DNA of 64,000 bases, taken from positions 4,021,001 to 4,085,000 of the forward strand of contig NZ_CP113783.1 in the NCBI RefSeq assembly GCF_029542205.1. Direction: 5' to 3'. Both the position numbers and the translations under genes were made by a program. The first letter of the stretch is position 1. Every line of letters starts with the position of its first letter. Shown here one piece after another: positions 1-64,000 of the stretch. The stretch comes from Pseudoxanthomonas sp. SE1 (GTDB taxonomy: Bacteria > Pseudomonadota > Gammaproteobacteria > Xanthomonadales > Xanthomonadaceae). The notes below the pieces were generated by a model that worked only from the letters and a program-made list of their open reading frames with translations, had not been told where the DNA came from and did not search any database.

Positions 1-414
<414 letters not shown>

Positions 415-415
415 G

Positions 416-877
416 GTGAGCACCGTCGTCATCCGCGATGCACGACATGACGATGCAGCGGAGCTGGCGCGGCTGTGCACGCTGCTCGCCTATCCGGTCG
501 ACAGCGCCGCGATGGCCGGACGGCTGGCCACCCTGCTGGCATCGCCCGCGCATGCCGTGATGGTCGCCGCCTCAGCAGACGACGACAGCGGCCTGATGGG
601 AATGGTGGCCGCGGAGTGGCGGCTGATGATCGAGTTCGGCGGGCGCGCCGAGATCACGGCATTGATCGTCGACCCGCGGGCGCGACGCCTCGGTCTGGCG
701 CGGGGCCTGGTGGATACGGCCTGCGACTGGATACGGGACCAGGGCGGCACGGACGTCTTCGTGCGCTCCAACATCCTGCGCCCGGAATCGCATGCGTTCT
801 ATCCGTCAGCCGGGTTCGCGCTGGCCAAGACCCAGCATGTCTACGTACGACGGCTGGCAAGAGCGGCAGGCGATTGA
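416..877 (+). CDS. GNAT family N-acetyltransferase
   Basis: A 153-residue protein of the GNAT fold. The start chosen is GTG 416, one base after the hemB stop; a longer frame from 386 would overlap hemB. The acetyl-CoA-binding region is visible as ITALIVDPRARRLGLARGLVD (strand 4, then a R-x-x-G-x-A-like pyrophosphate loop), and the C-terminal strand FYPSAGFALAKTQHVYV carries the usual FY-x-x-x-GF motif. The substrate cannot be told. Its position suggests an operon with hemB, but no haem-related role follows from the sequence. Confidence 0.85.
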   Translation: MSTVVIRDARHDDAAELARLCTLLAYPVDSAAMAGRLATLLASPAHAVMVAASADDDSGLMGMVAAEWRLMIEFGGRAEITALIVDPRARRLGLARGLVDTACDWIRDQGGTDVFVRSNILRPESHAFYPSAGFALAKTQHVYVRRLARAAGD

Positions 878-909
878 CCGGATGCTTCGCGGTATCGGCG
901 GGGCATGAA

Positions 910-937
910 AAAACGGGAGCCGTCCGGCTCCCGTTTT
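910..937 (-). terminator. Rho-independent terminator, possibly bidirectional
   Basis: A perfect 12-bp inverted repeat (AAAACGGGAGCC / GGCTCCCGTTTT) around a 4-base loop, 922-925. Read on the minus strand it ends in a run of six T, just downstream of the outer-membrane protein gene. Read on the plus strand it ends in four T and could also serve the hemB-GNAT unit. Confidence 0.85.
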
Positions 938-947
938 CGTCCAGCGC

Positions 948-1676
948 TCAGAAGCGCGCTTCGACACCCAGCATCACGGTGTCGGCACGGTTGAAGTCGC
1001 AGTCGAGGTCGTCGTCGCAGTCGTTGTAGGTGTAGTCGTCGGCGTAGACGAACGCGGTATAGCCGAGGCTGATGTTGAGGTGGCGATTGATGTCTACGCC
1101 GATGGCGATGCCGGCGTAGCCTCCGTCGGCGTCGAATTCCTCGTCGGCGCCGTCAACCTCGGCGTCGAAGTAGCCGCCGCGCACGGTGGCGAACCACGGG
1201 CTGTCGCCGAAGTTCATGCGTGCATTCGCGCCGATGGCCCTGTAGGTCGCCTTCGCGAACCGCCAGTCGCCATCGGTGGTCTCGTCCAGGCGGCCACCCG
1301 ACAGTTCCACGCCCACCTGCGCCCACGGACCCGCCTGCCAGCGGTAACCCGCGCTCACGGCGACGGCATCCTGTTCGACGTCTTCGTAGATCCAGCCCTG
1401 GCCGGCCTGCACCCCGACGAAGAAGCCGCCGTCTTCCTGCTCTTCCCGGACAGGCGCGGGCGAAACATGGGCTGGTGCCTGGTACGTCGGCGCAGGGGCC
1501 GGCGATGCGGGCTGAGGGGCGGCGGCCTGCGTTGCCGGCGTCACGGGCTGGGCGGCGGCGGGCTGGGGCGCCTCCTTCTTGCGGAAGGCTTCATAGGCTG
1601 GCGAGATGGACTGCGCCTGTGCGTGCACAGCGAACGCGGCCAGCACGAGTGGCAAGCAACGGAACAACGGCGTCAT
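948..1676 (-). CDS. Outer-membrane beta-barrel protein (OmpA/opacity-like barrel)
   Basis: A 242-residue predicted outer-membrane protein. The start is ATG 1676, with an AAAGGGA ribosome site upstream; the open frame extends further 5' but without protein-like content. Residues 1-21 form a signal peptide ending AVHAQAQ. They are followed by a ~60-residue Pro/Ala/Gln-rich linker and then a barrel with alternating hydrophobic strands ([40 protein letters not shown]) ending in a C-terminal aromatic (EARF). Acidic loops near the end ([15 protein letters not shown]) hold two cysteines. This resembles small 8-strand barrels of xanthomonads. Function unknown. Confidence 0.8.
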
Positions 1677-1992
1677 GGTGTTTTCCCTTTCGGCAATGAT
1701 GGAAACCCCGCGTCCTTGCGGTACCGGCGGGGCGGATGGTGTGTCGCGGCGATCAGTACCGATGGGCACGCTTGTGCGGGCCTGTCTGCCGATCCGTTCC
1801 GGTCGGCAGCCGCGGCGGAGCAGCAGAGCACAAGGTGGACGGCGGTCGGACTCCCCAGCCCGGCCTGCCGGTTGCCCCGTTCCCTGGCGCGCCCCCTTCG
1901 GCGGCGGCACAGTGAGGCGCGTGGCGCCGTCTGTCAAGCCGGCACCGGCGCGCGTAGACTGCGGACAACGACTGGAGACGGGGATCCGCACC
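1677..1992. other. Intergenic region between divergent genes
   Basis: About 316 bases between the outer-membrane protein gene (minus) and aroE (plus). Open frames here lack protein-like composition. It should hold the divergent promoters, but I cannot point to a convincing -35/-10 pair. Confidence 0.5.
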
Positions 1993-2841
1993 ATGACCAA
2001 CCACCGCTACGCCGTCTTCGGCCATCCCGTCGCCCACTCGCTGTCGCCCCGCATCCATGCGGCGTTCGCGCGCCAGGTCGGCATCACGCTGGAGTACACC
2101 GCCATCGATGTCGCCGCGTACGACTTCGTCGCCGCGCTTGATCGCTTTGCAAGTGACGGGGGCGCGGGTGCCAACGTCACCCTGCCGTTGAAAGAAGCCG
2201 CCTTCGCGATCTGTGCGCAGACCTCCGAACGCGCACGGCGCGCCGGCGCGGTGAACACGCTGACCCGCAACGATGGCCAATGGCATGGCGACAACACCGA
2301 CGGTGCGGGGCTGGTGCGGGACCTGACCGGCCGCCATGGCCTGGACTTGCGCGCACGCCGTGCGTTGCTGCTGGGTGCCGGTGGCGCGGCGCGCGGCGTA
2401 GCGCCGGCATTGCTCGATGCGGGCATCAGCGAGCTGATCATCGTCAACCGCACGCCTGATCGCGCGGATGCGCTGGCGGACGCACTGGGCGAGCCGGAGC
2501 GTGCGCATTCGCGCTACTGGAACGACCTGCGCGACCTCGGCGACTTCTCGCTGATCGTCAACGCCACGTCCGCCTCGCGGCAGGACCAGGGCGAATTCAG
2601 CCTGCCCTTCCACCTCGCCACGCCACGCACGCTGGCGGTGGATCTCAATTACGGCGAAGCCGCGATTCCCTTCCTCGCGTGGGCGCGCGCCGCCGGCTGC
2701 CACGATGCCGTGGATGGATTGGGCATGCTGGTGGAACAGGCGGCCGAGGCATTCGAGCAATGGCACGGCGTGCGCCCGGAAACCGATGCGGTCTATGCCG
2801 CGCTGCGCGACAGGGACAAGGTGCTGGTGACGGCGGATTGA
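1993..2841 (+). CDS. aroE: Shikimate dehydrogenase (NADP+)
   Basis: A 282-residue AroE, which reduces 3-dehydroshikimate to shikimate in chorismate synthesis. The start is ATG 1993, giving [19 protein letters not shown], where SLSP is the shikimate-binding serine motif. [10 protein letters not shown] holds the catalytic lysine and NTDGAG the catalytic aspartate. The Rossmann glycine motif GAGGAARG is followed by the NADP-specifying NRT. The closing motif [19 protein letters not shown] contains the substrate-contacting glutamine. Length matches the family. The longer open frame starting at 1606 overlaps the divergent gene and is not used. Confidence 0.97.
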
Positions 2842-2900
2842 CCCGCCGCGCATTCGCGCGGCGGACACAGAATCGACAACAAGAAGCAGGGACGGCAGGG

Positions 2901-3299
2901 ATGCAACCGGATTTTTCAGACATCAGCTTCAACAAGGACCGCCAGCGCAACGGCGCGGCACTGCAGGCGGCACAGGGATTGCGGTTGCTGCCGGTCGCCA
3001 TCGTATTCAACGTAGCCGCCCTCGTCCTCGGGTTCGGCGCGGATGCGTCGTCGCTGCTGGGCATCGTGGCGACCTTGCTGACCGTCGCCGGCTTCGCGTT
3101 CGGCGCGTACGGCACCTATCTGTGCATGGACGGTTTCGGTTGGGCCGGCTATATCAACATCCTGATCGTGGCATCGCTGCTGATACCCTACGTCAAGATC
3201 ATCACCCTCGTGGTCGTGTTCGCAAAGACCGTGGACATGATGCGGACCGCCGGCTATCGATTCACGCTGACCGGAAAAATCGTCAGGCAGGAACGTTGA
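2901..3299 (+). CDS. Small integral membrane protein, unknown function
   Basis: A 132-residue protein, not recognised as a named family. The start is ATG 2901 with AGGGA just upstream. After a polar N-terminus of ~25 residues there are three or four hydrophobic segments (about 29-47, 50-72, 80-98 and 100-112) and a basic tail (TGKIVRQER). It lies 59 bases after aroE on the same strand and may be co-transcribed with it and with the next small membrane gene. Confidence 0.65.
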   Translation: MQPDFSDISFNKDRQRNGAALQAAQGLRLLPVAIVFNVAALVLGFGADASSLLGIVATLLTVAGFAFGAYGTYLCMDGFGWAGYINILIVASLLIPYVKIITLVVVFAKTVDMMRTAGYRFTLTGKIVRQER

Positions 3300-3372
3300 G
3301 TCCCGCGATCATCGATCCGGAACTCGCCCAGCGGATCGAAACGCTCCCTCGCCCTGACACAGGAAAACATGC

Positions 3373-3723
3373 ATGGACGGATTCCTCACCCAACTGCTGA
3401 CGATGCTCGGCTACCAGCTGCCCGAGCTGCTGGCCTGCGTGGCGGGCGTCGCCATGCTGGCGATGTGGGTGCCGGCAGCGCCCGGCCGCAAGCTGGCGTT
3501 GGCGGGCACGTCGGTGATGCTGCTGACCACGCTGCTGCGGGGTGTGATGAGCGTCTGGCACGCATGGCTGATCAACAGCAACACCGACAGTTATTCATCG
3601 TTGAGCGGGATGATGTCCCTGTTCGGCGCGTTCGGCATGCTGCTGGGCGTGGTGTCCGCTGTCGGACTGGTGCTGCTGGTCTGGGGCGCCTGCAAGGCCA
3701 TGCAGGCGACGCGGGCGGCCTAG
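3373..3723 (+). CDS. Small integral membrane protein, unknown function
   Basis: A 116-residue, mostly hydrophobic protein with about three membrane segments (10-33, 40-66 and 82-108). The start ATG 3373 follows AGGAAAAC. No family recognised. It sits 73 bases after the previous small membrane protein on the same strand, so the two may form a pair. Confidence 0.6.
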   Translation: MDGFLTQLLTMLGYQLPELLACVAGVAMLAMWVPAAPGRKLALAGTSVMLLTTLLRGVMSVWHAWLINSNTDSYSSLSGMMSLFGAFGMLLGVVSAVGLVLLVWGACKAMQATRAA

Positions 3724-3802
3724 GCGATATCCGCATAGGCGTTGCCGAAAACGGAATACGACCGCGATGCTCGGCCACGCGCCGCCGGGCTAGCATCGCA
3801 GG

Positions 3803-4585
3803 ATGAAACGCCTTCTCCTGCTGACCCTGCTCTTCCTCGCAGGCCTCGCCTGCCTGGCTCCCTCCGCCTTCGCGCAGGGCCAGTTCAAGGTGCTGGTCGT
3901 CGCGATTCCCAACCGCTATCACCACGACTATGCCGTGGTCGCCAAGCCGCAGTTCGAACGCATGGCGCAGCGGCATGCGTTCGACCTCACATGGTCGTGG
4001 AACAGCACGCCGTTCGATGGCGATCTTTCGGCCTATGCCGCCATCGTGCTGCTCAACACGCCCGGTGATGAGCTGAAGGGCCCGCAGCGCGAAAGGCTGG
4101 CGTCCTACGTGCGCGCCGGCGGCGGCGTGGTGGCGGTGCACCGCGCGCTGATCTTCAACCCGCCTGGCGAGTGGCCCTGGTTCGAACGGCTGATCGGACG
4201 CACGTTCCGCATCCATCCGATGGTGCAGACCGCCACCGTGCGCGTGGAAGACCCTGCGTTTCCCGCCACCTCCGGCCTGCCGGCGCAGTGGATCTGGACG
4301 GACGAATGGTACGAGTTCAATGCCCCGGTCACGCGCGGCCTGCGGACCGTGCTGAGCGTGGATGAATCCACCTACGATCCTTCCCGCATCTGGCCGGGCC
4401 AGACCGCGCACGGCATGGGGAAAGAACACCCTGTCGCGTGGTACCACCTCTACGACGGTGGCCGCATCTTCGTCACCGCGCTCGGCCATACTCCCGCGCT
4501 CTACGACGATCCGCTCTACCTCGCGCACCTGTACGGCGGCATCTGGTGGGCCGCGACCGGCCTGGGCATCGACGAACCGCGTTGA
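3803..4585 (+). CDS. Secreted ThuA-like domain protein
   Basis: A 260-residue protein with a signal peptide (MKRLLLLTLLFLAGLACLAPSA, cleavage after about residue 24) and one ThuA-like, glutamine-amidotransferase-like domain. Support comes from FKVLVVAI, the GDELKGPQRERLASYVRAGGG helix-turn, VVAVHRALI, the WTDEWYEF segment, MGKEHPVAWYH and the end GGRIFVTALGHTPALYDDP...GGIWWAATG. This fold occurs in secreted proteins linked to sugar metabolism, but the enzymatic role is not established. It runs convergently into the next gene with a 6-base gap. Confidence 0.8.
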   Translation: MKRLLLLTLLFLAGLACLAPSAFAQGQFKVLVVAIPNRYHHDYAVVAKPQFERMAQRHAFDLTWSWNSTPFDGDLSAYAAIVLLNTPGDELKGPQRERLASYVRAGGGVVAVHRALIFNPPGEWPWFERLIGRTFRIHPMVQTATVRVEDPAFPATSGLPAQWIWTDEWYEFNAPVTRGLRTVLSVDESTYDPSRIWPGQTAHGMGKEHPVAWYHLYDGGRIFVTALGHTPALYDDPLYLAHLYGGIWWAATGLGIDEPR

Positions 4586-4591
4586 TCCGCG

Positions 4592-5626
4592 TCAGCGCAC
4601 GGCAGGTCCGGCGCAGAGCTGCAGCCGTGAACACAGGAACGCCACCTGCGCGTCCTGTGTCTCCGGGCCTTCGTAAGGCAACACCGTCCAGCGCTCGCGG
4701 GCCTGCATCGCCTCGCCGGGTGCAAGCGTGCGAAAGGCGGCGTGCACCTCCATCTCCAGCAAGCCGGCCTGCACGTCGGCGGCGTTGTCGAGATAGAGCT
4801 CGACCTGCCCATGCTCCGGATGGATCGCGGCACGTGGCAGGTGATCGAAGCGGATCACGAACACCTGCCCATGCGCGAAGCCGGCCATCCAGCCTGCGGA
4901 TGGCTGAAGGAATACCTTGCCACGGCGCATCTCCATCTCCTGCGGCATGGGCAGGAACGAGAACACGCCCCCTTCGATCATCCAGGCAGAGGTAGCTCCC
5001 TCCGCGGCCTCCACCCGCACGTCACGCGCACTGGCAACGGGTACGTAGACGCGCGTGGCCGCCGAGGTGCGGGTGTTGAACCACAGGTCGCGCGCGACCG
5101 GGCGGTCGCGGATGTTGCGCGCGGTCGCCGTCACGATGACGGTGGACGGATCCGCCGGATCGAACGCGAACGCTTTCAACAGCCGCACGCCGGTGACCGG
5201 GCTGTCGATGCCCTCCAGCACCAGCCGTTCGGGCGAACGCGCGACCACGCGGGTCTCGGCGAAAGCCAGGTAAGGGTCGGGCGGCCACACGGCCTTCGAA
5301 GCGCGACGCGCAGGATTCACGCGCTGGTCGGACCACCAGCCGCTCTGCGGTCCCAGCCATATGTCGTGACCGAGATAGCCGATGTCATCCGCATCGGGCG
5401 ATACGGCCGGCGATGGTTGCGAGGCGACGGGATCGCCGACCTTGATCAGGTTGGGCCGATCCACCAGCCCGAACCGCAACACACGCCCACCCAGGGCGGG
5501 CGTAACGTCGAGCACCACATCGCCGGACTGCAGGCGGACGCGCTCCACCTCCGTGGACGGCCGCGCCGTCGCGCCCTGCGGGCACAGGGCCGTCAGGAGC
5601 AGCAGGAATGCGGCGGCCGAGCGCAT
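4592..5626 (-). CDS. Secreted DUF4380-like protein
   Basis: 344 residues with a signal peptide (MRSAAAFLLLLTALCPQGATA). The start chosen is ATG 5626; a GTG at 5635 overlaps the stop codon of the DUF58 gene by one base and is the alternative. The body starts with DVVLDVTPALGGRVLRF, a pattern of mutarotase-like beta-sandwich proteins, and has GHDIWLGPQSGWW and a C-terminal ERWTVLPYEGP. I assign it tentatively to DUF4380. Its start touches the end of the DUF58 gene, so it is probably the last gene of the MoxR/DUF58 operon. Confidence 0.65.
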   Translation of the reverse strand: MRSAAAFLLLLTALCPQGATARPSTEVERVRLQSGDVVLDVTPALGGRVLRFGLVDRPNLIKVGDPVASQPSPAVSPDADDIGYLGHDIWLGPQSGWWSDQRVNPARRASKAVWPPDPYLAFAETRVVARSPERLVLEGIDSPVTGVRLLKAFAFDPADPSTVIVTATARNIRDRPVARDLWFNTRTSAATRVYVPVASARDVRVEAAEGATSAWMIEGGVFSFLPMPQEMEMRRGKVFLQPSAGWMAGFAHGQVFVIRFDHLPRAAIHPEHGQVELYLDNAADVQAGLLEMEVHAAFRTLAPGEAMQARERWTVLPYEGPETQDAQVAFLCSRLQLCAGPAVR

Positions 5627-5634
5627 GCGCGCCA

Positions 5635-6933
5635 CTAGAGCACGCCGTCCCGCTTCACCGCCAGGTAACGCTCCACCAATGCACCGGGCAGTTCGTCGCT
5701 GGAAACGTCGAGCACCATCACCCGGTGGCTGCGGAGCGCATCGTGCGCGGCCGTGCGCTGCTCCAGATAGCGCGCCACCGCGCCGGCATGGATGGCACCG
5801 TGCAGGTCGCGGACTTCGCCATCGAGCGCCTCATCCAGCGAGGTCTCGCGCAGGCTGGCCACGCAGACCAGGTGACGGCGCTGCAACAGGCGCACGGCGG
5901 CCAGCAGGTCTTCGATGTCTTCGTCACGGACGTTGGTGACCAGCATCACCAGCGAACGCCGGCGCTGCCGCAGGCTCAGCTCGGTGGCCGCTGCCAGGTA
6001 GTCCGTGGCCACCGCGCGCGGCTGCAGGTCGTAGCTGGCGCGCAGCAGCGTGTCGATGGCGGCCATCCCGCGCTGCGGCGCCACCCAGCGGCTGTCGCCA
6101 CCTGCCGCGAGCAGGCCCACGCCATCGCCCTGGCGCAATGCCAGGTACGACACCACCAGCGCGGCATTGAGTACGTGGTCGAAATGCCCCAGCGCATCCT
6201 CGCGCGCCATCATCCGGCGACCGGTATCGATCAGCATGACCAGTTGCTGGTTCTTCTCATCCTGGTATTCGCGCGAGATCAGCTTGCGCGAGCGCGCCGT
6301 CGCCTTCCAGTCGACCTGGCGCAGGCTGTCGCCCACGCGGTACTCGCGCATCTGGTTGAAGTCGGTGCCTTCGCCGCGTCGCCGCTTGAGGTGTGCGCCC
6401 ACCAGGCGCGAGGCCTGTTCGGCACTGAACAGCGCGAAACGCGTCAGCGGTGCGAAGTTGGGATACACGCGCACGCGTTGCGGCGCGCCCGCCACGCGCG
6501 ACTGCCGCCACAGTCCCAGCGCGGAACGCAGGCGCAGCTGCACACCCTCGAACGCGGCATCGCCGCGCGCACTGGGCCGCAACCGGTAGGTGATGCGGGT
6601 CGCCGACATCGGGGCGAGCGCGAGCCGCCGCGGCATGCCGGACGACGGCCAGCCGCCCGGATACAGGTCGAACACATCCAGCCGTTGCCGCACCCGTGAT
6701 TCGAAGCACAGGGCGACGTCGCGCTCGATGCCCAGTGGCAGGGCCTCGGGCACCTCGCGCACCACCTCAGGGAGCGGGCGCGCGCGCAGCCGCCATGCAT
6801 CCAGCGCTGCAAGCACCAGCAGCCCCGCGCCGACCGCCTGCCACTGCCACAACGGCCAGCCGAGGAACGGCACGGCCAGGCCGGCAAGGCCCCAGCAGGC
6901 AATCAGCAGGATCAGCAGCGGCGCCGGCCTCAT
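5635..6933 (-). CDS. DUF58 domain protein (MoxR-associated, vWA-like)
   Basis: 432 residues. The start is ATG 6933 (MRPAPLLILL); the extra 16 residues upstream come from an intergenic repeat and are rejected. Two membrane segments lie at the N-terminus (about 4-22 and 26-43). The DUF58 core is GEGTDFNQMREYRVGDSLRQVDWKATARSRKL, near residues 205-236, followed by a vWA-like LVMLIDTGRRMM (a DxGxxM metal-site pattern) and LVMLVTNVRDED. DUF58 proteins are regular partners of MoxR AAA+ ATPases, which lies directly upstream here. The family is linked to envelope and stress functions, but its biochemical role is uncertain. Confidence 0.9.
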   Translation of the reverse strand: MRPAPLLILLIACWGLAGLAVPFLGWPLWQWQAVGAGLLVLAALDAWRLRARPLPEVVREVPEALPLGIERDVALCFESRVRQRLDVFDLYPGGWPSSGMPRRLALAPMSATRITYRLRPSARGDAAFEGVQLRLRSALGLWRQSRVAGAPQRVRVYPNFAPLTRFALFSAEQASRLVGAHLKRRRGEGTDFNQMREYRVGDSLRQVDWKATARSRKLISREYQDEKNQQLVMLIDTGRRMMAREDALGHFDHVLNAALVVSYLALRQGDGVGLLAAGGDSRWVAPQRGMAAIDTLLRASYDLQPRAVATDYLAAATELSLRQRRRSLVMLVTNVRDEDIEDLLAAVRLLQRRHLVCVASLRETSLDEALDGEVRDLHGAIHAGAVARYLEQRTAAHDALRSHRVMVLDVSSDELPGALVERYLAVKRDGVL

Positions 6934-6941
6934 TGTGGCGC

Positions 6942-7066
6942 TCCTTCCCCCGCCTGCGGGGGAAGGCTGGGATGGGGGCAATCGGAGACCGGATACGTCG
7001 GCAAACGATCAGGTTGATCGCTCTCCCCCACCCCGCCCCTCCCCGGCAGGCGGGGGAGGGAGCTGA
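6942..7066. repeat. Pair of inverted REP-like GC-rich hairpin repeats
   Basis: Two related elements lie in opposite orientation inside the operon gap: CCTTCCCCCGCCTGCGGGGGA at about 6945-6965 and CTCCCCGGCAGGCGGGGGAG at about 7041-7060. Each contains a Pro-Ser-Pro-Ala-Gly-Gly-like coding echo. They resemble the dispersed intergenic repeats of xanthomonads. The DUF58-MoxR gap (163 bp) is the only large gap within this operon, so the repeats may affect mRNA stability or partial termination. Confidence 0.65.
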
Positions 7067-7096
7067 TCGCGAGATAGGTCGGGGCCACGCGGACGA

Positions 7097-8098
7097 TCAT
7101 TTCCGCGGCGCGTCCACTTTCGCCAGCAGCGCGCGCAACGCGTCGTCAGGCGACTGCCCTTCGATCTGCAGTTCCGGCGCCAGCGTGATGCGGTGGCGCA
7201 GCGCCGGGCGGGCGATCTCGCGCACGTCGTCGGGGGTGACGAAATCGCGCCCCTGCAGGACGGCCTGCGCGCGTGCGGCGCGCACAAGCGCGATGCTGCC
7301 GCGCGGGCCCGCACCCAATGCGATGCCGGGCCACTTGCGGGTGGCGGCGACGATGCGCACGGCGTAGTCGATGACTTCCGGGTCCACGCGCACGGCGGCG
7401 GTTTCGCGCTGCATGGCGATGATGTCGTCCGCGCCGAGCACGCGTGCCACCTGCGAAAGATCGAAGTCGGAGGCAGTCCGGCCGGTGGTGATGGCATCGA
7501 CCATGCGCTTCTCGTCGTCCAGCGCCGGATAGTCGATCAGCACCTTCAGCAGGAAGCGGTCGAGCTGCGCTTCCGGCAACGGATAGGTGCCTTCCTGTTC
7601 GACCGGGTTCTGGGTGGCGAGCGTGATGAACGGCGGCGACAGCTCGAAGGATTTGCCTTCGATGGTCACCTGGCCTTCCTGCATCACCTCCAGCAACGCG
7701 GACTGGGTCTTGGCGGGCGCGCGGTTGATCTCGTCGGCGAGCAGGATGTTGGTGAACACCGGCCCGCGCCGGATCTTGAAGCTCTCCGTCTTCGGGTCGT
7801 AGACGGCGTGCCCGCTGACATCGCTGGGCATCAGGTCGGGAGTGAACTGCACGCGTCCGTAGGTCAGCTCCAGTGCCTGCGCGAGGGCCCGCACCAGCAG
7901 CGTCTTCCCGAGCCCCGGCACGCCTTCGATCAGGACGTGGCCGCCCGCCAGCAGGGCGATCAGGATCTGGTCGAGGACATCCGGCTGGCCGATGAACGCC
8001 TTGGACACTTCCTCGCGTACGGCATCGACGCGCTGGGACAGCGCGTTTTCCGGCATCGGCGGAAGCGCGGGCGGCGCGGCGGCGGTCTCGTCGTTCAT
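7097..8098 (-). CDS. MoxR-family AAA+ ATPase
   Basis: 333 residues. Walker A is GVPGLGKT (59-66) and Walker B is LLADEINRA (119-127). The sensor region is TLATQNPVEQEGTYPLPEAQLDRF, continuous with the typical MoxR arginine-containing lid, and the C-terminal lid domain includes GPRGSIALVRAARA and FVTPDDV. MoxR ATPases act as chaperone-like motors that mature or activate vWA-domain partners. Its start codon overlaps the stop of the DUF4350 gene (ATGA), and the DUF58 gene follows, so a MoxR-DUF58 partnership is expected. Confidence 0.93.
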   Translation of the reverse strand: MNDETAAAPPALPPMPENALSQRVDAVREEVSKAFIGQPDVLDQILIALLAGGHVLIEGVPGLGKTLLVRALAQALELTYGRVQFTPDLMPSDVSGHAVYDPKTESFKIRRGPVFTNILLADEINRAPAKTQSALLEVMQEGQVTIEGKSFELSPPFITLATQNPVEQEGTYPLPEAQLDRFLLKVLIDYPALDDEKRMVDAITTGRTASDFDLSQVARVLGADDIIAMQRETAAVRVDPEVIDYAVRIVAATRKWPGIALGAGPRGSIALVRAARAQAVLQGRDFVTPDDVREIARPALRHRITLAPELQIEGQSPDDALRALLAKVDAPRK

Positions 8099-9294
8099 AG
8101 GCGGTTTCTCAGTTGGATCAGCAGGGAAATGCGGTCACGGAATGCCTGCCTGTCGTGCGAGGCGGGCGCATTGAGGGCCACGCGGATGCGGTCGGCCGGA
8201 AGGCCGGTGCGCTCTGCGATGGCGGCGACCTGGGAATCGCCGGACAGCGCGGCGGCGACGGGATCGCGGCGGCGCAAGCGGGCGAGGAATGCCTGCCGGA
8301 CCGCTGCGTACAGCATTACCCCGCGACCGTAACGGTAGAGATGTTCGCCGCTCGCGCGCACGTGCTCCAGCAGCGAGCGGCGCTCGCCGGCCGGTGACGG
8401 CACCGATGGACCGAACCGCTGCATGCGCATCCACAACCAGGCGGCGAGCGCGAGCAGCAGCGGCGCCCACACCATCCAGCCGCGGACGAACAGGATGCGC
8501 CACAGCGACGGCATCTCGGCGGCATAGACCAGGTGCATGGTGCCGCGACCGTAGTTGGGCGCCAGCACCTGCCGCGCCAGCACGCGATGCGGACCGTCGC
8601 GCAGGCCGCCCTTCGGCGGTTCGTCCAGCGCACCGCGCGCGCGCGCGCGCGTTTCGGTATTGGCCATGAAATCGAAGTCGGCCAGTACATCCACGTGGCC
8701 ACGCCCCTGCGCCAGCCGCGCGTAGACATAGCCGTCCTGCAGGTTGCCCCAGGCGAGTTCCGGTTCCACGTCATCGAAGGCGAACCGGCGTCCCGCGCAG
8801 AACTCGACATGATGGTCTTCGCCTTCCACCTGGAAGGCTTCGCACTCGGGTTCCCCGTCCACCAGCCAGACCGACAGCAGGTCCAGCATGGCTGTCTGCG
8901 GCGCATCCGGCCCGGCCAGGTCTTCGCCCGGCGAGTAAAGCGGCGTGCGGACCAGGAGATGCCCGCCCGCCTCCACCCACGCCAGCAGGCGATCGGCCTC
9001 GGGCGGCGACAGCGCGCGCGGATCGTTGAACAGCAACAACGTGTCCTCGCGCGCCAGGGCGTTGTCATCCAGCAGCAGGCGCTGGCGCGCGTTGACCTTC
9101 ACGCCGTCGGCTTCCAGCGTCTTCGCCAGCGCGTACAGCGGGTTGTAGGCCGCTTCGCCATCCGGCGGAAGATGGAACGTCTTTTCGACACGGTGGAAGG
9201 TATGCCGGAACCACACGGCCAGCAGTGCCACCACCACGAACACGACCAGCAGGCCCACGCCCACCAGGCGACCATTGCGGCGCGCGGACGTCAT
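8095..9294 (-). CDS. DUF4350 domain membrane-anchored protein
   Basis: 399 residues. The start is ATG 9294, overlapping the previous stop (ATGA); a GTG at 9303 is an unlikely longer start. An N-terminal membrane anchor (about 12-28) is followed by a periplasmic GATase-like DUF4350 region: YNPLYALAKTLEADG, LLLFNDPRALSPPEADRLLAWVEAGGHLLVRTPL. A second membrane segment near residue 275 (WMVWAPLLLALAAWLWM) precedes a cytoplasmic tail with RSLLEHVRASGEHLYRYG. This matches the DUF4350 proteins found in MoxR operons. Gene order and tight coupling suggest it works at the membrane with the neighbouring proteins. Confidence 0.82.
   Translation of the reverse strand: MTSARRNGRLVGVGLLVVFVVVALLAVWFRHTFHRVEKTFHLPPDGEAAYNPLYALAKTLEADGVKVNARQRLLLDDNALAREDTLLLFNDPRALSPPEADRLLAWVEAGGHLLVRTPLYSPGEDLAGPDAPQTAMLDLLSVWLVDGEPECEAFQVEGEDHHVEFCAGRRFAFDDVEPELAWGNLQDGYVYARLAQGRGHVDVLADFDFMANTETRARARGALDEPPKGGLRDGPHRVLARQVLAPNYGRGTMHLVYAAEMPSLWRILFVRGWMVWAPLLLALAAWLWMRMQRFGPSVPSPAGERRSLLEHVRASGEHLYRYGRGVMLYAAVRQAFLARLRRRDPVAAALSGDSQVAAIAERTGLPADRIRVALNAPASHDRQAFRDRISLLIQLRNRL
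8634..8651. repeat. (CG)9 microsatellite inside the DUF4350 gene
   Basis: Nine consecutive CG dinucleotides that encode an Arg-Ala run on the minus strand. Slippage by one unit would shift the frame of the DUF4350 gene. Confidence 0.9.
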
Positions 9295-10853
9295 GACGCC
9301 CACCCGTAACGGTGCTGCAGTTCACCCACCAGCGCATCGAACTCGTCTTCGCCGGGCAGCCGCTCCGCATAGGCCGCGTACTGCCAGGTCCTGACGATGC
9401 GCGCGAAGGCATGCCGGTCTTCCGCCTGCGGCATGCGTCGCGATGCACGCAGGCACTCGGCTTCCGTTGCACCTGGCGGCAGCGCGATGTCCGCGCGCTG
9501 GCTCATGCTCTCCACGCTCGCGCGGTAGAGCAGCGCCAGCGCGTGCCGTGGACGTCCCTCGCGCCACAGCGCGCGCGCCGCGGTGGCGATGTCGTCCGGC
9601 AGCGCCTCGGGCAATACCAGTGCATCCGACTGCGGCGCATCCGGCGGCAGCGCGCGCGTGCCGGAGATGCCGCGCATCCACGGCCACCAGTAGCGTGCGG
9701 TCGCCAGCAGGGCGAGCACCAGCACGCCCGCCACCAGCCAGAGCCCCCATTCGCCGATGAACGCCAGCACGTTGCCGAACCCGGACAACCAGGCTTTGTC
9801 GCCGTCGAGCGTGTCGTCGGGGTCTTCTTCTTCCGCCGTGTCGCGACGCTCCCACGACGCCTGCGTGCGCTTGCGATCCAGCAGGGGATCGCGGTACGCC
9901 TCATCGGCGGCCTTGCGGAATGCACGGTCGTCGACGCGCTGGTCGCCGAACACGATGGGGACGGTCGGCGGCGTCGGTTTGGCGGGAGCATCGGCTTGCG
10001 GCGCGGTCGTGGCCGGCGGTGCGCCGTGGCGCTCCTGCGCCTCGGCGATGCCCATGCCTGCCCACAGCACCGCAGCCAACAGTACCGGCGCGACCGCCGC
10101 CAGCCGTGCACGCAGCTTGCGGAACACGATCTCCAGATCCCAGGCCTCGATCTGCGTGCGGCGGTTGAGGTAAAGGCCGAACCCCGCCCCGACGTAGAAC
10201 GGCTCCACCACGCTGATGGCCGCCCATGCCAGCGCATTCCACGCCAGCTTGAGCCACGCCGGCCATTCGATGGCCACCATGCGGAAGGCCGTCTGCATGC
10301 TGTCCGGCAGCAGGTCCTGCGGCAGGTACATGACGACGGCGACCACGCCGCCCATCACCAGCACGGCCTGGAACAGCAGGCAGATCCAGGTCAGCAGGAT
10401 CGCGGTGCCATACGCCTGACCACCGAGGACGCCACGACGCTGGCGCAGGCGATCCCCCTGGACGCCTTCCAGCAGGTCGATGGGCATGTACAGCGAACGC
10501 ACGGGGCTGAAGCGCCGCCAGGTGAGCAGGTGCGGCAGCGTGCGCAGCCCCCAGTGCCGCTGCGCCTGCATTGTCTCGCGCGTACCGGGCGCGTTGCCGA
10601 ACACGGCGCGCGAGATGACATACAGCGGGATGCGGTCGAAGGCCGGCTTCAGCCACCACATCAGCAGCATGGCCAGCCAGAACTGGTCGATCCACCATGC
10701 GCCGAGGTTGAGCAGCGCGAACACGGGCACGGTCAGCCACAGCCAGGGCTTCCAGATCGCACCGGCATGCTGTCGCACCAGTGCCATGCCCAGCTCGACG
10801 GCCTCCCAGTCCGAGCGCGCGCGCAGGCGGACGGTCAGCTGTTCAATCCTCAT
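9291..10853 (-). CDS. DUF4129 domain membrane protein
   Basis: 520 residues. The N-terminal half is membrane embedded (segments near 36-52, 57-70, 150-178, 208-230 and 254-272). A Pro/Ala/Thr-rich stretch (about 275-300) and another membrane segment (about 374-392) come before the C-terminal domain. That domain (roughly 425-515: TAARALWREGRPRHALALLYRASVESM ... RIVRTWQYAAYAERLPGEDEFDALV) matches the DUF4129 pattern. The start at 10853 overlaps the SpoIIM-like gene by 11 bases. DUF4129 genes commonly accompany MoxR/DUF58 genes. Function unknown. Confidence 0.8.
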   Translation of the reverse strand: MRIEQLTVRLRARSDWEAVELGMALVRQHAGAIWKPWLWLTVPVFALLNLGAWWIDQFWLAMLLMWWLKPAFDRIPLYVISRAVFGNAPGTRETMQAQRHWGLRTLPHLLTWRRFSPVRSLYMPIDLLEGVQGDRLRQRRGVLGGQAYGTAILLTWICLLFQAVLVMGGVVAVVMYLPQDLLPDSMQTAFRMVAIEWPAWLKLAWNALAWAAISVVEPFYVGAGFGLYLNRRTQIEAWDLEIVFRKLRARLAAVAPVLLAAVLWAGMGIAEAQERHGAPPATTAPQADAPAKPTPPTVPIVFGDQRVDDRAFRKAADEAYRDPLLDRKRTQASWERRDTAEEEDPDDTLDGDKAWLSGFGNVLAFIGEWGLWLVAGVLVLALLATARYWWPWMRGISGTRALPPDAPQSDALVLPEALPDDIATAARALWREGRPRHALALLYRASVESMSQRADIALPPGATEAECLRASRRMPQAEDRHAFARIVRTWQYAAYAERLPGEDEFDALVGELQHRYGWAS

Positions 10854-11841
10854 CGGCCACCCCGCGTCCGCCGACGCCCAGCCACAGCGCCACCAGCGTC
10901 CACAGCACGCCGGAGACGCTGTACTTCACGGCGGCCGGAATGGATTGCGTCGATGACCAGAAGGCTTCGATGAACGCGGCCACCAGCAGCATGAAGGCCA
11001 CGCCCAGGCACAGCCGCGCGCCCTTGGCGCCAGCGCTGGCAAGCGCATCGACACGCCGCTGCCGTCCCGGTGCCACCAGGCTCAGGCCCAACCGCAGGCC
11101 CGCGCCGCCGGCCAGCACGATGGCGGTCAGTTCGAACGGCGCATGCCCGCAGACGAAACGCCACAGCGGGTCGCCATAGCCGATCTGCTGCAGGTGGCCG
11201 AATACCGTCCCGATGCCCACGCCATTGACGATCAGCACGAACAACGCGCCTACGCCCGCAAGCAGTCCGCCGGCGAAAGTCCTCAGGCCGATGCTGATGT
11301 TGTTCCAGATGTAGTGGCCGAACATCTGCCAGTCGCTGCCGCTCTCGCGGCCCAGCGCGTGGCGCGTGTCGCTGGGGTCGTACATGCGCTCGTACATCGC
11401 CACCTGTTCGGGCGACACGATGCTGTAGACCAGTTCCGGGCGGACCTGCAGCAGCACGAACATCAGCACCAGCGGCACCACGAACACGGCGGCGGCCACC
11501 CACATGCACCCGGCCTCGCTGCGCACCAGGCGCGGGAACTCCGCCAGCAGGAAGCGCACCGCGCGCTGCCAGCGCGGTGGCGCCGTCCTGTACATGACGC
11601 CGTGGCCCTGCTGCATCAGTGCCTGCAGACGGTCCACCACCACCGGGCTGTAGCCGCGCTTGCGCGCCAGCGCCAGTTGCTGGCAGATGCGGCGGTAGCG
11701 TGCCGGCACGTCTTCGTCGGTGAGCACGCCGTTGTTGCGTTGGCGGCGCGCGCTCCGGGCGCTGCCACCACGTGCCTGCAGCCAGGATTCGAAGGCCAGC
11801 CATTCGGGCTGGTGACGGGCGACGAACTGTTCCTGCCTCAT
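10843..11841 (-). CDS. SpoIIM/DUF95 family membrane protein (stage II sporulation protein M-like)
   Basis: 332 residues from ATG 11841 (MRQEQFVARHQPEW), overlapping the RDD gene stop as ATGA; the frame is open further upstream but that part lies inside the RDD gene. It has a basic cytoplasmic N-terminus (~100 residues with LARKRGYSPVVVDRLQALMQQGHG) and then five or six membrane segments. The most telling part is YIWNNISIGLRTFAGGLLAGVG ... VNGVGIG, followed by CGHAPFELTAIVLAGGAGLRLG, the conserved H-x-x-x-E-L pattern of SpoIIM-like proteins. In non-sporulating bacteria this family appears in MoxR operons. Its role there is not established. Confidence 0.85.
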   Translation of the reverse strand: MRQEQFVARHQPEWLAFESWLQARGGSARSARRQRNNGVLTDEDVPARYRRICQQLALARKRGYSPVVVDRLQALMQQGHGVMYRTAPPRWQRAVRFLLAEFPRLVRSEAGCMWVAAAVFVVPLVLMFVLLQVRPELVYSIVSPEQVAMYERMYDPSDTRHALGRESGSDWQMFGHYIWNNISIGLRTFAGGLLAGVGALFVLIVNGVGIGTVFGHLQQIGYGDPLWRFVCGHAPFELTAIVLAGGAGLRLGLSLVAPGRQRRVDALASAGAKGARLCLGVAFMLLVAAFIEAFWSSTQSIPAAVKYSVSGVLWTLVALWLGVGGRGVADED

Positions 11842-12518
11842 CGCCGCCCCAGCAGCCAGTTGGCCATGCCGTACAGGCGCTGCACGCCGGCCTCTCCGCG
11901 CGCGCCGGTGACCGGCTCGGCGAGGTTGGCCAGTTCTTCCTGGCGTGAGGGCGTCAGTTGTGGCGCGCGCTCGCCGAACGCCACGATCGCGCCCTGTTCT
12001 TCCGGCAGCAGGCGCGCCGACGGGACGAACACCGTGTTGACGGGCGCCGGCACGTGTTCGCGCTCGTGGCCGGCATGCACCACCAGCGTACCGGCCACCA
12101 TGTCGCCCAGGCGGCGCGCGTGCGGGTCCGCCAGGCAGGCGACCAGCCCGGCGGCGTAGCCGAACGGCAGCATGTCGACGGTGCGCAGCAGGTTGCGCGT
12201 GATCGCCGCCAGCCAGCCCACCGGCGCGCCATCGGCCGACACCACGCGCAATCCCAACGCCTTCTTGCCGGGCGTCTGCCCGTGCCACACGGATTCCAGC
12301 ACGATGGGATAGGCCCAGAACACAAGGAACAGGCCGATCAGGTACAGCCCTTCACCCACCTTGCCCAGCATGGCCAGCACCATGCCCATGATCATCAGCA
12401 CGCCCAGCCGGATGGCCAGGTCGATGCCCCACGCCAGCGCGCGCGGCACGGGGCCCGCCGCAGGCAGGTGCAGGCCCACGCCCTCGGGCGTGATGACTTC
12501 GCGGTAGGTGTCCAGCAT
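11838..12518 (-). CDS. RDD family membrane protein
   Basis: 226 residues and the likely first gene of the MoxR/DUF58 operon. RDD features are PRALAWGIDLAIRLG (the R and D of the name in the first helix), YPIVLESVWHGQTPGKKALGLRVV, and DPHARRLGDMVAGTLVV with the DxxxRRLGD signature. Three membrane segments lie within about 30-150. The C-terminal ~75 residues are soluble. RDD proteins are small membrane proteins of largely unknown function. Its stop overlaps the next start by ATGA. Confidence 0.85.
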   Translation of the reverse strand: MLDTYREVITPEGVGLHLPAAGPVPRALAWGIDLAIRLGVLMIMGMVLAMLGKVGEGLYLIGLFLVFWAYPIVLESVWHGQTPGKKALGLRVVSADGAPVGWLAAITRNLLRTVDMLPFGYAAGLVACLADPHARRLGDMVAGTLVVHAGHEREHVPAPVNTVFVPSARLLPEEQGAIVAFGERAPQLTPSRQEELANLAEPVTGARGEAGVQRLYGMANWLLGRR

Positions 12519-12679
12519 CAGCCGTTCACCATGGGCGCTGCGCCCTTGGCGGCGTGGTGGCCGCAGCCGGTCCGATGTGGTTGAAGTGGTGTGTTCCGCT
12601 GTCCATGCGCCTGCCCCGTGCCTTGCGACTTTAGCCGGCCGCGTCGCGCTTGCCCAGCCGCACTACACTGCGCGCCATC

Positions 12680-12946
12680 ATGGACACGTCCTTCTCCTGT
12701 CGCCCGGGCTGCGCGGCCTGCTGCACCGCGCCGTCGATCACCTCGCCCATCCCCGGCATGCCGCACGGCAAGCCGGCGGGTGTGGCGTGCGTGCAACTGG
12801 ACGATGCCTTGCGCTGCCGGCTGTTCGGCAGGCCGGAACGGCCCGCGTTCTGCAGCACCCTGAAACCAGGCCCCGACATGTGCGGTGCCAGCCGCGACGA
12901 GGCGCTGGCACTGCTCGCCGCGCTGGAACACGCGACAACGCCCTGA
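12680..12946 (+). CDS. YkgJ-family cysteine cluster protein (zinc/iron-chelating domain)
   Basis: 88 residues from ATG 12680 (MDTSFSCRPGCAACC). The CRPGCAACC cluster near residues 7-15, the later cysteines in CVQLDDALRCRLFG and PAFCSTLKPGPDMCG give the eight-cysteine pattern of the YkgJ metal-binding family. The biological function of these proteins is not known. It lies between two minus-strand genes as a single-gene unit. Confidence 0.85.
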   Translation: MDTSFSCRPGCAACCTAPSITSPIPGMPHGKPAGVACVQLDDALRCRLFGRPERPAFCSTLKPGPDMCGASRDEALALLAALEHATTP

Positions 12947-12959
12947 CACGGGCAAGACG

Positions 12960-13340
12960 TCACGCCACCTGCGTGGAAATCCACCACGTGGTGCCGCCCG
13001 CATCGCGGAAGCCGCCGCGACGGTCGCCGTCGCCCTTTTCCTCCGGCGCCTGCACCGGCTCGGCGCCCACCGCCAACGCACGCGTCCACGTGGCATCGAC
13101 CTTGGGCACATACAGATGCACGTGGCTCGGGATGGCGGGCCAGCCGTCGGCCGCGTCGGCCAGCATCAGCACGGTGTCATCGATCCGGACTTCCGCATGT
13201 CCCAGCCGGCCTTCGCCAACCGGATGCATGCGCAGCGGTTCGGCGTCGAACACGGCGACAAGGAACTCGATGGTGCGTTGCGCGCCGTCGACGACCAGAT
13301 AGGGCGCGACCGACGTATAGCCTTCCGGTTTCCAGGCCAT
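12960..13340 (-). CDS. VOC superfamily protein (PhnB-like glyoxalase fold)
   Basis: 126 residues from ATG 13340, preceded by GGAGGG at good spacing; a start at 13376 would add 12 unconvincing residues. The VOC fold is seen in VAPYLVVDGAQRTIEFLVAVFDAEPLRM, GHAEVRIDDTVLMLADA and the C-terminal RGGFRDAGGTTWWISTQ (compare the DPxGxxW ending of PhnB-like proteins). Substrate unknown. Confidence 0.85.
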   Translation of the reverse strand: MAWKPEGYTSVAPYLVVDGAQRTIEFLVAVFDAEPLRMHPVGEGRLGHAEVRIDDTVLMLADAADGWPAIPSHVHLYVPKVDATWTRALAVGAEPVQAPEEKGDGDRRGGFRDAGGTTWWISTQVA

Positions 13341-13382
13341 GCGGCCCTCCTGCGATGCCGGCGCCGAGTGCGCCAAGCGGCA

Positions 13383-13931
13383 TCATGCCGCAGGCGGTGT
13401 TGGTTGCAGGTAATGGTCCTTGAGCCGCACGTAGTGCGCAGCGGAATAATGCAGGCTCTCGATCTCCTTGTCGGTGAGCTTGCGCGCGAAACGCGCCGGA
13501 TTGCCCAGCCACAGTTCGGCCTCGCCGACCACCTTGCCGGGGCCGAGCACCGCGCCGGCGCCCAGGAAGCCGTACTTCTTCACCGTGGCGCCGTCCAGGA
13601 TGCAGGCACCCATGCCGATCAGGCACAGGTCCTCGATGGTGCAGGCGTGGATGATGGTGCCGTGGCCGATGGTCACGTCCGCGCCGATCAGCGTGGGGTA
13701 CCCGGCCTTGTTGTACGGGCTGTGGTGGCTGACGTGGACGATGGTGCCGTCCTGCACGTTGGTGCGGGCCCCGATGCGGATGAAATTGACGTCACCGCGC
13801 AGGATGCTGCCCGGCCAGACGGACACGTCTTCGGCCAGTTCGACATCGCCGATCACGGTGGCGGCGGGGTCCACGTAGACGCGCGGGCCGAGGACGGGAA
13901 AACGGTCAAGATAGGGGCGCAGGGAGGTCAT
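13383..13931 (-). CDS. Gamma-class carbonic anhydrase-like hexapeptide protein (YrdA/PaaY type)
   Basis: 182 residues forming a left-handed beta-helix of hexapeptide repeats (VDPAATVIGDVELAEDVSVWPG...). The metal-binding histidines of the gamma class are in place: NVQDGTIVH, then IGHGTIIHAC with the HxxxxH spacing. RGD (SILRGDVNFIRIG) is also conserved. Members may hydrate CO2 or be thioesterase-like, and activity cannot be told from sequence. It is transcribed divergently from the ALDH gene with a 50-base gap. Confidence 0.9.
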   Translation of the reverse strand: MTSLRPYLDRFPVLGPRVYVDPAATVIGDVELAEDVSVWPGSILRGDVNFIRIGARTNVQDGTIVHVSHHSPYNKAGYPTLIGADVTIGHGTIIHACTIEDLCLIGMGACILDGATVKKYGFLGAGAVLGPGKVVGEAELWLGNPARFARKLTDKEIESLHYSAAHYVRLKDHYLQPTPPAA

Positions 13932-13981
13932 TCGCGCATTGTAGCGAGCAGGCCCGATGCGGCCGGACTACACTCCGGCGT

Positions 13982-15385
13982 ATGGACATGACCGCCACGC
14001 CCGACCTGAGCGCCACCCTGCAACGCCTGCGCGAGGCATGGCAGGCGAAGAAGCCCGACCTGGCCCAGCGCCGCGACGACCTGCAGCGGCTGCGCGAGGC
14101 GCTGAAGCGGCGGCTGCCGGAAATGGCGGACACCATCGCCGCCGACTTCGGCCATCGCTCGCGCCACGAATCGCTGATCGCCGACGGCATGACCGTGCTC
14201 AACGAGATCGACCACCTGGCGTCGCACCTGCGCGGATGGATGAAGCCGCGCCGCGTGGGCGTGGGCTGGCGGTTCTGGCCGGCGCGCGCGGAAATCCGCC
14301 GCGAGCCGGTCGGCGTGGTGGGCGTGATCTCGCCGTGGAACTACCCGGTCAACCTGGCGCTGATTCCACTGGCCACCGCCATCGCCGCCGGCAACCACGT
14401 CTACCTCAAGCCATCCGAACACACGCCGCATACCACCGCGTTCCTGCGCTCGCTGCTGGCGGAGGTGTTCCCGCTGGAGCGCGTCGCGGTCGCCACGGGG
14501 GGCGCCGACGTGGCCGGCGCCTTCGCCGCACTGCCATTCGACCACCTGGTGTTCACCGGCTCCACCGCCGTGGGCCGCAAGGTGATGGCGGCGGCGGCGG
14601 CCAACCTGACCCCGCTGACGCTGGAACTGGGCGGCAAGTCGCCGGCCATCGTCTGCGACGACTTCCCGCTGGACCAGGCCGCCGCGCGACTGGCGACCGG
14701 CAAGTGGTTCAACGGCGGCCAGACCTGCATCGCACCGGACTACGTGCTGCTGGTGGGTCGAAGCCGCCGCGATGCGCTGGTGCAGGCGCTGCGCGAGCAG
14801 GTCGCCGCGCGCTACGGCAACCTGTCCGATGCCGGCGACTTCACCCGCATCATCAACGACGGGCAGTTCGCGCGGCTGGAAGGCTATCTGGAAGACGCCC
14901 GCGCACGCGGCCACGAGGTGGTCGCGCTGGCACCGGCGCACGACCGCGCGGAGCGGTTGTTCGCGCCTTCCCTGGTGATCGACCCCGGCGACGATGCGAA
15001 GGTGATGCAGGACGAGATCTTCGGCCCCATCCTGCCGATCCGCACGGTCGGTTCCCTGGACGAGGCCATCGCCTACGTCAATGCGCGCGACCGGCCGCTG
15101 GCGCTGTATCCCTTCAGCCACGACCGCAAGCGGGTGGAGAGGATCCTGCACAGCACGCTGGCCGGCGGCATCACCGTCAACGACACCGTGCTGCACTTCG
15201 GCATCAATGCACTGCCGTTCGGCGGCATCGGCCCCAGCGGCATGGGCGCCTATCACGGGCGCGCGGGCTTCGACGCGATGAGCAAGGCACTGCCGGTGCT
15301 GTGGCAGCCGCGCTGGGCCGGCAGCGACCTGCTGAAGCCGCCCTATTCCAAAGTAGCGCGGTTTATCGACTTCATCATTCGCTGA
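13982..15385 (+). CDS. Coniferyl aldehyde dehydrogenase-type ALDH
   Basis: 467 residues, class-3 type aldehyde dehydrogenase without the long N-terminal arm. PWNYP (118-122) starts the NAD site, FTGSTAVGRK (191-200) is the nucleotide loop, ELGGKSP carries the general base Glu215, and GGQTCIAPDY holds catalytic Cys249. The end GGIGPSGMGAYHGRAGFDAMS and the hydrophobic tail ARFIDFIIR fit the coniferyl-aldehyde dehydrogenase subgroup, which oxidises aromatic and long-chain aldehydes. A second ATG at 13988 is an alternative start. The precise substrate is inferred only from the subfamily. Confidence 0.9.
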   Translation: MDMTATPDLSATLQRLREAWQAKKPDLAQRRDDLQRLREALKRRLPEMADTIAADFGHRSRHESLIADGMTVLNEIDHLASHLRGWMKPRRVGVGWRFWPARAEIRREPVGVVGVISPWNYPVNLALIPLATAIAAGNHVYLKPSEHTPHTTAFLRSLLAEVFPLERVAVATGGADVAGAFAALPFDHLVFTGSTAVGRKVMAAAAANLTPLTLELGGKSPAIVCDDFPLDQAAARLATGKWFNGGQTCIAPDYVLLVGRSRRDALVQALREQVAARYGNLSDAGDFTRIINDGQFARLEGYLEDARARGHEVVALAPAHDRAERLFAPSLVIDPGDDAKVMQDEIFGPILPIRTVGSLDEAIAYVNARDRPLALYPFSHDRKRVERILHSTLAGGITVNDTVLHFGINALPFGGIGPSGMGAYHGRAGFDAMSKALPVLWQPRWAGSDLLKPPYSKVARFIDFIIR

Positions 15386-15483
15386 GCCGGTCCGTTCCAT
15401 TGCGGGCGGCGTTGGTCCGCGTCTTCGTCGAGAATCGTCGCTCCCGTTCGTCGAACGGGATGACCTCCTGCTGACGGACCGCC

Positions 15484-17040
15484 ATGTCGACCACCGCCGT
15501 ACCCGCCAAAGCCACCCGCCGCGAATGGATCGGGCTGGCGATCATCGCCCTGCCCTGCATGGTCTACGCGATGGACCTGACCGTGCTGAACCTCGCGCTG
15601 CCGGCGATCAGCGCCGAACTCGACCCCACGGCCAGCCAGTTGCTGTGGATCGTCGACGTGTACGGCTTCCTGGTGGCCGGCTTCCTGATCACGATGGGCA
15701 CGCTGGGTGACCGGATCGGCCGGCGCAAGCTGTTGCTGATCGGCGCGGCGGCGTTCGCGGTGGCCTCGGTGATGGCAGCGTTCTCGCGCAGCGCCGAAAT
15801 GCTGATCGCGATGCGTGCGCTGCTGGGCGTGGCCGGCGCCACGCTGGCGCCGTCGACGATGTCGCTGATCCGCAACATGTTCCATGACGAACACGAACGC
15901 CAGTTCGCGATCGGCGTATGGATCGCGGCGTTCTCGGTCGGCGGTGCCATCGGGCCCTTGGTCGGCGGCCTGCTGTTGCAATGGTGGTGGTGGGGCGCGG
16001 CCTTCCTGGCGGCGGTGCCGGTGATGGTGTTGCTGCTGGTGCTGGGGCCGAAACTGCTGCCGGAATATCGCGATCCCGATGCCGGCAAGCTCGATCCGCT
16101 CAGCATGGTGCAGTCGCTGTTCGCGGTGCTCGCCGTGGTCTACGGCCTGAAGCGGATCGCCGAGTACGGTTCCGATGTCCGCGGCATCGCCGTGCTGCTG
16201 GTCGGCATCGCGCTGGGCGTGCTGTTCGTGCGCCGGCAGAAGCACCTTGCGTACCCGTTCCTCGACGTGACCCTGTTCCGGCGGCCGGCGTTCTCCGCCG
16301 CCATCGTCGCCTACGCGCTGGCTGGCCTGTCGATGATGGGCGTGTACATCTTCATGACCCAGTATCTGCAGCTGGTGCTGGGACTCACGCCGCTCCAGGC
16401 CGGCATCGCGACGGTGCCGTGGTCGTTGTGCTTCACCGTCGGCTCGCTGCTCGCGCCGCGGCTGGCGCGCCATTGGGGTGCGCGACGGGTGATGGTGCGG
16501 GGCCTGCTGTTCGCTGCCCTGGGTTTCGGCATCACCGCACTGGTCGTGCCGCCGTACGGGTTGTGGATCCTGATCGCCGGCATGCTGGCGATGAGCCTGG
16601 GCATGGCACCGGTGTTCACGGTGGGCAACGAACTGATCATCACCACCGCGCCGCCGGAGCGCGCAGGTGCGGCCTCGGCATTGGCGGAAACCAGCGCGGA
16701 GCTCAGTGGCGCGCTGGGCATCGCCGTGCTCGGCAGCGCCGGCATGCTGGCCTACCGGCTGTGGCTGGATCCCGCCCTGCCCGCGACGCTGGGTGACGCG
16801 GATGCGACTCGCGCGTTGTCCACGCTGGGCGGCGCAGTCGCGGTAGCCGGCGAACTGGGAGGCCAGGCCGGGACGCTGGTCGGCGACACCGCACGTGCCG
16901 CGTTCACCGGGGCCATGCGCGCCATCGCATTGTTCGGCATGGCCATGATGTTGCTGGCCGCCTGGATGTCGGCACGGCTGATGCGCGACGGTGAAGGCGC
17001 GGCGCATGCGGCGGTGGCCGACGAGGCCGCCGGCGCCTGA
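15484..17040 (+). CDS. MFS drug-type efflux transporter (DHA2 family, SmvA-like)
   Basis: 518 residues with about 14 membrane helices. The opening helix has the YAMDLTVLNLALPAIS motif of the 14-helix DHA2 (EmrB/QacA/SmvA) group. Motif A is GTLGDRIGRRKLLLIG in loop 2-3 and motif C is FSVGGAIGPLVGGLLL in helix 5. SmvA-like pumps export cationic antiseptics and dyes, but the substrate here is unproven. No MFP or TolC partner gene is adjacent, consistent with an inner-membrane pump acting alone. The 29-base gap to xth suggests possible read-through. Confidence 0.9.
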   Translation: MSTTAVPAKATRREWIGLAIIALPCMVYAMDLTVLNLALPAISAELDPTASQLLWIVDVYGFLVAGFLITMGTLGDRIGRRKLLLIGAAAFAVASVMAAFSRSAEMLIAMRALLGVAGATLAPSTMSLIRNMFHDEHERQFAIGVWIAAFSVGGAIGPLVGGLLLQWWWWGAAFLAAVPVMVLLLVLGPKLLPEYRDPDAGKLDPLSMVQSLFAVLAVVYGLKRIAEYGSDVRGIAVLLVGIALGVLFVRRQKHLAYPFLDVTLFRRPAFSAAIVAYALAGLSMMGVYIFMTQYLQLVLGLTPLQAGIATVPWSLCFTVGSLLAPRLARHWGARRVMVRGLLFAALGFGITALVVPPYGLWILIAGMLAMSLGMAPVFTVGNELIITTAPPERAGAASALAETSAELSGALGIAVLGSAGMLAYRLWLDPALPATLGDADATRALSTLGGAVAVAGELGGQAGTLVGDTARAAFTGAMRAIALFGMAMMLLAAWMSARLMRDGEGAAHAAVADEAAGA

Positions 17041-17068
17041 CCGGCGCACCTGGCTTAGAATCGCCACC

Positions 17069-17839
17069 ATGAAAATCGCCAGCTGGAACGTCAATTCGCT
17101 CAACGTGCGCCTGCCGCACCTCACGCAGTGGCTGGGCGCATTCGCCCCGGATATCGTCGGCCTGCAGGAAACCAAGCTGGAGGACCACCGCTTCCCGGAC
17201 ACCGCGCTGGCCGAGCTCGGCTACCGCAGCGTGTTCGCCGGGCAGAAGACCTACAACGGCGTGGCGCTGCTGGCGCGCGAGGCCATCGGCGACGTGCAGG
17301 TGGGAATTCCCGGTTTCGACGATGAACAGAAGCGCGTGATCGCCGCGACCGTCGGCGACGTGCGCATCGTCAATCTCTACGTGGTCAATGGCCAGGACGT
17401 GGGCACCGACAAGTACGCCTACAAGCTGCGCTGGCTGGACGCGGTGCACGACTGGCTGGCCGCCGAGCTCCAGGCGCATCCGAAACTGGTGGTGATGGGC
17501 GACTTCAACATCGCGCCCGACGACCGCGATGTGTTCGACCCCAAGGTCTGGAACGACGACCACATTCTCACCTCCACCGCCGAGCGCGCCGCCCTGCATC
17601 GGCTCTATGCACTGGGCCTGCACGACGCATTCCGCCTGCACAGCGACGAGGCCAACGTCTACAGCTGGTGGGATTACCGGATGGGCGGACTGCGCCGCAA
17701 CCTCGGCCTGCGCATCGACCTGACCCTGGTGTCCGACGCGCTGCGTGGGCATGCCGTGGAATCCGGCATCGACCGCGAACCGCGGACCTGGGAGCGCCCC
17801 AGCGACCATGCACCCGCGTGGGTACGCCTGGGCGGTTGA
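17069..17839 (+). CDS. xth: Exodeoxyribonuclease III (AP endonuclease)
   Basis: 256 residues from ATG 17069 (MKIASWNVNSLNVRLPHL). The enzyme cleaves at abasic sites and has 3'-5' exonuclease and 3'-phosphatase activity in base excision repair. Catalytic residues are visible: Asn7, Glu34 in LQETK, GDFNIAPDDRDV, the YSWWDYRMGG loop, and the terminal RIDLTLVS ... PSDHAPAWV with the Asp-His pair. It is followed by a strong terminator. Confidence 0.95.
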   Translation: MKIASWNVNSLNVRLPHLTQWLGAFAPDIVGLQETKLEDHRFPDTALAELGYRSVFAGQKTYNGVALLAREAIGDVQVGIPGFDDEQKRVIAATVGDVRIVNLYVVNGQDVGTDKYAYKLRWLDAVHDWLAAELQAHPKLVVMGDFNIAPDDRDVFDPKVWNDDHILTSTAERAALHRLYALGLHDAFRLHSDEANVYSWWDYRMGGLRRNLGLRIDLTLVSDALRGHAVESGIDREPRTWERPSDHAPAWVRLGG

Positions 17840-17871
17840 TCCACGCCTGCTCCGCGGACCCCGGAACGAAC

Positions 17872-17897
17872 AAAGGCCCGGCATTTGCCGGGCCTTT
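17872..17897 (+). terminator. Terminator after xth
   Basis: A perfect 11-bp inverted repeat (AAAGGCCCGGC / GCCGGGCCTTT) around a 4-base loop, 33 bases after the xth stop. The T-run is short. It could also act for the minus-strand GlsB gene, which ends at 17954. Confidence 0.8.
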
Positions 17898-17953
17898 GCA
17901 TTGCCACGGGCCTTGGGTGCGTCTCGAAAGCGCACGCGGCCGCAGCGAAACCG

Positions 17954-18211
17954 TTACCTCGCCCTGCCCCGCGTGAACAGGTTCACGATGAGCAGCAACA
18001 CCACCGCACCGATGAAGGCGGTGATCAGGAAGCCCACCCAGCCACCGCCCAGGCCGAGGCCCAGCGTCGGCAACAGCCAGCCGCCCAGGAAGCCGCCAAT
18101 GATGCCGACCACGACGTTCAGGATGATGCCCTGCGACCCGTCACGCTTCATCACCAGGCTCGCCAGCCAACCGGCGATGCCACCCACGATCAGATAGATG
18201 AGAAAATTCAT
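17954..18211 (-). CDS. GlsB/YeaQ/YmgE family stress-associated membrane protein
   Basis: 85 residues from ATG 18211, preceded by an excellent AGGGAGGA ribosome site. Glycine-rich membrane segments (IYLIVGGIAGWLASLVM, GIILNVVVGIIGGFLGGWLLP, WVGFLITAFIGAVVLLLIVNLF) and the basic end TRGRAR are typical of the transglycosylase-associated GlsB family. Members are induced in general stress responses; their mechanism is unknown. Confidence 0.9.
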   Translation of the reverse strand: MNFLIYLIVGGIAGWLASLVMKRDGSQGIILNVVVGIIGGFLGGWLLPTLGLGLGGGWVGFLITAFIGAVVLLLIVNLFTRGRAR

Positions 18212-18388
18212 TTCGTTGCTTCCTCCCTTGAATGGACAGAACCCCATGGCGCGGGGCACGCTCGAATCTTCAACGCGCGGCGTGAAACCGCCGTTAACTC
18301 ACATGGGGGAAGCGTCCGTGCCCCTGCTACATAACGCCATCGCGGCATGCTTGCACGCCGTGCCGCACCACGCACCGGGCACGGCGGC

Positions 18389-19003
18389 ATGAGCTGGCGC
18401 GACACCGACGCGGACTGGCGGTTCGATGACATCGCCCTGTGGCTGCTGCCGCATGCTCCACGGCAGCGCGGCGAACCTGCAGCGCGCGAGCAACTTGCCC
18501 GCGTACTGGATCTTGAACCGCACACGCTGCCGATCACCCGCGATACGCAGGGCCGGCCACACTTCATCGCGCCCTTGCACCATCTGGAATCCGGCTGGAG
18601 CCACAGCGGTGACGCACTGCTGCTGGCGCTGGGCGAAGAGATCGAACTGGGCGTTGACCTGGAGCGCATGCGCCCACGCCCGCGTGCAATGGAACTCGCG
18701 CAGCGCTTCTATCACCCCGAAGAAACCGCCTGGCTGCACGCCCTCGACCAGGACGCCCGTCTGCCGGCCTTCGTCCGCTTGTGGTGCACCAAGGAAGCGG
18801 TGCTGAAGGCGCATGGCCAAGGCATTTCCTTCGGCCTGCATCGCTTCCACGTCCACCTCGACGATGGCGGCGCGCGCCTCATTGCGTGCGATCCCGCGCT
18901 CGGCCGCCCCGACGATTGGCGGCTGCACGAATGGGCGCCACGGCCGGACTATCGCGCCGCGCTCGCCTGGCATCCGCGGGGCCGGCGCGAAGGCCTGCGA
19001 TAA
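18389..19003 (+). CDS. 4'-phosphopantetheinyl transferase (Sfp-type)
   Basis: 204 residues from ATG 18389. The enzyme moves the phosphopantetheine arm of CoA onto carrier proteins. Signature motifs are GVDLERM (88-94, Mg-binding Asp-x-Glu) and [12 protein letters not shown] (132-143, the W-x-x-KEA motif). SHSGD (71-75) is the usual CoA-contact region. It lies 7 bases before rsmG. No polyketide or peptide synthetase gene is in view, so its carrier protein is unknown. Confidence 0.9.
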
Positions 19004-19010
19004 TGCGGCG

Positions 19011-19667
19011 ATGAACGACACCGCCTTTCCCGTCGACCTGCGCGATACCCTGCAGCGTGGACTCCTTGCGTTGGGCCTCGACGCCGATGCGCTGGCGCCG
19101 CGCCTGCTGGCCTATCTGGCCCTGCTCGATCGCTGGAACAAGACCTACAACCTCACGGCCATCCGCGACCCGCGCGAGATGGTCACGCGCCACCTGCTGG
19201 ACTCGCTGGCGATGCATACGTTCGTGGACGGACTCGCCGCGCAGGGGGGCGCACTCGCCGACCTCGGCACGGGCCCGGGCCTGCCCGGGATTCCGCTGGC
19301 CATCGCCAAGCCGGGACTGCGCGTGACCCTGGTGGAAAGCAACGGCAAGAAAGCGCGCTTCCTGCGTGAGGCGGTGCGTACCTTGAGCCTGGACAACGCC
19401 CGCGTGGCCGAGTCCCGCGCCGAAGCATTGGACGAACCGCAGGCCTACGACGCCCTCACAGCCCGTGCGCTGGATGTGCTGGCCGGCATCATCGAGGTGG
19501 GCGGCCATCTGCTGAAACCTGGCGGGGTATTGCTGGCGATGAAGGGCGTACGGCCTGACGAGGAGATCGCGGCACTGCCGGCCGGGTGGTCGCTGCAGGC
19601 CCTGCACCCGCTGACCGTCCCGGGCCTGGTCGGCGAACGCCACATGGTCATCGTCCGCCGCGACTGA
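19011..19667 (+). CDS. rsmG: 16S rRNA (guanine(527)-N7)-methyltransferase
   Basis: 218 residues from ATG 19011 ([10 protein letters not shown]). It methylates G527 of 16S rRNA. Characteristic stretches are [30 protein letters not shown] (the conserved NLTAI/HLLDSL motif), the SAM loop [16 protein letters not shown], and [14 protein letters not shown]. In many proteobacteria rsmG is next to mnmG. Here it is followed by parA-parB, as in xanthomonads. Confidence 0.95.
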
Positions 19668-19852
19668 TTGGCGCACCGCGGCCGCGCGGAACTGTAACTC
19701 CTTGAAAAGACTGGTCGTGCCCCAGTGCCTGCGCGGGGGTGTCCCTCGGGCTGACCGGGAGCACCCGCCTTGTGCGTACCCTTCATTTCGCACGGCCCCG
19801 CCCGAGCCCGCATAATCCCCCCTCACCCCGTATTCGATAAGGCGCCCCTCGC

Positions 19853-20650
19853 ATGGCCCGCATCATCGCCGTCGCCAACCAGAAAGGCGGAGTCGGCAAG
19901 ACCACCACCGCCGTGAACCTGGCCGCCGCGCTCGCGCGCGCGCCACAGCGGGTGCTGCTGGTCGACCTGGATGCGCAGGGCAACGCCACGATGGGCAGCG
20001 GCGTGGACAAGCGCGAGGTGGAAGCGTCCACCTGCGACGTACTGCTCGGCGAGGTCGAGGCCAGGGCCGCCGTAGTGACCACCCCGGAAGGTTTCGACCT
20101 GATGCCGGGCAACATCGACCTGACGGCGGCCGAGATCCAGCTGATGGATGCGGACGGCCGCGAGCAGCGCCTCAAGAGCGCGCTGCAACCGCTGCGTGGC
20201 GACTACGATTTCATCATCGTCGACTGCCCCCCCGCGCTGTCGCTGCTCACGCTCAACGCGTTGACCGCCGCCGACTCGGTGCTGGTGCCCATGCAGTGCG
20301 AGTACTACGCGCTGGAAGGCCTGTCCGCGCTGATGGAAACCATCGAAGCGCTGCGCGCACGGCTGAACCCCACCCTGGAAATCGAAGGCGTGCTGCGCAC
20401 GATGTTCGACATCCGCAACAACCTGGCCAACGCCGTATCGGGCGAGCTGACCACGCATTTCGGCGACAAGGTGTTCCGCACCATCGTGCCGCGCAACGTG
20501 CGCGTGGCCGAAGCGCCCAGCCACGGACAGAGCATCGTGGGCTACGACCGCACCTCGCGCGGCGGCGTCGCCTACCTGGGCCTGGCCGGCGAGATCCTGC
20601 GCCGCGCCGCCGACCGCAAGAAGCAACAGCAGCACATGGAGCACGCGTGA
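19853..20650 (+). CDS. parA: Chromosome partitioning ATPase ParA (Soj)
   Basis: 265 residues. The deviant Walker A KGGVGKTTT (residues 11-19) with a signature lysine, DLDAQGNAT (Walker A'), and IIVDCPPALSLLT (Walker B) define ParA/Soj. The C-terminal tail is lysine- and glutamine-rich. ParA uses ATP-dependent nucleoid binding to move ParB-parS complexes and segregate the chromosome origin region. Its stop overlaps the parB start (TGATG). I did not find a parS palindrome in the window. Confidence 0.96.
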   Translation: MARIIAVANQKGGVGKTTTAVNLAAALARAPQRVLLVDLDAQGNATMGSGVDKREVEASTCDVLLGEVEARAAVVTTPEGFDLMPGNIDLTAAEIQLMDADGREQRLKSALQPLRGDYDFIIVDCPPALSLLTLNALTAADSVLVPMQCEYYALEGLSALMETIEALRARLNPTLEIEGVLRTMFDIRNNLANAVSGELTTHFGDKVFRTIVPRNVRVAEAPSHGQSIVGYDRTSRGGVAYLGLAGEILRRAADRKKQQQHMEHA

Positions 20651-21546
20651 TGAGCGCCCCGAAGAAGCGCGGCCTGGGTCGCGGACTGGAAGCCCTGCTC
20701 GGCCCGAAAGCCGCCGAGACGCCACCGCCGGAAGCCCAGCCGGGCGAAGCCCTGCGCACGCTGCCCGTGCAGCAGCTGCAGCCGGGCAAGTACCAGCCCC
20801 GCACGGCGATGGACCCCGGCAAGCTGACCGAACTGGCCGAGTCGATCAAGGCACAGGGCGTGATCCAGCCGATCGTCGTGCGGGAACTCTCGCCCGGCAA
20901 GTTCGAGATCGTCGCCGGCGAACGCCGCTGGCGCGCCTCGCAGGAAGCCGGCCTGGCCGAAGTGCCGGTGGTCGTGCGCGACCTGGACGACCGCACCGTC
21001 ATCGCGATGGCGCTGATCGAGAACATCCAGCGCGAGGACCTCAACCCACTGGAAGAGGCGCAGTCGCTGCAGCGCCTGATCAACGAATTCGCGCTGACGC
21101 ACGCCGAAGCGGCCGAAGCGGTAGGCCGCTCACGCGCGGCGGTATCCAACCTTCTGCGCCTGCTGGAATTGCCACCCGCAATCCGCGCACTGCTGGAAGC
21201 GCGCCGTCTTGAAATGGGCCACGCCCGCGCCCTGCTGACGCTGTCGCCGGACCTGGCAAGCAAGCTGGCCTCCGATGCCGCCGAACAGGGCTGGTCGGTG
21301 CGCGAAGTTGAACACCGCGCGCAGCAGTTCGCCGCCGGCAAGGTGCCGGTCAACGGCAAGAAGGCCAAGCCCGCCAAGGCGGCACCGCAGCCGGACATCG
21401 CCTCGCTGGAAACCGAACTGTCCGAAAGTCTCGGCACCCGCGTCACCATCGCCCATGGCCGCGGCGGCAAGGGCAAGCTGATCATCCAGTACACCGACCT
21501 GGACACCCTGGACGGCGTGCTGGAGCGGTTGCGCCCGCGGGCGTGA
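20650..21546 (+). CDS. parB: Chromosome partitioning protein ParB (Spo0J)
   Basis: 298 residues from ATG 20650. The N-terminal KKRGLGRGLEALLG peptide is the usual ParA-interacting arm. The CTP-binding ParB domain has IQPIVVRELSPGKFEIVAGERRWRAS (GERRWRA is the P-motif 2) and ALIENIQREDLNPLEEAQ. The helix-turn-helix (HAEAAEAVGRSRAAVSNLLRLLELP) binds parS, and a Lys/Pro linker leads to the dimerisation tail. It is translationally coupled to parA. Confidence 0.96.
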   Translation: MSAPKKRGLGRGLEALLGPKAAETPPPEAQPGEALRTLPVQQLQPGKYQPRTAMDPGKLTELAESIKAQGVIQPIVVRELSPGKFEIVAGERRWRASQEAGLAEVPVVVRDLDDRTVIAMALIENIQREDLNPLEEAQSLQRLINEFALTHAEAAEAVGRSRAAVSNLLRLLELPPAIRALLEARRLEMGHARALLTLSPDLASKLASDAAEQGWSVREVEHRAQQFAAGKVPVNGKKAKPAKAAPQPDIASLETELSESLGTRVTIAHGRGGKGKLIIQYTDLDTLDGVLERLRPRA

Positions 21547-21559
21547 TGCCGTGCTTGTT

Positions 21560-21714
21560 GTAGGAGCGACGTAAGTCGCGACCGCACGCCATCAGGCCAC
21601 CGCGCCTCCAAAGGCAGGCGCTGACATCAAAAACCAGTCTCGTGCCACAGCCCACGGCACGACGCGGGCATCGCAGCGTATCGGCGCCACGGTCGCGACT
21701 TACGTCGCTCCTAC
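21560..21714. repeat. Inverted pair of REP-like elements (REPIN-type)
   Basis: Two 25-bp copies in opposite orientation, at 21560-21584 and 21690-21714, match perfectly as reverse complements. Each carries a small internal palindrome (GCGAC-GTAA-GTCGC). The GTAGGAGCGAC...GTCGCGACC form is a common dispersed repeat in xanthomonads. The pair, about 105 bases apart, sits between parB and the DUF885 gene. Confidence 0.85.
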
Positions 21715-21766
21715 GGAAAGCGCTGATCCCGACGCTGCATTACCATCCGGTTTCCGCTTCCACCGG

Positions 21767-23539
21767 ATGCTCGCCTTGAATCTCCGCATCGCCGCCCTGC
21801 TGCTCGCCTGCGCACCCTTGCAGGCGTTCGCCTTCGCCCCGTCCGACGCCGACCAGCGCTTCCAGGCGCTCTACGAGAAGGAATGGAAATGGCGGCAGGA
21901 ACAGACCGGCCAGGCCGATGAAGACACCGACACCAGCGGCGACAAGCGCCGCCTGCCGGACGTGGGCGCGGACGCGCACCAGGCGCGGCTGAAGGTCTGG
22001 GAACAGGTGTTGAAAGATCTGGATGGCATCAACGCAGCGGCCCTATCACCGGAGAACCGCATCAACCTGGCCATCTACCGGCCGCAGGTCGAGAATCTCG
22101 CCGCCGAGGTGCGCCTGCGCGCCTACGAGATGCCGTTCAATTCCGATTCCTCGTTCTGGTCGAACCTGTCCTTCATGGCGCGCCGGCCCATGAAGACCGC
22201 CGAGGATTACCGCGCCTATGCCGCGCGCCTGCGCGATGTGCCGCGCTATTTCGACCAGCACATCAGCAACATGCGTGCAGGCCTGAAGCGTGGATTCAGC
22301 GTACCGCGCGCGGTGCTGGACGGACGCGATGTGTCCATCGCGATGGTGGCGGAACTGGAGGATCCGGAGCAGTCCGCGTTCTACGGCCCGTACAGGAAGA
22401 TGCCCGCCAGCATCCCGGCCGCCGAACAGGAAGCCCTGCGCAAGGACGTGCGCGACGCCATCGGCCAGCAGGTCGTGCCCGCGTTCGACAGGCTGCTGAC
22501 CTTCTTCCGCACCGAGTACGTGCCACAGGCGCGCACCACGCTGGCTGCCGAGGCGATGCCGGGCGGAAAGGACTTCTATGCGCAGCAGATCCGCGAATAC
22601 ACCACGCTGGGCCTCAGCGCCGAAGACATCCACCAGATCGGCCTGAAGGAAGTGGCGCGCATCCAGGCCGAGATGCAGGAGGTCATCGAGCAGACCGGCT
22701 TCAAGGGGAGCTTCGCCGAATTCCTGACCTTCCTGCGCACCGATCCGCAGTTCTACGCCAGGACACCGCAACAGCTGCTCGATCGCGCGGCGTGGATTTC
22801 CAAGCGCGTGGATGGCGAGGTCGGCAAGTACATCGGTACGCTGCCGCGCGGGCGCTTCACCATCGTTGAGGTGCCGGCCGACATCGCGCCATTCTGGACC
22901 GCCGGCCGAGGCGGGCTGGGCACGTACTGGCTCAACACCTACGACCTGCCGTCGCGCCCGCTGTACAACCTGCCCGCGCTGACGCTGCATGAGTCCTCGC
23001 CCGGGCATTCGCTGCAGGCCGCGCTGGCGCAGGAACAGGGCGAACAGCCCGCGTTCCGGCGCGACAACTACATCTCCGCCTATGGCGAAGGCTGGGCGCT
23101 CTACACCGAAAAGCTGGGCAAGGAGATGGGCATCTACGAGACGCCCTACGAGGACTTCGGCCGCCTGACCTACGAGATGTGGCGCGCCGCGCGCCTGGTC
23201 ATCGACACCGGTGTGCACCACAAGAACTGGACACGCGACCAGGCCTTGGCCTACCTGCGGGACCACACCGCCCTGTCCGAGCACGAGGTCACCACCGAGG
23301 TGGATCGCTACATCTCCTGGCCGGCACAGGCACTGAGCTACAAGCTGGGCGAGATCGCCATCGTCCGCCTGCGCGGCGAGGCCGAGCGCGAGCTGGGGCC
23401 GAAGTTCGACATCAAGGCCTTCCACGATGCCGTGCTGAAGCAGGGCTCGGTGACGCTGCCGGTGCTGGAAAGCCAGATCCGCGCCTTCATCGCCGAGAGC
23501 AAGGCCGGTCCGGCCAAGGCGGCGGCGGCCGCACCCTGA
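21767..23539 (+). CDS. DUF885 family secreted metallopeptidase-like protein
   Basis: 590 residues with a signal peptide (LRIAALLLACAPLQAFA). The zinc-site motif HESSPGH lies at about residues 407-413, within LPALTLHESSPGHSLQAALA, and a downstream glutamate-containing helix follows (AYGEGWALYTEKLGKEMG), as in DUF885 proteins related to M3-like peptidases. A low-complexity Ala/Lys tail ends the protein. It probably acts as a periplasmic peptidase. The specific substrate is unknown. Single-gene unit flanked by hairpin repeats. Confidence 0.88.
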   Translation: MLALNLRIAALLLACAPLQAFAFAPSDADQRFQALYEKEWKWRQEQTGQADEDTDTSGDKRRLPDVGADAHQARLKVWEQVLKDLDGINAAALSPENRINLAIYRPQVENLAAEVRLRAYEMPFNSDSSFWSNLSFMARRPMKTAEDYRAYAARLRDVPRYFDQHISNMRAGLKRGFSVPRAVLDGRDVSIAMVAELEDPEQSAFYGPYRKMPASIPAAEQEALRKDVRDAIGQQVVPAFDRLLTFFRTEYVPQARTTLAAEAMPGGKDFYAQQIREYTTLGLSAEDIHQIGLKEVARIQAEMQEVIEQTGFKGSFAEFLTFLRTDPQFYARTPQQLLDRAAWISKRVDGEVGKYIGTLPRGRFTIVEVPADIAPFWTAGRGGLGTYWLNTYDLPSRPLYNLPALTLHESSPGHSLQAALAQEQGEQPAFRRDNYISAYGEGWALYTEKLGKEMGIYETPYEDFGRLTYEMWRAARLVIDTGVHHKNWTRDQALAYLRDHTALSEHEVTTEVDRYISWPAQALSYKLGEIAIVRLRGEAERELGPKFDIKAFHDAVLKQGSVTLPVLESQIRAFIAESKAGPAKAAAAAP

Positions 23540-23572
23540 GGGCGCCGAACACACCGACGATCCCCGTCATCC

Positions 23573-23596
23573 CGTAGAGCCGGGCTTGGCCCGCTC
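23573..23596. repeat. Single REP-like hairpin
   Basis: GTAGAGCCGGGCTTGGCCCG followed by CTC forms a short hairpin (CGGGC-TTG-GCCCG with flanking GAG/CTC pairs). It resembles the REP family and lies between convergent genes, where it may assist termination. Confidence 0.45.
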
Positions 23597-23688
23597 CGCC
23601 GCACGTCGACTGTCGAGCCTTGGACGCCAAACGCAGCGGAGCGAGCGCCGCGCTACGACGGGGCACCCCGCCACACGCGGCATGGACC

Positions 23689-24597
23689 TCAGCGGATATC
23701 CGCGACGCAGCCGAAGGCGCTCGCCGACCGCCTGACGGCCTCGATGAAATGGCGCTGCACAGGCATCGGCGGCTCCCCGTCGCGCAGTAGAACCTGCAGC
23801 AGGACCGGCAACGGCGGATCCAGGACCCTCACCTGCACGGCCGGCCCGGCGGTCCGCGCGCTGAATGCGTCCACCACTGCCAGTCCGTGCCCGTCGGCCA
23901 CCAGCGCGCGGGCCAGCGGATAGGTCTGCACACGGATACGCGTGCACGGTGGCGGCGCCACGTCCTGCAGGTGGTGCCGAACCGCCCGGCCCAGTGCATC
24001 CATCACGTCCAGACCCACCATCGCCTCACCCGCCAGAGCCTCACGCGGCAACGGTTGTTCCAGCTCTTCATCGCGCCAGTATCCCGGTGGCGCGATGGCG
24101 TGCGCCCGGCTCTCGCCCAACGGCAACAGGCGGATGCCGGGGACCTGCACGGCCTGCAGCGTCAATCCGATGTCCGCTTCGCGCAGCCGCAGTGCGTCGA
24201 CGATCTCCCGCGTGTGCTGTGTCAGCAACTGCACCTGCGCGCCGGCATGGCGCGCCGGCAATGCACGGAGAGCAGCGGGCAGCAACGCGCCCGCCAGGGC
24301 GGGAGTGGCCACCACGCGCAATGCCACGCTTCCCGGCGCCACCATGCTGCGTGCCAGCCGGTCCAGGTCGGCCAGTTCATCACCGACGCGCTCGATGTGC
24401 TCGCGCATCAGCCGGCCTTGCGGCGTCAGCATCAGCCGTCCGTTCACGCGCTCGAACAGCGCGAACCCCAATCCCGTTTCCGCATGCTGCAGCAACTTGC
24501 TCGCCGCCGGTTGCGAGATGTGCAACAGGCGTGCGGCGCCGGTCAGCGTGCCCGCCTGCAGCAGCGCCTGGAACAGTTCGATGTGGCGCAGGCGCAT
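23689..24597 (-). CDS. LysR-family transcriptional regulator
   Basis: 302 residues from ATG 24597, with GAGAAGGGAGG upstream. The N-terminal winged helix (MRLRHIELFQALLQAGTLTGAARLLHISQPAASKLLQHAE) is a classical LysR DNA-binding domain, followed by the substrate-binding fold (LRVVATPALAGALLPAALRAL...). It lies 51 bases downstream of the DUF1611 gene on the same strand, so the two are probably co-transcribed and it may control that gene. Its ligand is unknown. Confidence 0.92.
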   Translation of the reverse strand: MRLRHIELFQALLQAGTLTGAARLLHISQPAASKLLQHAETGLGFALFERVNGRLMLTPQGRLMREHIERVGDELADLDRLARSMVAPGSVALRVVATPALAGALLPAALRALPARHAGAQVQLLTQHTREIVDALRLREADIGLTLQAVQVPGIRLLPLGESRAHAIAPPGYWRDEELEQPLPREALAGEAMVGLDVMDALGRAVRHHLQDVAPPPCTRIRVQTYPLARALVADGHGLAVVDAFSARTAGPAVQVRVLDPPLPVLLQVLLRDGEPPMPVQRHFIEAVRRSASAFGCVADIR

Positions 24598-24648
24598 GCG
24601 GCCTCCCTTCTCCTGTATGCGCACATCATATGCAGCGCGGGCCCACGG

Positions 24649-25677
24649 TTACGGGGCCGGATAAAGCTCCAGCAACCGGTCCGCGATGCGCGCCACGCCG
24701 TCGGCGACAGGATCCTGGCACGGCAGGCCGAAGCGCCGCTCGATGTGGGCGCACAGGCTGGCCGCCTGCTCACGGGAAAGCCTGGACGTATCCACCGCGA
24801 TGCCGGCCACCTGCACGCCCGGCGATGTGACGCGCGCGCCCTGCAGGTTCGCCGCCAGGCAATCCTCCAGTGCAGGCAATGCGTAATGCGGCAAGCCGCG
24901 CATGTGCTGGCGCGTGGGCTCATGGCAGAGCACCAGTGCGTGGGGCTGCGCACCCTGCAGCAGACCCAGCGAGACACCGGCGAACGAAGGATGGAACAGC
25001 GACCCCTGCCCTTCGATCAGGTCCCATCCGCCGTCGTCGCGCGCCGGGGACACCCATTCCGCGCCCCCCGAGATGAAGTCCGCGACGACCGCATCGATCG
25101 GCACGCCGTGGCCGCCGGCGATGAAGATGCCGGTCTGCCCGGTGGCACGGAAATCTGCGATGACGTTGCGCGACCGCAGTTCACGCTCGAGCGACAGCGT
25201 GGTGTACATCTTGCCGACCGAGCAGTCGGTGCCGACGGTGAGCAGGCGCCGCCCTGCCCGCGGCGCTGCCTTGCCCACGTCCAGTACCGGCGGGCGACGG
25301 GCATCGAACAGCACGCGCCCCATCCTCCCGGCGGCCTCGCGGATGCGCGGCTCGTCGGCGAGATGCTGGTGCAGGCCCGAGGCCACGTGAAGTCCTGCCT
25401 CCATCGCCGCCAGTACGGCCTCCACGGTATCGGCATCCATCACGCCGCCGGCATTGGCCACTCCCACCAGCAATGTCCGCGCACCGGCGGCCCGGGCCTG
25501 CTCGAAATCCAGGTCCGGCAACCCGACGCTGGTCTGGCAGCGTGGACCACGCACCTGGCCCACGCACCACGCCGGCCGCCAGTACGCCAGGCCCCGGGCG
25601 GTCTTGGCCGCCAGGTCGTCCTGCGCGTTGCCCAGGTAGAGCAGATAGGGAGGCCCCCAGGCGGCGGGCTCGGACAT
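24649..25677 (-). CDS. DUF1611 family protein (DgcN-like N-acetyltransferase)
   Basis: 342 residues from ATG 25677, with GGAGGAATCTGC before it; the open frame to 25746 adds 23 unlikely residues. The C-terminal P-loop domain begins with LLTVGTDCSVGKMYTTLSLE (GTDCSVGK, 149-156), then FRATGQTGIFIAGGHGVPIDAVVADFISGGAEW and DLIEGQGSLFHPSF, all typical of DUF1611. Characterised members (DgcN) N-acetylate D-glutamate and work with the dipeptide-epimerase relative DgcA. No dgcA is in this window, so D-amino-acid metabolism is only a family-based inference. A LysR gene follows. Confidence 0.85.
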   Translation of the reverse strand: MSEPAAWGPPYLLYLGNAQDDLAAKTARGLAYWRPAWCVGQVRGPRCQTSVGLPDLDFEQARAAGARTLLVGVANAGGVMDADTVEAVLAAMEAGLHVASGLHQHLADEPRIREAAGRMGRVLFDARRPPVLDVGKAAPRAGRRLLTVGTDCSVGKMYTTLSLERELRSRNVIADFRATGQTGIFIAGGHGVPIDAVVADFISGGAEWVSPARDDGGWDLIEGQGSLFHPSFAGVSLGLLQGAQPHALVLCHEPTRQHMRGLPHYALPALEDCLAANLQGARVTSPGVQVAGIAVDTSRLSREQAASLCAHIERRFGLPCQDPVADGVARIADRLLELYPAP

Positions 25678-26025
25678 GCAGATTCCTCCAGGATGCCGGC
25701 GCTCTCCGGCCCGTCCACCGTAACCAAGCGGCCTGGAGGCGGCCAATCGAAAACCGCGCGGGGGCCATAACCCCGGGTTGGGGCGACAGACCGGCTGCGC
25801 CGTCCCCGGACCCGCCGTAAGTGCTTGCGCACAAAGGAGATGTCACGCATAATGCGCGGCTCGCTGCGTCCGGGATGACCGGATCTGCGGCCGGAAGCGC
25901 GATTCCGGCTTGGGTCAGCAGCGGTTTTCCTGCCGTATCGCGTGGTGTCCGTCCTGCCCTGCAGGCCGTCCACTGGGCCGCCGTCTCCCGGGCTACGGGC
26001 GACACAATTACTTATCGAGGTGCGT
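25678..26025. other. Intergenic leader upstream of rpmB
   Basis: 348 bases between the divergent DUF1611 gene and rpmB. Apart from the promoter listed separately I see no gene. The transcript would have a 5' leader of about 165 bases before rpmB, in which no clear regulatory RNA fold was recognised. Confidence 0.5.
25825..25853 (+). promoter_or_regulatory. Sigma-70 promoter for rpmB-rpmG
   Basis: -35 TTGCGC at 25825-25830 and -10 CATAAT at 25848-25853, separated by 17 bases. They are well matched in spacing and stand out in a GC-rich background. Transcription would start near 25860. Confidence 0.6.
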
Positions 26026-26262
26026 ATGTCCCGCGTATGCCAAGTGTCCGGCAAGCGTGTGATGACGGGTAACAACGTCAGCCACGCCAACAACAAGACC
26101 CGTCGTCGTTTCCTGCCCAACCTGCACGAGCGCCGCTTCTGGGTTGCCAGCGAGAACCGCTGGGTCAAGCTGAAAGTCTCCGCGCATGCACTGCGCACCA
26201 TCGACAAGAACGGCATCGACTCCGTCCTGGCCGAGCTGCGCGCGCGCGGCGAGAAGATCTGA
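26026..26262 (+). CDS. rpmB: 50S ribosomal protein L28
   Basis: 78 residues from ATG 26026 ([33 protein letters not shown] is the diagnostic L28 start; the rest ends with [14 protein letters not shown]). Component of the large ribosomal subunit. It is followed 13 bases later by rpmG, the usual pair. The open frame runs 28 codons further upstream, but the family start is unmistakable. Confidence 0.97.
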
Positions 26263-26275
26263 GGAGTAATCGAAC

Positions 26276-26440
26276 ATGGCATCCAAGCGCGACAAGATCC
26301 GTCTGATCTCCTCGGCCAACACCGGCCACTTCTACACGACGGACAAGAACAAGAAGAACACCCCGGGCAAGATGGAAATCAAGAAGTACGACCCGGTCGT
26401 GCGCAAGCACGTGATCTACAAGGAAGGCAAGATCAAGTGA
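26276..26440 (+). CDS. rpmG: 50S ribosomal protein L33
   Basis: 54 residues ([20 protein letters not shown] ... [16 protein letters not shown]). GAGGAG lies just upstream at 26262-26267. This is the zinc-free L33 form: the protein contains no cysteine. Second gene of the rpmB-rpmG operon. Confidence 0.96.
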
Positions 26441-26487
26441 CGCCATGACGCGAACGCGCCAGCGCGTTCGCCGGTGTCATGGCGTCA
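26438..26487 (+). other. Long imperfect hairpin overlapping the rpmG stop codon
   Basis: TGACGCCATGAC at 26438-26449 pairs with GTCATGGCGTCA at 26476-26487, and inside these GCGAACGCGC (26450-26459) pairs with GCGCGTTCGC (26462-26471), leaving a 4-base bulge (26472-26475). Part of the left arm is the rpmG stop codon. It may protect the mRNA 3' end. Confidence 0.7.
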
Positions 26488-26520
26488 TCCCCGCGCAGGC
26501 GGGGGTCCAGCGCCTCAAGG

Positions 26521-26546
26521 AAAACCCCGCTCCGGCGGGGTTTTCT
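26521..26546 (+). terminator. Terminator of the rpmB-rpmG operon
   Basis: A perfect 10-bp inverted repeat (AAAACCCCGC / GCGGGGTTTT) with a TCCG loop, followed by T-rich sequence. Confidence 0.88.
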
Positions 26547-26590
26547 GTTTCTTGGTCTTGGTGAAGCGGGAAAGCGGCCCCTCATCCGCC

Positions 26591-26650
26591 CCCGTATCAA
26601 GTACGGGGCAGGCTCTCCGGGCACCTTCTCCCCACTTTGCGGGGAGAAGG
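26591..26650. repeat. REP-like intergenic hairpins
   Basis: CCCGTA/TACGGG (26591-26607) and CCTTCTCCCC/GGGGAGAAGG (26624-26650) are two adjacent hairpins of the same type as the repeats near 6.9-7.1 kb. They lie between the ribosomal operon and cls. Confidence 0.6.
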
Positions 26651-26751
26651 AAACAAGCGGTGCTTTCTGCTTTCCTGCCCCCATGCGTCTTTTCTTTTGT
26701 GCATGCGACTGCGCAGAATCAGGGCATCTCCTCCCGGGACAGACGCACCGC

Positions 26752-28161
26752 ATGGACTGGTCCTTCGGCACCGCCCTGCTGATCGTCGACTGGCTGATCC
26801 GCCTGGCGGCGCTGTGGTGGATTCCCAGCCGCACCGCGCCGGCCGCCGCGCGCAGCTGGCTGCTGCTGGTCGGCTTCGTGCCGCTGCTGGGCCTGCCGCT
26901 CTACCTGCTGCTTGGCCATCCCTGGCTGTCGCGGGAGCGCATTGACCGGCAGTCGCGGGCCACCGACGTGATCCGGGAAGAACAGCGTCCGCTAAGCGCG
27001 CTGCGCTGGTCCCCGCGCGACGGCGCTGCCGTCGAGATGGCGCCCCTGATCGAACGCCAGGGCGCCTTCATGCCCACCCATGGCAATGCCGTGGACCTGC
27101 TGGACGACTACGACACGTCACTGCGCGCACTGCTCGACGACATCGACGCCGCCACGCAGCAGGTCCACCTGTTGTATTACCTGATGTTCGACGACGCCGT
27201 CGGTGAAGCGATCACCGCCGCGCTCTGCCGGGCCGCAGCCCGCGGCGTGGCCTGCCGCATGCTGCTCGACGCCGTCGGGGCGAAGCGCGGCTTGCGCGCC
27301 TATGCAACGCGCCTGCGCGCCGCGGGTGTCGAGGTACACGACATGCTGCCGGGCGGCCTGCGCTGGCGGCGCAGCGGACGCATGGATCTGCGCAACCACC
27401 GCAAGGTCGCGGTGATCGACAATCGCATCGGGTACGTGGGATCGCAGAATCTGGCCGCCGCGACGTTCGTCCCCGGGCATCCGAACCGCGAACTGGTGGC
27501 GCGCGTGCGGGGCCCGGTGGTCGCACACCTGGAGGGCGTGTTCGCCAGCGACTGGTACATCGAAACCGGCCAGCGGCTCGAGGTGCACCCCGACCTGACG
27601 GTGCAGGCACAGGATGTCGCCGCGCAACTGCTGCCCAGCGGACCGGCGTATCCGTTCGAGAATGCGCGCGACACGGTCAATGCACTCATCCATCTGGCGC
27701 GCCGCAAGGTGGTGCTGACCACGCCATACTTCGTCCCGGACGACGCCACACTCAGCGCGTTGCGTATTGCAGCGCTGTCGGGCGTGGACGTGCAGCTGGT
27801 GCTTTCGGCCACCAACAACCAGACGCTGACCGCGTGGGCGCAGCAGTCGTACTACGACGAGTTGCTGGCCTGCGGGGTGAAGATCGCGCTGTACCGGCCG
27901 CATTTCCTGCATGCGAAACACCTGACCGTGGACGACGGCATCGCACTGGTTGGTTCGATCAACCTGGACATCCGCTCGTTCGCGCTCAATGCCGAGATCG
28001 GCCTGGTCTGCTACGACACCGGCGTGGTCGCGCACATCCGCGCGATCGAGGCCGACTACCTGGCGCATGCGGACCACGTCGAACGCGATGGCTGGCGGCG
28101 ACGCCCCGGCTGGCACCGCAGCCGGGAAGGCATCGCACGGCTGGCCGACTCGCTGATGTAG
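26752..28161 (+). CDS. cls: Cardiolipin synthase (phospholipase D family)
   Basis: 469 residues from ATG 26752. Two N-terminal membrane helices (about 7-24 and 35-54) precede two phospholipase-D HKD motifs: HRKVAVID (216-223) and HAKHLTVD (387-394), each followed by the GS-x-N pattern (VGSQNL, VGSINLDIRS). Such enzymes make cardiolipin from phosphatidylglycerol or related lipids at the inner membrane. Length and layout fit the bacterial ClsA/ClsC type. The longer frame from 26479 reads through repeats and is rejected. Confidence 0.93.
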   Translation: MDWSFGTALLIVDWLIRLAALWWIPSRTAPAAARSWLLLVGFVPLLGLPLYLLLGHPWLSRERIDRQSRATDVIREEQRPLSALRWSPRDGAAVEMAPLIERQGAFMPTHGNAVDLLDDYDTSLRALLDDIDAATQQVHLLYYLMFDDAVGEAITAALCRAAARGVACRMLLDAVGAKRGLRAYATRLRAAGVEVHDMLPGGLRWRRSGRMDLRNHRKVAVIDNRIGYVGSQNLAAATFVPGHPNRELVARVRGPVVAHLEGVFASDWYIETGQRLEVHPDLTVQAQDVAAQLLPSGPAYPFENARDTVNALIHLARRKVVLTTPYFVPDDATLSALRIAALSGVDVQLVLSATNNQTLTAWAQQSYYDELLACGVKIALYRPHFLHAKHLTVDDGIALVGSINLDIRSFALNAEIGLVCYDTGVVAHIRAIEADYLAHADHVERDGWRRRPGWHRSREGIARLADSLM

Positions 28162-28225
28162 GACGGGCACGCCTTCATGCGGCTTGCGCATGAGGGCCGG
28201 CAGGCCGTTCGCCTACAATGGCGAC

Positions 28226-29623
28226 ATGAGCGCTGCCACGACACCCCGCCTGCCGCCCTGCGACCTCGCGATCATCGGGGGCGGTGCCGGTGGCGTACTG
28301 GCGGCGATGCAGGCACTGCGCCAGGCCACCTCGCCGCTGCGCATCGTGATGATCGAGCCTCGCGAGGTGCTGGCGCAGGGCGTCGCGTATGCGACGTCGC
28401 ATGGCGAGCACGTGTTGAATGTCCCCGCGGGCCGCATGAGCGCCTTCGACGACCGGCCCGCCGATTTCCTCGACCATGTCGTGGCCACCACGCCCGCCGG
28501 CGGTCCCGACCGCGAGACGCTGGCGCACGCCTTCATCGAACGTCGCCGTTACGGCGAGTACCTGCGCACGCGGCTGCAGGAAACCATCGCCGCCAGTCCC
28601 GCTTCGCTGCAGATCGTGCACGACAGCGTGCTTGAACTCGATGCGCGTGACGAGGGCGCGACGCTGTTGCTGGCCGAGCGTGGCGCGCTGGAGGCTGGGG
28701 GCGTGATCCTCGCCGTCGGCAATACGCCCAAACCGCTGCCGGCGCGTGGCGCGCCGCAGCTGCCGGACGGCCATTCGATCGCCGCGTGGGATTTCGATGC
28801 GGTGAAGGCGATCCCCGTGGATGCCGACCTCTGCATCGTCGGTTCCGGCCTGAGCATGGTGGACACCGTGCTCAGCCTCGCCGACAACGGCCACGCCGGC
28901 ACGGTCCACGTGCTGTCGCGGCACGCGCTGCTGCCGCTGCCGCATTGCCACGGACCGGCCGCGACCTACGACCCGGCCCCCCTGCAGACGATGGACCTGC
29001 GCGCACGCATGCGCTTCCTGCGTGCGGCAGCGAGGCAGGCGGTCGCCGACGGACTGCCGTGGCAGTCGGCCATGGAGCGCATCCGCCCGCACGGCCAGGC
29101 GCTGTGGCAATCGATGTCGATCGCCGACCAGCGCCGGTTCCTGCGCCACGTGGTGCGCCAGTGGGATGTGCACCGGCACCGCATCGCGCCGGAGGTGCAC
29201 GCCAGGTTGCAGGCCCTGCTCGATCGCGGCCAGTTGCGGCTGCATCGCGGCCGCCTGGACACGGTGATGGCCGAGGGACGCTGCCTGCGCGTGACCACGC
29301 ACACACGCGACGGCCGCACCGACGAGTTCGACGTCGACTACGTGGTCAATGCCACCGGCGTGGAGATGCGCGCACAGACCATGCGCAATCCACTGCTGCA
29401 CGATCTGCTGGGCAAGGGCCATGCGCAGGCGGGTCCGCACGGCATCGGCCTGAAGGCGGCACGCGACGGACGCATGGTGGATGCGGAGGGCAACCCGCAA
29501 CCGCGCGTGTTCATCCTCGGCAGCCTGCGCATCGGCTGCGTGTGGGAAAGCATCGCCATTCCCGAACTGCGCGGCCAGGCCGAGACCGCCGTGCGGGAAC
29601 TGTTCGCCGCCACGCCCGCCTGA
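28226..29623 (+). CDS. FAD/NAD(P)-binding oxidoreductase-like protein
   Basis: 465 residues from ATG 28226. The N-terminal dinucleotide motif is CDLAIIGGGAGGVLAAMQAL (about residues 12-31), followed by EHVLNVPAGRMSAFDDRPADFLDHV, a pattern of the FAD_NAD_binding (HcaD/YdhS-like) group. A second glycine motif is seen in DLCIVGSGLSMVDTVLSLADNG. The C-terminal VNATGVEMRAQ...GPHGIGLKAARDGRMVDAEG and FILGSLRIGCVWESIAIPELRGQA complete the family pattern. The substrate is unknown. Confidence 0.85.
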   Translation: MSAATTPRLPPCDLAIIGGGAGGVLAAMQALRQATSPLRIVMIEPREVLAQGVAYATSHGEHVLNVPAGRMSAFDDRPADFLDHVVATTPAGGPDRETLAHAFIERRRYGEYLRTRLQETIAASPASLQIVHDSVLELDARDEGATLLLAERGALEAGGVILAVGNTPKPLPARGAPQLPDGHSIAAWDFDAVKAIPVDADLCIVGSGLSMVDTVLSLADNGHAGTVHVLSRHALLPLPHCHGPAATYDPAPLQTMDLRARMRFLRAAARQAVADGLPWQSAMERIRPHGQALWQSMSIADQRRFLRHVVRQWDVHRHRIAPEVHARLQALLDRGQLRLHRGRLDTVMAEGRCLRVTTHTRDGRTDEFDVDYVVNATGVEMRAQTMRNPLLHDLLGKGHAQAGPHGIGLKAARDGRMVDAEGNPQPRVFILGSLRIGCVWESIAIPELRGQAETAVRELFAATPA

Positions 29624-29690
29624 CCGCCCGCCCGCCGCGGCACGCACCAGGCAGTACACTCGGCGACGGGTTGGGCGCGGGGAGAGGGCG

Positions 29691-32600
29691 TTGGTTTCCA
29701 GCTGGATCCTGCTGTTGGTGTCCGTCGGCTACGCCGCGCTGCTGTTCGGCGTGGCGTGGTGGGGCGACCGTCGCCCGATGTACCCCGACCGGCCCTGGCT
29801 GCGTCCGGTCGTCTACAGCCTGGCGCTGGCGGTGTACTGCTCGTCGTGGACGTTCTATGGCGCGGTCGGCAGCGCGGTGCGCAACGGCCTGGGCTACCTG
29901 CCCATCTACCTCGGCCCGGTCCTGCTGCTGCTGTTCGGCTGGCGCATCATCGAACGCCTGGCGCTGATCGCACGCAGCGAGAACACGGTCTCGATCGCCG
30001 ACTTCATCTCGTCCCGCTATGGCCGCTCGCGCCGGCTCGCCGCACTCGTCACGGTGATCGCCCTGATCGGCGTGGTGCCGTACCTGGCGCTGCAGTACAA
30101 GGCCGTCGCGATGAGCCTGAGCGTGCTCAGCGGCGAGGGTGGCGACAGTTCGCACGGCTTCTTCACGGATCCCGCCTTGTATGTCGCGCTGTTGATGGCG
30201 CTGTTCGCCGCGCTGTTCGGCACCCGCCAGGTGGACGCCACCGAACACCACCACGGCATGATGCTGGCGATCTCGCTGGAATCGGTGGTGAAGCTGGTCG
30301 CGATGATCGCGGTGGGCGTGTTCGCCTACCTGTGGCTGGGCGGGAACAACATCCACGTCGCGGATTCGGCGCGCACGCTGTTCGAGAATGCGCCTCCGGT
30401 CGGCTTCATCGCGCAGACACTGCTCGGGTTCCTCGCCATCGTGTGCCTGCCACGGCAATTCCACGTGGCGGTGGTGGAATGCAGCGACGTGGGCGATATC
30501 CGCAAGGCGCGCTGGCTGTTCGGCGGGTACCTGGTGCTGTTCTCGCTGATGGTGATTCCGGTTGCCGCCGCCGGCATCGCCCTGTTCGGCGGCACCAATG
30601 TGGCGGACGACAGCTATGTACTGGCGCTGCCGCTGGCGGAAGGCCGCACGGCGCTGGCGATCATCGCGTATGTCGGTGGCTTCTCCGCGGCGACCGGCAT
30701 GGTGATCGTGGCCAGCATCGCGCTGGCCACCATGGTGAGCAACGACCTGGTCATGCCGGTACTGCTGCGCCGCGGCTGGGCCGAGCACCATGCGGAAGCC
30801 GACGTGGCCTCGCGCGTGCTGTGGATCCGCCGCGTCGCGATCCTGCTGCTCGCACTGACGGCCTACTCCTACTACCGCAGCAGCAGCAATGACAGCACGC
30901 TGGCGTCGTACGGCCTGATGGCCTTCGCCGCGGTGGCGCAGTTCGCCCCGGGCCTCATCGGCGGCCTGTACTGGCGTGGCGCCAGCCGGCGCGGCGTGGA
31001 AGTGGGCATGGTACTGGGCTTCGCCACGTGGATCTACACGCTGCTGCTGCCCACGATGACCCAGGCCGGCTGGTTCGATCCGCACTGGCTGCATGCCGGT
31101 CCCTTCGGCATCACCTGGCTGCGGCCGCAGCAGCTGTTCGGCCTGAGCGGCTGGGACACGCTGACACACGGCAGTTTCTGGTCGCTGCTGGTCAACACTG
31201 GCGCGATGATGATCGTCTCGGCGCGCTCGCGCCCCGGTGTGGACGAACGGCTGCGCGCCGCGCCGTTCCTCGACCCCTACGCGCAACGCCCCGCGCTGGT
31301 GGCCGGCGAATGGCCCGGCAGCGTGCGCGTGGGCGATCTGCGCACGCTGGCGGAACGCGTGGTCGGCGAGCGCCATGCGCGGCGCGCGTTCGCCGAGCAG
31401 GCGCAGCTGCTGGAACGCGAACTGCAGCCGAATGTTCCCGCGGACCGCGTCTGGGTACAGTTCACCGAACGCCTGCTTGCGGCCGCCATCGGCGCCGCCT
31501 CCGCGCGCATCGTGCTGACCAGTGTGCTGCGCGGTTCGGGCATGGAGCTGGGCGAAGTGGTCGCCGTACTCGACCAGGCCGGCCAGGAGCTTCGCTTCAA
31601 CCGCGAGATCCTGTCCACCACACTGGAGAACATCAGCGCCGGCGTCAGCGTGGTCGATCCCGACATGCGGCTGGTGGCCTGGAACCGCCGCTACCAGCAG
31701 ATGTTCGGCTATCCCGACGGCATGCTCTACGTGGGCCGTCCGGTGGCCGACCTGATCCGCTACAACGCGGAACGTGGCGAACTGGGCGATGGCGACATCG
31801 ACGAACAGATCAACAAGCGCATCCGCTACATGCGCGCGGGTTCGCCGCACATCTTCGAGCGCGTGCGTGCCGATGGCCAGGTCATCGAGATGCGCGGGCA
31901 ACCGCTGCCCGGGGGTGGCTACGTCACCAGCTACAACGACATCACCGACTTCAAGCATGCCGAAGCACAGCTGCTGGAAACCAACGAGACGCTGGAACAG
32001 CGCGTAGCCGAACGCAGCCAGGCCGCCGAGCATGCGCAGCAGTCGCGCACGCGCTTCCTGGCGGCCATCAGCCACGACGTGCTGCAGCCACTGAACGCGG
32101 CACGCCTGTTCGTCAGCGCGCTGCGCGACAGCGAGCAGGGTGCGGATGCGCAGGCCCAGGAGCGCCAGCACCTTGCCGAGCGCGTGGACGCGTCGCTGCG
32201 CGCCGCCGAGGAACTGCTGGATGGCCTGCTGGATGTCTCCCGCCTGGATGCCGGCGGCCTGCAGACGCAGATCAGCGATTTCGATGCGGGCGAACTGTTG
32301 CGCGAACTCGCGGCACAGTACGCACCGGTCGCCGCGGGCCGCGGGATCAGGCTGCGCGTGCACGCGCGTCCCATCCCCGTGCGCAGCGACCGCCGCCTGT
32401 TGCGCCGCGTGCTGCAGAACTTCCTCGCCAACGCGCTGCGCTACACGCGCGACGGGCGCATCGTGATCGGCATGCGCGCACGGAGCGACAAGGTCGTGCT
32501 GCAGGTCTGGGATACCGGGCCCGGCATTCCCGAGAATCACATGCGGCAGATCTACGACGAGTTCCATCGCTACCAGCAACCGTTCGACTGGGGCGAGCGC

Positions 32601-33161
32601 GGCCTCGGCCTGGGCCTGTCTATCTGCCAGCGCATCTCCCGCCTCCTGCAGCACGAGCTGGATGCGCGCAGCAAGGTCGACCACGGCAGCATGTTCTCCA
32701 TCGTCGTGCCGCGCGGCAGCCCTACGAGCGAACGGCGCACCTCCTCGCGACGGACCGCGCTCGCAAGCGATTCGCTTGCAGGGCTGCGCGTGCTGTGCGT
32801 GGACAACGACCGCGAAATCATCGACGGCATGCAAGCCTTGCTGGGCCGCTGGCAGGTGGACGTGATCACCGCCACCACGGTGGACGAAGCGCTGGAGAAG
32901 ATCGCACAGGCACCCACCGTGATGCTGGTGGACTACCACCTGCACGACCGCCTCGACGGCCTTGCCACGCTCGACGCCCTGCGCGCCGCCAGCCCCGGCC
33001 CCATCGCCGGAGCCCTGCTCACCGCCGACGGCCGCGACGAACTGAAGCGCGAAGCCCGCGAACGCGGATACCGCCTGCTGACCAAGCCAGTGAAACCCGC
33101 CTCCCTACGCGCGTTCCTCGCCGCCCATCATGTTCCCGTCCCGTTGCCGGCTACGGAGTGA
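29691..33161 (+). CDS. SLC5-type transporter / hybrid sensor histidine kinase (CrbS-like)
   Basis: 1,156 residues from TTG 29691, the first in-frame start after GGGGAGAGGG; no ATG or GTG fits. Order: SSS/SLC5 transporter-like domain with ~13 helices (1-510); a cytoplasmic linker with STAC-like character (~512-632); PAS (~633-757); HisKA with His795 in AAISHDVLQPLNAARL; HATPase with N-box NFLANALRYT, DTGPGIP and GLGLGLSI (~903-1010); and a receiver with Asp1081 in VMLVDYHLHD. This is the layout of CrbS, which with CrbR controls acs in Vibrio and Pseudomonas. A LuxR-type regulator and acs lie 12.6-15 kb downstream, beyond the cassette array. CbrA is a relative, but a receiver at the C-terminus favours CrbS. 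Confidence 0.88.
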   Translation: MVSSWILLLVSVGYAALLFGVAWWGDRRPMYPDRPWLRPVVYSLALAVYCSSWTFYGAVGSAVRNGLGYLPIYLGPVLLLLFGWRIIERLALIARSENTVSIADFISSRYGRSRRLAALVTVIALIGVVPYLALQYKAVAMSLSVLSGEGGDSSHGFFTDPALYVALLMALFAALFGTRQVDATEHHHGMMLAISLESVVKLVAMIAVGVFAYLWLGGNNIHVADSARTLFENAPPVGFIAQTLLGFLAIVCLPRQFHVAVVECSDVGDIRKARWLFGGYLVLFSLMVIPVAAAGIALFGGTNVADDSYVLALPLAEGRTALAIIAYVGGFSAATGMVIVASIALATMVSNDLVMPVLLRRGWAEHHAEADVASRVLWIRRVAILLLALTAYSYYRSSSNDSTLASYGLMAFAAVAQFAPGLIGGLYWRGASRRGVEVGMVLGFATWIYTLLLPTMTQAGWFDPHWLHAGPFGITWLRPQQLFGLSGWDTLTHGSFWSLLVNTGAMMIVSARSRPGVDERLRAAPFLDPYAQRPALVAGEWPGSVRVGDLRTLAERVVGERHARRAFAEQAQLLERELQPNVPADRVWVQFTERLLAAAIGAASARIVLTSVLRGSGMELGEVVAVLDQAGQELRFNREILSTTLENISAGVSVVDPDMRLVAWNRRYQQMFGYPDGMLYVGRPVADLIRYNAERGELGDGDIDEQINKRIRYMRAGSPHIFERVRADGQVIEMRGQPLPGGGYVTSYNDITDFKHAEAQLLETNETLEQRVAERSQAAEHAQQSRTRFLAAISHDVLQPLNAARLFVSALRDSEQGADAQAQERQHLAERVDASLRAAEELLDGLLDVSRLDAGGLQTQISDFDAGELLRELAAQYAPVAAGRGIRLRVHARPIPVRSDRRLLRRVLQNFLANALRYTRDGRIVIGMRARSDKVVLQVWDTGPGIPENHMRQIYDEFHRYQQPFDWGERGLGLGLSICQRISRLLQHELDARSKVDHGSMFSIVVPRGSPTSERRTSSRRTALASDSLAGLRVLCVDNDREIIDGMQALLGRWQVDVITATTVDEALEKIAQAPTVMLVDYHLHDRLDGLATLDALRAASPGPIAGALLTADGRDELKREARERGYRLLTKPVKPASLRAFLAAHHVPVPLPATE

Positions 33162-33502
33162 AGATGTCCCGCGACCAATCACCCACCTTCCCGGCCTGAA
33201 GCCTCCCGCCCCCAGCGCCCCCTTCACGCAAAGCACTGCGTGACCCGAAAGGGCCCCCGCCTGCGATCAACATCACCGCCCCTCCACGCAAGAGGAACGC
33301 GCGCCAAACCCGTTACCGCCCCGCGTTCGCCCTGCTATCCGACCACCACCGTACTTGCCGCGAATATCACCAACGACAAACTCCCCATCCTCCAAGCGTC
33401 ATGCCTCGCAAGGCATTGAACGGAAAGGCCATCCCCGTGTTGACGCCCCATCCCTCCAGCTGAATACTCCGCGCTATCACCCCGAAATGGGGTCTACTAG
33501 GT
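33162..33502. other. Leader between the kinase gene and the first cassette
   Basis: About 340 bases with no credible gene and no integrase remnant that I can recognise on either strand. The last ~60 bases, before the first GTTAGGC core at 33503-33509, contain a small hairpin (CCCC-GAAAT-GGGG, 33480-33492) and ACTAGGTGTTAGGC, which could be a relic attI or the worn end of an attC. The R'' half that a full attC needs is not visible. Confidence 0.45.
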
Positions 33503-33514
33503 GTTAGGCCGCAC

Positions 33515-33808
33515 ATGAAAGCTCCAAGCAGACGGATGCAGGCAATAGTTGGCTGGACAATGATAGCTGCTGCGGTCTTCCTAGCTGGATTAGCAGCCTT
33601 CTGGGCCTGGCTTCTTCGAGATGGTCTTGGCCCAGATAGCATCTCCTCATCTGGTCTTGCAGCTGTCCACCATGCCATCTCGGGCGGTTGGCACTCGTTC
33701 CTTCCGGCCGCACTTGTAGCCATTGCTGGCTTGATGTTCATCCGCCGCGCACGCCGTGTGCGGCCTAACAACTCATTCAAGCCGAACCCGCTTCGCGGGT
33801 CGGCTTAA
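33515..33808 (+). CDS. Cassette 1: small membrane protein with attC-encoded tail
   Basis: 97 residues, not a recognised family. The start ATG 33515 lies 5 bases after the R' core of the preceding site. Two hydrophobic segments (about 10-34 and 62-74) suggest an inner-membrane protein. The frame has no stop before the recombination site, so its last ~14 residues (NNSFKPNPLRGSA) are encoded by attC itself and end at the TAA within GGCTTAA. Confidence 0.6.
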   Translation: MKAPSRRMQAIVGWTMIAAAVFLAGLAAFWAWLLRDGLGPDSISSSGLAAVHHAISGGWHSFLPAALVAIAGLMFIRRARRVRPNNSFKPNPLRGSA

Positions 33809-33822
33809 TTCAGGTGTTAGGC
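33763..33822 (+). repeat. attC site 1
   Basis: A 60-bp integron recombination site: R'' GCCTAAC, R' GTTAGGC. The central stem is AAGCCGA / TCGGCTT with an extrahelical A, then CCCGC-TTC-GCGGG. Closes cassette 1. This is the form that most other sites follow. Confidence 0.95.
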
Positions 33823-33826
33823 GTCA

Positions 33827-34519
33827 ATGAGCAAACGTGACTACATCCAAGAGATCATCGCAAAGCAGTCACGACTGCATCGCCGCGGAACGCGGATGGA
33901 TCTATTTACACGTAGAGTCCATCCGCTTGTGGAGGGGTTTCGTTCGATCAAATCGATGGATAAATCCGTAAGCTTCAGAAACGAATGGCTTAAATACGGC
34001 GCTATTGGATACATCGCGTGCGTGGAGGGCTACTTCCGTATCCTCATTGCGGATCTTATTAATTACGGAGATCCATTTCTGTCGAGGGTTCCTGAGCTTA
34101 AAGAGATCAAGTTCAACGCTGAAGCGGTGGTTGCGATTCATAAGAGAAAGGTCTCAATTGGTGAGTTTGTTGCGCACCTTCTTCCAATCAACGGGGTGTC
34201 CGACGTCAACTCTCATTTGTCCGCTCTAGCAGGAGATGACTTCCTGAGAATGTATCTAACTCAACCATGTAGCGGCCAGAACACGAAATCCGTCGGAGAG
34301 GTGTTTCCAAGGGAAATCGGAATGGTTGAGAAGCTTTTCAAGCTACGGCACCTATATGCGCACGAGCTGGCCACGAAAGAAAAAGTACCCGTTAAAGAGA
34401 TCGACAGCCTTGTAGGGTCTGCGGCAATGTTTGTCTGGTACACAGAGAAGGTTGCAATAAACAACTGGTTGACGCCTAACAATTCATTCAAGCCGAAGCC
34501 GCTTCGCGGCTCGGCTTAA
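33827..34519 (+). CDS. Cassette 2: HEPN-motif protein
   Basis: 230 residues, clearly lower in GC than the chromosome and rich in AT-ending codons. ATG 33827 lies 4 bases after the attC 1 core. The protein is soluble and mostly helical. Near residue 180 it has FKLRHLYAHELA, an R-x4-H motif in a helix, as in HEPN ribonucleases and related defence or toxin proteins. The helix before it (EVFPREIGMVEKLF) resembles the HEPN arrangement. The C-terminus is encoded by attC 2 (NNSFKPKPLRGSA). The HEPN assignment is by motif only. No antitoxin partner is present in the cassette. Confidence 0.65.
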   Translation: MSKRDYIQEIIAKQSRLHRRGTRMDLFTRRVHPLVEGFRSIKSMDKSVSFRNEWLKYGAIGYIACVEGYFRILIADLINYGDPFLSRVPELKEIKFNAEAVVAIHKRKVSIGEFVAHLLPINGVSDVNSHLSALAGDDFLRMYLTQPCSGQNTKSVGEVFPREIGMVEKLFKLRHLYAHELATKEKVPVKEIDSLVGSAAMFVWYTEKVAINNWLTPNNSFKPKPLRGSA

Positions 34520-34533
34520 CTCAGGCGTTAGGC
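34474..34533 (+). repeat. attC site 2
   Basis: A 60-bp site, R'' GCCTAAC, R' GTTAGGC. The inner stem is GCCGC-TTC-GCGGC instead of CCCGC-TTC-GCGGG, so the outermost pair is swapped from C-G to G-C with pairing kept. Confidence 0.95.
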
Positions 34534-34537
34534 CTTG

Positions 34538-34867
34538 ATGGAAACGTTCGTAGGCATCGTATTCCTGCTCTCCGCGCTCGCGGTGCTGCCTGCATTCGCG
34601 GCGTCCATCCATTGCTCTAGCCGCTTAAACAGTTACCTGCGGCAGAGGCACCCGAGCACTTGGGCCGAGGTCGCACCAGACTCACTCTCTGAGCCCTCCC
34701 TTTCCGCTCCGGTGACCAGATTCGTCACACAGCGTGCCTATCGAAAGATCGGCGACGCTCACCTCAATGCGCTGGGAGATAGCTGTTTTCGGCTACTCTA
34801 CGTTGCGGCCACAATCTTCTTGGCACTCGTGCTTTCCGGGCTGACTTATGGTGCACTCAAGGCCTAA
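34538..34867 (+). CDS. Cassette 3: small membrane protein, paralogue of cassette 10
   Basis: 109 residues from ATG 34538 (a TTG 3 bases earlier is an alternative). It has an N-terminal membrane segment (about 3-23), a soluble middle with HPSTWAEVAPDSLSEPS and SAPVTRFVTQRAYRKIGD, and a C-terminal membrane segment (about 86-105, IFLALVLSGLTYGALKA). It is about three-quarters identical to the cassette 10 protein by hand alignment. Its stop codon lies inside R'' of attC 3. Function unknown. Confidence 0.7.
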   Translation: METFVGIVFLLSALAVLPAFAASIHCSSRLNSYLRQRHPSTWAEVAPDSLSEPSLSAPVTRFVTQRAYRKIGDAHLNALGDSCFRLLYVAATIFLALVLSGLTYGALKA

Positions 34868-34921
34868 CAATTCATTCAAGCCGAACCCGCTTCGCGGGTC
34901 GGCTTAATTCAGGTGTTATAC
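34862..34921 (+). repeat. attC site 3
   Basis: A 60-bp site, R'' GCCTAAC, standard CCCGC-TTC-GCGGG stem, R' GTTATAC. The changed R' belongs to the 5' end of the following cassette, as expected for cassette insertion. Confidence 0.93.
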
Positions 34922-35267
34922 GGCAGGGCGGAATCAGATCCCTTTGGCATGGGCAAGGTCTGACATCACTGCGCGCCGCTTTCCGATTGTCGGTCGCTTC
35001 GCTCACCTGCTACAAAAGCGGCGCAACCGGCGCGCCACAAGCCGGGGCTTGCGGTGCTCTGGTCAGCCGCTTTTACCGGGCGCTTCCGCGGAGGGGTTTC
35101 AGGTAGCAGGCATGGCCAGGAGGGACGCTCCGCATTGCAGGCATCCGGACCGCTGCCGCATAACTAGTCGTTCAACCGGAACCCGCATCGGGGCCCGCGT
35201 CTTCGGCAGGGATCCGGCTATCATCGGCGTCGGAGCGGACCCATGGCGGGTCCGGTCAACTCAGGTG
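34916..35267 (+). other. Cassette 4: cassette without a credible gene
   Basis: About 352 bases between the attC 3 and attC 4 cores. Frames that cross it are interrupted or run into the next cassette without protein-like content. It is GC-richer than its neighbours and contains AAAAGCGGC...GCCGCTTTT (around 35018-35077), a potential stem. The cassette may carry a regulatory DNA or RNA element, or a decayed gene. Confidence 0.6.
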
Positions 35268-35273
35268 TTAGGC
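35158..35273 (+). repeat. attC site 4 (long, divergent)
   Basis: 116 bp. R'' GCATAAC at 35158-35164 and R' GTTAGGC at 35267-35273. The arms ACCGGAACCCGC and GCGGGTCCGGT pair with a single extrahelical A, but the variable loop between them is ~60 bases. Unlike the other sites it lacks the TTC loop, suggesting a different source for this cassette. Confidence 0.75.
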
Positions 35274-35313
35274 GGCACAGCAGGTCTAATGCGGTGTGCG
35301 CCGGGAGCTCCCT

Positions 35314-35982
35314 TTGATCAGGGCAATATTGTTCGACTTCGATGGCGTACTTACTACTGACAAGACCGGGTCGGTCAGCACACTGCGGTCGCTCAGCCAA
35401 CAGACCGGCCTAAGCGAAGACCTGCTGTGGGAAGCCTTCGCACCATTCAACGAGCACCTGTTAAGCGGCAGAACCACGCACGGGGCTGTATGGGCGAAGA
35501 TTTGTGATCGGCTCGGTCAAGATCTCGATCCCGCGATGTTGACGCGCGGGTTCGACAGCACGCCAATCCGGCGTGACATGCTCTGCTTCGCAGCTGGGCT
35601 CAGGCGACATTACAGCACCGGCATCATTACGGATAACAAGGCTGATCGCATGCAGCGCCTAACCGAGCTTCACTCGCTAGCTAGCATATTTAACATCATA
35701 ATCGTCTCAGCTGAGCACGGGTCAGGCAAGGAACAACCCAGCATCTTTGAGAGCGCCGTCGAGTCGCTCTGTGTGGCGCCGCATGAATGTGTATTCGTGG
35801 ATAACAGCCGCCGAAATCTAGTGGCGCCGGCCGCGCTTGGCATGCATACGTTGTACTTCAATGATGCCATCGACACTGCACAATCCTTGGCAGATGTGCT
35901 AAGTGAGCGTTACGGTATTGTCGCTCCTCGGGTGCCGCCTAACAATTCGTTCAAGCCGAACCCGCTTCGCGGGTCGGCTTAA
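35314..35982 (+). CDS. Cassette 5: HAD-superfamily hydrolase
   Basis: 222 residues from TTG 35314, chosen because GGGAG lies 6 bases before it and it places the first strand at the N-terminus; GTG 35296 is the alternative. Motifs: IRAILFDFDGVLT (nucleophile Asp and acid Asp), GIITDNKADR (motif II Thr), GSGKEQPSIF (motif III Lys) and CVFVDNSRRNLVAPAALGM (motif IV Asp). It resembles phosphoglycolate-phosphatase-like enzymes. Substrate unknown. The last 13 residues (NNSFKPNPLRGSA) come from attC 5. Confidence 0.82.
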   Translation: MIRAILFDFDGVLTTDKTGSVSTLRSLSQQTGLSEDLLWEAFAPFNEHLLSGRTTHGAVWAKICDRLGQDLDPAMLTRGFDSTPIRRDMLCFAAGLRRHYSTGIITDNKADRMQRLTELHSLASIFNIIIVSAEHGSGKEQPSIFESAVESLCVAPHECVFVDNSRRNLVAPAALGMHTLYFNDAIDTAQSLADVLSERYGIVAPRVPPNNSFKPNPLRGSA

Positions 35983-35996
35983 CTCAGGTGTTAGGC
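35937..35996 (+). repeat. attC site 5
   Basis: A 60-bp site, R'' GCCTAAC, R' GTTAGGC, standard stem. It differs from site 1 mainly by CGTTC for CATTC and ACTC for ATTC in the unpaired parts. Confidence 0.95.
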
Positions 35997-36008
35997 GGCA
36001 GAGCAGAC

Positions 36009-36365
36009 ATGATCGCAACTCTACTCATCACGATTCTTGCTGCTGGCATGTCGACCGAGCCTGCCACTGAGCAACCGGCTCTCCGATGCGACATTGGGCC
36101 GGCTGTTAAGCAGTTCGGAGGCAATGACTGGCTCGTCTACGGCTGCGCTGACGGCCATTCTGTAGTGGTCACTGCCGGCGCGCCCAATCCCGCTACTCCG
36201 TTCGTCTTCATCCTCACGCCGGACGGCAGCGGCGGGATTGAGCTGCACGGCGAAGGGACCGGGGCCGAGTCCGCTACCAAGCCTGCCTATGAAAGTCTCA
36301 GCAAGATGTCCAGTTCGGACCTGGCCGCGCTTTTTCATGAGGCTAGTCGGACCAATGAGCGGTAA
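36009..36365 (+). CDS. Cassette 6: small secreted protein, unknown function
   Basis: 118 residues from ATG 36009. A short signal-peptide-like N-terminus (MIATLLITILAAGMSTEPA) is followed by a globular part with LRCDIGPAVKQFGG, WLVYGCADGHSVVVTAG and FVFILTPDGSGGIELHGEG, including two cysteines that could form a disulfide. Its stop precedes attC 6 by 6 bases. No family recognised. Confidence 0.62.
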   Translation: MIATLLITILAAGMSTEPATEQPALRCDIGPAVKQFGGNDWLVYGCADGHSVVVTAGAPNPATPFVFILTPDGSGGIELHGEGTGAESATKPAYESLSKMSSSDLAALFHEASRTNER

Positions 36366-36371
36366 GCTGCC

Positions 36372-36431
36372 GCCTAACAATTCATTCAAGCCGAACCCGC
36401 TTCGCGGGTCGGCTTAATTCTGGTGTTAGGC
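36372..36431 (+). repeat. attC site 6
   Basis: A 60-bp site, R'' GCCTAAC, R' GTTAGGC, standard CCCGC-TTC-GCGGG stem. Confidence 0.95.
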
Positions 36432-36442
36432 CGCATTAGACA

Positions 36443-36811
36443 GTGCAACGCTATCCAAATCCCATACTTATAGTTATCGATGCTTACGCTGCCAGACTTT
36501 CCGCATGGCTGTTGGTCGCCACCGCGCTTGCCGCGGTCGTAGACATATTCCTAGATGTACACGGACGCCTCTTCTATGTTTTTCTAGCCCTTGCTGTGTT
36601 CGCTTCCATAGTGCATGTCGGATTCGCTTTGGCGCACAAATGTCCGGGATGCGGCAAGCACCCCACGATTCAAGGATTCGCTCCACCACATGCAAGCGCC
36701 GCGCACGACGGGGCTAGCGCGTGGGCTCGGGTCGTTCGCGACGTTATCCACAAGCGATCGTTCACTTGCTTCCACTGTGGCAGCAGCTTTGACGTATCTG
36801 ATGCTGCCTAA
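36443..36811 (+). CDS. Cassette 7: membrane protein with zinc-ribbon-like cysteines
   Basis: 122 residues from GTG 36443, the only start near the cassette front. Two membrane segments (about 19-37 and 42-62) are followed by a soluble part with CPGCG near residue 67 and CFHCG near residue 109. The two CxxC pairs ~40 residues apart suggest one zinc-binding site. Its stop TAA is inside R'' of attC 7. Function unknown. Confidence 0.62.
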   Translation: MQRYPNPILIVIDAYAARLSAWLLVATALAAVVDIFLDVHGRLFYVFLALAVFASIVHVGFALAHKCPGCGKHPTIQGFAPPHASAAHDGASAWARVVRDVIHKRSFTCFHCGSSFDVSDAA

Positions 36812-36865
36812 CAATTCATTCAAGCCGAACTTGCTTCGCAAGTCGGCTTAATTCCGGTGTTAGAG
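36806..36865 (+). repeat. attC site 7
   Basis: A 60-bp site, R'' GCCTAAC, R' GTTAGAG. The inner stem is CTTGC-TTC-GCAAG: relative to the other sites, two adjacent C-G pairs have become T-A pairs on both arms, so pairing is kept. Confidence 0.93.
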
Positions 36866-36870
36866 CCCAC

Positions 36871-37290
36871 ATGACACATCTCGCCCGCATCACCGAAAGA
36901 GTCAATCGCCTGGGTCATCCTGATGAGCCAAGCACCCCGCGGCCGTTACTGACTGTCGAGGAGTTCTTCGACGGTAACGCCGAAGTTGGAAGCATTGGAT
37001 GCAACCTTGACAGTGCTCCGGCGCCTGATGAGTTCTACTCACTCTTCCGCAATATCGCGCAGCGCCCGGATGTCCAAGACATCCGTGTTCAGATCACCGC
37101 ATTCGATGTTCCTGAGTGGCCATTTTCTGACACCGTCTACATCATGACCTCGGCCACACCCGAGGAGGTCGCGACATGGTTCCCCCAACACCTCAAACCG
37201 GACGAAACATGGACGGGATTCGTGGATCAGCCGTACGAGCCTTATCAGGTTCCCGACGGGGTGCAGCCCGTTGCTTGCTGGTGGGATTAG
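36871..37290 (+). CDS. Cassette 8: conserved-looking protein, unknown function
   Basis: 139 residues from ATG 36871, 5 bases after the attC 7 core. Soluble and acidic, with LTVEEFFDGN, GSIGCNL, VQDIRVQITAFDVPEWPFSDTVYIMTS and a C-terminal QPVACWWD. The dense motifs look like a maintained protein rather than random coding. I do not recognise a named family. Confidence 0.7.
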   Translation: MTHLARITERVNRLGHPDEPSTPRPLLTVEEFFDGNAEVGSIGCNLDSAPAPDEFYSLFRNIAQRPDVQDIRVQITAFDVPEWPFSDTVYIMTSATPEEVATWFPQHLKPDETWTGFVDQPYEPYQVPDGVQPVACWWD

Positions 37291-37294
37291 TGGG

Positions 37295-37354
37295 CTCTAA
37301 CAATTCATTCAAGCCGAACCCGCTTCGCGGGTCGGCTTAACTCTGGCGTTATAC
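37295..37354 (+). repeat. attC site 8
   Basis: A 60-bp site, R'' CTCTAAC (complementary to the GTTAGAG at the front of cassette 8), standard stem, R' GTTATAC. Confidence 0.93.
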
Positions 37355-37714
37355 GTGGGTGGGTGTGTTGGTGTTGTCGGCTTCGGTTGCCAGTCGATCG
37401 TGCGGCAGCCGCGGCTTCGGTGCTGATCGATTGTTGATACAAGGCAACAGGCGCGTCCTTCTGGCTTCGCTTCACTCGGCTTCGGGTACATCGCTCTCGC
37501 GCCGCACGGCTTCCGGATGACCTTCCGGCTTGCGGACCGGCGTCGCGGTCGGCTTCGGTCTTTACGGGCCCCACCCTGCTACGGGCTGGCGGCGAGTGAT
37601 TTCCCGCTCCCGGATGTTCCGACCCCGTTGCAGGCCGCTGGCTTCGGGCTTACCTTGGCGCATAACTATTCGTTCAAGCCGAACCCGCTTCGCGGGTCGG
37701 CTTAACTCAAGGTG
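37349..37714 (+). other. Cassette 9: non-coding cassette, homologue of cassette 14
   Basis: About 366 bases. The front (GTGGGTGGGTGTGTTGGTGT... at 37355) and the back half (about 37548-37666) are almost the same as in cassette 14, while the middle has diverged. The back half contains repeated GGCTTCGG units and CGGGCCCCACCCTGCTACGG. A 62-codon frame from ATG 37517 into attC 9 exists, but the aligned copy in cassette 14 has an in-frame TGA at its fourth codon. I therefore see no supported gene; a conserved RNA or promoter element is possible. Confidence 0.7.
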
Positions 37715-37720
37715 TTAGGC
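37660..37720 (+). repeat. attC site 9
   Basis: A 61-bp site, R'' GCATAAC, R' GTTAGGC, standard stem, with one extra A in the spacer before R'. Confidence 0.92.
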
Positions 37721-37724
37721 CTTG

Positions 37725-38054
37725 ATGGAAAAATTCATCGCAGCCCTATTCTTTCTTTCCGCAATTGCGGTCCTGCCTGTTTTCGCGGCGTCCGTCTATA
37801 GCTCCAACCGTCTTAACCGCTATCTGCAGCAGAAGCACCCAGACACTTGGCGCAGGATCGCGCCAGACTCACTTACGGAGCCGTCCGTTTCTGCTCCGGT
37901 TACTAGATTTGTCACTCAGCGCACCTATAGAGAGATCGGCGACACTCACCTCAACGCCCTCGGTGACCATTGCTTTCGGCTACTCTACGCTGCGGTAACG
38001 ATCTTCCTCGTTCTCGTGCTTTCGGGACTGACATATGGCGCACTCAAGGCCTAA
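37725..38054 (+). CDS. Cassette 10: small membrane protein, paralogue of cassette 3
   Basis: 109 residues from ATG 37725, placed exactly as in cassette 3 (R' core, CTTG, ATG). Same plan: N-terminal membrane segment with SAIAVLPVFAAS, a soluble middle with HPDTWRRIAPDSLTEPS and the identical SAPVTRFVTQR, and a C-terminal membrane segment ending VLVLSGLTYGALKA. The last 14 residues match cassette 3 exactly. The stop is inside attC 10. Function unknown. Confidence 0.7.
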   Translation: MEKFIAALFFLSAIAVLPVFAASVYSSNRLNRYLQQKHPDTWRRIAPDSLTEPSVSAPVTRFVTQRTYREIGDTHLNALGDHCFRLLYAAVTIFLVLVLSGLTYGALKA

Positions 38055-38108
38055 CAATTCATTCAAGCCGAACCCGCTTCGCGGGTCGGCTTAATTCCGG
38101 TGTTAGGC
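38049..38108 (+). repeat. attC site 10
   Basis: A 60-bp site, R'' GCCTAAC, R' GTTAGGC, standard stem. Confidence 0.95.
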
Positions 38109-38122
38109 CCCAGGAGATTTCT

Positions 38123-38344
38123 ATGTCGAGCTTCGGAAGTTGCTGTAACGACATGCAGGATGCGCTGACATCGCCGCCCGAAAAGCTACTTCGGGTTGAG
38201 GACAATGGCGTTCTTTACTTGGCGGTTGGATATGCCAATACAGACCAAGGTGTCGGCTGGTTCGATCAAGCTGTTCTGTTTTGCCCCTTCTGTGGCACGA
38301 CTCTCCAGTCTCACGCAGAGATACAGCACCGTGCTGGGGCCTAA
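38123..38344 (+). CDS. Cassette 11: small CxxC protein, unknown function
   Basis: 73 residues from ATG 38123, with AGGAGA at ideal spacing, one of the clearest ribosome sites in the array. Cys7-Cys8 (SSFGSCCND) near the N-terminus and CPFCG near residue 54 could bind one metal ion, as in short zinc ribbons. The middle is VLYLAVGYANTDQGVGWFDQAV. The stop is inside R'' of attC 11. No named family recognised. Confidence 0.72.
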   Translation: MSSFGSCCNDMQDALTSPPEKLLRVEDNGVLYLAVGYANTDQGVGWFDQAVLFCPFCGTTLQSHAEIQHRAGA

Positions 38345-38398
38345 CAATTCATTCAAGCCGAACCCGCTTCGCGGGTCGGCTTAATTCAGGCGTTAGGC
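38339..38398 (+). repeat. attC site 11
   Basis: A 60-bp site, R'' GCCTAAC, R' GTTAGGC, standard stem (spacer GGC in place of GGT before R'). Confidence 0.95.
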
Positions 38399-38403
38399 CG
38401 CTC

Positions 38404-38778
38404 ATGAGCATTGATGCGTTTGACAACATCTTGCTGGAGGACACATTCGTTCTCTCGTGGCACTACGCTTCAGACTCGCTCACATTCAGCGTTCTCGCGA
38501 GCCTCTTGCAAAGCCACCCAGAAGCAACGCCACCCGCGAGTGGTGACTGGGCTTGCTATCGCCCCGGCCTCATCCGGTTTTCTAGTGTTTCTTCTGTTAG
38601 CGGTCTGCTCCCACAAGCCGCTGTTCCACCCACTCATGACGCTGACGGCAGCCTGGATTACGGCTGCATTGACGAGCTTTCGCTTGTGCGACTAGGCGAG
38701 TACCGTATTGCTGGAGAGTTCGGGGTGGTCACGGTTGCCGCAATGGAGGTTTCACTTGTACTTAGCGCCGCGGCCTAA
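38404..38778 (+). CDS. Cassette 12: unknown soluble protein
   Basis: 124 residues from ATG 38404. Soluble, with likely beta strands (NILLEDTFVLSWHYASDSLTFSV, GEYRIAGEFGVVTVAAMEVSLVLS) and no membrane segment. It ends in R'' of attC 12. No family recognised. Confidence 0.62.
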   Translation: MSIDAFDNILLEDTFVLSWHYASDSLTFSVLASLLQSHPEATPPASGDWACYRPGLIRFSSVSSVSGLLPQAAVPPTHDADGSLDYGCIDELSLVRLGEYRIAGEFGVVTVAAMEVSLVLSAAA

Positions 38779-38832
38779 CAATTCATTCAAGCCGAACCCG
38801 CTTCGCGGGTCGGCTTAACTCAGGTGTTAGGC
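38773..38832 (+). repeat. attC site 12
   Basis: A 60-bp site, R'' GCCTAAC, R' GTTAGGC, standard stem. Confidence 0.95.
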
Positions 38833-38837
38833 CCCGT

Positions 38838-39092
38838 ATGAAAGATCTTCCCGATTTGGAGAACTCATTACGACAAGTGATCTCGGTCCAAGATGCACAC
38901 CGCGTCATGGAGCACTTCGTCAGCGCATATCTCGCGCGCGGCGACACGTCGGTATCGGACTTTCTGTTCTGCTACGCGGGCCTTACTGCTCCCGGCCAAA
39001 CAACCGATCCGGCTGCCATCCACGACTTCCTTGAGTCGACCAGGGCTGTAGCAGCACAATCCCCACCGGGCCCGTGCGGCACCGGGGCCTAA
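38838..39092 (+). CDS. Cassette 13: short soluble protein, unknown function
   Basis: 84 residues from ATG 38838, 5 bases after the attC 12 core. The N-terminal half is probably helical (DLENSLRQVISVQDAHRVMEHFVSAYLARG), the C-terminus is Pro/Gly-rich, and the stop lies in R''. No family recognised. Confidence 0.55.
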   Translation: MKDLPDLENSLRQVISVQDAHRVMEHFVSAYLARGDTSVSDFLFCYAGLTAPGQTTDPAAIHDFLESTRAVAAQSPPGPCGTGA

Positions 39093-39146
39093 CAAGTCAT
39101 TCAAGCCGAACCCGCTTCGCGGGTCGGCTTAATTCAGGTGTTATGC
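39087..39146 (+). repeat. attC site 13
   Basis: A 60-bp site, R'' GCCTAAC, R' GTTATGC, standard stem. Confidence 0.93.
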
Positions 39147-39506
39147 GTGGGTGGGTGTGTTGGTGTTGTCGGCTTCGGTGATGCCGCGACTTCAGCAGCG
39201 TCGCGGGCTTTGGCACTGATCGGCCGCTGACGCAGCTGAGTTGCTCACGTCTCCTGGCTTCGCTTCAATCGGCTTCGGATGCATTGCGTTCGCGCCGCTC
39301 GGGACAAGGATGACTTCGTGACTTTCGGCCCAGCGTCGCTGTCGGCTTCGGTCTTTACGGGCCCCACCCTGCTACGGGCTGGCGGCGAGTGATTTCCTGC
39401 TCCCGGATGTTCCGACCCCGTTGCAGGCCGCGTGCTTCGGGCTTACCTTGGCGCATAACAGTTCATTCAAGCCGAACCCGCTTCGCGGGTCGGCTTAATT
39501 CAGGTG
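39141..39506 (+). other. Cassette 14: non-coding cassette, homologue of cassette 9
   Basis: About 366 bases, the same length class as cassette 9. The first ~35 bases and the last ~120 bases before attC are nearly identical between the two, and the middle differs. The only frame matching cassette 9 is broken by TGA after ATGACTTCG (39311). No supported gene. Confidence 0.7.
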
Positions 39507-39512
39507 TTAGGT
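39453..39512 (+). repeat. attC site 14
   Basis: A 60-bp site, R'' GCATAAC, standard stem, R' GTTAGGT. Confidence 0.93.
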
Positions 39513-39519
39513 CTTTCCA

Positions 39520-39876
39520 ATGAATTTCGTGCGTAAAGGCGAGTATCTCTTGGTGACTCGAGAAACGGGAAATCAATGGAACTACCTAATGGTCCGCCTT
39601 GATGACGGACATGTTGGTCGACCAACGTGCATGCGTCTTGAGCGTCCCGACAGCTGTTCTAAGCGGCAATTGGCCGAGTCCGAGGTGGTGGACGCCGTTC
39701 TTGCTGGCGTCTCCGAGGCGAACGGGCGATGTGGTACAAGATATCGGGTATCGCATATCAGATATGTTGCCGATGACAGTCCTCCGGAAAGCATCTACAC
39801 CTATCTGGCGAGTTCGCTTGTTGAGCGCTTTCACAACGGAGGTGAGTTCCGCATTGGGTCCCCGCCGGAGACCTAA
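39520..39876 (+). CDS. Cassette 15: unknown soluble protein
   Basis: 118 residues from ATG 39520, 7 bases after the attC 14 core. Soluble, with three cysteines (CMRLERPDSCSKRQ, GRCGTRY) and likely beta structure at the N-terminus (GEYLLVTRETGNQWNYLMVRLDDGHVG). It ends at the TAA inside ACCTAAC of attC 15. No family recognised. Confidence 0.62.
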   Translation: MNFVRKGEYLLVTRETGNQWNYLMVRLDDGHVGRPTCMRLERPDSCSKRQLAESEVVDAVLAGVSEANGRCGTRYRVSHIRYVADDSPPESIYTYLASSLVERFHNGGEFRIGSPPET

Positions 39877-39930
39877 CAATTCATTCAAGCCGAACCCGCT
39901 TCGGGGGTCGGCTTAATTCTGGTGTTAGGA
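39871..39930 (+). repeat. attC site 15
   Basis: A 60-bp site, R'' ACCTAAC, R' GTTAGGA. The inner stem is CCCGC-TTC-GGGGG, with one uncompensated mismatch. Confidence 0.92.
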
Positions 39931-40344
39931 GGCTTGGAGAATGTCGTCGTCGCTGAAGCCGCTAAAGCGGTGGCGCACAACGTCTGCCACCAATTCGCCA
40001 GCACGCTCAATTTCTGGGCCGGCGATTACGGCATTAATCACTTCACGCGATCGGTCGTTGCTGCCGGCGGCTCCGTCGCCGTGGATCTCCTTGCTGGTAC
40101 GTCGCAGCCGCCCTTGGCTGGAGAAGGCGCCCTAGGTGTGCAGCAGCTGGCTTCTGCTCTTCCGGCCTTGTTGGCCAAGGAAGGCTTCGAGACTAACCCG
40201 CTATCCTCTGCCGTCGCCACCTACCGGGTTCGCGGACCGTTGCCTGATCCCGGCGGCAACGTAGCGTACGATTGCAGCGTAGAGTTCAGTACGGCCGGGG
40301 GGCGCTCGTACGTGGTTGAGCTGTCCGAGCTCAACGCTCCGTAG
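39922..40344 (+). CDS. Cassette 16: unknown protein, uncertain start
   Basis: Up to 140 residues. The frame is protein-like (EAAKAVAHNVCHQFASTLNFWAG, HFTRSVVAAGGSVAVDLLAG, NVAYDCSVEFSTAGGRSYVVELSEL) but the start is unclear: GTG 39922 lies within attC 15, TTG 39934 is only one base from AGGAGG, and GTG 39970 lacks a ribosome site. The well-placed ATG 39941, 8 bases after AGGAGG, opens another frame of 64 codons with poor composition. A small frameshift near the front is possible. Family not recognised. Confidence 0.5.
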   Translation: MLGGLENVVVAEAAKAVAHNVCHQFASTLNFWAGDYGINHFTRSVVAAGGSVAVDLLAGTSQPPLAGEGALGVQQLASALPALLAKEGFETNPLSSAVATYRVRGPLPDPGGNVAYDCSVEFSTAGGRSYVVELSELNAP

Positions 40345-40354
40345 CCGCCCGGTG

Positions 40355-40391
40355 AATTAACACCCCAAGTGCAACACCCCTGGTGTTAGGT
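40355..40391 (+). repeat. attC site 16 (degenerate, short)
   Basis: AATTAACACC at 40355 pairs with GGTGTTAGGT ending at 40391, leaving about 17 bases between. The usual central stem is missing. The R' core GTTAGGT is intact. Confidence 0.6.
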
Positions 40392-40394
40392 GCC

Positions 40395-40847
40395 ATGAAA
40401 AAGTCTCCCCAATCATGGATAGAGCACACAGCCAGCTGGCGATCTGCGCCAATGGCCTATTGGGTTCATGTCCAAAGGGGAAAAGAGCCTTGGTACCGTG
40501 CAACGGAGTTCGACCCTCCCGCTCCAGAGGCGGACGGAAAGCTTGGTTATCCCGTGCTGTGCGTAGAGTCTTGCGGCATGACTTTTCGGTTCACTTCGCG
40601 AGAGCAGCTGGATATCTGTATCAAAACGCTATCAACCAAACCACTGCCTTCTTCCCGGCGCCTCGCCGCATTGCGTGGCGGTGCCGGGCCAAACGGGCAC
40701 TGGCTCAGCCGTCTGCCTGCCAGCGTCAAATCGCCCAAAGGTCGGCAGCAAGCCATCGCAGATTTAAGCGCGGTGGCGCACGGGCTGGCGCCTGACAGTT
40801 CATTCAAGCCGAACCCGCTTCGCGCTTCGGCTCATCGGAAGACATAA
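40395..40847 (+). CDS. Cassette 17: unknown protein with attC-encoded tail
   Basis: 150 residues from ATG 40395. Soluble and basic at the C-terminus. Notable stretches: WRSAPMAYWVHVQRGKEPWYRATEF, GYPVLCVESCGMTFRFTSREQLDICIKTLS and HWLSRLPASVKSPKGRQ. The frame runs through the altered attC 17, giving the tail DSSFKPNPLRASAHRKT. No family recognised. Confidence 0.65.
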   Translation: MKKSPQSWIEHTASWRSAPMAYWVHVQRGKEPWYRATEFDPPAPEADGKLGYPVLCVESCGMTFRFTSREQLDICIKTLSTKPLPSSRRLAALRGGAGPNGHWLSRLPASVKSPKGRQQAIADLSAVAHGLAPDSSFKPNPLRASAHRKT

Positions 40848-40856
40848 GCGTCAGAC
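40790..40856 (+). repeat. attC site 17 (degenerate)
   Basis: 67 bp, R'' GCCTGAC, R' GTCAGAC. The left arm is as in the standard sites (AAGCCGAACCCGC), but the right arm has become GCGCTTCGGCTC and pairs poorly. The GTT of the core has become GTC. Confidence 0.75.
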
Positions 40857-40879
40857 CGCACAGCCAGGGGGTCGCAAAC

Positions 40880-41344
40880 TTGAGCAAATGGAACTCCGCT
40901 GCCGAGTGGCAGCAACTGTGTGATGGCTCCGCTTGTCCCATCTGCGTTCGCGGCCAGCCTCTCGACATCATCGTCGAGTTGCATGCGTCATGGCTCACCA
41001 TGCCGGAACGCGCACCCATGGTCGGGTATGTCTGCCTTGTCTCCCGCGTGCATGCTGTTGATCTGCACAACCTCACCCTTACTCAATCAGCTGCATTCAT
41101 GCAGGACGCACATCGCGTCTCATCTGCCCTGTCTGCTGTCACAGGTTCCGTCAAGCTCAACTACGAGATTCATGGCAACACCCTGCCTCACCTGCACATG
41201 CACTTTTTCCCGCGGTACGCGGGCGATCCATTCGAAGGACGCGCCATTGAACCATCTCGTATCGCCCAGCCAGTCTATGAGCGCGGGCAGTTTGCTGCGC
41301 TCAAGAAGGAGCTGGTTCAAGCGTTGGGCGCGGTTTCGGCCTGA
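40880..41344 (+). CDS. Cassette 18: HIT-family hydrolase
   Basis: 154 residues from TTG 40880 (AGGGGG upstream). The histidine triad is HLHMHFFPRY near residue 108, preceded by LNYEIHGNTLPH. CPIC in the first third is a common HIT zinc-site pair. HIT proteins hydrolyse or transfer nucleotides such as dinucleoside polyphosphates. The stop is in R'' of attC 18. It is one of two HIT proteins in a row, with only modest similarity between them. Confidence 0.85.
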   Translation: MSKWNSAAEWQQLCDGSACPICVRGQPLDIIVELHASWLTMPERAPMVGYVCLVSRVHAVDLHNLTLTQSAAFMQDAHRVSSALSAVTGSVKLNYEIHGNTLPHLHMHFFPRYAGDPFEGRAIEPSRIAQPVYERGQFAALKKELVQALGAVSA

Positions 41345-41365
41345 CAGTTCATTCAAGCGTCAGGC
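41339..41365 (+). repeat. attC site 18 (truncated)
   Basis: GCCTGAC and GTCAGGC, perfectly complementary, with only AGTTCATTCAAGC between them. The central stem has been lost. Last recognisable site of the array. Confidence 0.7.
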
Positions 41366-41399
41366 CATTCGGCACAGACCCGTCTGATGGGAGAGGCAG

Positions 41400-41909
41400 A
41401 TGATCGAACTTCCCTTGAGGGACCCATGCGACCTCTGCGTGGCCGCTCGCGAGGAACGATGGAAGATCGTGGACGAGAGCGAACATACCTTGACCGTGAT
41501 CAATCCGTGGCAATTCGAAGTTGGCCAGTGCTGCGTTATCACACGCCGCCATGTCGCAACGCTGCTCGATCTTTCCGACCGGGAATGCGAGGCCGTCATG
41601 ATCTCGGCCAAGCGAGTCGCAGAGTCACTCGTCAAGACGTATCGACCGCTCGGAATCCTGACGTTCCAGAACAACGGGGTCTTCAGCGGGCAGGAAACAC
41701 CGCACTTCCATTTCCATGTCGTCCCCCGACAGAAGGGCAGCGATTGGGGGGTGGGTCCACCCCAACTCGCCACCTTCGATGGCGCCGGACGAGCAAGGGG
41801 CAGCTCACACGATCCAGGCGGAGATGCACAGCGCCGTGAGCGGGTGCGGGCTTCCGCCAAGCAGCTTGCCGAGACCGTGGAGCTGATCCGCTCGAATCTT
41901 CCGCAATAA
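41400..41909 (+). CDS. HIT-family protein at the array end
   Basis: 169 residues from ATG 41400 with GAGAGG upstream. The HIT motif is HFHFHVVPR near residue 102, preceded by LTFQNNGVFSGQETP. CDLC (residues 10-13) is again an N-terminal zinc pair. It may be cassette 19 or a chromosomal gene that flanks the array, since no attC follows it. Nucleotide hydrolase or transferase activity is inferred from the family. Confidence 0.85.
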   Translation: MIELPLRDPCDLCVAAREERWKIVDESEHTLTVINPWQFEVGQCCVITRRHVATLLDLSDRECEAVMISAKRVAESLVKTYRPLGILTFQNNGVFSGQETPHFHFHVVPRQKGSDWGVGPPQLATFDGAGRARGSSHDPGGDAQRRERVRASAKQLAETVELIRSNLPQ

Positions 41910-41914
41910 CCTGG

Positions 41915-41950
41915 CTGCTGTAGTGCTCCGGCTCAGGCCCCGGACAGCAG
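41915..41950 (+). other. Possible hairpin at the end of the array
   Basis: CTGCTGT (41915-41921) and ACAGCAG (41944-41950) enclose CCGG/CCGG, forming a stem without a T-run. It may be a weak terminator for the HIT gene. Confidence 0.35.
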
Positions 41951-42012
41951 CGAGGCTGGCACGGGGCCATCGGTGACCGCCCGGCCAATCGCCCGGGCCA
42001 GCCGCCTTTCGA

Positions 42013-43170
42013 TCACACGATGCGCGCGAAACGCATCCACTCGGCCGTGCGCCGTGCGCCGTGCGCGAACGAATGCGCCGGCATCCAGCCCAGCCGGGTC
42101 CTGGCCAGATCATTCGACACCCATGATCGATATGCCTCGCGTACGACGCGGCCTTCGCTGGGCATCCGTACTGGCGGATGGTCGTCGGCATGCGTGGCGG
42201 GGCCGCGATTCTGCAGTCGCGACTTGATCTTCAGTTTCTGCTCGGGGCTGATCCGACGGGCCACCAGTTCCTTGGTGCCGCGGATCCACTGGCCCAGCGA
42301 CGGGATGGTGCCCAACTGGGCATGGAACGCCGGGGACGCCGCCAGCCGGATGGCTGCCTTGATGCTGTCGCGCGCAGTCGGCTGCTTCGCCTTCCAATAG
42401 GCTGCGATGTCTTCGAGCGCGTGGTCATGGACGGTCTTCTCGCCCTCGACCATGCCGGCGAACGTGGTGATGAAATCTCCCCACGTCATGCGCGTATCGC
42501 CATTGATCAGGAACGCCGCGCCGACCGCGTCGTCGCGTTCGATCGCCGCCATGATCGCTTCGCAGACGTCATCGACGTACACCGCATTGCAGAGGCCCCG
42601 GCCACCATCGATCAGACTGATCCGGCCCGCCCGCGCGTCCTGGACAATCGGCGTGACGAAGAAACTGTAGGGGCCGTAGACGATGGTCGGGCGAAGCACG
42701 ACGGTCTCCAGCGCGCCACGTTTGCCGGCGGCCACCACCACGGCCTCGGACGCTGCCTTGGCATCAGAGTAGGCCTCACCCCAGCGCTGGACGGGGGCGG
42801 TGGCTTCGGTGAGCACGTCCAGCTTCGGCGACGGGCCGTGCACGGCCATCGAGCTGATGTGGACAACGCGACGGACACCGGCACGCGTGCAGGCATCGAT
42901 CAGCTGCGTGGCCTGCGTCCGGGCGCTCTCGTCGTCGCCGTGGGCGAGGTTGACGACGACATCGCATCCCGCCACTGCCCGCGCAAGGCTGTCGGCGTCG
43001 AGCATGTCGCCGGCGACCAGCTCGGTATCCAGCCGGGCGATCCGTGCGGCGCGCGAGAAGTCGCGGACCAGTGCGCGGTATGGAAGGCGGTACTCGAGTG
43101 ACAGCAGTTCGCACAGGCGCGAACCGATGAATCCGGTGGCGCCGGTGACGAGGATCTTGTTGGGCGTCAT
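42013..43170 (-). CDS. NAD-dependent epimerase/dehydratase family protein
   Basis: 385 residues from ATG 43170, overlapping the stop of the oxidoreductase gene (ATGA). Extended SDR features: KILVTGATGFIGSRLCELL at the N-terminus, AGDMLDADSL, VHISSMAVHG and the catalytic YSDAKAASEAVV (Y-x-x-x-K, with K after three residues). The C-terminal ~130 residues are longer than usual for the family. It probably works on a nucleotide sugar together with the upstream oxidoreductase; the pathway is unknown. Confidence 0.87.
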   Translation of the reverse strand: MTPNKILVTGATGFIGSRLCELLSLEYRLPYRALVRDFSRAARIARLDTELVAGDMLDADSLARAVAGCDVVVNLAHGDDESARTQATQLIDACTRAGVRRVVHISSMAVHGPSPKLDVLTEATAPVQRWGEAYSDAKAASEAVVVAAGKRGALETVVLRPTIVYGPYSFFVTPIVQDARAGRISLIDGGRGLCNAVYVDDVCEAIMAAIERDDAVGAAFLINGDTRMTWGDFITTFAGMVEGEKTVHDHALEDIAAYWKAKQPTARDSIKAAIRLAASPAFHAQLGTIPSLGQWIRGTKELVARRISPEQKLKIKSRLQNRGPATHADDHPPVRMPSEGRVVREAYRSWVSNDLARTRLGWMPAHSFAHGARRTAEWMRFARIV

Positions 43171-44207
43171 GCCGAGGCCCCCATCCGGACCAGCCAGGGC
43201 TGCGCCATCGATGTCCGCCTGGCGTATGCGGTCTCGATGACGGCGAGGGCGTGCAGCGCGGATTCTCCGGTCACGAATGGTGCGCGCCGCTCGCGGACCG
43301 CGCCGATGAAGTCGTCGAGCTGGGCACGGTAATGGCTGCGCCCGTCCCACCGCTTGGCGCACGGGATCTGCATCTCCATCGGGCCACGGCGCGTGGTCCG
43401 ATGGAGGGTCAGGGTGCGCGGATCCGAGGTCGAAGCCTCAAGCGTGCCGCGTTCGCCCACTACCCGGATGCTGCGACGCAGGCGGTGCGACCAGCTGAAT
43501 TCCAGACGCGCAGGCACCGGCCGCCCCCCCATCTGCAGCATGCCGGTCAGCTTCGCATTGCTCTCGAAACCACCGAACGCGTCGTCCTCGTAGGCGATCT
43601 CCGTGAGGTCGCCGAACAGCCACAGCACCCGGTCAAGCAGATGCACGCCGCTGTCGAACAGGACGCCGCCGCCTGTCGCATTGCGGTCGAAGTAGCTGTT
43701 GCTCGCCATCGGCCAGTCGAGGGGTGCACCGTCCTCGACGATCACTTCGCAGACCTCGCCGATCTCACCGTCTTCCACCAGGTCCGCGAGCCACCTGTTG
43801 TGGGGGAAGAACCGCATCATCAGTGCAACCGCCAGCACGCGACCGGTCCTGCGCGCGGCTTCCACCATCTTCTGCCCGTCGGCGACCGTTATCGCCAACG
43901 GCTTCTCGCACAGGACGTCGATCCCCATCTCCATCAGCTGGATGGCGACGGGCGCGTGGAAGCGCGGCGGGACGGCCACGATGGCGGCGTCGACCTTGCC
44001 GGCGAGCCCGGCGAGCTCGGTGGTGATCTCCGCCTCGATACCGCCGGCACGTGCGGCATGCGTGGCGTTGCGGCGGTCGCGGTCGCACAGGACGGTCACC
44101 TCGACCCGACGGTCCCGGGTGATGACCGGCAGATGCGCCTCGCGCGTGATCGCGCCGCATCCGACGATGCCCAGCCGTACGGGCTGGCTGGAATCAATGC
44201 TCGTCAA
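43167..44207 (-). CDS. Gfo/Idh/MocA family oxidoreductase
   Basis: 346 residues from TTG 44207, selected because GGAGAGG precedes it and no ATG is available. The dinucleotide motif VRLGIVGCGAITREAHLPVI is followed by DVLCEKPLAITVADGQKMVEAA, the family's EKP catalytic-lysine motif. FDSGVHLLDRVLWLFGD carries the GxHxxD substrate motif. It is coupled to the downstream epimerase, suggesting sugar or cyclitol metabolism. It starts a two-gene unit right after the cassette array. Confidence 0.88.
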   Translation of the reverse strand: MTSIDSSQPVRLGIVGCGAITREAHLPVITRDRRVEVTVLCDRDRRNATHAARAGGIEAEITTELAGLAGKVDAAIVAVPPRFHAPVAIQLMEMGIDVLCEKPLAITVADGQKMVEAARRTGRVLAVALMMRFFPHNRWLADLVEDGEIGEVCEVIVEDGAPLDWPMASNSYFDRNATGGGVLFDSGVHLLDRVLWLFGDLTEIAYEDDAFGGFESNAKLTGMLQMGGRPVPARLEFSWSHRLRRSIRVVGERGTLEASTSDPRTLTLHRTTRRGPMEMQIPCAKRWDGRSHYRAQLDDFIGAVRERRAPFVTGESALHALAVIETAYARRTSMAQPWLVRMGASA

Positions 44208-44523
44208 GGTCCCTCTCCGTGTCAGCACACTAGCGATACGTAAATTGGATCCTCGACCGGCCGTGCGGCGGACCGCGACAGTCACGCGCCCAGGCGGGGG
44301 CGCCGATCTCGCCAAGCGTGCATGCGCGGCGCTCGGCATCTACGGTACGCTGGAGCCATCGCACCCGGACAGCTGGCAGGATGCTCTTTACCGCTGCAAT
44401 CGAGGATGGGAGCAGGGTGGTTTCGCAGGCATGGCGGAGGCCACTACGCACCACGAGAACGTCCACGCCGCGCCCAACCCTCGCGCTCCCCAGCACGTCA
44501 ACCAGGCTGGACCGTTAGTGGCC
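44208..44523. other. Intergenic region
   Basis: 316 bases between the divergent oxidoreductase gene and a small membrane protein. I see no supported gene or RNA. Confidence 0.45.
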
Positions 44524-44769
44524 ATGGGAAGGCTCGCGAAGTTCCGTGCGTGGCTGAATCGGGACGATGGGCGCTTTTACCGGATCGGCAATGAGTCCAT
44601 CGGAATTCTCACGGCAATGGGGGGCCTCTCGATTGTTGCTTCATTGGTGTTATGGCAACTCCATCGACATGTCGATATGCACTTGGCCTGGTCCATCGCC
44701 GTCGGCGCTGCCGGCGCGGCATTCCTTTTCCTCGGTGCCCGCGCCAGGGGCCGCGGCGATGGCAGCTGA
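44524..44769 (+). CDS. Small membrane protein, unknown function
   Basis: 81 residues from ATG 44524 (GTG 44518 is an alternative). Two hydrophobic segments (about 26-46 and 55-72) separated by RHVDMH, and a basic Gly/Arg tail. No family recognised, and the start is uncertain because the frame is open far upstream. Confidence 0.45.
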   Translation: MGRLAKFRAWLNRDDGRFYRIGNESIGILTAMGGLSIVASLVLWQLHRHVDMHLAWSIAVGAAGAAFLFLGARARGRGDGS

Positions 44770-44840
44770 CGTTTCATCCAGACCCACATTGCGTCCTGGC
44801 ATGACGTGATCCGGGCCCATTCCTCTTCTGATCTCCGGCG

Positions 44841-45236
44841 ATGACACAAGACAACCCGTACCAGGCGCCAGCATCATCCACCGCACCCGGATCGACACGT
44901 GTACCGCGCCGATGGATCGCCATCGTGCTTTCCCTCGCAGTCTTCCAGACGCTGGTGGTGGCGCTCTATGCCTCCACGACCCTCAGCCAGCTCCATGACG
45001 GTGGCATCAGCGTGCTGACCGCCATGGCATGGGCGTCAGGCAGCGGGCTTCTGGCGACAGGGAGCCTCGTCCTCATGTTCAGTCCACGCCTGGCGACCTG
45101 CCTGTTGTTCCTTGCGGCGGTGCTGAGCGCTTTGACGTATGCGCAATGGCGTCCTGCCTTCGTCTTCACCGGACTGCTGGTGGCCGTCTGCGCCGCGCTT
45201 GTCAGCGCCGTGTCCGCGCGATCCGCGAGGATCTGA
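44841..45236 (+). CDS. Small membrane protein with an NPYQAP start
   Basis: 131 residues from ATG 44841. The N-terminal TQDNPYQAPASS motif is common in short membrane proteins of xanthomonads. Four hydrophobic segments lie at about 25-45, 58-78, 84-100 and 106-125. Function unknown. Confidence 0.65.
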   Translation: MTQDNPYQAPASSTAPGSTRVPRRWIAIVLSLAVFQTLVVALYASTTLSQLHDGGISVLTAMAWASGSGLLATGSLVLMFSPRLATCLLFLAAVLSALTYAQWRPAFVFTGLLVAVCAALVSAVSARSARI

Positions 45237-45322
45237 TCGCGCGTCCGAACGGGGTGGCGCGCGCATGCTTTCCCCGGAGCTTCACGGTATGTTCGACACG
45301 CCCTTGCAAACCGGTGCACTCC

Positions 45323-45715
45323 ATGCTGATTTCCCGCAGGCAGGCCCTGATCACCGGCATGACGGCGATCGCGCTGATCATCGCGCTGCAGGCGTTCAAC
45401 AGCGTTGGCTGTTACGGGCACACGTTGCTGACGTTCGTACAGGTGGTTGGTATGTTCGTACTGGTGCCGTTGCTTCCCGCGCTGGTCTCGCTGCTGACGG
45501 CCAATCCACTGCGGGCGGTGGGCGCGTGCCTGCTGTTCGCACCGTGGCTGGTGTTGGCGTACTACACCGATTGCGTGCGGCCGTACCAGGGTGGTGGTGC
45601 GTCGATGATCTACGTAGCGGTGTTGATGTGGGGCACGCCATGCGCGATCATCGGGGCGCTGCTCACGGGACCGGCGATGCGCCTGCTCGGCATGTCGGTG
45701 GCGCCTCGCCGGTAA
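45323..45715 (+). CDS. Small membrane protein, unknown function
   Basis: 130 residues from ATG 45323. Four membrane segments (about 10-28, 34-58, 65-82 and 95-118) and two separated cysteines. It ends 45 bases before the convergent response-regulator gene. No family recognised. Confidence 0.6.
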   Translation: MLISRRQALITGMTAIALIIALQAFNSVGCYGHTLLTFVQVVGMFVLVPLLPALVSLLTANPLRAVGACLLFAPWLVLAYYTDCVRPYQGGGASMIYVAVLMWGTPCAIIGALLTGPAMRLLGMSVAPRR

Positions 45716-45760
45716 CCTGCGTGCACGCGGCGGTCACCGACGGCCGCACGCGCAAGCGCC

Positions 45761-46429
45761 CTACTCCGCTTCTTCCGGCGGCAGCACGATGCCGTCCGGG
45801 TCCACGGCCAGGCGACCGGCCGCGAGCACGGCCTGGGTGCGATTGGTGACGTGCAGCTTGCGCAGGATGGCGGTGACATGGGCCTTGATGGTGGCTTCGG
45901 ACACGCCCAGGTCGTAGGCGATCTGCTTGTTGAGGCGGCCGGCGCCGAGCATCTGCAGCACCTTGAACTGCTGCGGGGTGAGATCGCGCAGGCGCTGCGC
46001 GGTTTCCTGTTCGTCCCGGCTGGTGGCCGGTGCGTTGTGCGCTTCGTCCGGCACCCAGCGCTCGCCATCGAGCACCGCGCCGATGGCCTGCCCGATGGTG
46101 TCCGAATCGGCGGACTTGGGAATGAAGCCGAGCGCACCGTGGTCCAGCGCGCGGCGCATGACCGCCGGCTCTTCCCGCGCCGACACGATGACCACCGGCA
46201 ACTGCGGGTGCAGTGCGCGCAGGTGCACCAGCGCGTTGAAGCCGTGCGCGCCGGGCATGTTGAGGTCCATCAGCAGCAGGTCGGCATCCGGGTGCGCGTC
46301 GACCAGCACGTAGAGTGCGTCGACGCTGTCGGCTTCGTGCAGCTTCACGCCGGGCATCACGCGCTGCACGGCGCCACGCAGCGCTTCGCGGAACAGCGGG
46401 TGGTCGTCGGCGATCAGCAGGGTGGGCAT
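45761..46429 (-). CDS. LuxR/NarL-type response regulator (CrbR-like)
   Basis: 222 residues from ATG 46429. Receiver domain: IADDHPLFREAL (acidic pair), Asp55 phosphoacceptor in LLLMDLNMPG, VVIVSA and the PKSAD lysine. DNA-binding domain ~149-205 with LTPQQFKVLQMLGAGRLNKQIAYDLGVSEATIKAHVTAILRKL. It sits directly beside acs and transcribes in the same direction, as crbR does in relatives. Its probable kinase, the SLC5-type sensor at 29.7-33.2 kb, lies across the cassette array. Confidence 0.88.
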   Translation of the reverse strand: MPTLLIADDHPLFREALRGAVQRVMPGVKLHEADSVDALYVLVDAHPDADLLLMDLNMPGAHGFNALVHLRALHPQLPVVIVSAREEPAVMRRALDHGALGFIPKSADSDTIGQAIGAVLDGERWVPDEAHNAPATSRDEQETAQRLRDLTPQQFKVLQMLGAGRLNKQIAYDLGVSEATIKAHVTAILRKLHVTNRTQAVLAAGRLAVDPDGIVLPPEEAE

Positions 46430-46538
46430 GGGAGAGCGAGGAGTGAGTGGGGAGGAGTGAGTGGTGCGGCATCAGGATAGTCGAGCGGAAGTGCTTTTGC
46501 GCTTACTCACTTCTCACTCCTCTGCCCTCACTCCTGCT

Positions 46539-48482
<1,944 letters not shown>

Positions 48483-48803
48483 GAGGTCCTCCCGGGACGT
48501 TCCTGTGATGCGTCGATTCTGAAGCATGGACGAAGGCCGGGCGAGGCGAAGGAAGTACGTCGTGCGGTGCGTCCGGCATGCCGAGTTTGACGCATACGGT
48601 CGTGCGGCATCGCAGCAACCGGCTTAGACAATGGTCGTAAAGCGGCCGTGCGCTCCCTGCGACCGATCGCCGCACCCCTTCTGCGGCAAGGGTTTGCCTG
48701 TCCGATGGCGCGAGTACGACTAATGGCGAATAGGCGCTGCCGGCGCGCAGGCGCAAGTCTCCGTCAGCCGCGCAACGCGGCCATCAACCTTTCGGGAGGG
48801 GTT
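48483..48803. promoter_or_regulatory. Divergent control region between acs and the porin gene
   Basis: 321 bases that must hold both promoters. Two similar sequences stand out: GAC-AATGGTCGTAAAGCG around 48627-48644 and GACTAATGGCGAATAGGCG around 48718-48736, with TACGAC/GTCGTA in inverted arrangement near them. They are candidate operators for a shared regulator such as the CrbR-like protein. This is pattern-based and unproven. Confidence 0.4.
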
Positions 48804-50189
48804 ATGACCCAACGTTCCGCACTCATGGCGCGACGGCCACTGGCCGCTGCGCTCTTCGTCGCATTGCTCGCGCCAGGCATGGCATTCGCGCAGACCGCCA
48901 AGGAAAGAGCCCTGGAGGCACGCGTCGCCGACCTTGAACGGCAGGTGCAGCTGCTGCTGTCCGCGCAGCAACAACAGCAGTCGCAGATCACCACCACGCA
49001 GGAGCAGGTGACGCAGGTGCAGGCCAAGCAGGCCGCGGTACCCGCCGCCGTGCCTGCGGGCAAGCAGCCGATCCAGAACACCACCATCCTGACCGCCGCC
49101 ACGCCGGGCACCACGTTCTCGTATGGCGGCTTCATCAAGCTGGATGCGATGGCCACCGACACCAGCGACGGCCGCATCGCCGACGGCTCGTCGGGCCGCC
49201 TGTTCTACGTGCCCAGCACCATTCCGGTGGGCGGCGCCGGTTCCGACGGCGGCGATGCCTATGCCGACTTCCATGCGCAGTTCTCGCGCTTCTGGTTGAG
49301 CACCGACCATGTCACCGAGGGCGGCGACAAGTTCAAGACCTATATCGAAGCGGACTTCTTCGGCGGCGGCAGCAATGCGCTGGCCGGCAACGAAACCGCC
49401 ACCAACACCTACGCCGTCAGCCTGCGCCATGCCTACGTGACCTGGAACAGCTGGCTGGCCGGCCAGACCTGGTCCAACTTCATGGACGTGGCGGCACTGC
49501 CGGATGCGGTCGACTTCGTCGGTCCGACCGACGGCACCGTGTTCGTGCGCCAGGCGCAGGTGCGTTACACCAAGGGCCCATGGTCGTTCTCGGTCGAGAA
49601 TCCGCAGACCACGGTCACGCCGTACCTCGCCGGCACCCGCTTCAACAGCGGCGACAACGCGATGCCCGATGTCACGGCGCGCTGGCTGACCAAGGGCGAC
49701 TGGGGCCACTTCACCGTCGCCGGCATGGTGCGCCAGTTCAAGGTCGCCGACGAAACCGACACCGGCGGTTCGGTGAGCGTGTCGGGCAAGTTCAACCTGA
49801 GCAAGAGCGACGACATCCGCTATGCGGTGAATGCCGGCCAGGGCATCGGCCGCTATCTGGCGTTCGGCGTGGGCAGCGACGTGGTCACCGAAGCCGATGG
49901 CGACATCAGCGCACTGGATGGTTACGGCGGTTTCGTGGCGTGGCGCCATGTGTTCAGCCCGAAGATCCGCACCAACCTGATGTACTCGGCCTCGCACTTC
50001 GACAACGACGCCGCGCTGACCGGGTTCGGCGTCACCGAGCGCACGCAGTCCATGCACGCCAACCTGATCTACTCGCCGTTCCCGAAACTGGACATCGGCG
50101 CGGAGCTCATCTACGGGCAGCGTTCGCTTGAGGACGACCGCGAGGGCGACCTGAAGCGTCTGCACACGACCGTCAAATACACTTTCTGA
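48804..50189 (+). CDS. DcaP-like outer-membrane porin
   Basis: 461 residues from ATG 48804 with GGGAGGGG upstream. A signal peptide (ALFVALLAPGMAFA) is followed by a coiled-coil stretch (KERALEARVADLERQVQLLL plus a Gln-rich run), then a barrel beginning FSYGGFIKLDAM and ending in VKYTF with the C-terminal Phe. DcaP-type porins take up small organic acids. Next to acs and a carboxylate-type transporter, uptake of acetate or similar acids is a reasonable inference. Confidence 0.87.
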   Translation: MTQRSALMARRPLAAALFVALLAPGMAFAQTAKERALEARVADLERQVQLLLSAQQQQQSQITTTQEQVTQVQAKQAAVPAAVPAGKQPIQNTTILTAATPGTTFSYGGFIKLDAMATDTSDGRIADGSSGRLFYVPSTIPVGGAGSDGGDAYADFHAQFSRFWLSTDHVTEGGDKFKTYIEADFFGGGSNALAGNETATNTYAVSLRHAYVTWNSWLAGQTWSNFMDVAALPDAVDFVGPTDGTVFVRQAQVRYTKGPWSFSVENPQTTVTPYLAGTRFNSGDNAMPDVTARWLTKGDWGHFTVAGMVRQFKVADETDTGGSVSVSGKFNLSKSDDIRYAVNAGQGIGRYLAFGVGSDVVTEADGDISALDGYGGFVAWRHVFSPKIRTNLMYSASHFDNDAALTGFGVTERTQSMHANLIYSPFPKLDIGAELIYGQRSLEDDREGDLKRLHTTVKYTF

Positions 50190-50200
50190 GGGGAAACCAC

Positions 50201-51862
50201 ATGAGTTCCACGACTGTGCAGCATTCCTCGTCGGGCGATCTGACGAAGGGCCACAAGAAGGTCATCTTCGCCTCCAGCCTCGGCACCGTGTTCGAGTGGT
50301 ACGACTTCTATCTCTACGGCTCGCTGGCCGTGATCATCGCCAAGCAGTTCTTCAGCGGCGTCAATCCGACCACCGGCATGATCTTCGCGCTGCTGGCGTT
50401 CGCGGCGGGCTTCTTCGTGCGTCCGTTCGGTGCTGCCTTCTTCGGTAGCCTCGGCGACCGCATCGGCCGCAAGTACACGTTCCTGGTCACCATCCTGATC
50501 ATGGGCATCTCGACCTTCCTGGTCGGCGTGCTGCCCAACTACGAGACCATCGGTTTCGCCGCGCCGGTGATCCTGATCATCCTGCGCCTGGCGCAAGGCC
50601 TGGCGATGGGCGGTGAGTACGGCGGCGCGGCCACCTACGTGGCCGAGCATGCACCGCCGGGCAAGCGTGGCCTGTACACCAGCTTCATCCAGACCACCGC
50701 CACGCTGGGCCTGTTCCTGTCGCTGGCGGTGATCCTGGCCTGCCGCCTGACGCTGGGCACCGAGGCGTTCGAGGACTGGGGCTGGCGCATTCCGTTCCTG
50801 GGCTCGATCGTGCTGCTGGGCGTCTCCGTGTGGATCCGCCTGCAGTTGGCCGAGTCGCCGTTGTTCCAGCAGATGAAATCCGAAGGCAAGGGCTCGAAGA
50901 AGCCGTTCCGCGACAGCCTGCAGGGCGGCAACCTGAAGCTGATGCTGCTGGTGCTGTTCGGTGCCACCGCCGGCCAGGCCGTGGTGTGGTACGGCGGCCA
51001 GTTCTACGCGCTGTTCTTCCTGCAGAGCATGATCAAGGTGGACCCGACGGTGTCCTACCTGCTGATCGCCGGTGCGCTGTTGCTGGCCACGCCGTTCTTC
51101 CTGTTCTTCGGCTGGCTGTCGGACAGGATCGGCCGCAAGAAGATCATCATGGCGGGCTGCCTGCTGGCCGCGCTGACCTACTTCCCGATCTTCAAGGGCA
51201 TCACCCACTACGCCAACCCGGCCATCCAGGAAGCCCGTACGTCGTCGCCGGCCGTCGTCGTCGCCGATCCGGCCACCTGCAGCTTCCAGTTCGATCCGGT
51301 CGGCATCCGCAAGTTCACCAGCTCCTGCGACGTGGCCACGGCCGCGCTGACCAAGGCTGGCGTGCCGCACGAAATCCAGCCGGGTCCGGCGGGCGAAGTG
51401 GCCCAGATCCAGGTCGGTGGCGCTGTAGTGAGCTCGTACGAGGCGGCAGGCCTGTCGAAGGACGACCTGAAGGCGAAGTCAGGCGAGTTCGGCGCCGCGT
51501 TGAAGGGCGCGCTGACCAGCGCGGGCTATCCGGAGAAGGCGGACACCGCGCGCATCAACATCCCGATGACGCTGTTCCTGCTGTGGTTGCTGGTGATCTA
51601 CGTGACCATGGTCTACGGCCCGATCGCCGCCTACCTGGTGGAGCTGTTCCCCACCCGCATCCGCTACACCTCCATGTCGCTGCCGTACCACATCGGCAAC
51701 GGCTGGTTCGGCGGCTTCCTGCCGGCGATCTCGTTCGCCCTGGTCGCGGGTACGGGCAACCTGTACTACGGCCTGTGGTATCCGATCGGCATCGCGGTGA
51801 TGACGCTGATCGTCGGCACGCTCTTCCTGCGCGAAACGAACCACGTCGATATCACCAAGTAG
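50201..51862 (+). CDS. MHS-family MFS carboxylate transporter with extra soluble insert
   Basis: 553 residues, 12 bases after the porin. The N-terminal ASSLGTVFEWYDFYLYGSLA and motif A GSLGDRIGRKYTFL are typical of the metabolite:H+ symporter branch (KgtP/ShiA-like), and the second half repeats a DRIGRKKIIMAG loop. Residues ~340-450 form a ~110-residue polar insert with two cysteines (CSFQFDP, SSCDVATAALT) between membrane helices in the C-terminal half. Usual members have ~430-450 residues, so this insert explains the added length. It probably forms an operon with the porin. Confidence 0.88.
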   Translation: MSSTTVQHSSSGDLTKGHKKVIFASSLGTVFEWYDFYLYGSLAVIIAKQFFSGVNPTTGMIFALLAFAAGFFVRPFGAAFFGSLGDRIGRKYTFLVTILIMGISTFLVGVLPNYETIGFAAPVILIILRLAQGLAMGGEYGGAATYVAEHAPPGKRGLYTSFIQTTATLGLFLSLAVILACRLTLGTEAFEDWGWRIPFLGSIVLLGVSVWIRLQLAESPLFQQMKSEGKGSKKPFRDSLQGGNLKLMLLVLFGATAGQAVVWYGGQFYALFFLQSMIKVDPTVSYLLIAGALLLATPFFLFFGWLSDRIGRKKIIMAGCLLAALTYFPIFKGITHYANPAIQEARTSSPAVVVADPATCSFQFDPVGIRKFTSSCDVATAALTKAGVPHEIQPGPAGEVAQIQVGGAVVSSYEAAGLSKDDLKAKSGEFGAALKGALTSAGYPEKADTARINIPMTLFLLWLLVIYVTMVYGPIAAYLVELFPTRIRYTSMSLPYHIGNGWFGGFLPAISFALVAGTGNLYYGLWYPIGIAVMTLIVGTLFLRETNHVDITK

Positions 51863-51904
51863 ACGCTCCTCCCCGCGCCGGCCCTTCCGGGGCCGGCAAT
51901 CCCG

Positions 51905-51934
51905 ACGCCGGCCTTCGTGGCCGGCGTTTTCTTT
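51905..51934 (+). terminator. Terminator of the porin-transporter unit
   Basis: ACGCCGGCC (51905-51913) pairs with GGCCGGCGT (51919-51927) around TTCGT and is followed by TTTTCTTT. Confidence 0.88.
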
Positions 51935-51986
51935 CCGGCCACTTTCGCGGATGTAAGCTGATCCTCACGCCACGTGGGAATACGCC

Positions 51987-52367
51987 ATGCCACTGATCAC
52001 CCTGACCGTCCGCAAGCCCAAGGACGACGCATTCAAGTCCTCCGTGCTGGACGCCGTGCATGCTGCGCTGGTCGCGTCGGGCGTGCCGGCCACCGATCGC
52101 TTCCAGCGCGTGCTGGAACTGTCGGCGGAGGATTTCCGCTACGACCCGGCCTATCCGGATGTCGCCGGTGCGCGCGACGAGGACTTCGTTCTGATCGAGA
52201 TCCTGTGGTCGGCAGGACGCAGCGTGAAAGTGAAGAAAGCGCTGCTCGCAGATCTGATGCAGCGCCTGGCCGCCGCCGGCAGGAATCCGGAGAACGTGAT
52301 GGTCTGCTTCAAGGAGACCACGTGGGAGAACTGGGCGTTCGCAGGCGGACGCCTGATCCATACGTGA
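51987..52367 (+). CDS. Tautomerase-family protein
   Basis: 126 residues from ATG 51987. After removal of Met the N-terminal proline (MPLITLTVRK), the general base of tautomerases, is exposed. The length is that of the fused two-unit members. FVLIEILWSAGRSVKVKKALLADLMQRLA marks the second beta-alpha-beta unit, and ETTWENWAFAGGRL closes the family pattern. The reaction is unknown. Convergent to the EF-hand gene with a 6-base gap. Confidence 0.88.
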   Translation: MPLITLTVRKPKDDAFKSSVLDAVHAALVASGVPATDRFQRVLELSAEDFRYDPAYPDVAGARDEDFVLIEILWSAGRSVKVKKALLADLMQRLAAAGRNPENVMVCFKETTWENWAFAGGRLIHT

Positions 52368-52373
52368 GATGGA

Positions 52374-52706
52374 TCAGCGCGGCGGCGCAGCGAGCTCCTT
52401 CTCGCTCAGGAAACCGTTGCCGTCCACGTCCTGCCGCCTGAAGCGGTCGGCAAGTTGCGCCAGGTGCGCTTCGCGGGTGATCGGCTTGCCGCGCCCGCCC
52501 GGCAGTTCGTCCACGGACAGCACACCATCGCGGTTGCGGTCCATGCCGTCGAAGGCATAGCTCATCCAGCCTTGGTATTCGGCCAGGCTGACGCGACCGT
52601 CGTGGTCGGTGTCCATGCGTGCGAGGTAGTCGCCGGTGGCGGTGACCTGGGCCAGTACGGCCACGGGTACGACGGTGAGCAGGAGTGCGGAAAAGAACAG
52701 GCGCAT
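52374..52706 (-). CDS. Secreted EF-hand calcium-binding protein
   Basis: 110 residues from ATG 52706 with a signal peptide (FFSALLLTVVPVAVLA). Three EF-hand loops with D-x-[DN]-x-[DN]-G: DTDHDGRVSLAE, DRNRDGVLSVDE and DVDGNGFLSEKE. A calcium-binding periplasmic or secreted protein, role unknown. Confidence 0.88.
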   Translation of the reverse strand: MRLFFSALLLTVVPVAVLAQVTATGDYLARMDTDHDGRVSLAEYQGWMSYAFDGMDRNRDGVLSVDELPGGRGKPITREAHLAQLADRFRRQDVDGNGFLSEKELAAPPR

Positions 52707-52791
52707 GCCGGCATTGTAGGGCCGCCGGGCATTGCCGTTGTCCGCGACGATTCGGGTACGCTGCACCGGCGACCACGCCCTCCGCCCCACA

Positions 52792-53625
52792 ATGAACCTG
52801 CCAGCATTCCCTGCCGCTGCGACGCTCGCAGCCCCGCTGTTCGAACTGCACCGCGCCACCGTGGTGCGCGGTGCCACACGCGTCCTGCACGAGCTGTCGC
52901 TGACCATCCCGCTGGGCCAGCACACGGCCATCCTCGGCCCGAACGGCTGTGGCAAGTCGACGTTCATCAAGCTGATCAATCGCGAGTTGTATCCCCTGGC
53001 ACGCGAAGGCGACGCGCCGGTGAAGGTGTTCGGCCTGCGACGCTGGAACGTGAACGAACTGCGCAATCGCCTGGGCCTGGTCACCAGCGACCTGACCCGC
53101 GACCTGCAGCAGATGCCGTACCTGCGCGTGGAGGACGCCGTGGTGACGGGCTTCTTCTCCAGCTTCGCGGTGCCTCCGCACCGCCAGGTGGACCCCGGCA
53201 TGCGCGCCCGCGCACGGCACGCACTGGAGCAGGTGCGCGCGACGCCGCTGGCCGACCGCCAGGTGGCGGAATTGTCCACCGGCGAGATGCGGCGCGTGCT
53301 GATCGCGCGGGCACTGGTGCACGAGCCGGAGGCGCTGTTGCTGGACGAGCCCACCGCCGGCCTGGACCTGGTCGCACGGCAACACTTCCTTGATCTGATG
53401 CGCAGCCTGGCGCAGCGCGGCATCACCCTGGTGCTGGTGACCCACCACATCGAGGAGATCATTCCCGAGATCGACCGCGTGCTGCTGCTTCGCAACGGCA
53501 CGGTCCACGCCGACGGCGACCGCGCCACCACGCTGACCGATGCGCAACTGAGCCAGACCTTCGGCGGACCGATCCAGGTGCGCCACGAAGGCGGCTTCTA
53601 CACCGCGATGCCCGCCCATGCCTGA
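52792..53625 (+). CDS. ABC transporter ATP-binding protein
   Basis: 277 residues from ATG 52792. Walker [10 protein letters not shown], signature LSTGEMRR (slightly altered from LSGGQ), Walker [14 protein letters not shown], and the switch histidine in [12 protein letters not shown]. No permease gene is adjacent, so it resembles the stand-alone ABC ATPases (YlmA/ModF-like) found next to mutM. Its last 8 bases overlap mutM. Confidence 0.9.
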
Positions 53626-54445
53626 GCTGCCCGAGGTCGAAACCACCCGCCGCGGCCTGGCGCCCCACGTGGAGGGGCGCCGCATCCAGGCGGTGACGCT
53701 GCGCAGGCCCGACCTGCGCTGGCCGATCCCCCCGGAGGTGGCACGCGAACTGCCCGGCCAGCGCATCGATGCCGTCCGGCGCCGTGCGAAATACCTCCTG
53801 ATGGACACCGCCGCAGGCAGCGCCGTGCTGCACCTGGGCATGTCCGGCAGCCTGCGCGTGCTGCCGGCCGCTACCCCGGTTGGCGCGCACGACCACGTGG
53901 ACATCGTGCTGGATGGCGAACGTGGCAGGTCCGGCCGGGTGCTGCGCTTCACCGATCCGCGCCGCTTCGGCTGCGTGCTGTGGCAGCCCGTCGGCCAGGT
54001 GCATCCGTTGCTGCAGGGGCTGGGACCGGAGCCGTTGTCGGATGCGTTCGACGGCGACTATCTGTTCGCACTCAGCCGGGGCCGGCGGGCGCCGGTGAAA
54101 ACCTTCCTGATGGACCAGGCCGTGGTGGTGGGGGTAGGCAACATCTACGCGGCGGAAAGCCTGTTCCGTGCCGGCATTTCCCCGCTGCGTGCGGCCGGCA
54201 AGGTGTCGCGGGAACGCTACGCGGCACTGGCCGACGCGGTAAAGGACATCCTTGCCTATGCCATCACGCGGGGCGGGACCACGTTGCGGGATTTCCTCAG
54301 CCCGGACGGCGCTCCCGGCTATTTCGAGCAGGAATTGTCGGCGTATGGCCGGGGCGGCGAAGCCTGTCCGCGCTGCGGCCGGGCAATGAAGCAGGCCACC
54401 ATCGGCCAGCGGACCACGGTCTGGTGCGGGCACTGTCAACGCTGA
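53618..54445 (+). CDS. mutM: Formamidopyrimidine-DNA glycosylase
   Basis: 275 residues from ATG 53618. It excises 8-oxoguanine and other oxidised purines and nicks the [16 protein letters not shown] places the catalytic Pro2 and Glu3, and [11 protein letters not shown] holds the conserved lysine. The void-filling and helix-two-turn-helix region [17 protein letters not shown] is in place, and the C-terminal zinc finger [26 protein letters not shown] is complete. Overlaps the ABC gene by 8 bases. Confidence 0.97.
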
Positions 54446-54528
54446 CGGGCCTGGCGGGTTTCTCCTCCCTCACGTCTTGTGAGACAAATGACGTTATATT
54501 CGCGCCCTTGGCATCGTGGGGGAAACGG

Positions 54529-55095
54529 ATGGCCGACGCACCTGACATCACCTTGTGGCTGGACTCGGCCCGCAGCGGCGATCGCGCCGCGCTGGACCGC
54601 GTGCTGGCCACGCTGTACCAGGAGCTGCACACCATGGCGCGCCGCCAGCTGTCGGGCCAGCATGGCTACACCCTGGACGCGACCGCGCTGGTGCACGAGT
54701 CCTACCTGAAGCTGCTCGGCTCCACCGGCACCGCCAAGTTCGAGGATCGCGCGCACTTCTTCGCGTACGCCGCCTCGTCGATGCGCAGCGTGGTGGTGGA
54801 CTACGCCCGCAGCCGGCTGGCGCGCAAGCGCGGCGGCGACCTCAAGCGCGTGGCGGACATCCCCGAAGAAGTGGAAGGCAACCTGCGCCTGGACGAGGAC
54901 ATGCTGGCGCTGAACGACGCGCTGGAGAAGCTGGCTTCCGCCGACGAACGCCTGGCGCAGGTGGTCGAGATGCGTTACTTCGCCGGCCTGTCCGAACTGG
55001 AGATCGCCGAGTTGCTGCAGCGCTCCGAGCGCAGCATCCGGCGCGACTGGCAGAAGGCGCGCATGTTCCTGCTGTCGGTCATGCAGGACAGCTGA
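54529..55095 (+). CDS. ECF-type sigma-70 family factor (TIGR02999-like)
   Basis: 188 residues from ATG 54529. Region 2 is ALVHESYLKLLGS ... DRAHFFAYAASSMRSVVVDYARSR. Region 4 is ADERLAQVVEMRYFAGLSELEIAELLQRSERSIRRDWQKARMFL. This sigma type is commonly paired with Ser/Thr kinases, as here (next gene, 24 bases later). A TATATT at 54495-54500 is a possible -10, but I could not find a matching -35. No anti-sigma gene is adjacent. Confidence 0.9.
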   Translation: MADAPDITLWLDSARSGDRAALDRVLATLYQELHTMARRQLSGQHGYTLDATALVHESYLKLLGSTGTAKFEDRAHFFAYAASSMRSVVVDYARSRLARKRGGDLKRVADIPEEVEGNLRLDEDMLALNDALEKLASADERLAQVVEMRYFAGLSELEIAELLQRSERSIRRDWQKARMFLLSVMQDS

Positions 55096-55119
55096 GACCC
55101 GTACTGCGCGCCCGCCGAG

Positions 55120-57924
55120 ATGGACGCCGAACGCTGGCAACGCTTGTCCCCGCTGCTGGACATCCTGCTGGAACTCGATCCGGACGCCCGCGCGCAGCAA
55201 CTGGAAATCCTGCGCGCCGACGACCCCGATGCCGCGCGCGAGCTGGAGAAACTGCTCGCCCTGGAAGAAGAAGGCGACGACTTCATCGACCAGCCCCTGG
55301 TCGACAAACCGGGCCAGCTGAAGCCCGGCATGCGCGTGGGGCCCTACCAGCTGGAATCAATGCTGGGCGAAGGCGGCATGGGCATGGTGTGGCTGGCCTC
55401 GCGTGCGGACGGCCTGTACCAGCGCCGCGTCGCGCTGAAGCTGCTTCGCCCCGGCCTTGCCGATCCCAACCTGCGCCTGCGCTTCACCCGCGAACGCGAG
55501 ATCCTCGCGCGCCTGGAGCATCCGAACATCGCGCGCCTGCTGGACGCCGGCATCGGCAGCGAGGGCCAGCCGTACCTGGCGCTGGAATACGTGGAAGGCG
55601 TGTCGATCACCGACTACTGCCTGGCCAACAACATCGGCCTGGACGCGCGGCTGACGCTGTTCCTGCAGATCTGTGAAGCGGTCAGCCATGCGCACGCGAA
55701 CCTGATCGTCCACCGCGACCTCAAACCATCCAACATCCTGGTCACGCCCAATGGCGAGGTGCGGCTGCTGGACTTCGGCATCGCCAAGCTGCTCGACGAC
55801 CCCGAGCCCGCGCCCGTGCATCCGCGCACCGAAGTGCGCGCCTTCACCCTGCACTACGCGGCACCGGAGCAGGTACGCGGCGAACTCGTCACCACCATGA
55901 CCGACGTGTATTCGCTGGGCGTGGTGCTGTACGAACTGATCGCGGACACCAAGCCGTATCGCCTGCGCCGGCAGACCGATGCCGAATGGGAGCAGGCGAT
56001 CCTCGCCGTCGAGCCGTTGAAGCCCTCGGTGGCGACACTGCGCACCACCGACGGCAGCCGCAGCCGATGCCCGGATGCGCGCCGCAACGCACGCAGGCTG
56101 GCCGGCGACCTGGACAACATCGCGCTCAAGGCCCTGCAGAAGGCGCCGGAGCAGCGCTATCCGTCCGTCGAAGCGATGTCGCAGGACCTGCGGCGGCACA
56201 TCGAGGGGCGTCCCGTGCTGGCCCGCCCGCAGAGCGTGGGCTACCGGCTGCACAAGTACCTCATCCGGCAACGCTGGACGCTCGCCTTCGGTGGCTTGGC
56301 GGCTTTCGTGCTGGTGACAGCACTGGCGGTGAGCCTCTGGCAGGGTCGCCAGGCGATGCGCGAGGCGGCGCGCGCGCAGGCCATGCAGGATTTCGTGATC
56401 GGCTTGTTCGACAACGCCAGCGCATCGCAGCAGGGCAACACCTTCGATGCGCGCGAGCTGCTGGCGGCCGGCGAACGGCGTGGCGCACGCGAACTCGCGA
56501 ACCAGCCACGCGCGCAGGCCGAACTGCTGGGCGTGATCGCCCGCCTCCGACTCGGCCTGGGCGACTACCACGAATCGCTCGCGCTGCTGGAAAAGCAGGC
56601 GCGGGTACTCGCGATAACCAACGATGCGCCCGACAGCCTGCGCCTGCAGGCCGCCACCCAGCACGGGCGCGTGCTGCGCCTGCTCGGCCGTTCGCGCCAG
56701 TGCGTGCTGGTGATGGCACCGATGGAGGCGCGGCTGGCATCGCTCGATTCCAGGTTGCCGCTTCCGGTGGCCGAGTTCCGGTCGCAGAACGGACGCTGCC
56801 GTGCCGACGCCGGTGAGAAACAGGTGGCGCGGCAGATGTTCGACGGCTCGCTGGAGATCCGCCGCGCCCTGAAGGACGAAGCGGGCGTTGCGGAAAACAT
56901 GCGCGACCTGGCCCAGCTGGATGTCGAACTGGGCAATGCGGATGCGGGCGCACGCGGTTATCGGGCCGCATTGGCGCACCTGCAGGCGCACGGCCATGCG
57001 CGGCATACGCTGGCCATCGAGATCCAGCGCAGCCTGGCCTTGTTGTACCGCAACCGCGGCGACACGGATGCGGCACTGGCCTCGTTCCAGCGCGCGCGCG
57101 CGCTGTCCGAGGACATCCATGGCGCGCGTCATCCGCTCACCCAGGCCCTGCGCCGCCACATCGCGGCCGTGCAGGTCGACCTGGGCCAGCTGCGTGAAGC
57201 CGACGAGGAACTTGGACGCCTGCATGCGATGACGCTGGAGTCACTGGGCCCGCAGCACCGCGACACGGCGTCGAGCTGGAATTCGATGGGCATCATCGCG
57301 TGGGAACGGGGCGACAACGAGACCGCGGTACGTAATGTCGCCCGCGCCGTCGGCATCTGGCGCAGCAGCGAGAGCCTGCAGATCCTGCCCGGCGGCCTGT
57401 TCAACTACGGCATGGTGCTGCACAGCGCTGGCCGCCATGACGAGGCGCTGGCCGCGCTGGAAGAATCGCGGCGGATGCGGGTGGCGACCATCGGCGCCAG
57501 CCATGCATTGATCGGCGAGACGGACCGCATGATCGGCGAAGTGCTGGCCGCCAAGGGCGACCTTCGGGGCGCCAGCGCGCGCTTCGATCGCGCCGTGCGC
57601 CTGACCCGCGTGGGCTTCGGTCCGGAGCATCCGCGCACCTGGTTCGCCGAACTGTCCATGGCCCGTCACCTGACGCGGCTGGGACGCCCGCAGGACGCCA
57701 TCGCCCCACTGGAAGGACTGACGCGCCATGAGGGTGGCGGCAGCGAAGCGCCGAAGCTGCGCTGGCTCGCCCGCGCCTATCTGGCCGAAGCGCGTTGCGG
57801 CATGGGCGAGAAGGAACGCGCGCGGCGCGAGCTGGATGCCCTGGCGGGAGAACTTCGCAGCGCCCTGCCTGATGGCGGCATCATTCCGCGCGAGGTCACC
57901 GACCTGCGCACCGCCTGCCGTTGA
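55120..57924 (+). CDS. Membrane Ser/Thr protein kinase with TPR-like repeats
   Basis: 934 residues. A short N-terminal acidic region is followed by a kinase domain (~75-370): LGEGGMGMVW glycine loop, VALKLL lysine, HRDLKPSN catalytic loop (198-205), DFG at 218-220 and APEQV. One membrane helix lies at about 388-408 (GGLAAFVLVTALAVSLW). The C-terminal ~500 residues are helical TPR-like repeats (LALLYRNRGDTDAALASFQRARAL and similar) facing the periplasm. It is coupled to the ECF sigma gene, with which it probably forms a signalling pair. Confidence 0.9.
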   Translation: MDAERWQRLSPLLDILLELDPDARAQQLEILRADDPDAARELEKLLALEEEGDDFIDQPLVDKPGQLKPGMRVGPYQLESMLGEGGMGMVWLASRADGLYQRRVALKLLRPGLADPNLRLRFTREREILARLEHPNIARLLDAGIGSEGQPYLALEYVEGVSITDYCLANNIGLDARLTLFLQICEAVSHAHANLIVHRDLKPSNILVTPNGEVRLLDFGIAKLLDDPEPAPVHPRTEVRAFTLHYAAPEQVRGELVTTMTDVYSLGVVLYELIADTKPYRLRRQTDAEWEQAILAVEPLKPSVATLRTTDGSRSRCPDARRNARRLAGDLDNIALKALQKAPEQRYPSVEAMSQDLRRHIEGRPVLARPQSVGYRLHKYLIRQRWTLAFGGLAAFVLVTALAVSLWQGRQAMREAARAQAMQDFVIGLFDNASASQQGNTFDARELLAAGERRGARELANQPRAQAELLGVIARLRLGLGDYHESLALLEKQARVLAITNDAPDSLRLQAATQHGRVLRLLGRSRQCVLVMAPMEARLASLDSRLPLPVAEFRSQNGRCRADAGEKQVARQMFDGSLEIRRALKDEAGVAENMRDLAQLDVELGNADAGARGYRAALAHLQAHGHARHTLAIEIQRSLALLYRNRGDTDAALASFQRARALSEDIHGARHPLTQALRRHIAAVQVDLGQLREADEELGRLHAMTLESLGPQHRDTASSWNSMGIIAWERGDNETAVRNVARAVGIWRSSESLQILPGGLFNYGMVLHSAGRHDEALAALEESRRMRVATIGASHALIGETDRMIGEVLAAKGDLRGASARFDRAVRLTRVGFGPEHPRTWFAELSMARHLTRLGRPQDAIAPLEGLTRHEGGGSEAPKLRWLARAYLAEARCGMGEKERARRELDALAGELRSALPDGGIIPREVTDLRTACR

Positions 57925-57930
57925 GGCGGG

Positions 57931-58554
57931 TCACTCCAGCAACAACCCCGGCTGTTGCGGATCGATGCGACCTTCGCCGCGTGCGATCTTCTTGAACTCC
58001 GCGCGACTGACCGAGACATAGCGTTCGTTGCCGCCGATCTCCACCTGCGGCCCATCCTGCACGGCGAGCCCCTGCTCATTGACCCGCACGGTCATGATGG
58101 CCTTCTTGCCGGTGTGGCAGATGGTCTTGATCTCGCTGATCTCGTCCGCCCAGGCCAGCAGGTACTGGCTGCCTTCGAACAGCTCGCCGCGGAAGTCGGT
58201 GCGCAGGCCGTAACACAGCACGGGGATGCGCAGCGCGTCCACCACCTCGCTGAGCTGCCAGACCTGGGCGCGACTGAGGAACTGCGCTTCGTCCACCAGC
58301 ACGCAGTCGAGCTTGCCGTGCGCGGCGATGTCGTCGCGAATCCGGCGCTCCAAGTCATCCTCGCGCTCGAACGCCACCGCATCGGCGCGCAGACCGATGC
58401 GCGACGCCACCACGCCGGCTCCGGCACGGTCGTCCAGCCGCGGGGTCAGGATCGCCACGCGCATCCCGCGCTCGCGGTAGTTGTGCGCCGACTGCAGCAG
58501 CGTGGTGGTCTTGCCGGCGTTCATCGCCGAATAGTAGAAGTAGAGCTTGGCCAT
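57931..58554 (-). CDS. tdk: Thymidine kinase
   Basis: 207 residues from ATG 58554 ([22 protein letters not shown]-loop ~8-16). It phosphorylates thymidine in nucleotide salvage. [16 protein letters not shown] is the Walker [16 protein letters not shown] the conserved mid-section, and [12 protein letters not shown] the lasso region. Around the usual zinc site only one cysteine is visible (ICHTGKKAI), a variant of the common CxxC. Ends 6 bases after the convergent kinase gene. Confidence 0.95.
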
Positions 58555-58586
58555 GCCGCCATTGTAAAACGGGCAGGCGCCCCCGC

Positions 58587-59294
58587 TTATCCGCCTTCGG
58601 GCGCCTTCACCGGCTCCACCTCGCCCACGTCGACCTTGCCTCTCATGGGCGCCTTCCAGATCGCGTCCTGCAGCCGCCAGTAGTGCTCGGGCTGCCAGTA
58701 CTTGCGGTCGTAGTACTGGTCGCCTCGCACCGTCATGCCGGTGCCGGCCAGCGGCCCGGTGTGGGGAATGATGGTCAGATTGCCGACGTAGCCGACGCGG
58801 CTGCCGGTCATGCTGCGCGTGGCCCGCCGCAGGATCTTTTCCAGCCGCGGCTTGGCCGCCTCGTCGCCGTATTCGGCCAGGATCGCCTGCCCGCGCTCGA
58901 TGGCCTCCTTGCGCTGCACGTCGTCCAGTCGCGCCCAGTAGAACTCGCGCTGGGCGAGGAAGTCCGGATAGAGCCGCTCGGCCGCGATGTCCATCCATGC
59001 GTAGGCGATGGCGCGATCCTGCGCGACGCCGGTGCCCTGCCAGTACATGTCCGCGATGATCGCCTGCGAGGGCTTGTCGGCATGAAGAGCCGCACGCATG
59101 AACCGTTCCAGCGCGCCGGCATAGTCTTGCTGTTCGTAAGCGCGCGCACCCTCCGACCGCCAGCGCAGGTCGGGGTGCGCGGCCAGGAAGCCTTCGGTCA
59201 ACACCGCCTGGTCGAGCTTCGGCTCCTGGGCCATCGCCGGCCGCATCGGCAACAGGGCCACCATGATCAACACACAGCAACGGAGGGCATTCAT
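58587..59294 (-). CDS. Sel1-like repeat periplasmic protein
   Basis: 235 residues from ATG 59294. A signal peptide ([16 protein letters not shown]) is followed by Sel1/TPR-like helices: [26 protein letters not shown] and [29 protein letters not shown]. The C-terminal part ([22 protein letters not shown] ... [12 protein letters not shown]) is unlike Sel1. A protein-interaction role is likely; specific function unknown. Confidence 0.75.
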
Positions 59295-59368
59295 GGCGAT
59301 ACGCCTGCATCCGGAAGCCTGGAGTGTCGACATGCTAGGAGAAGCAGGGCGCCGTTGTCTGTAAACTG

Positions 59369-61369
59369 ATGGCCTACGCAGAAGTACGCCCCATGCACGG
59401 TCTCAACCCCCCCCAACGCGCCGCCGTCCTTCACAGCAAGGGCCCCCTGCTCGTGCTAGCGGGCGCCGGCAGCGGCAAGACGCGTGTGATCGTGGAGAAG
59501 ATCGCGCACCTGATCGCGGGCAACCACTTCCCGGCGCGCCGGATCGCGGCGATCACCTTCACCAACAAGTCCGCCAAGGAAATGCGCGAACGCGTGTCCA
59601 AGCGGATCAAGGGCGACGCGGCCGAAGGGCTGACGATCTGCACCTTCCACGCGCTCGGACTGAAATTCCTGCAGATCGAACACGCCTCCGTGGGCCTGAA
59701 GCGCGGGTTCTCCATCTTCGACGCCGACGACGCCAGCGCACAGGTGAAGGACCTGATGTACGGCGCCAAACCCGACGACGTGGAAGCGGCGAAAAACCTG
59801 ATCTCCCGCGCGAAGAACGCCGGCCTGTCGCCCGAAGAGGCCCTTGCCGAAGCGCGCACCAACCGCGAGAAGGAAGCCGCACTGCTGTACCAGCGATACC
59901 AGGACAGGCTGACCACGTTCAATGCGGTGGACTTCGACGACCTGATCCGCCTGCCGGTACAGATCCTGGAGAACAATCCCGAGATCACCGCGGCGTGGCG
60001 CGAACGCATCGGCTATCTGCTGGTCGACGAATGCCAGGACACCAACGACGCGCAGTACCGCCTGCTGAAGGCGATCGCCGGTGAACGCGGCGACTTCACC
60101 TGCGTGGGCGACGACGACCAGAGCATCTATGCCTGGCGCGGCGCGAACCCCGATAACCTGCTGCAGATGGCGAAGGATTATCCGGCGCTGCAGATCGTCA
60201 AGCTGGAACAGAACTACCGCTGCAGCAACCGCGTGCTGCGTGCGGCCAATGCGCTGATCGCGAACAACCCGCACGAACATCCGAAGGCGCTGTGGAGCGA
60301 CCAGGCCGACGGCGAGCGCATCCGCGTGTGGGAGTGCCGCGACAACGAACACGAGGCGGAGAAGGTCGCCGCCGAGATCTCGTTCGTACATGCATCCAAG
60401 AGCGCGGCATGGAGCGATTTCTGCATCCTGTTCCGCGGCAACCACCAGTCACGCGCGCTGGAAAAGGCGTTGCAGCTGCTGCGCATTCCCTACCACCTGA
60501 CGGGCGGCACTGCGTTCCTGGAGCGGCAGGAAGTGAAGGATGCGATGTCGTGGCTGCGCCTGCTGGTGAACCCGGACGACGATGCGGCTTTCCTGCGTGC
60601 CGTGCAGTCGCCCAAGCGCGAGGTCGGTGCCACGTCGCTGGCGAAACTCGCCGAGATGGCGCAGCACGCGCACCTGCCGCTGTCGCGTGCCGCCGAGTCC
60701 ATGGGCGCGCTGAAGGCCCTGCCGCCACGCGCGGCCAATGGCCTCAGTGCCTTCGTCGACATCATCCGCGACCTGCGCCGGCATGCCGAGGAACTGCCAC
60801 CGGCCGACCTGGTGCGCCGGTTGAGCGAACGCTCCGGACTGCTGGCCGACCTGCGCGCGCAATGCAAGGACGAAGCCTCGTTCCAGCGTCGCCGCGCCAA
60901 CCTGGACGAACTGGCGGACTGGTTCGAAGGGGGGCCGCGTGGCAGCTCCGCGGGCGACCTGGCCGCGCAACTCGCGCTGCTGTCGCGCAACGACAAGGAC
61001 GACGGCGGCAACCAGGTGCGCCTGATGAGCCTGCACGCAGCGAAGGGGTTGGAGTTCCGCTACGTCTTCATCGTCGGTTGCGAAGACGGCACGCTGCCGC
61101 ACGAAACCAGCGTGGAGGAAGGCAACCTGCAGGAAGAGCGGCGCCTGATGTACGTGGGCATCACCCGCGCCAAGGAACAGCTGTGGCTGAGCCACAACCG
61201 CGAGACGCGTCGCTTCGGCGAACGCCTACGCCTGCAGCCCAGCCGCTTCATCGATGAACTGCCTGCCGACGAACTCCAGCGCGACGGTGCAGACCCGGTG
61301 GCGGATGCGGAACGCAAGAAGGAGCGCGCCAGCGCCGGCCTGGCCGCGATCCAGGCGATGTTCGACTGA
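59369..61369 (+). CDS. rep: ATP-dependent DNA helicase Rep
   Basis: 666 residues from ATG 59369, or 658 from ATG 59393 (MHGLNPPQRAAVL), which matches the usual Rep start better. UvrD/Rep superfamily 1 helicase motifs: LAGAGSGKT (I), ITFTNKSAKEM (Ia), LLVDECQDTN (II), CVGDDDQSIYAWRGA (III), LEQNYR (IV), LMSLHAAKGLEF (V) and YVGITRAKEQL (VI). It helps replication forks pass bound proteins. Length is that of Rep. Confidence 0.96.
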   Translation: MAYAEVRPMHGLNPPQRAAVLHSKGPLLVLAGAGSGKTRVIVEKIAHLIAGNHFPARRIAAITFTNKSAKEMRERVSKRIKGDAAEGLTICTFHALGLKFLQIEHASVGLKRGFSIFDADDASAQVKDLMYGAKPDDVEAAKNLISRAKNAGLSPEEALAEARTNREKEAALLYQRYQDRLTTFNAVDFDDLIRLPVQILENNPEITAAWRERIGYLLVDECQDTNDAQYRLLKAIAGERGDFTCVGDDDQSIYAWRGANPDNLLQMAKDYPALQIVKLEQNYRCSNRVLRAANALIANNPHEHPKALWSDQADGERIRVWECRDNEHEAEKVAAEISFVHASKSAAWSDFCILFRGNHQSRALEKALQLLRIPYHLTGGTAFLERQEVKDAMSWLRLLVNPDDDAAFLRAVQSPKREVGATSLAKLAEMAQHAHLPLSRAAESMGALKALPPRAANGLSAFVDIIRDLRRHAEELPPADLVRRLSERSGLLADLRAQCKDEASFQRRRANLDELADWFEGGPRGSSAGDLAAQLALLSRNDKDDGGNQVRLMSLHAAKGLEFRYVFIVGCEDGTLPHETSVEEGNLQEERRLMYVGITRAKEQLWLSHNRETRRFGERLRLQPSRFIDELPADELQRDGADPVADAERKKERASAGLAAIQAMFD

Positions 61370-61427
61370 GCCACGCAGCGCGTGCTTGCGCTACGCTGCG
61401 CGACATCGCAGGCAAGCGGAGCGCGAC

Positions 61428-61814
61428 ATGACACGCGACAGCAGGATATGGCGGTGGATCGGATTCCTGATCGCCTTCGTCGGCGTAGGCTTCCCCTACT
61501 GGCAACTCGCCCCGGAACTGGCCGGGTTGCCGCGCGCACTCTACGGCCCCGGGCTGGTGGCGGTCGGCGTGGTGGCCATGCTGCTGCGCGCGTTCGGCAC
61601 CGGACGCTTCCTGCCGCTGTGGCTGTTGATCGCGACGGCCGTGCCGGCCGCAGTCCTCGTGCGGCTCGGCCTGAACGCCTTCCGTGGCATGGAAGGCCCA
61701 GGCATGGCAGTCGCCGATGTCGCCGTCGGCCTGGTACTGGGATTGGCGACCGCTTTCATCGGCATGCTCGTCGGCAGCCTGTTCCTGCTGCGCAGCAGCC
61801 GGCGCCCCGGGTGA
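61428..61814 (+). CDS. Small membrane protein, unknown function
   Basis: 128 residues from ATG 61428. Four hydrophobic segments (about 10-30, 38-57, 62-80 and 92-120) with a basic tail. It lies 58 bases after rep. No family recognised. Confidence 0.6.
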   Translation: MTRDSRIWRWIGFLIAFVGVGFPYWQLAPELAGLPRALYGPGLVAVGVVAMLLRAFGTGRFLPLWLLIATAVPAAVLVRLGLNAFRGMEGPGMAVADVAVGLVLGLATAFIGMLVGSLFLLRSSRRPG

Positions 61815-61848
61815 TGTCCTCCATTCAACTTACTGACAAGGCACACCT

Positions 61849-62223
61849 ATGACACCGCACCTGTCCGGGATCCGCCAGATCGCCATCACCGTGAGCGACG
61901 TGGAGGCTGCGCTGGGCTTCTATCGCGATGCGCTGGGGCTGACGTTCCTGTTCCAGCCCGCCGCGCAGCTGGCATTCCTTGATGCCGGCGGCATTCGCCT
62001 GATGCTGACCACGCCGCAGGGCGCGGGCGCGGTGGGTGCCAACTCGATCCTCTACTTCACGGTGCAGGACATCGCCTCCACCCAGGCGACGCTGGTCGCG
62101 CGCGGCGCGACGGAAGAACGGCCACCACAACTCGCCGCACGCATGCCGGACCACGAACTCTGGACCGGCTTCCTGCGTGATCCGGACGGCAACCTGGTGG
62201 GATTGATGGAAGAGAAGCGCTGA
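61849..62223 (+). CDS. VOC superfamily protein (glyoxalase-like)
   Basis: 124 residues from ATG 61849. Paired beta-alpha-beta-beta-beta units with IRQIAITVSDVEAALGFYRDALGL, AFLDAGGIRLMLT, SILYFTVQDIAST and WTGFLRDPDGNLVGLMEEKR. The closing DPDGN-x3-L(M)E is typical. The substrate is unknown. Confidence 0.9.
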   Translation: MTPHLSGIRQIAITVSDVEAALGFYRDALGLTFLFQPAAQLAFLDAGGIRLMLTTPQGAGAVGANSILYFTVQDIASTQATLVARGATEERPPQLAARMPDHELWTGFLRDPDGNLVGLMEEKR

Positions 62224-62242
62224 CGGGAAACGGGAGCCGGAC

Positions 62243-62779
62243 GTGACCGCTGATGCACGCATGACGCTGCTGGCGTCCTACAACCAATGGATGAACCGGC
62301 GCCTCTACGATGCGGCCGCGACATTGCCGGATGAAACGCTGGCCGAGGATCGCGGCGCGTTCTTCGGCTCCGTGCTCGGCACGCTGAATCATCTGGTCGT
62401 GGCCGACACGATCTGGCTCAAGCGGTTCGCATCCGCCACGGACGCCTCTGATGTGCTCGCCGCGCTCGACGACACACCGATGCCGATCGCACTGGACGCC
62501 GTGCCATACCCGACGCTTCCCGCGCTGCGCGCCCGGCGCGAGTGGCTGGACGCACTGATCCTGCGCTGGGTGGACACGCTCACGCCGGCGCAGTTGTCGT
62601 CCCGGCTGACCTACGCCAACACGAAGGGAGCCACGTTCACGCGCAACGTCGAGGGGCTGCTCACGCATCTGTTCAACCACCAGACCCATCACCGCGGACA
62701 GGTCACCACCTTGCTGTCGCAGGCGGGCGTCGATGTGGGCGTGACCGACCTGCTGACGCTGGTGCCTGACGAGGGCTGA
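62243..62779 (+). CDS. DinB family protein
   Basis: 178 residues from GTG 62243; ATG 62261 is an alternative (MTLLASYNQWMNRRLYD). Four-helix-bundle DinB proteins have three metal-binding histidines, here probably in TLNHLVVADTIW and HLFNHQTHHRGQVTTLL. The family includes bacillithiol- and mycothiol-dependent transferases and damage-inducible proteins. Role unknown. It is 19 bases after the VOC gene, likely co-transcribed. Confidence 0.88.
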   Translation: MTADARMTLLASYNQWMNRRLYDAAATLPDETLAEDRGAFFGSVLGTLNHLVVADTIWLKRFASATDASDVLAALDDTPMPIALDAVPYPTLPALRARREWLDALILRWVDTLTPAQLSSRLTYANTKGATFTRNVEGLLTHLFNHQTHHRGQVTTLLSQAGVDVGVTDLLTLVPDEG

Positions 62780-62782
62780 CGC

Positions 62783-63436
62783 TCAGTCTTTGCGGGTCGC
62801 GAGCAGATCGGCCAATTGCTCGCGCAACGCCGCGACCTCACCTTCCAGCGCGGCGACGCGCGCTTCGAGTTCGGCATTCGCGGGCTCGCCGGCGAGCGCA
62901 GCGGACGGCAGCCGTGCCGCGATCGCGGCCACGTCCACCGGGCCACCGAGCAGGTGCATGTAACGGTCTTCGCGTTGCCCGGGCCCACGCGGGATCTGCA
63001 CGACCAGCGCAGGTTCGCGCTGGATCAGGCGGTCGAGGTGGTGGCGCACGTCGTCCGCATCGGCGAACTTGAACAGGCGTTCGCTGCGCGCAAGCAGTTC
63101 GTGCACCGTCTGCGCGCCACGCAGCAGCAGCAAACCCAGCAGCACGGCCTGCTGCTGGGGAATGCCGAAGAACGCCGCGGTGCGGTGTTCGTAACGCTCT
63201 GCGCGCGAGGAGAACACCTGCTTCGCCAGGCCCTTCTGCTCCAGCTGCCGCAGCGCATGGTTGACCGCGCCAGGGTCCAGCGCCATCACCGGATCGCGCG
63301 CGGTCTTCTGGTTGGCAGCCGCCTGCGCGGCGTTCACCGTCAGCGGATAGGTCTCCGGCGTGGTGGCTTCCTTCTCGATCAGGCAGCCCAGCAGGCGGGC
63401 CTCGGCGGCATTCAGGACGGGCGTGGTGTCTTCCAT
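62783..63436 (-). CDS. YceH/DUF480 family protein
   Basis: 217 residues from ATG 63436 ([44 protein letters not shown] is diagnostic of the UPF0502/YceH winged-helix pair). A C-terminal coiled coil follows ([24 protein letters not shown]). Function unknown. The longer frame to 63529 is not used. Confidence 0.9.
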
Positions 63437-63553
63437 GGGAAACCGATATCGGATGCGAGGGCGTGAAGGATAACCCGTGCCCTGCGCGGCACCGGACACC
63501 CGCTGCAACACAGGTTCGCTAGAATCCACGCACCTTGAAGACCGGATTGCCCA

Positions 63554-64000
63554 TGCGCGTTTCCCTGCTTGCCGCCGGCCTGGCGGTTTCGTTGCTGACC
63601 CTGTCCGCGTGCAAGCGCACCGAACCCGCGGCCACGCCAGCGGACACCGCTGCGCCCGTCGCCGCCGTGGCGCCGATGAAGCCGACGGGTGCGCACGACA
63701 ACCTCAATGCCGTGGCCTGGGTGCAGACCTCGGTGGAATACCGCGCGATCACCACGCAGACCTTCCGTGCCGCCGCCGACCACCTGGATGCCGCGCTGAA
63801 GGAAAAGCACTGGGATGCGCTGGTCCCCGACGAGCGCGGCAACGCCGCCACCGGCCTGAAGCCCGCCGTGGTGATGGACGTGGACGAGACGGTATTGGAC
63901 AACTCGCCGTACCAGGCCCGCCTGATCCGCGATGGCAAGGAATACGACGAAATCAGCTGGGACCAGTGGGTGGCCGAGAAGAAGGCCAAGCCGCTGCCCG
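63554..64000 (+). CDS. 5'-nucleotidase, lipoprotein e(P4) family acid phosphatase, 5' part
   Basis: The first ~149 residues; the gene runs off the window. Lipoprotein signal [20 protein letters not shown] with lipobox cysteine at 20, then a Thr/Ala/Pro-rich linker. [27 protein letters not shown] and the class-C HAD motif [19 protein letters not shown] (DxDxT) match the e(P4) outer-membrane acid phosphatase group, which can dephosphorylate nucleotides such as NMN or AMP. Confidence 0.92.

Follow-up and report, generated by a model that had tools for sequence, protein, structure and literature searches.

Organization of the cassette array

The window is a 64,000-nucleotide stretch of Pseudoxanthomonas sp. 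SE1 DNA in which a series of integron cassettes follows the gene of a hybrid sensor histidine kinase. Its features are as follows.

29481..33161, + strand: NahK/ErcS-family hybrid sensor histidine kinase, 1226 aa (NCBIfam NF041832, 408 bits, cut-off 400); conserved left neighbour and locus marker
33440..33468, + strand: Pc-like promoter TTGACG-17-AATACT, directed into the array (by sequence match)
33478..33506, + strand: putative attI copy CACCCC-5-GGGGTCTACTAGGTGTTA, crossover G at 33503 (by similarity to the intI-side attI)
33503..33822, + strand: cassette 1, 97-aa ORF 33515-33808, attC 33761-33822 (99.2% over 262 nt to cassette A_33 of another species, G037)
33823..34533, + strand: cassette 2, 230-aa ORF without a Pfam or NCBIfam family, attC 34472-34533
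34527..34921, + strand: cassette 3, 109-aa ORF, attC 34860-34921 (relative of cassette 10, 77% nucleotide identity)
34915..35273, + strand: cassette 4, apparently ORF-less, long-loop attC 35162-35269 (100% over 233 nt to two intI-side array cassettes)
35296..35996, + strand: cassette 5, HAD-type hydrolase, attC 35935-35996 (PF00702, 48.3 bits, cut-off 26.4)
35990..36431, + strand: cassette 6, 118-aa ORF 36009-36365, attC 36370-36431
36425..36865, + strand: cassette 7, 122-aa ORF, attC 36804-36865
36859..37354, + strand: cassette 8, 139-aa ORF, attC 37293-37354
37348..37720, + strand: cassette 9, ORF-less, of a 22-member cassette family, attC 37658-37720 (99% to two intI-side array cassettes)
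37714..38108, + strand: cassette 10, 109-aa ORF, attC 38047-38108 (relative of cassette 3)
38102..38398, + strand: cassette 11, 73-aa ORF, attC 38337-38398
38392..38832, + strand: cassette 12, attC 38771-38832 (by covariance model)
38826..39146, + strand: cassette 13, 84-aa ORF 38838-39092, attC 39085-39146 (100% over 256 nt to intI-side cassette A_2)
39140..39512, + strand: cassette 14, ORF-less, same 22-member family as cassette 9, attC 39451-39512
39506..39930, + strand: cassette 15, 118-aa ORF, attC 39869-39930
39924..40391, + strand: cassette 16, 140-aa ORF, short atypical end site at about 40355-40391 (by eye only)
40383..40847, + strand: cassette 17, 154-aa ORF, variant attC 40788-40847 (39.5 bits)
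40880..41365, + strand: HIT-domain gene (PF01230, 31.1 bits, cut-off 21.5), then a truncated attC at about 41339-41365 (site by eye)
41400-41909: second HIT gene, beyond the last, truncated site

Cassette cuts made by script contain errors, in the window one false split (cassette 12, at 38595) and one shifted boundary.

A chromosomal integron cassette array without an integrase (CALIN) is recognized by at least two clustered attC sites, and a covariance-model scan of the genome places 16 on the plus strand of this array. Thirteen are about 60 bp long and one, at 37658-37720, 61 bp; the other two are the long-loop site (33.8 bits) and the variant. The model was trained on 14 window sites, which match it by construction, and it also recovers arrays outside its training set; with 150 of 3050 first-look candidates scored, the genome-wide list may be incomplete. 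Minus-strand matches are weaker and fall on the same palindromes as the plus-strand sites. Together with the short and the truncated site recognized by eye, these make up the 18 attC sites in one orientation that the first-pass annotation had described, and the orientation is indeed identical throughout the array. The core reads GTCA, not GTTA, in the sites at 40788 and 41339.

The same annotation had proposed a check of attC structure. Folded as DNA (bottom strand, 200 shuffles), two typical sites reach z = -6.8 and -6.3, with 0 of 200 shuffles equally stable, and the 61-bp site reaches z = -4.1. Stability clearly beyond that of shuffles is not reached by the short site (z = -1.0), the long-loop site (z = -1.5) or the variant (z = -0.8), and the truncated site gives z = +0.5 for a folded stretch displaced by about 4 nt. 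The GC content of 33503-41368 is 0.573 against 0.687 in the left and 0.664 in the right 10-kb flank, in line with the lower cassette GC seen at first pass. The span then given, 33503..41909, shifts at both ends: the promoter at 33440 is where the element begins, 33503 being the attI crossover, and the second HIT gene lies past the last site.

The earlier view that most cassette products belong to no known family also holds. In a Pfam search of 16 window array ORFs (that of cassette 12, as given, extended upstream of the cassette), only the HAD-type hydrolase and both HIT genes scored above cut-off. Among seven array ORFs compared with NCBIfam, the HAD-type gene alone exceeded any cut-off, and PADLOC matched no family in ten. 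The 22-member ORF-less cassette family has no consistent reading frame. Structured RNA was considered for these cassettes and rejected as a shown structure, as RNAalifold on 18 of the 22 members gave z = +0.68 on the plus strand and +0.35 on the minus strand against column shuffles. The window has no Rfam match above the gathering score, two sub-threshold matches (E about 8) being taken as chance, and a search of it for tRNA and tmRNA found none.

The integrase and the complete integron

None of the genome's 13 PF00589 matches falls in the window, and the 18-kb stretch around the array contains no IntI match. The first-pass annotation had seen no intI in the window and had named an adjacent intI as evidence against its reading; no such gene lies beside the array. 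It had also suggested searching the whole genome for intI and a matching attI. Both were found at a second locus, the complete integron called here locus A, and it was this search that revealed the platform in the window (locus B). The intI gene of locus A (G000:C1:2549347-2550384, G000 being the present genome) is an open frame of complete length that matches TIGR02249 at 474 bits (cut-off 265), and it is the only match to an IntI query in the genome at E <= 1e-20. It has its own attI and 44 script-detected attC sites. A complete sedentary chromosomal integron has intI adjoining attI; here intI lies 1.47 Mb from the window array, on the same chromosome.

The attI site and promoter at the head of the array

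At its left edge (33440-33506), locus B carries a copy of the attI and Pc of locus A. Over 48 bp the window attI shares 94% identity with the intI-side attI (G000:C1:2550469-2550516), and between 33162 and 33600 no promoter-like site other than the Pc-like one occurs (9 of 12 matches, with 0.1 expected from shuffles). Two features of a complete integron appear to be present: a putative array-head attI, assigned by homology to the intI-side site, and a predicted Pc directed into the cassettes, assigned by sequence match.

CALINs are usually taken as degraded integrons or stray insertions, and the usual reading, although not the formal definition, is one of attC sites without attI. Locus B is a real intI-less attC array, as the CALIN interpretation of the first-pass annotation implied, but its head is a complete copy of attI and Pc and not a bare attC half-site. 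An attG-type insertion has an attI-free junction, and locus B does not. Since a full attI and Pc stand at its head and an intI of complete length lies far off on the chromosome, the window array is, as read from its sequence, a second integron platform without an integrase and not merely an attC cluster.

Orthology and concerted evolution

Of 30 genomes examined, 14 have an attI-like site downstream of the kinase gene. All 14 are among the 15 genomes (the closest Pseudoxanthomonas) in which the kinase C-terminus is at least 87% identical. The C-terminal part of the kinase is present in 37 of 38 same-genus genomes. All 14 orthologous sites have TTGACG within 80 nt, and 11 have AATACT. Ungapped pairwise identity among them is 0.80 over the last 24 nt, 0.54 over the next 24 and 0.29-0.38 farther upstream.

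Over the last 48 columns, the A-B distance is 0.123 within genomes, against 0.225 for A-B, 0.223 for A-A and 0.223 for B-B between genomes, and none of 20000 permutations gave a within-genome distance as low. This coupling is also found in an 11-genome core clade (7 of 50000 permutations) and is weaker without the G020/G027 pair (597 of 50000). The nearest B site, ties included, is that of the same genome for just 5 of 14 A sites, and the own A site is nearest for 6 of 14. One genome (G014) has intI and no B site, and another (G019) has kept both attI sites with intI only as a C-terminal remnant.

Cassette sharing between the two arrays

Cassette pairs at least 97% identical make up 20 of 5641 pairs from different arrays of one genome, all of them A/B, against 11 of 95188 pairs from different genomes, which is an approximately 30-fold difference; without the large ORF-less family the counts are 17 and 11. 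Counted as distinct B cassettes, the near-identical A/B matches number 16 and come from 5 of 13 genomes. The other 8 genomes have none, several of them being sampled at contig ends only. Homologous recombination or array duplication could also produce A/B matches. The 13 first cassettes sampled at locus B represent 13 families, and just 12 of 182 B cassette families recur at that locus between genomes.

Proposed model and alternatives

Locus B is probably a satellite Pc-attI platform at a fixed locus that would be served in trans by the integrase of locus A. IntI from locus A would excise cassettes from either array and dock them at either attI, and cassette 1 of locus B would be expressed from B's own Pc. 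A complete integron, or the 5' end of intI plus attI, may have been duplicated to give the platform. The redundant intI would then have been lost and Pc-attI kept by use and by either short-tract gene conversion or co-evolution with IntI.

Homologous recombination or gene conversion between the arrays might instead explain both the cassette sharing and the attI similarity, with IntI playing a minor part at locus B. Concerted evolution itself requires conversion or selection, the G020/G027 alignment has letters in common even in the promoter spacer, and the cassettes common to A and B in G037 are partly adjacent. This explanation is nonetheless unlikely, as the common cassettes of G000 and G008 stand in a different order in A and B and the A and B flanks are unrelated past about 100 bp.

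It is quite improbable that locus B is a relic, an old integron copy minus intI that is now unused, with a fossil attI and an array that is only decaying. Conservation of attI and Pc in 14 species in which the flank is not conserved, coupling of B letters to the A site, identical cassettes in A and B, and first cassettes that differ in 13 of 13 samples all argue against it, although intI is missing in cis, the right-end sites are degenerate, decaying copies occur elsewhere (including platforms with intI remnants only) and G019 retains both arrays without a complete intI. A plain CALIN formed by off-target docking at a non-specific attG site, a known route for cassettes outside integrons according to parts of PMC12901181 and PMC12444791, is extremely improbable with a full attI and promoter at the junction, orthologous in 14 genomes.

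Relation to known systems

The open-access literature yielded one published precedent for an intI-less attI platform, a Shewanella prophage whose intI-less array, in the passages of PMC9892861 that describe it, is headed by the same attI as the complete integron of the same genome. It is a single case, and those passages report no CALIN promoter, cross-species orthology or concerted evolution. The window platform, unlike the Shewanella one, is chromosomal, ancient within its clade and of a kind found repeatedly across a bacterial family. The CALINs of Xanthomonas, a member of the same family, resemble it as intI-less arrays at recurrent chromosomal loci with intI elsewhere (PMC12444791, in part); section 10 of that paper contrasts their conserved positions with attG insertion and reports no search for attI copies at the CALIN loci.

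The window array resembles a sedentary chromosomal integron in its homogeneous attC sites, its attI, its Pc-like promoter and its mostly unknown cassette genes, and differs in that it has no intI in cis and would depend on a distant one. Delta-attI-type cassettes of mobile integrons likewise have attI away from intI. In these, as described in part of PMC12901181, the cassette bears a truncated attI in place of its attC, whereas in the window attI and Pc head a fixed-locus array.

Distribution and possible origin of satellite platforms

In 19 of 22 Lysobacteraceae genomes with at least two attI motifs, a complete intI is accompanied by one or more attI sites that lack intI. Within a genome the 8-nt attI tails differ by 0.60 mismatches, against 2.61 after shuffling; none of 5000 shuffles came as low, nor did any of the 5000 made within genus. 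There is about an even chance that the Lysobacteraceae integron is commonly distributed, with one trans integrase, several fixed Pc-attI platforms, attI evolving in concert and several promoter-proximal "first" slots, and that many arrays classed as CALINs in the family are cryptic platforms. Searches for attI are confined to class 1 integrons, which is why such platforms would have been overlooked.

Should these prove to be maintained satellite platforms, the integron would no longer count as a single locus, and one integrase could stock and express several arrays; estimates of the number of expressed cassettes and of the landing places of new genes would change. Satellite platforms would also offer a testable reason for intI-less arrays at conserved loci in the family. 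The natural attI series with matched integrases would also be material for studying attI recognition outside class 1, which part of PMC9024848 describes as poor.

The attI copies of P. sangjuensis have 198-374 bp in common with the intI-attI region, and one retains part of intI; two other genera present a decay series of intI copies, including platforms with intI remnants only. These copies suggest how intI-less platforms arise. A remnant of intI was looked for upstream of 15 satellites and not found (E 0.17 or worse), so that for locus B itself a decay origin is only proposed. Generality beyond the CCCC-GGGG attI type was assessed on CACCGC-type sites in two other genera, where 5 of 20 genomes with a match have two attI copies in one genus and 1 of 7 in the other. 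Clean satellites are rarer in these two genera, since 28 of 33 CACCGC-type sites still lie beside intI or an intI remnant. The CACCGC-type data speak against a family-wide satellite rule and for a decay origin.

Locus B and the distant integrase

Locus B is an integrase-less cassette promoter (Pc) and attI followed by a cassette array, lying downstream of a kinase gene in the window, which spans bases 4021001-4085000 of a single-contig genome of 4.23 Mb. The first-pass annotation described a low-GC attC array in one orientation with no tyrosine recombinase gene in the window, and a genome search indeed returned zero matches there. Orientation is uniform across the 16 attC sites scored with a covariance model and two more visible by eye, and array GC is 0.573 versus 0.687 and 0.664 in the flanks. 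Typical sites have bottom-strand folds far more stable than those of shuffled sequence; the atypical ones do not. Two HIT-domain genes (window 40880-41344 and 41400-41909) lie at the right end, the second past a truncated attC, and GTCA cores are found at this end.

The whole-genome search for intI and a matching attI that the annotation proposed located a 345-aa integron integrase at 2549347-2550384 on the minus strand, the sole match to the IntI query at E <= 1e-20. It adjoins an attI and an array of 44 script-detected attC sites (locus A). The 48 bp up to the first crossover of the locus B array are 94% identical to the intI-side attI, and the promoter-like element TTGACG-17-AATACT lies upstream of both copies. 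Judged by sequence, the Pc-attI of locus B is homologous to that of locus A.

Orthology and coupling of the two loci

Of the 37 genomes with the NahK/ErcS-family kinase, 30 were examined, and 14 of them carry the B site downstream of it, between about 0.1 and 1 kb from its end. When genomes are ranked by kinase similarity, all 14 fall among the top 15. The remaining one of these 15 (G014, L112) has no B site, and attI was seen at neither locus in its available DNA, though intI is kept. A complete-length IntI match is present in 13 of the 14; the remaining genome (G019, L155/L156) has only a C-terminal intI remnant, yet keeps both arrays.

The A and B attI show concerted evolution: their mean difference across the final 48 columns is 0.123 within a genome versus 0.225 between genomes, and orthologous B sites differ by 0.223. 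None of 20000 permutations was as low. Without three divergent genomes, 7 of 50000 were, and 597 of 50000 when G020 and G027 were also removed. The own partner is nearest, strictly or tied, in only 5/14 and 6/14 cases; the coupling is therefore a tendency and falls short of identity. It is weak upstream of the attI core (297/20000).

A set of 463 cassettes, with some cut errors, was drawn from 14 genomes and their 32 array stretches. Within it, 20 of the 5641 possible pairs across two arrays of the same genome reach at least 97% identity, every one of them A/B, against 11 of 95188 pairs between genomes. Such A/B sharing occurs in 5 of the 13 genomes with both arrays sampled. In the present genome, A_2 of the locus A array matches cassette 13 of locus B at 100% identity, A_23 and A_24 both match cassette 4 at the same level, and A_7 and A_36 match cassette 9 at 99%; the shared cassettes are not collinear. 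For cassette 1, which adjoins the B attI, a cassette from another species matches at 99.2% identity.

Homologous Pc-attI, orthology, A-B coupling and shared cassettes are established for locus B at the sequence level. The locus A integrase would act in trans at locus B, cassette 1 would be expressed from B's own Pc, and conversion or co-evolution may hold the two sites matched.

Copies in other genomes bear on how such sites may have originated. P. sangjuensis attI copies have 198-374 bp in common with the intI-attI region, one retaining about 50 codons of intI, and in two other genera intI at attI sites ranges from complete through remnant to absent. No intI remnant was found at locus B. In the literature searched, one precedent was found, in a Shewanella prophage (PMC9892861); Xanthomonas has attC clusters without integrase (CALIN) at conserved positions (PMC12444791), and attI sites outside class 1 are poorly described and missed by IntegronFinder (PMC9024848).

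Spread of attI sites in the family

A strict attI pattern matches 41 places in named species genomes, spanning Pseudoxanthomonas, Luteimonas, Lysobacter, Dyella, Frateuria, Thermomonas and MAGs. An IntI match lies alongside 21 (two partial) and is missing from 20, one of which has just 0.7 kb of upstream DNA. A looser pattern matches 52 of 217 family genomes, and its reversed control none. Nineteen of the 22 genomes with at least two attI sites hold both a complete IntI match and an attI lacking one; the others have two complete integrons (G144), a truncated intI only (G151) or none (G210). All eight closely read intI-less sites in other genomes (L203, L205, L207, L208, L212, L213, L215 and L217) have attC matches downstream. 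At site L201 a single match lies 3.4 kb off, and the DNA available at L202 is too short for this reading. Three species share an orthologous second satellite locus (C), with 86-89% identity over 2-4.7 kb of flank.

The present genome also contains a third, more divergent attI-like site (L044, G000:C1:111290-111331) with scattered attC at 111776-123744, and two small attC clusters at 3748249-3749522 and 3913960-3914722. In addition to the usual IntI, two other genomes (G035 and G037; L107, L108) encode a second, divergent one (50-51% identity), accompanied by attC and a different attI-like site.

ORF-less cassettes

The largest family among the 463 cassettes is ORF-less, with 22 members of about 300 bp that contain repeated GGCTTCGG words. 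Its members in the window are:

37348-37720, ORF-less cassette of the 22-member family
39140-39512, ORF-less cassette of the 22-member family

Relatives occur in arrays of six genomes (G000, the present one, G001, G008, G022, G027 and G030). The members have no consistent reading frame and no RNA-structure signal. A second apparently ORF-less cassette (window 34915-35160) has two identical copies in the intI-side array, and the cassette that comes first in P. mexicana (G001) matches it at 98% identity.
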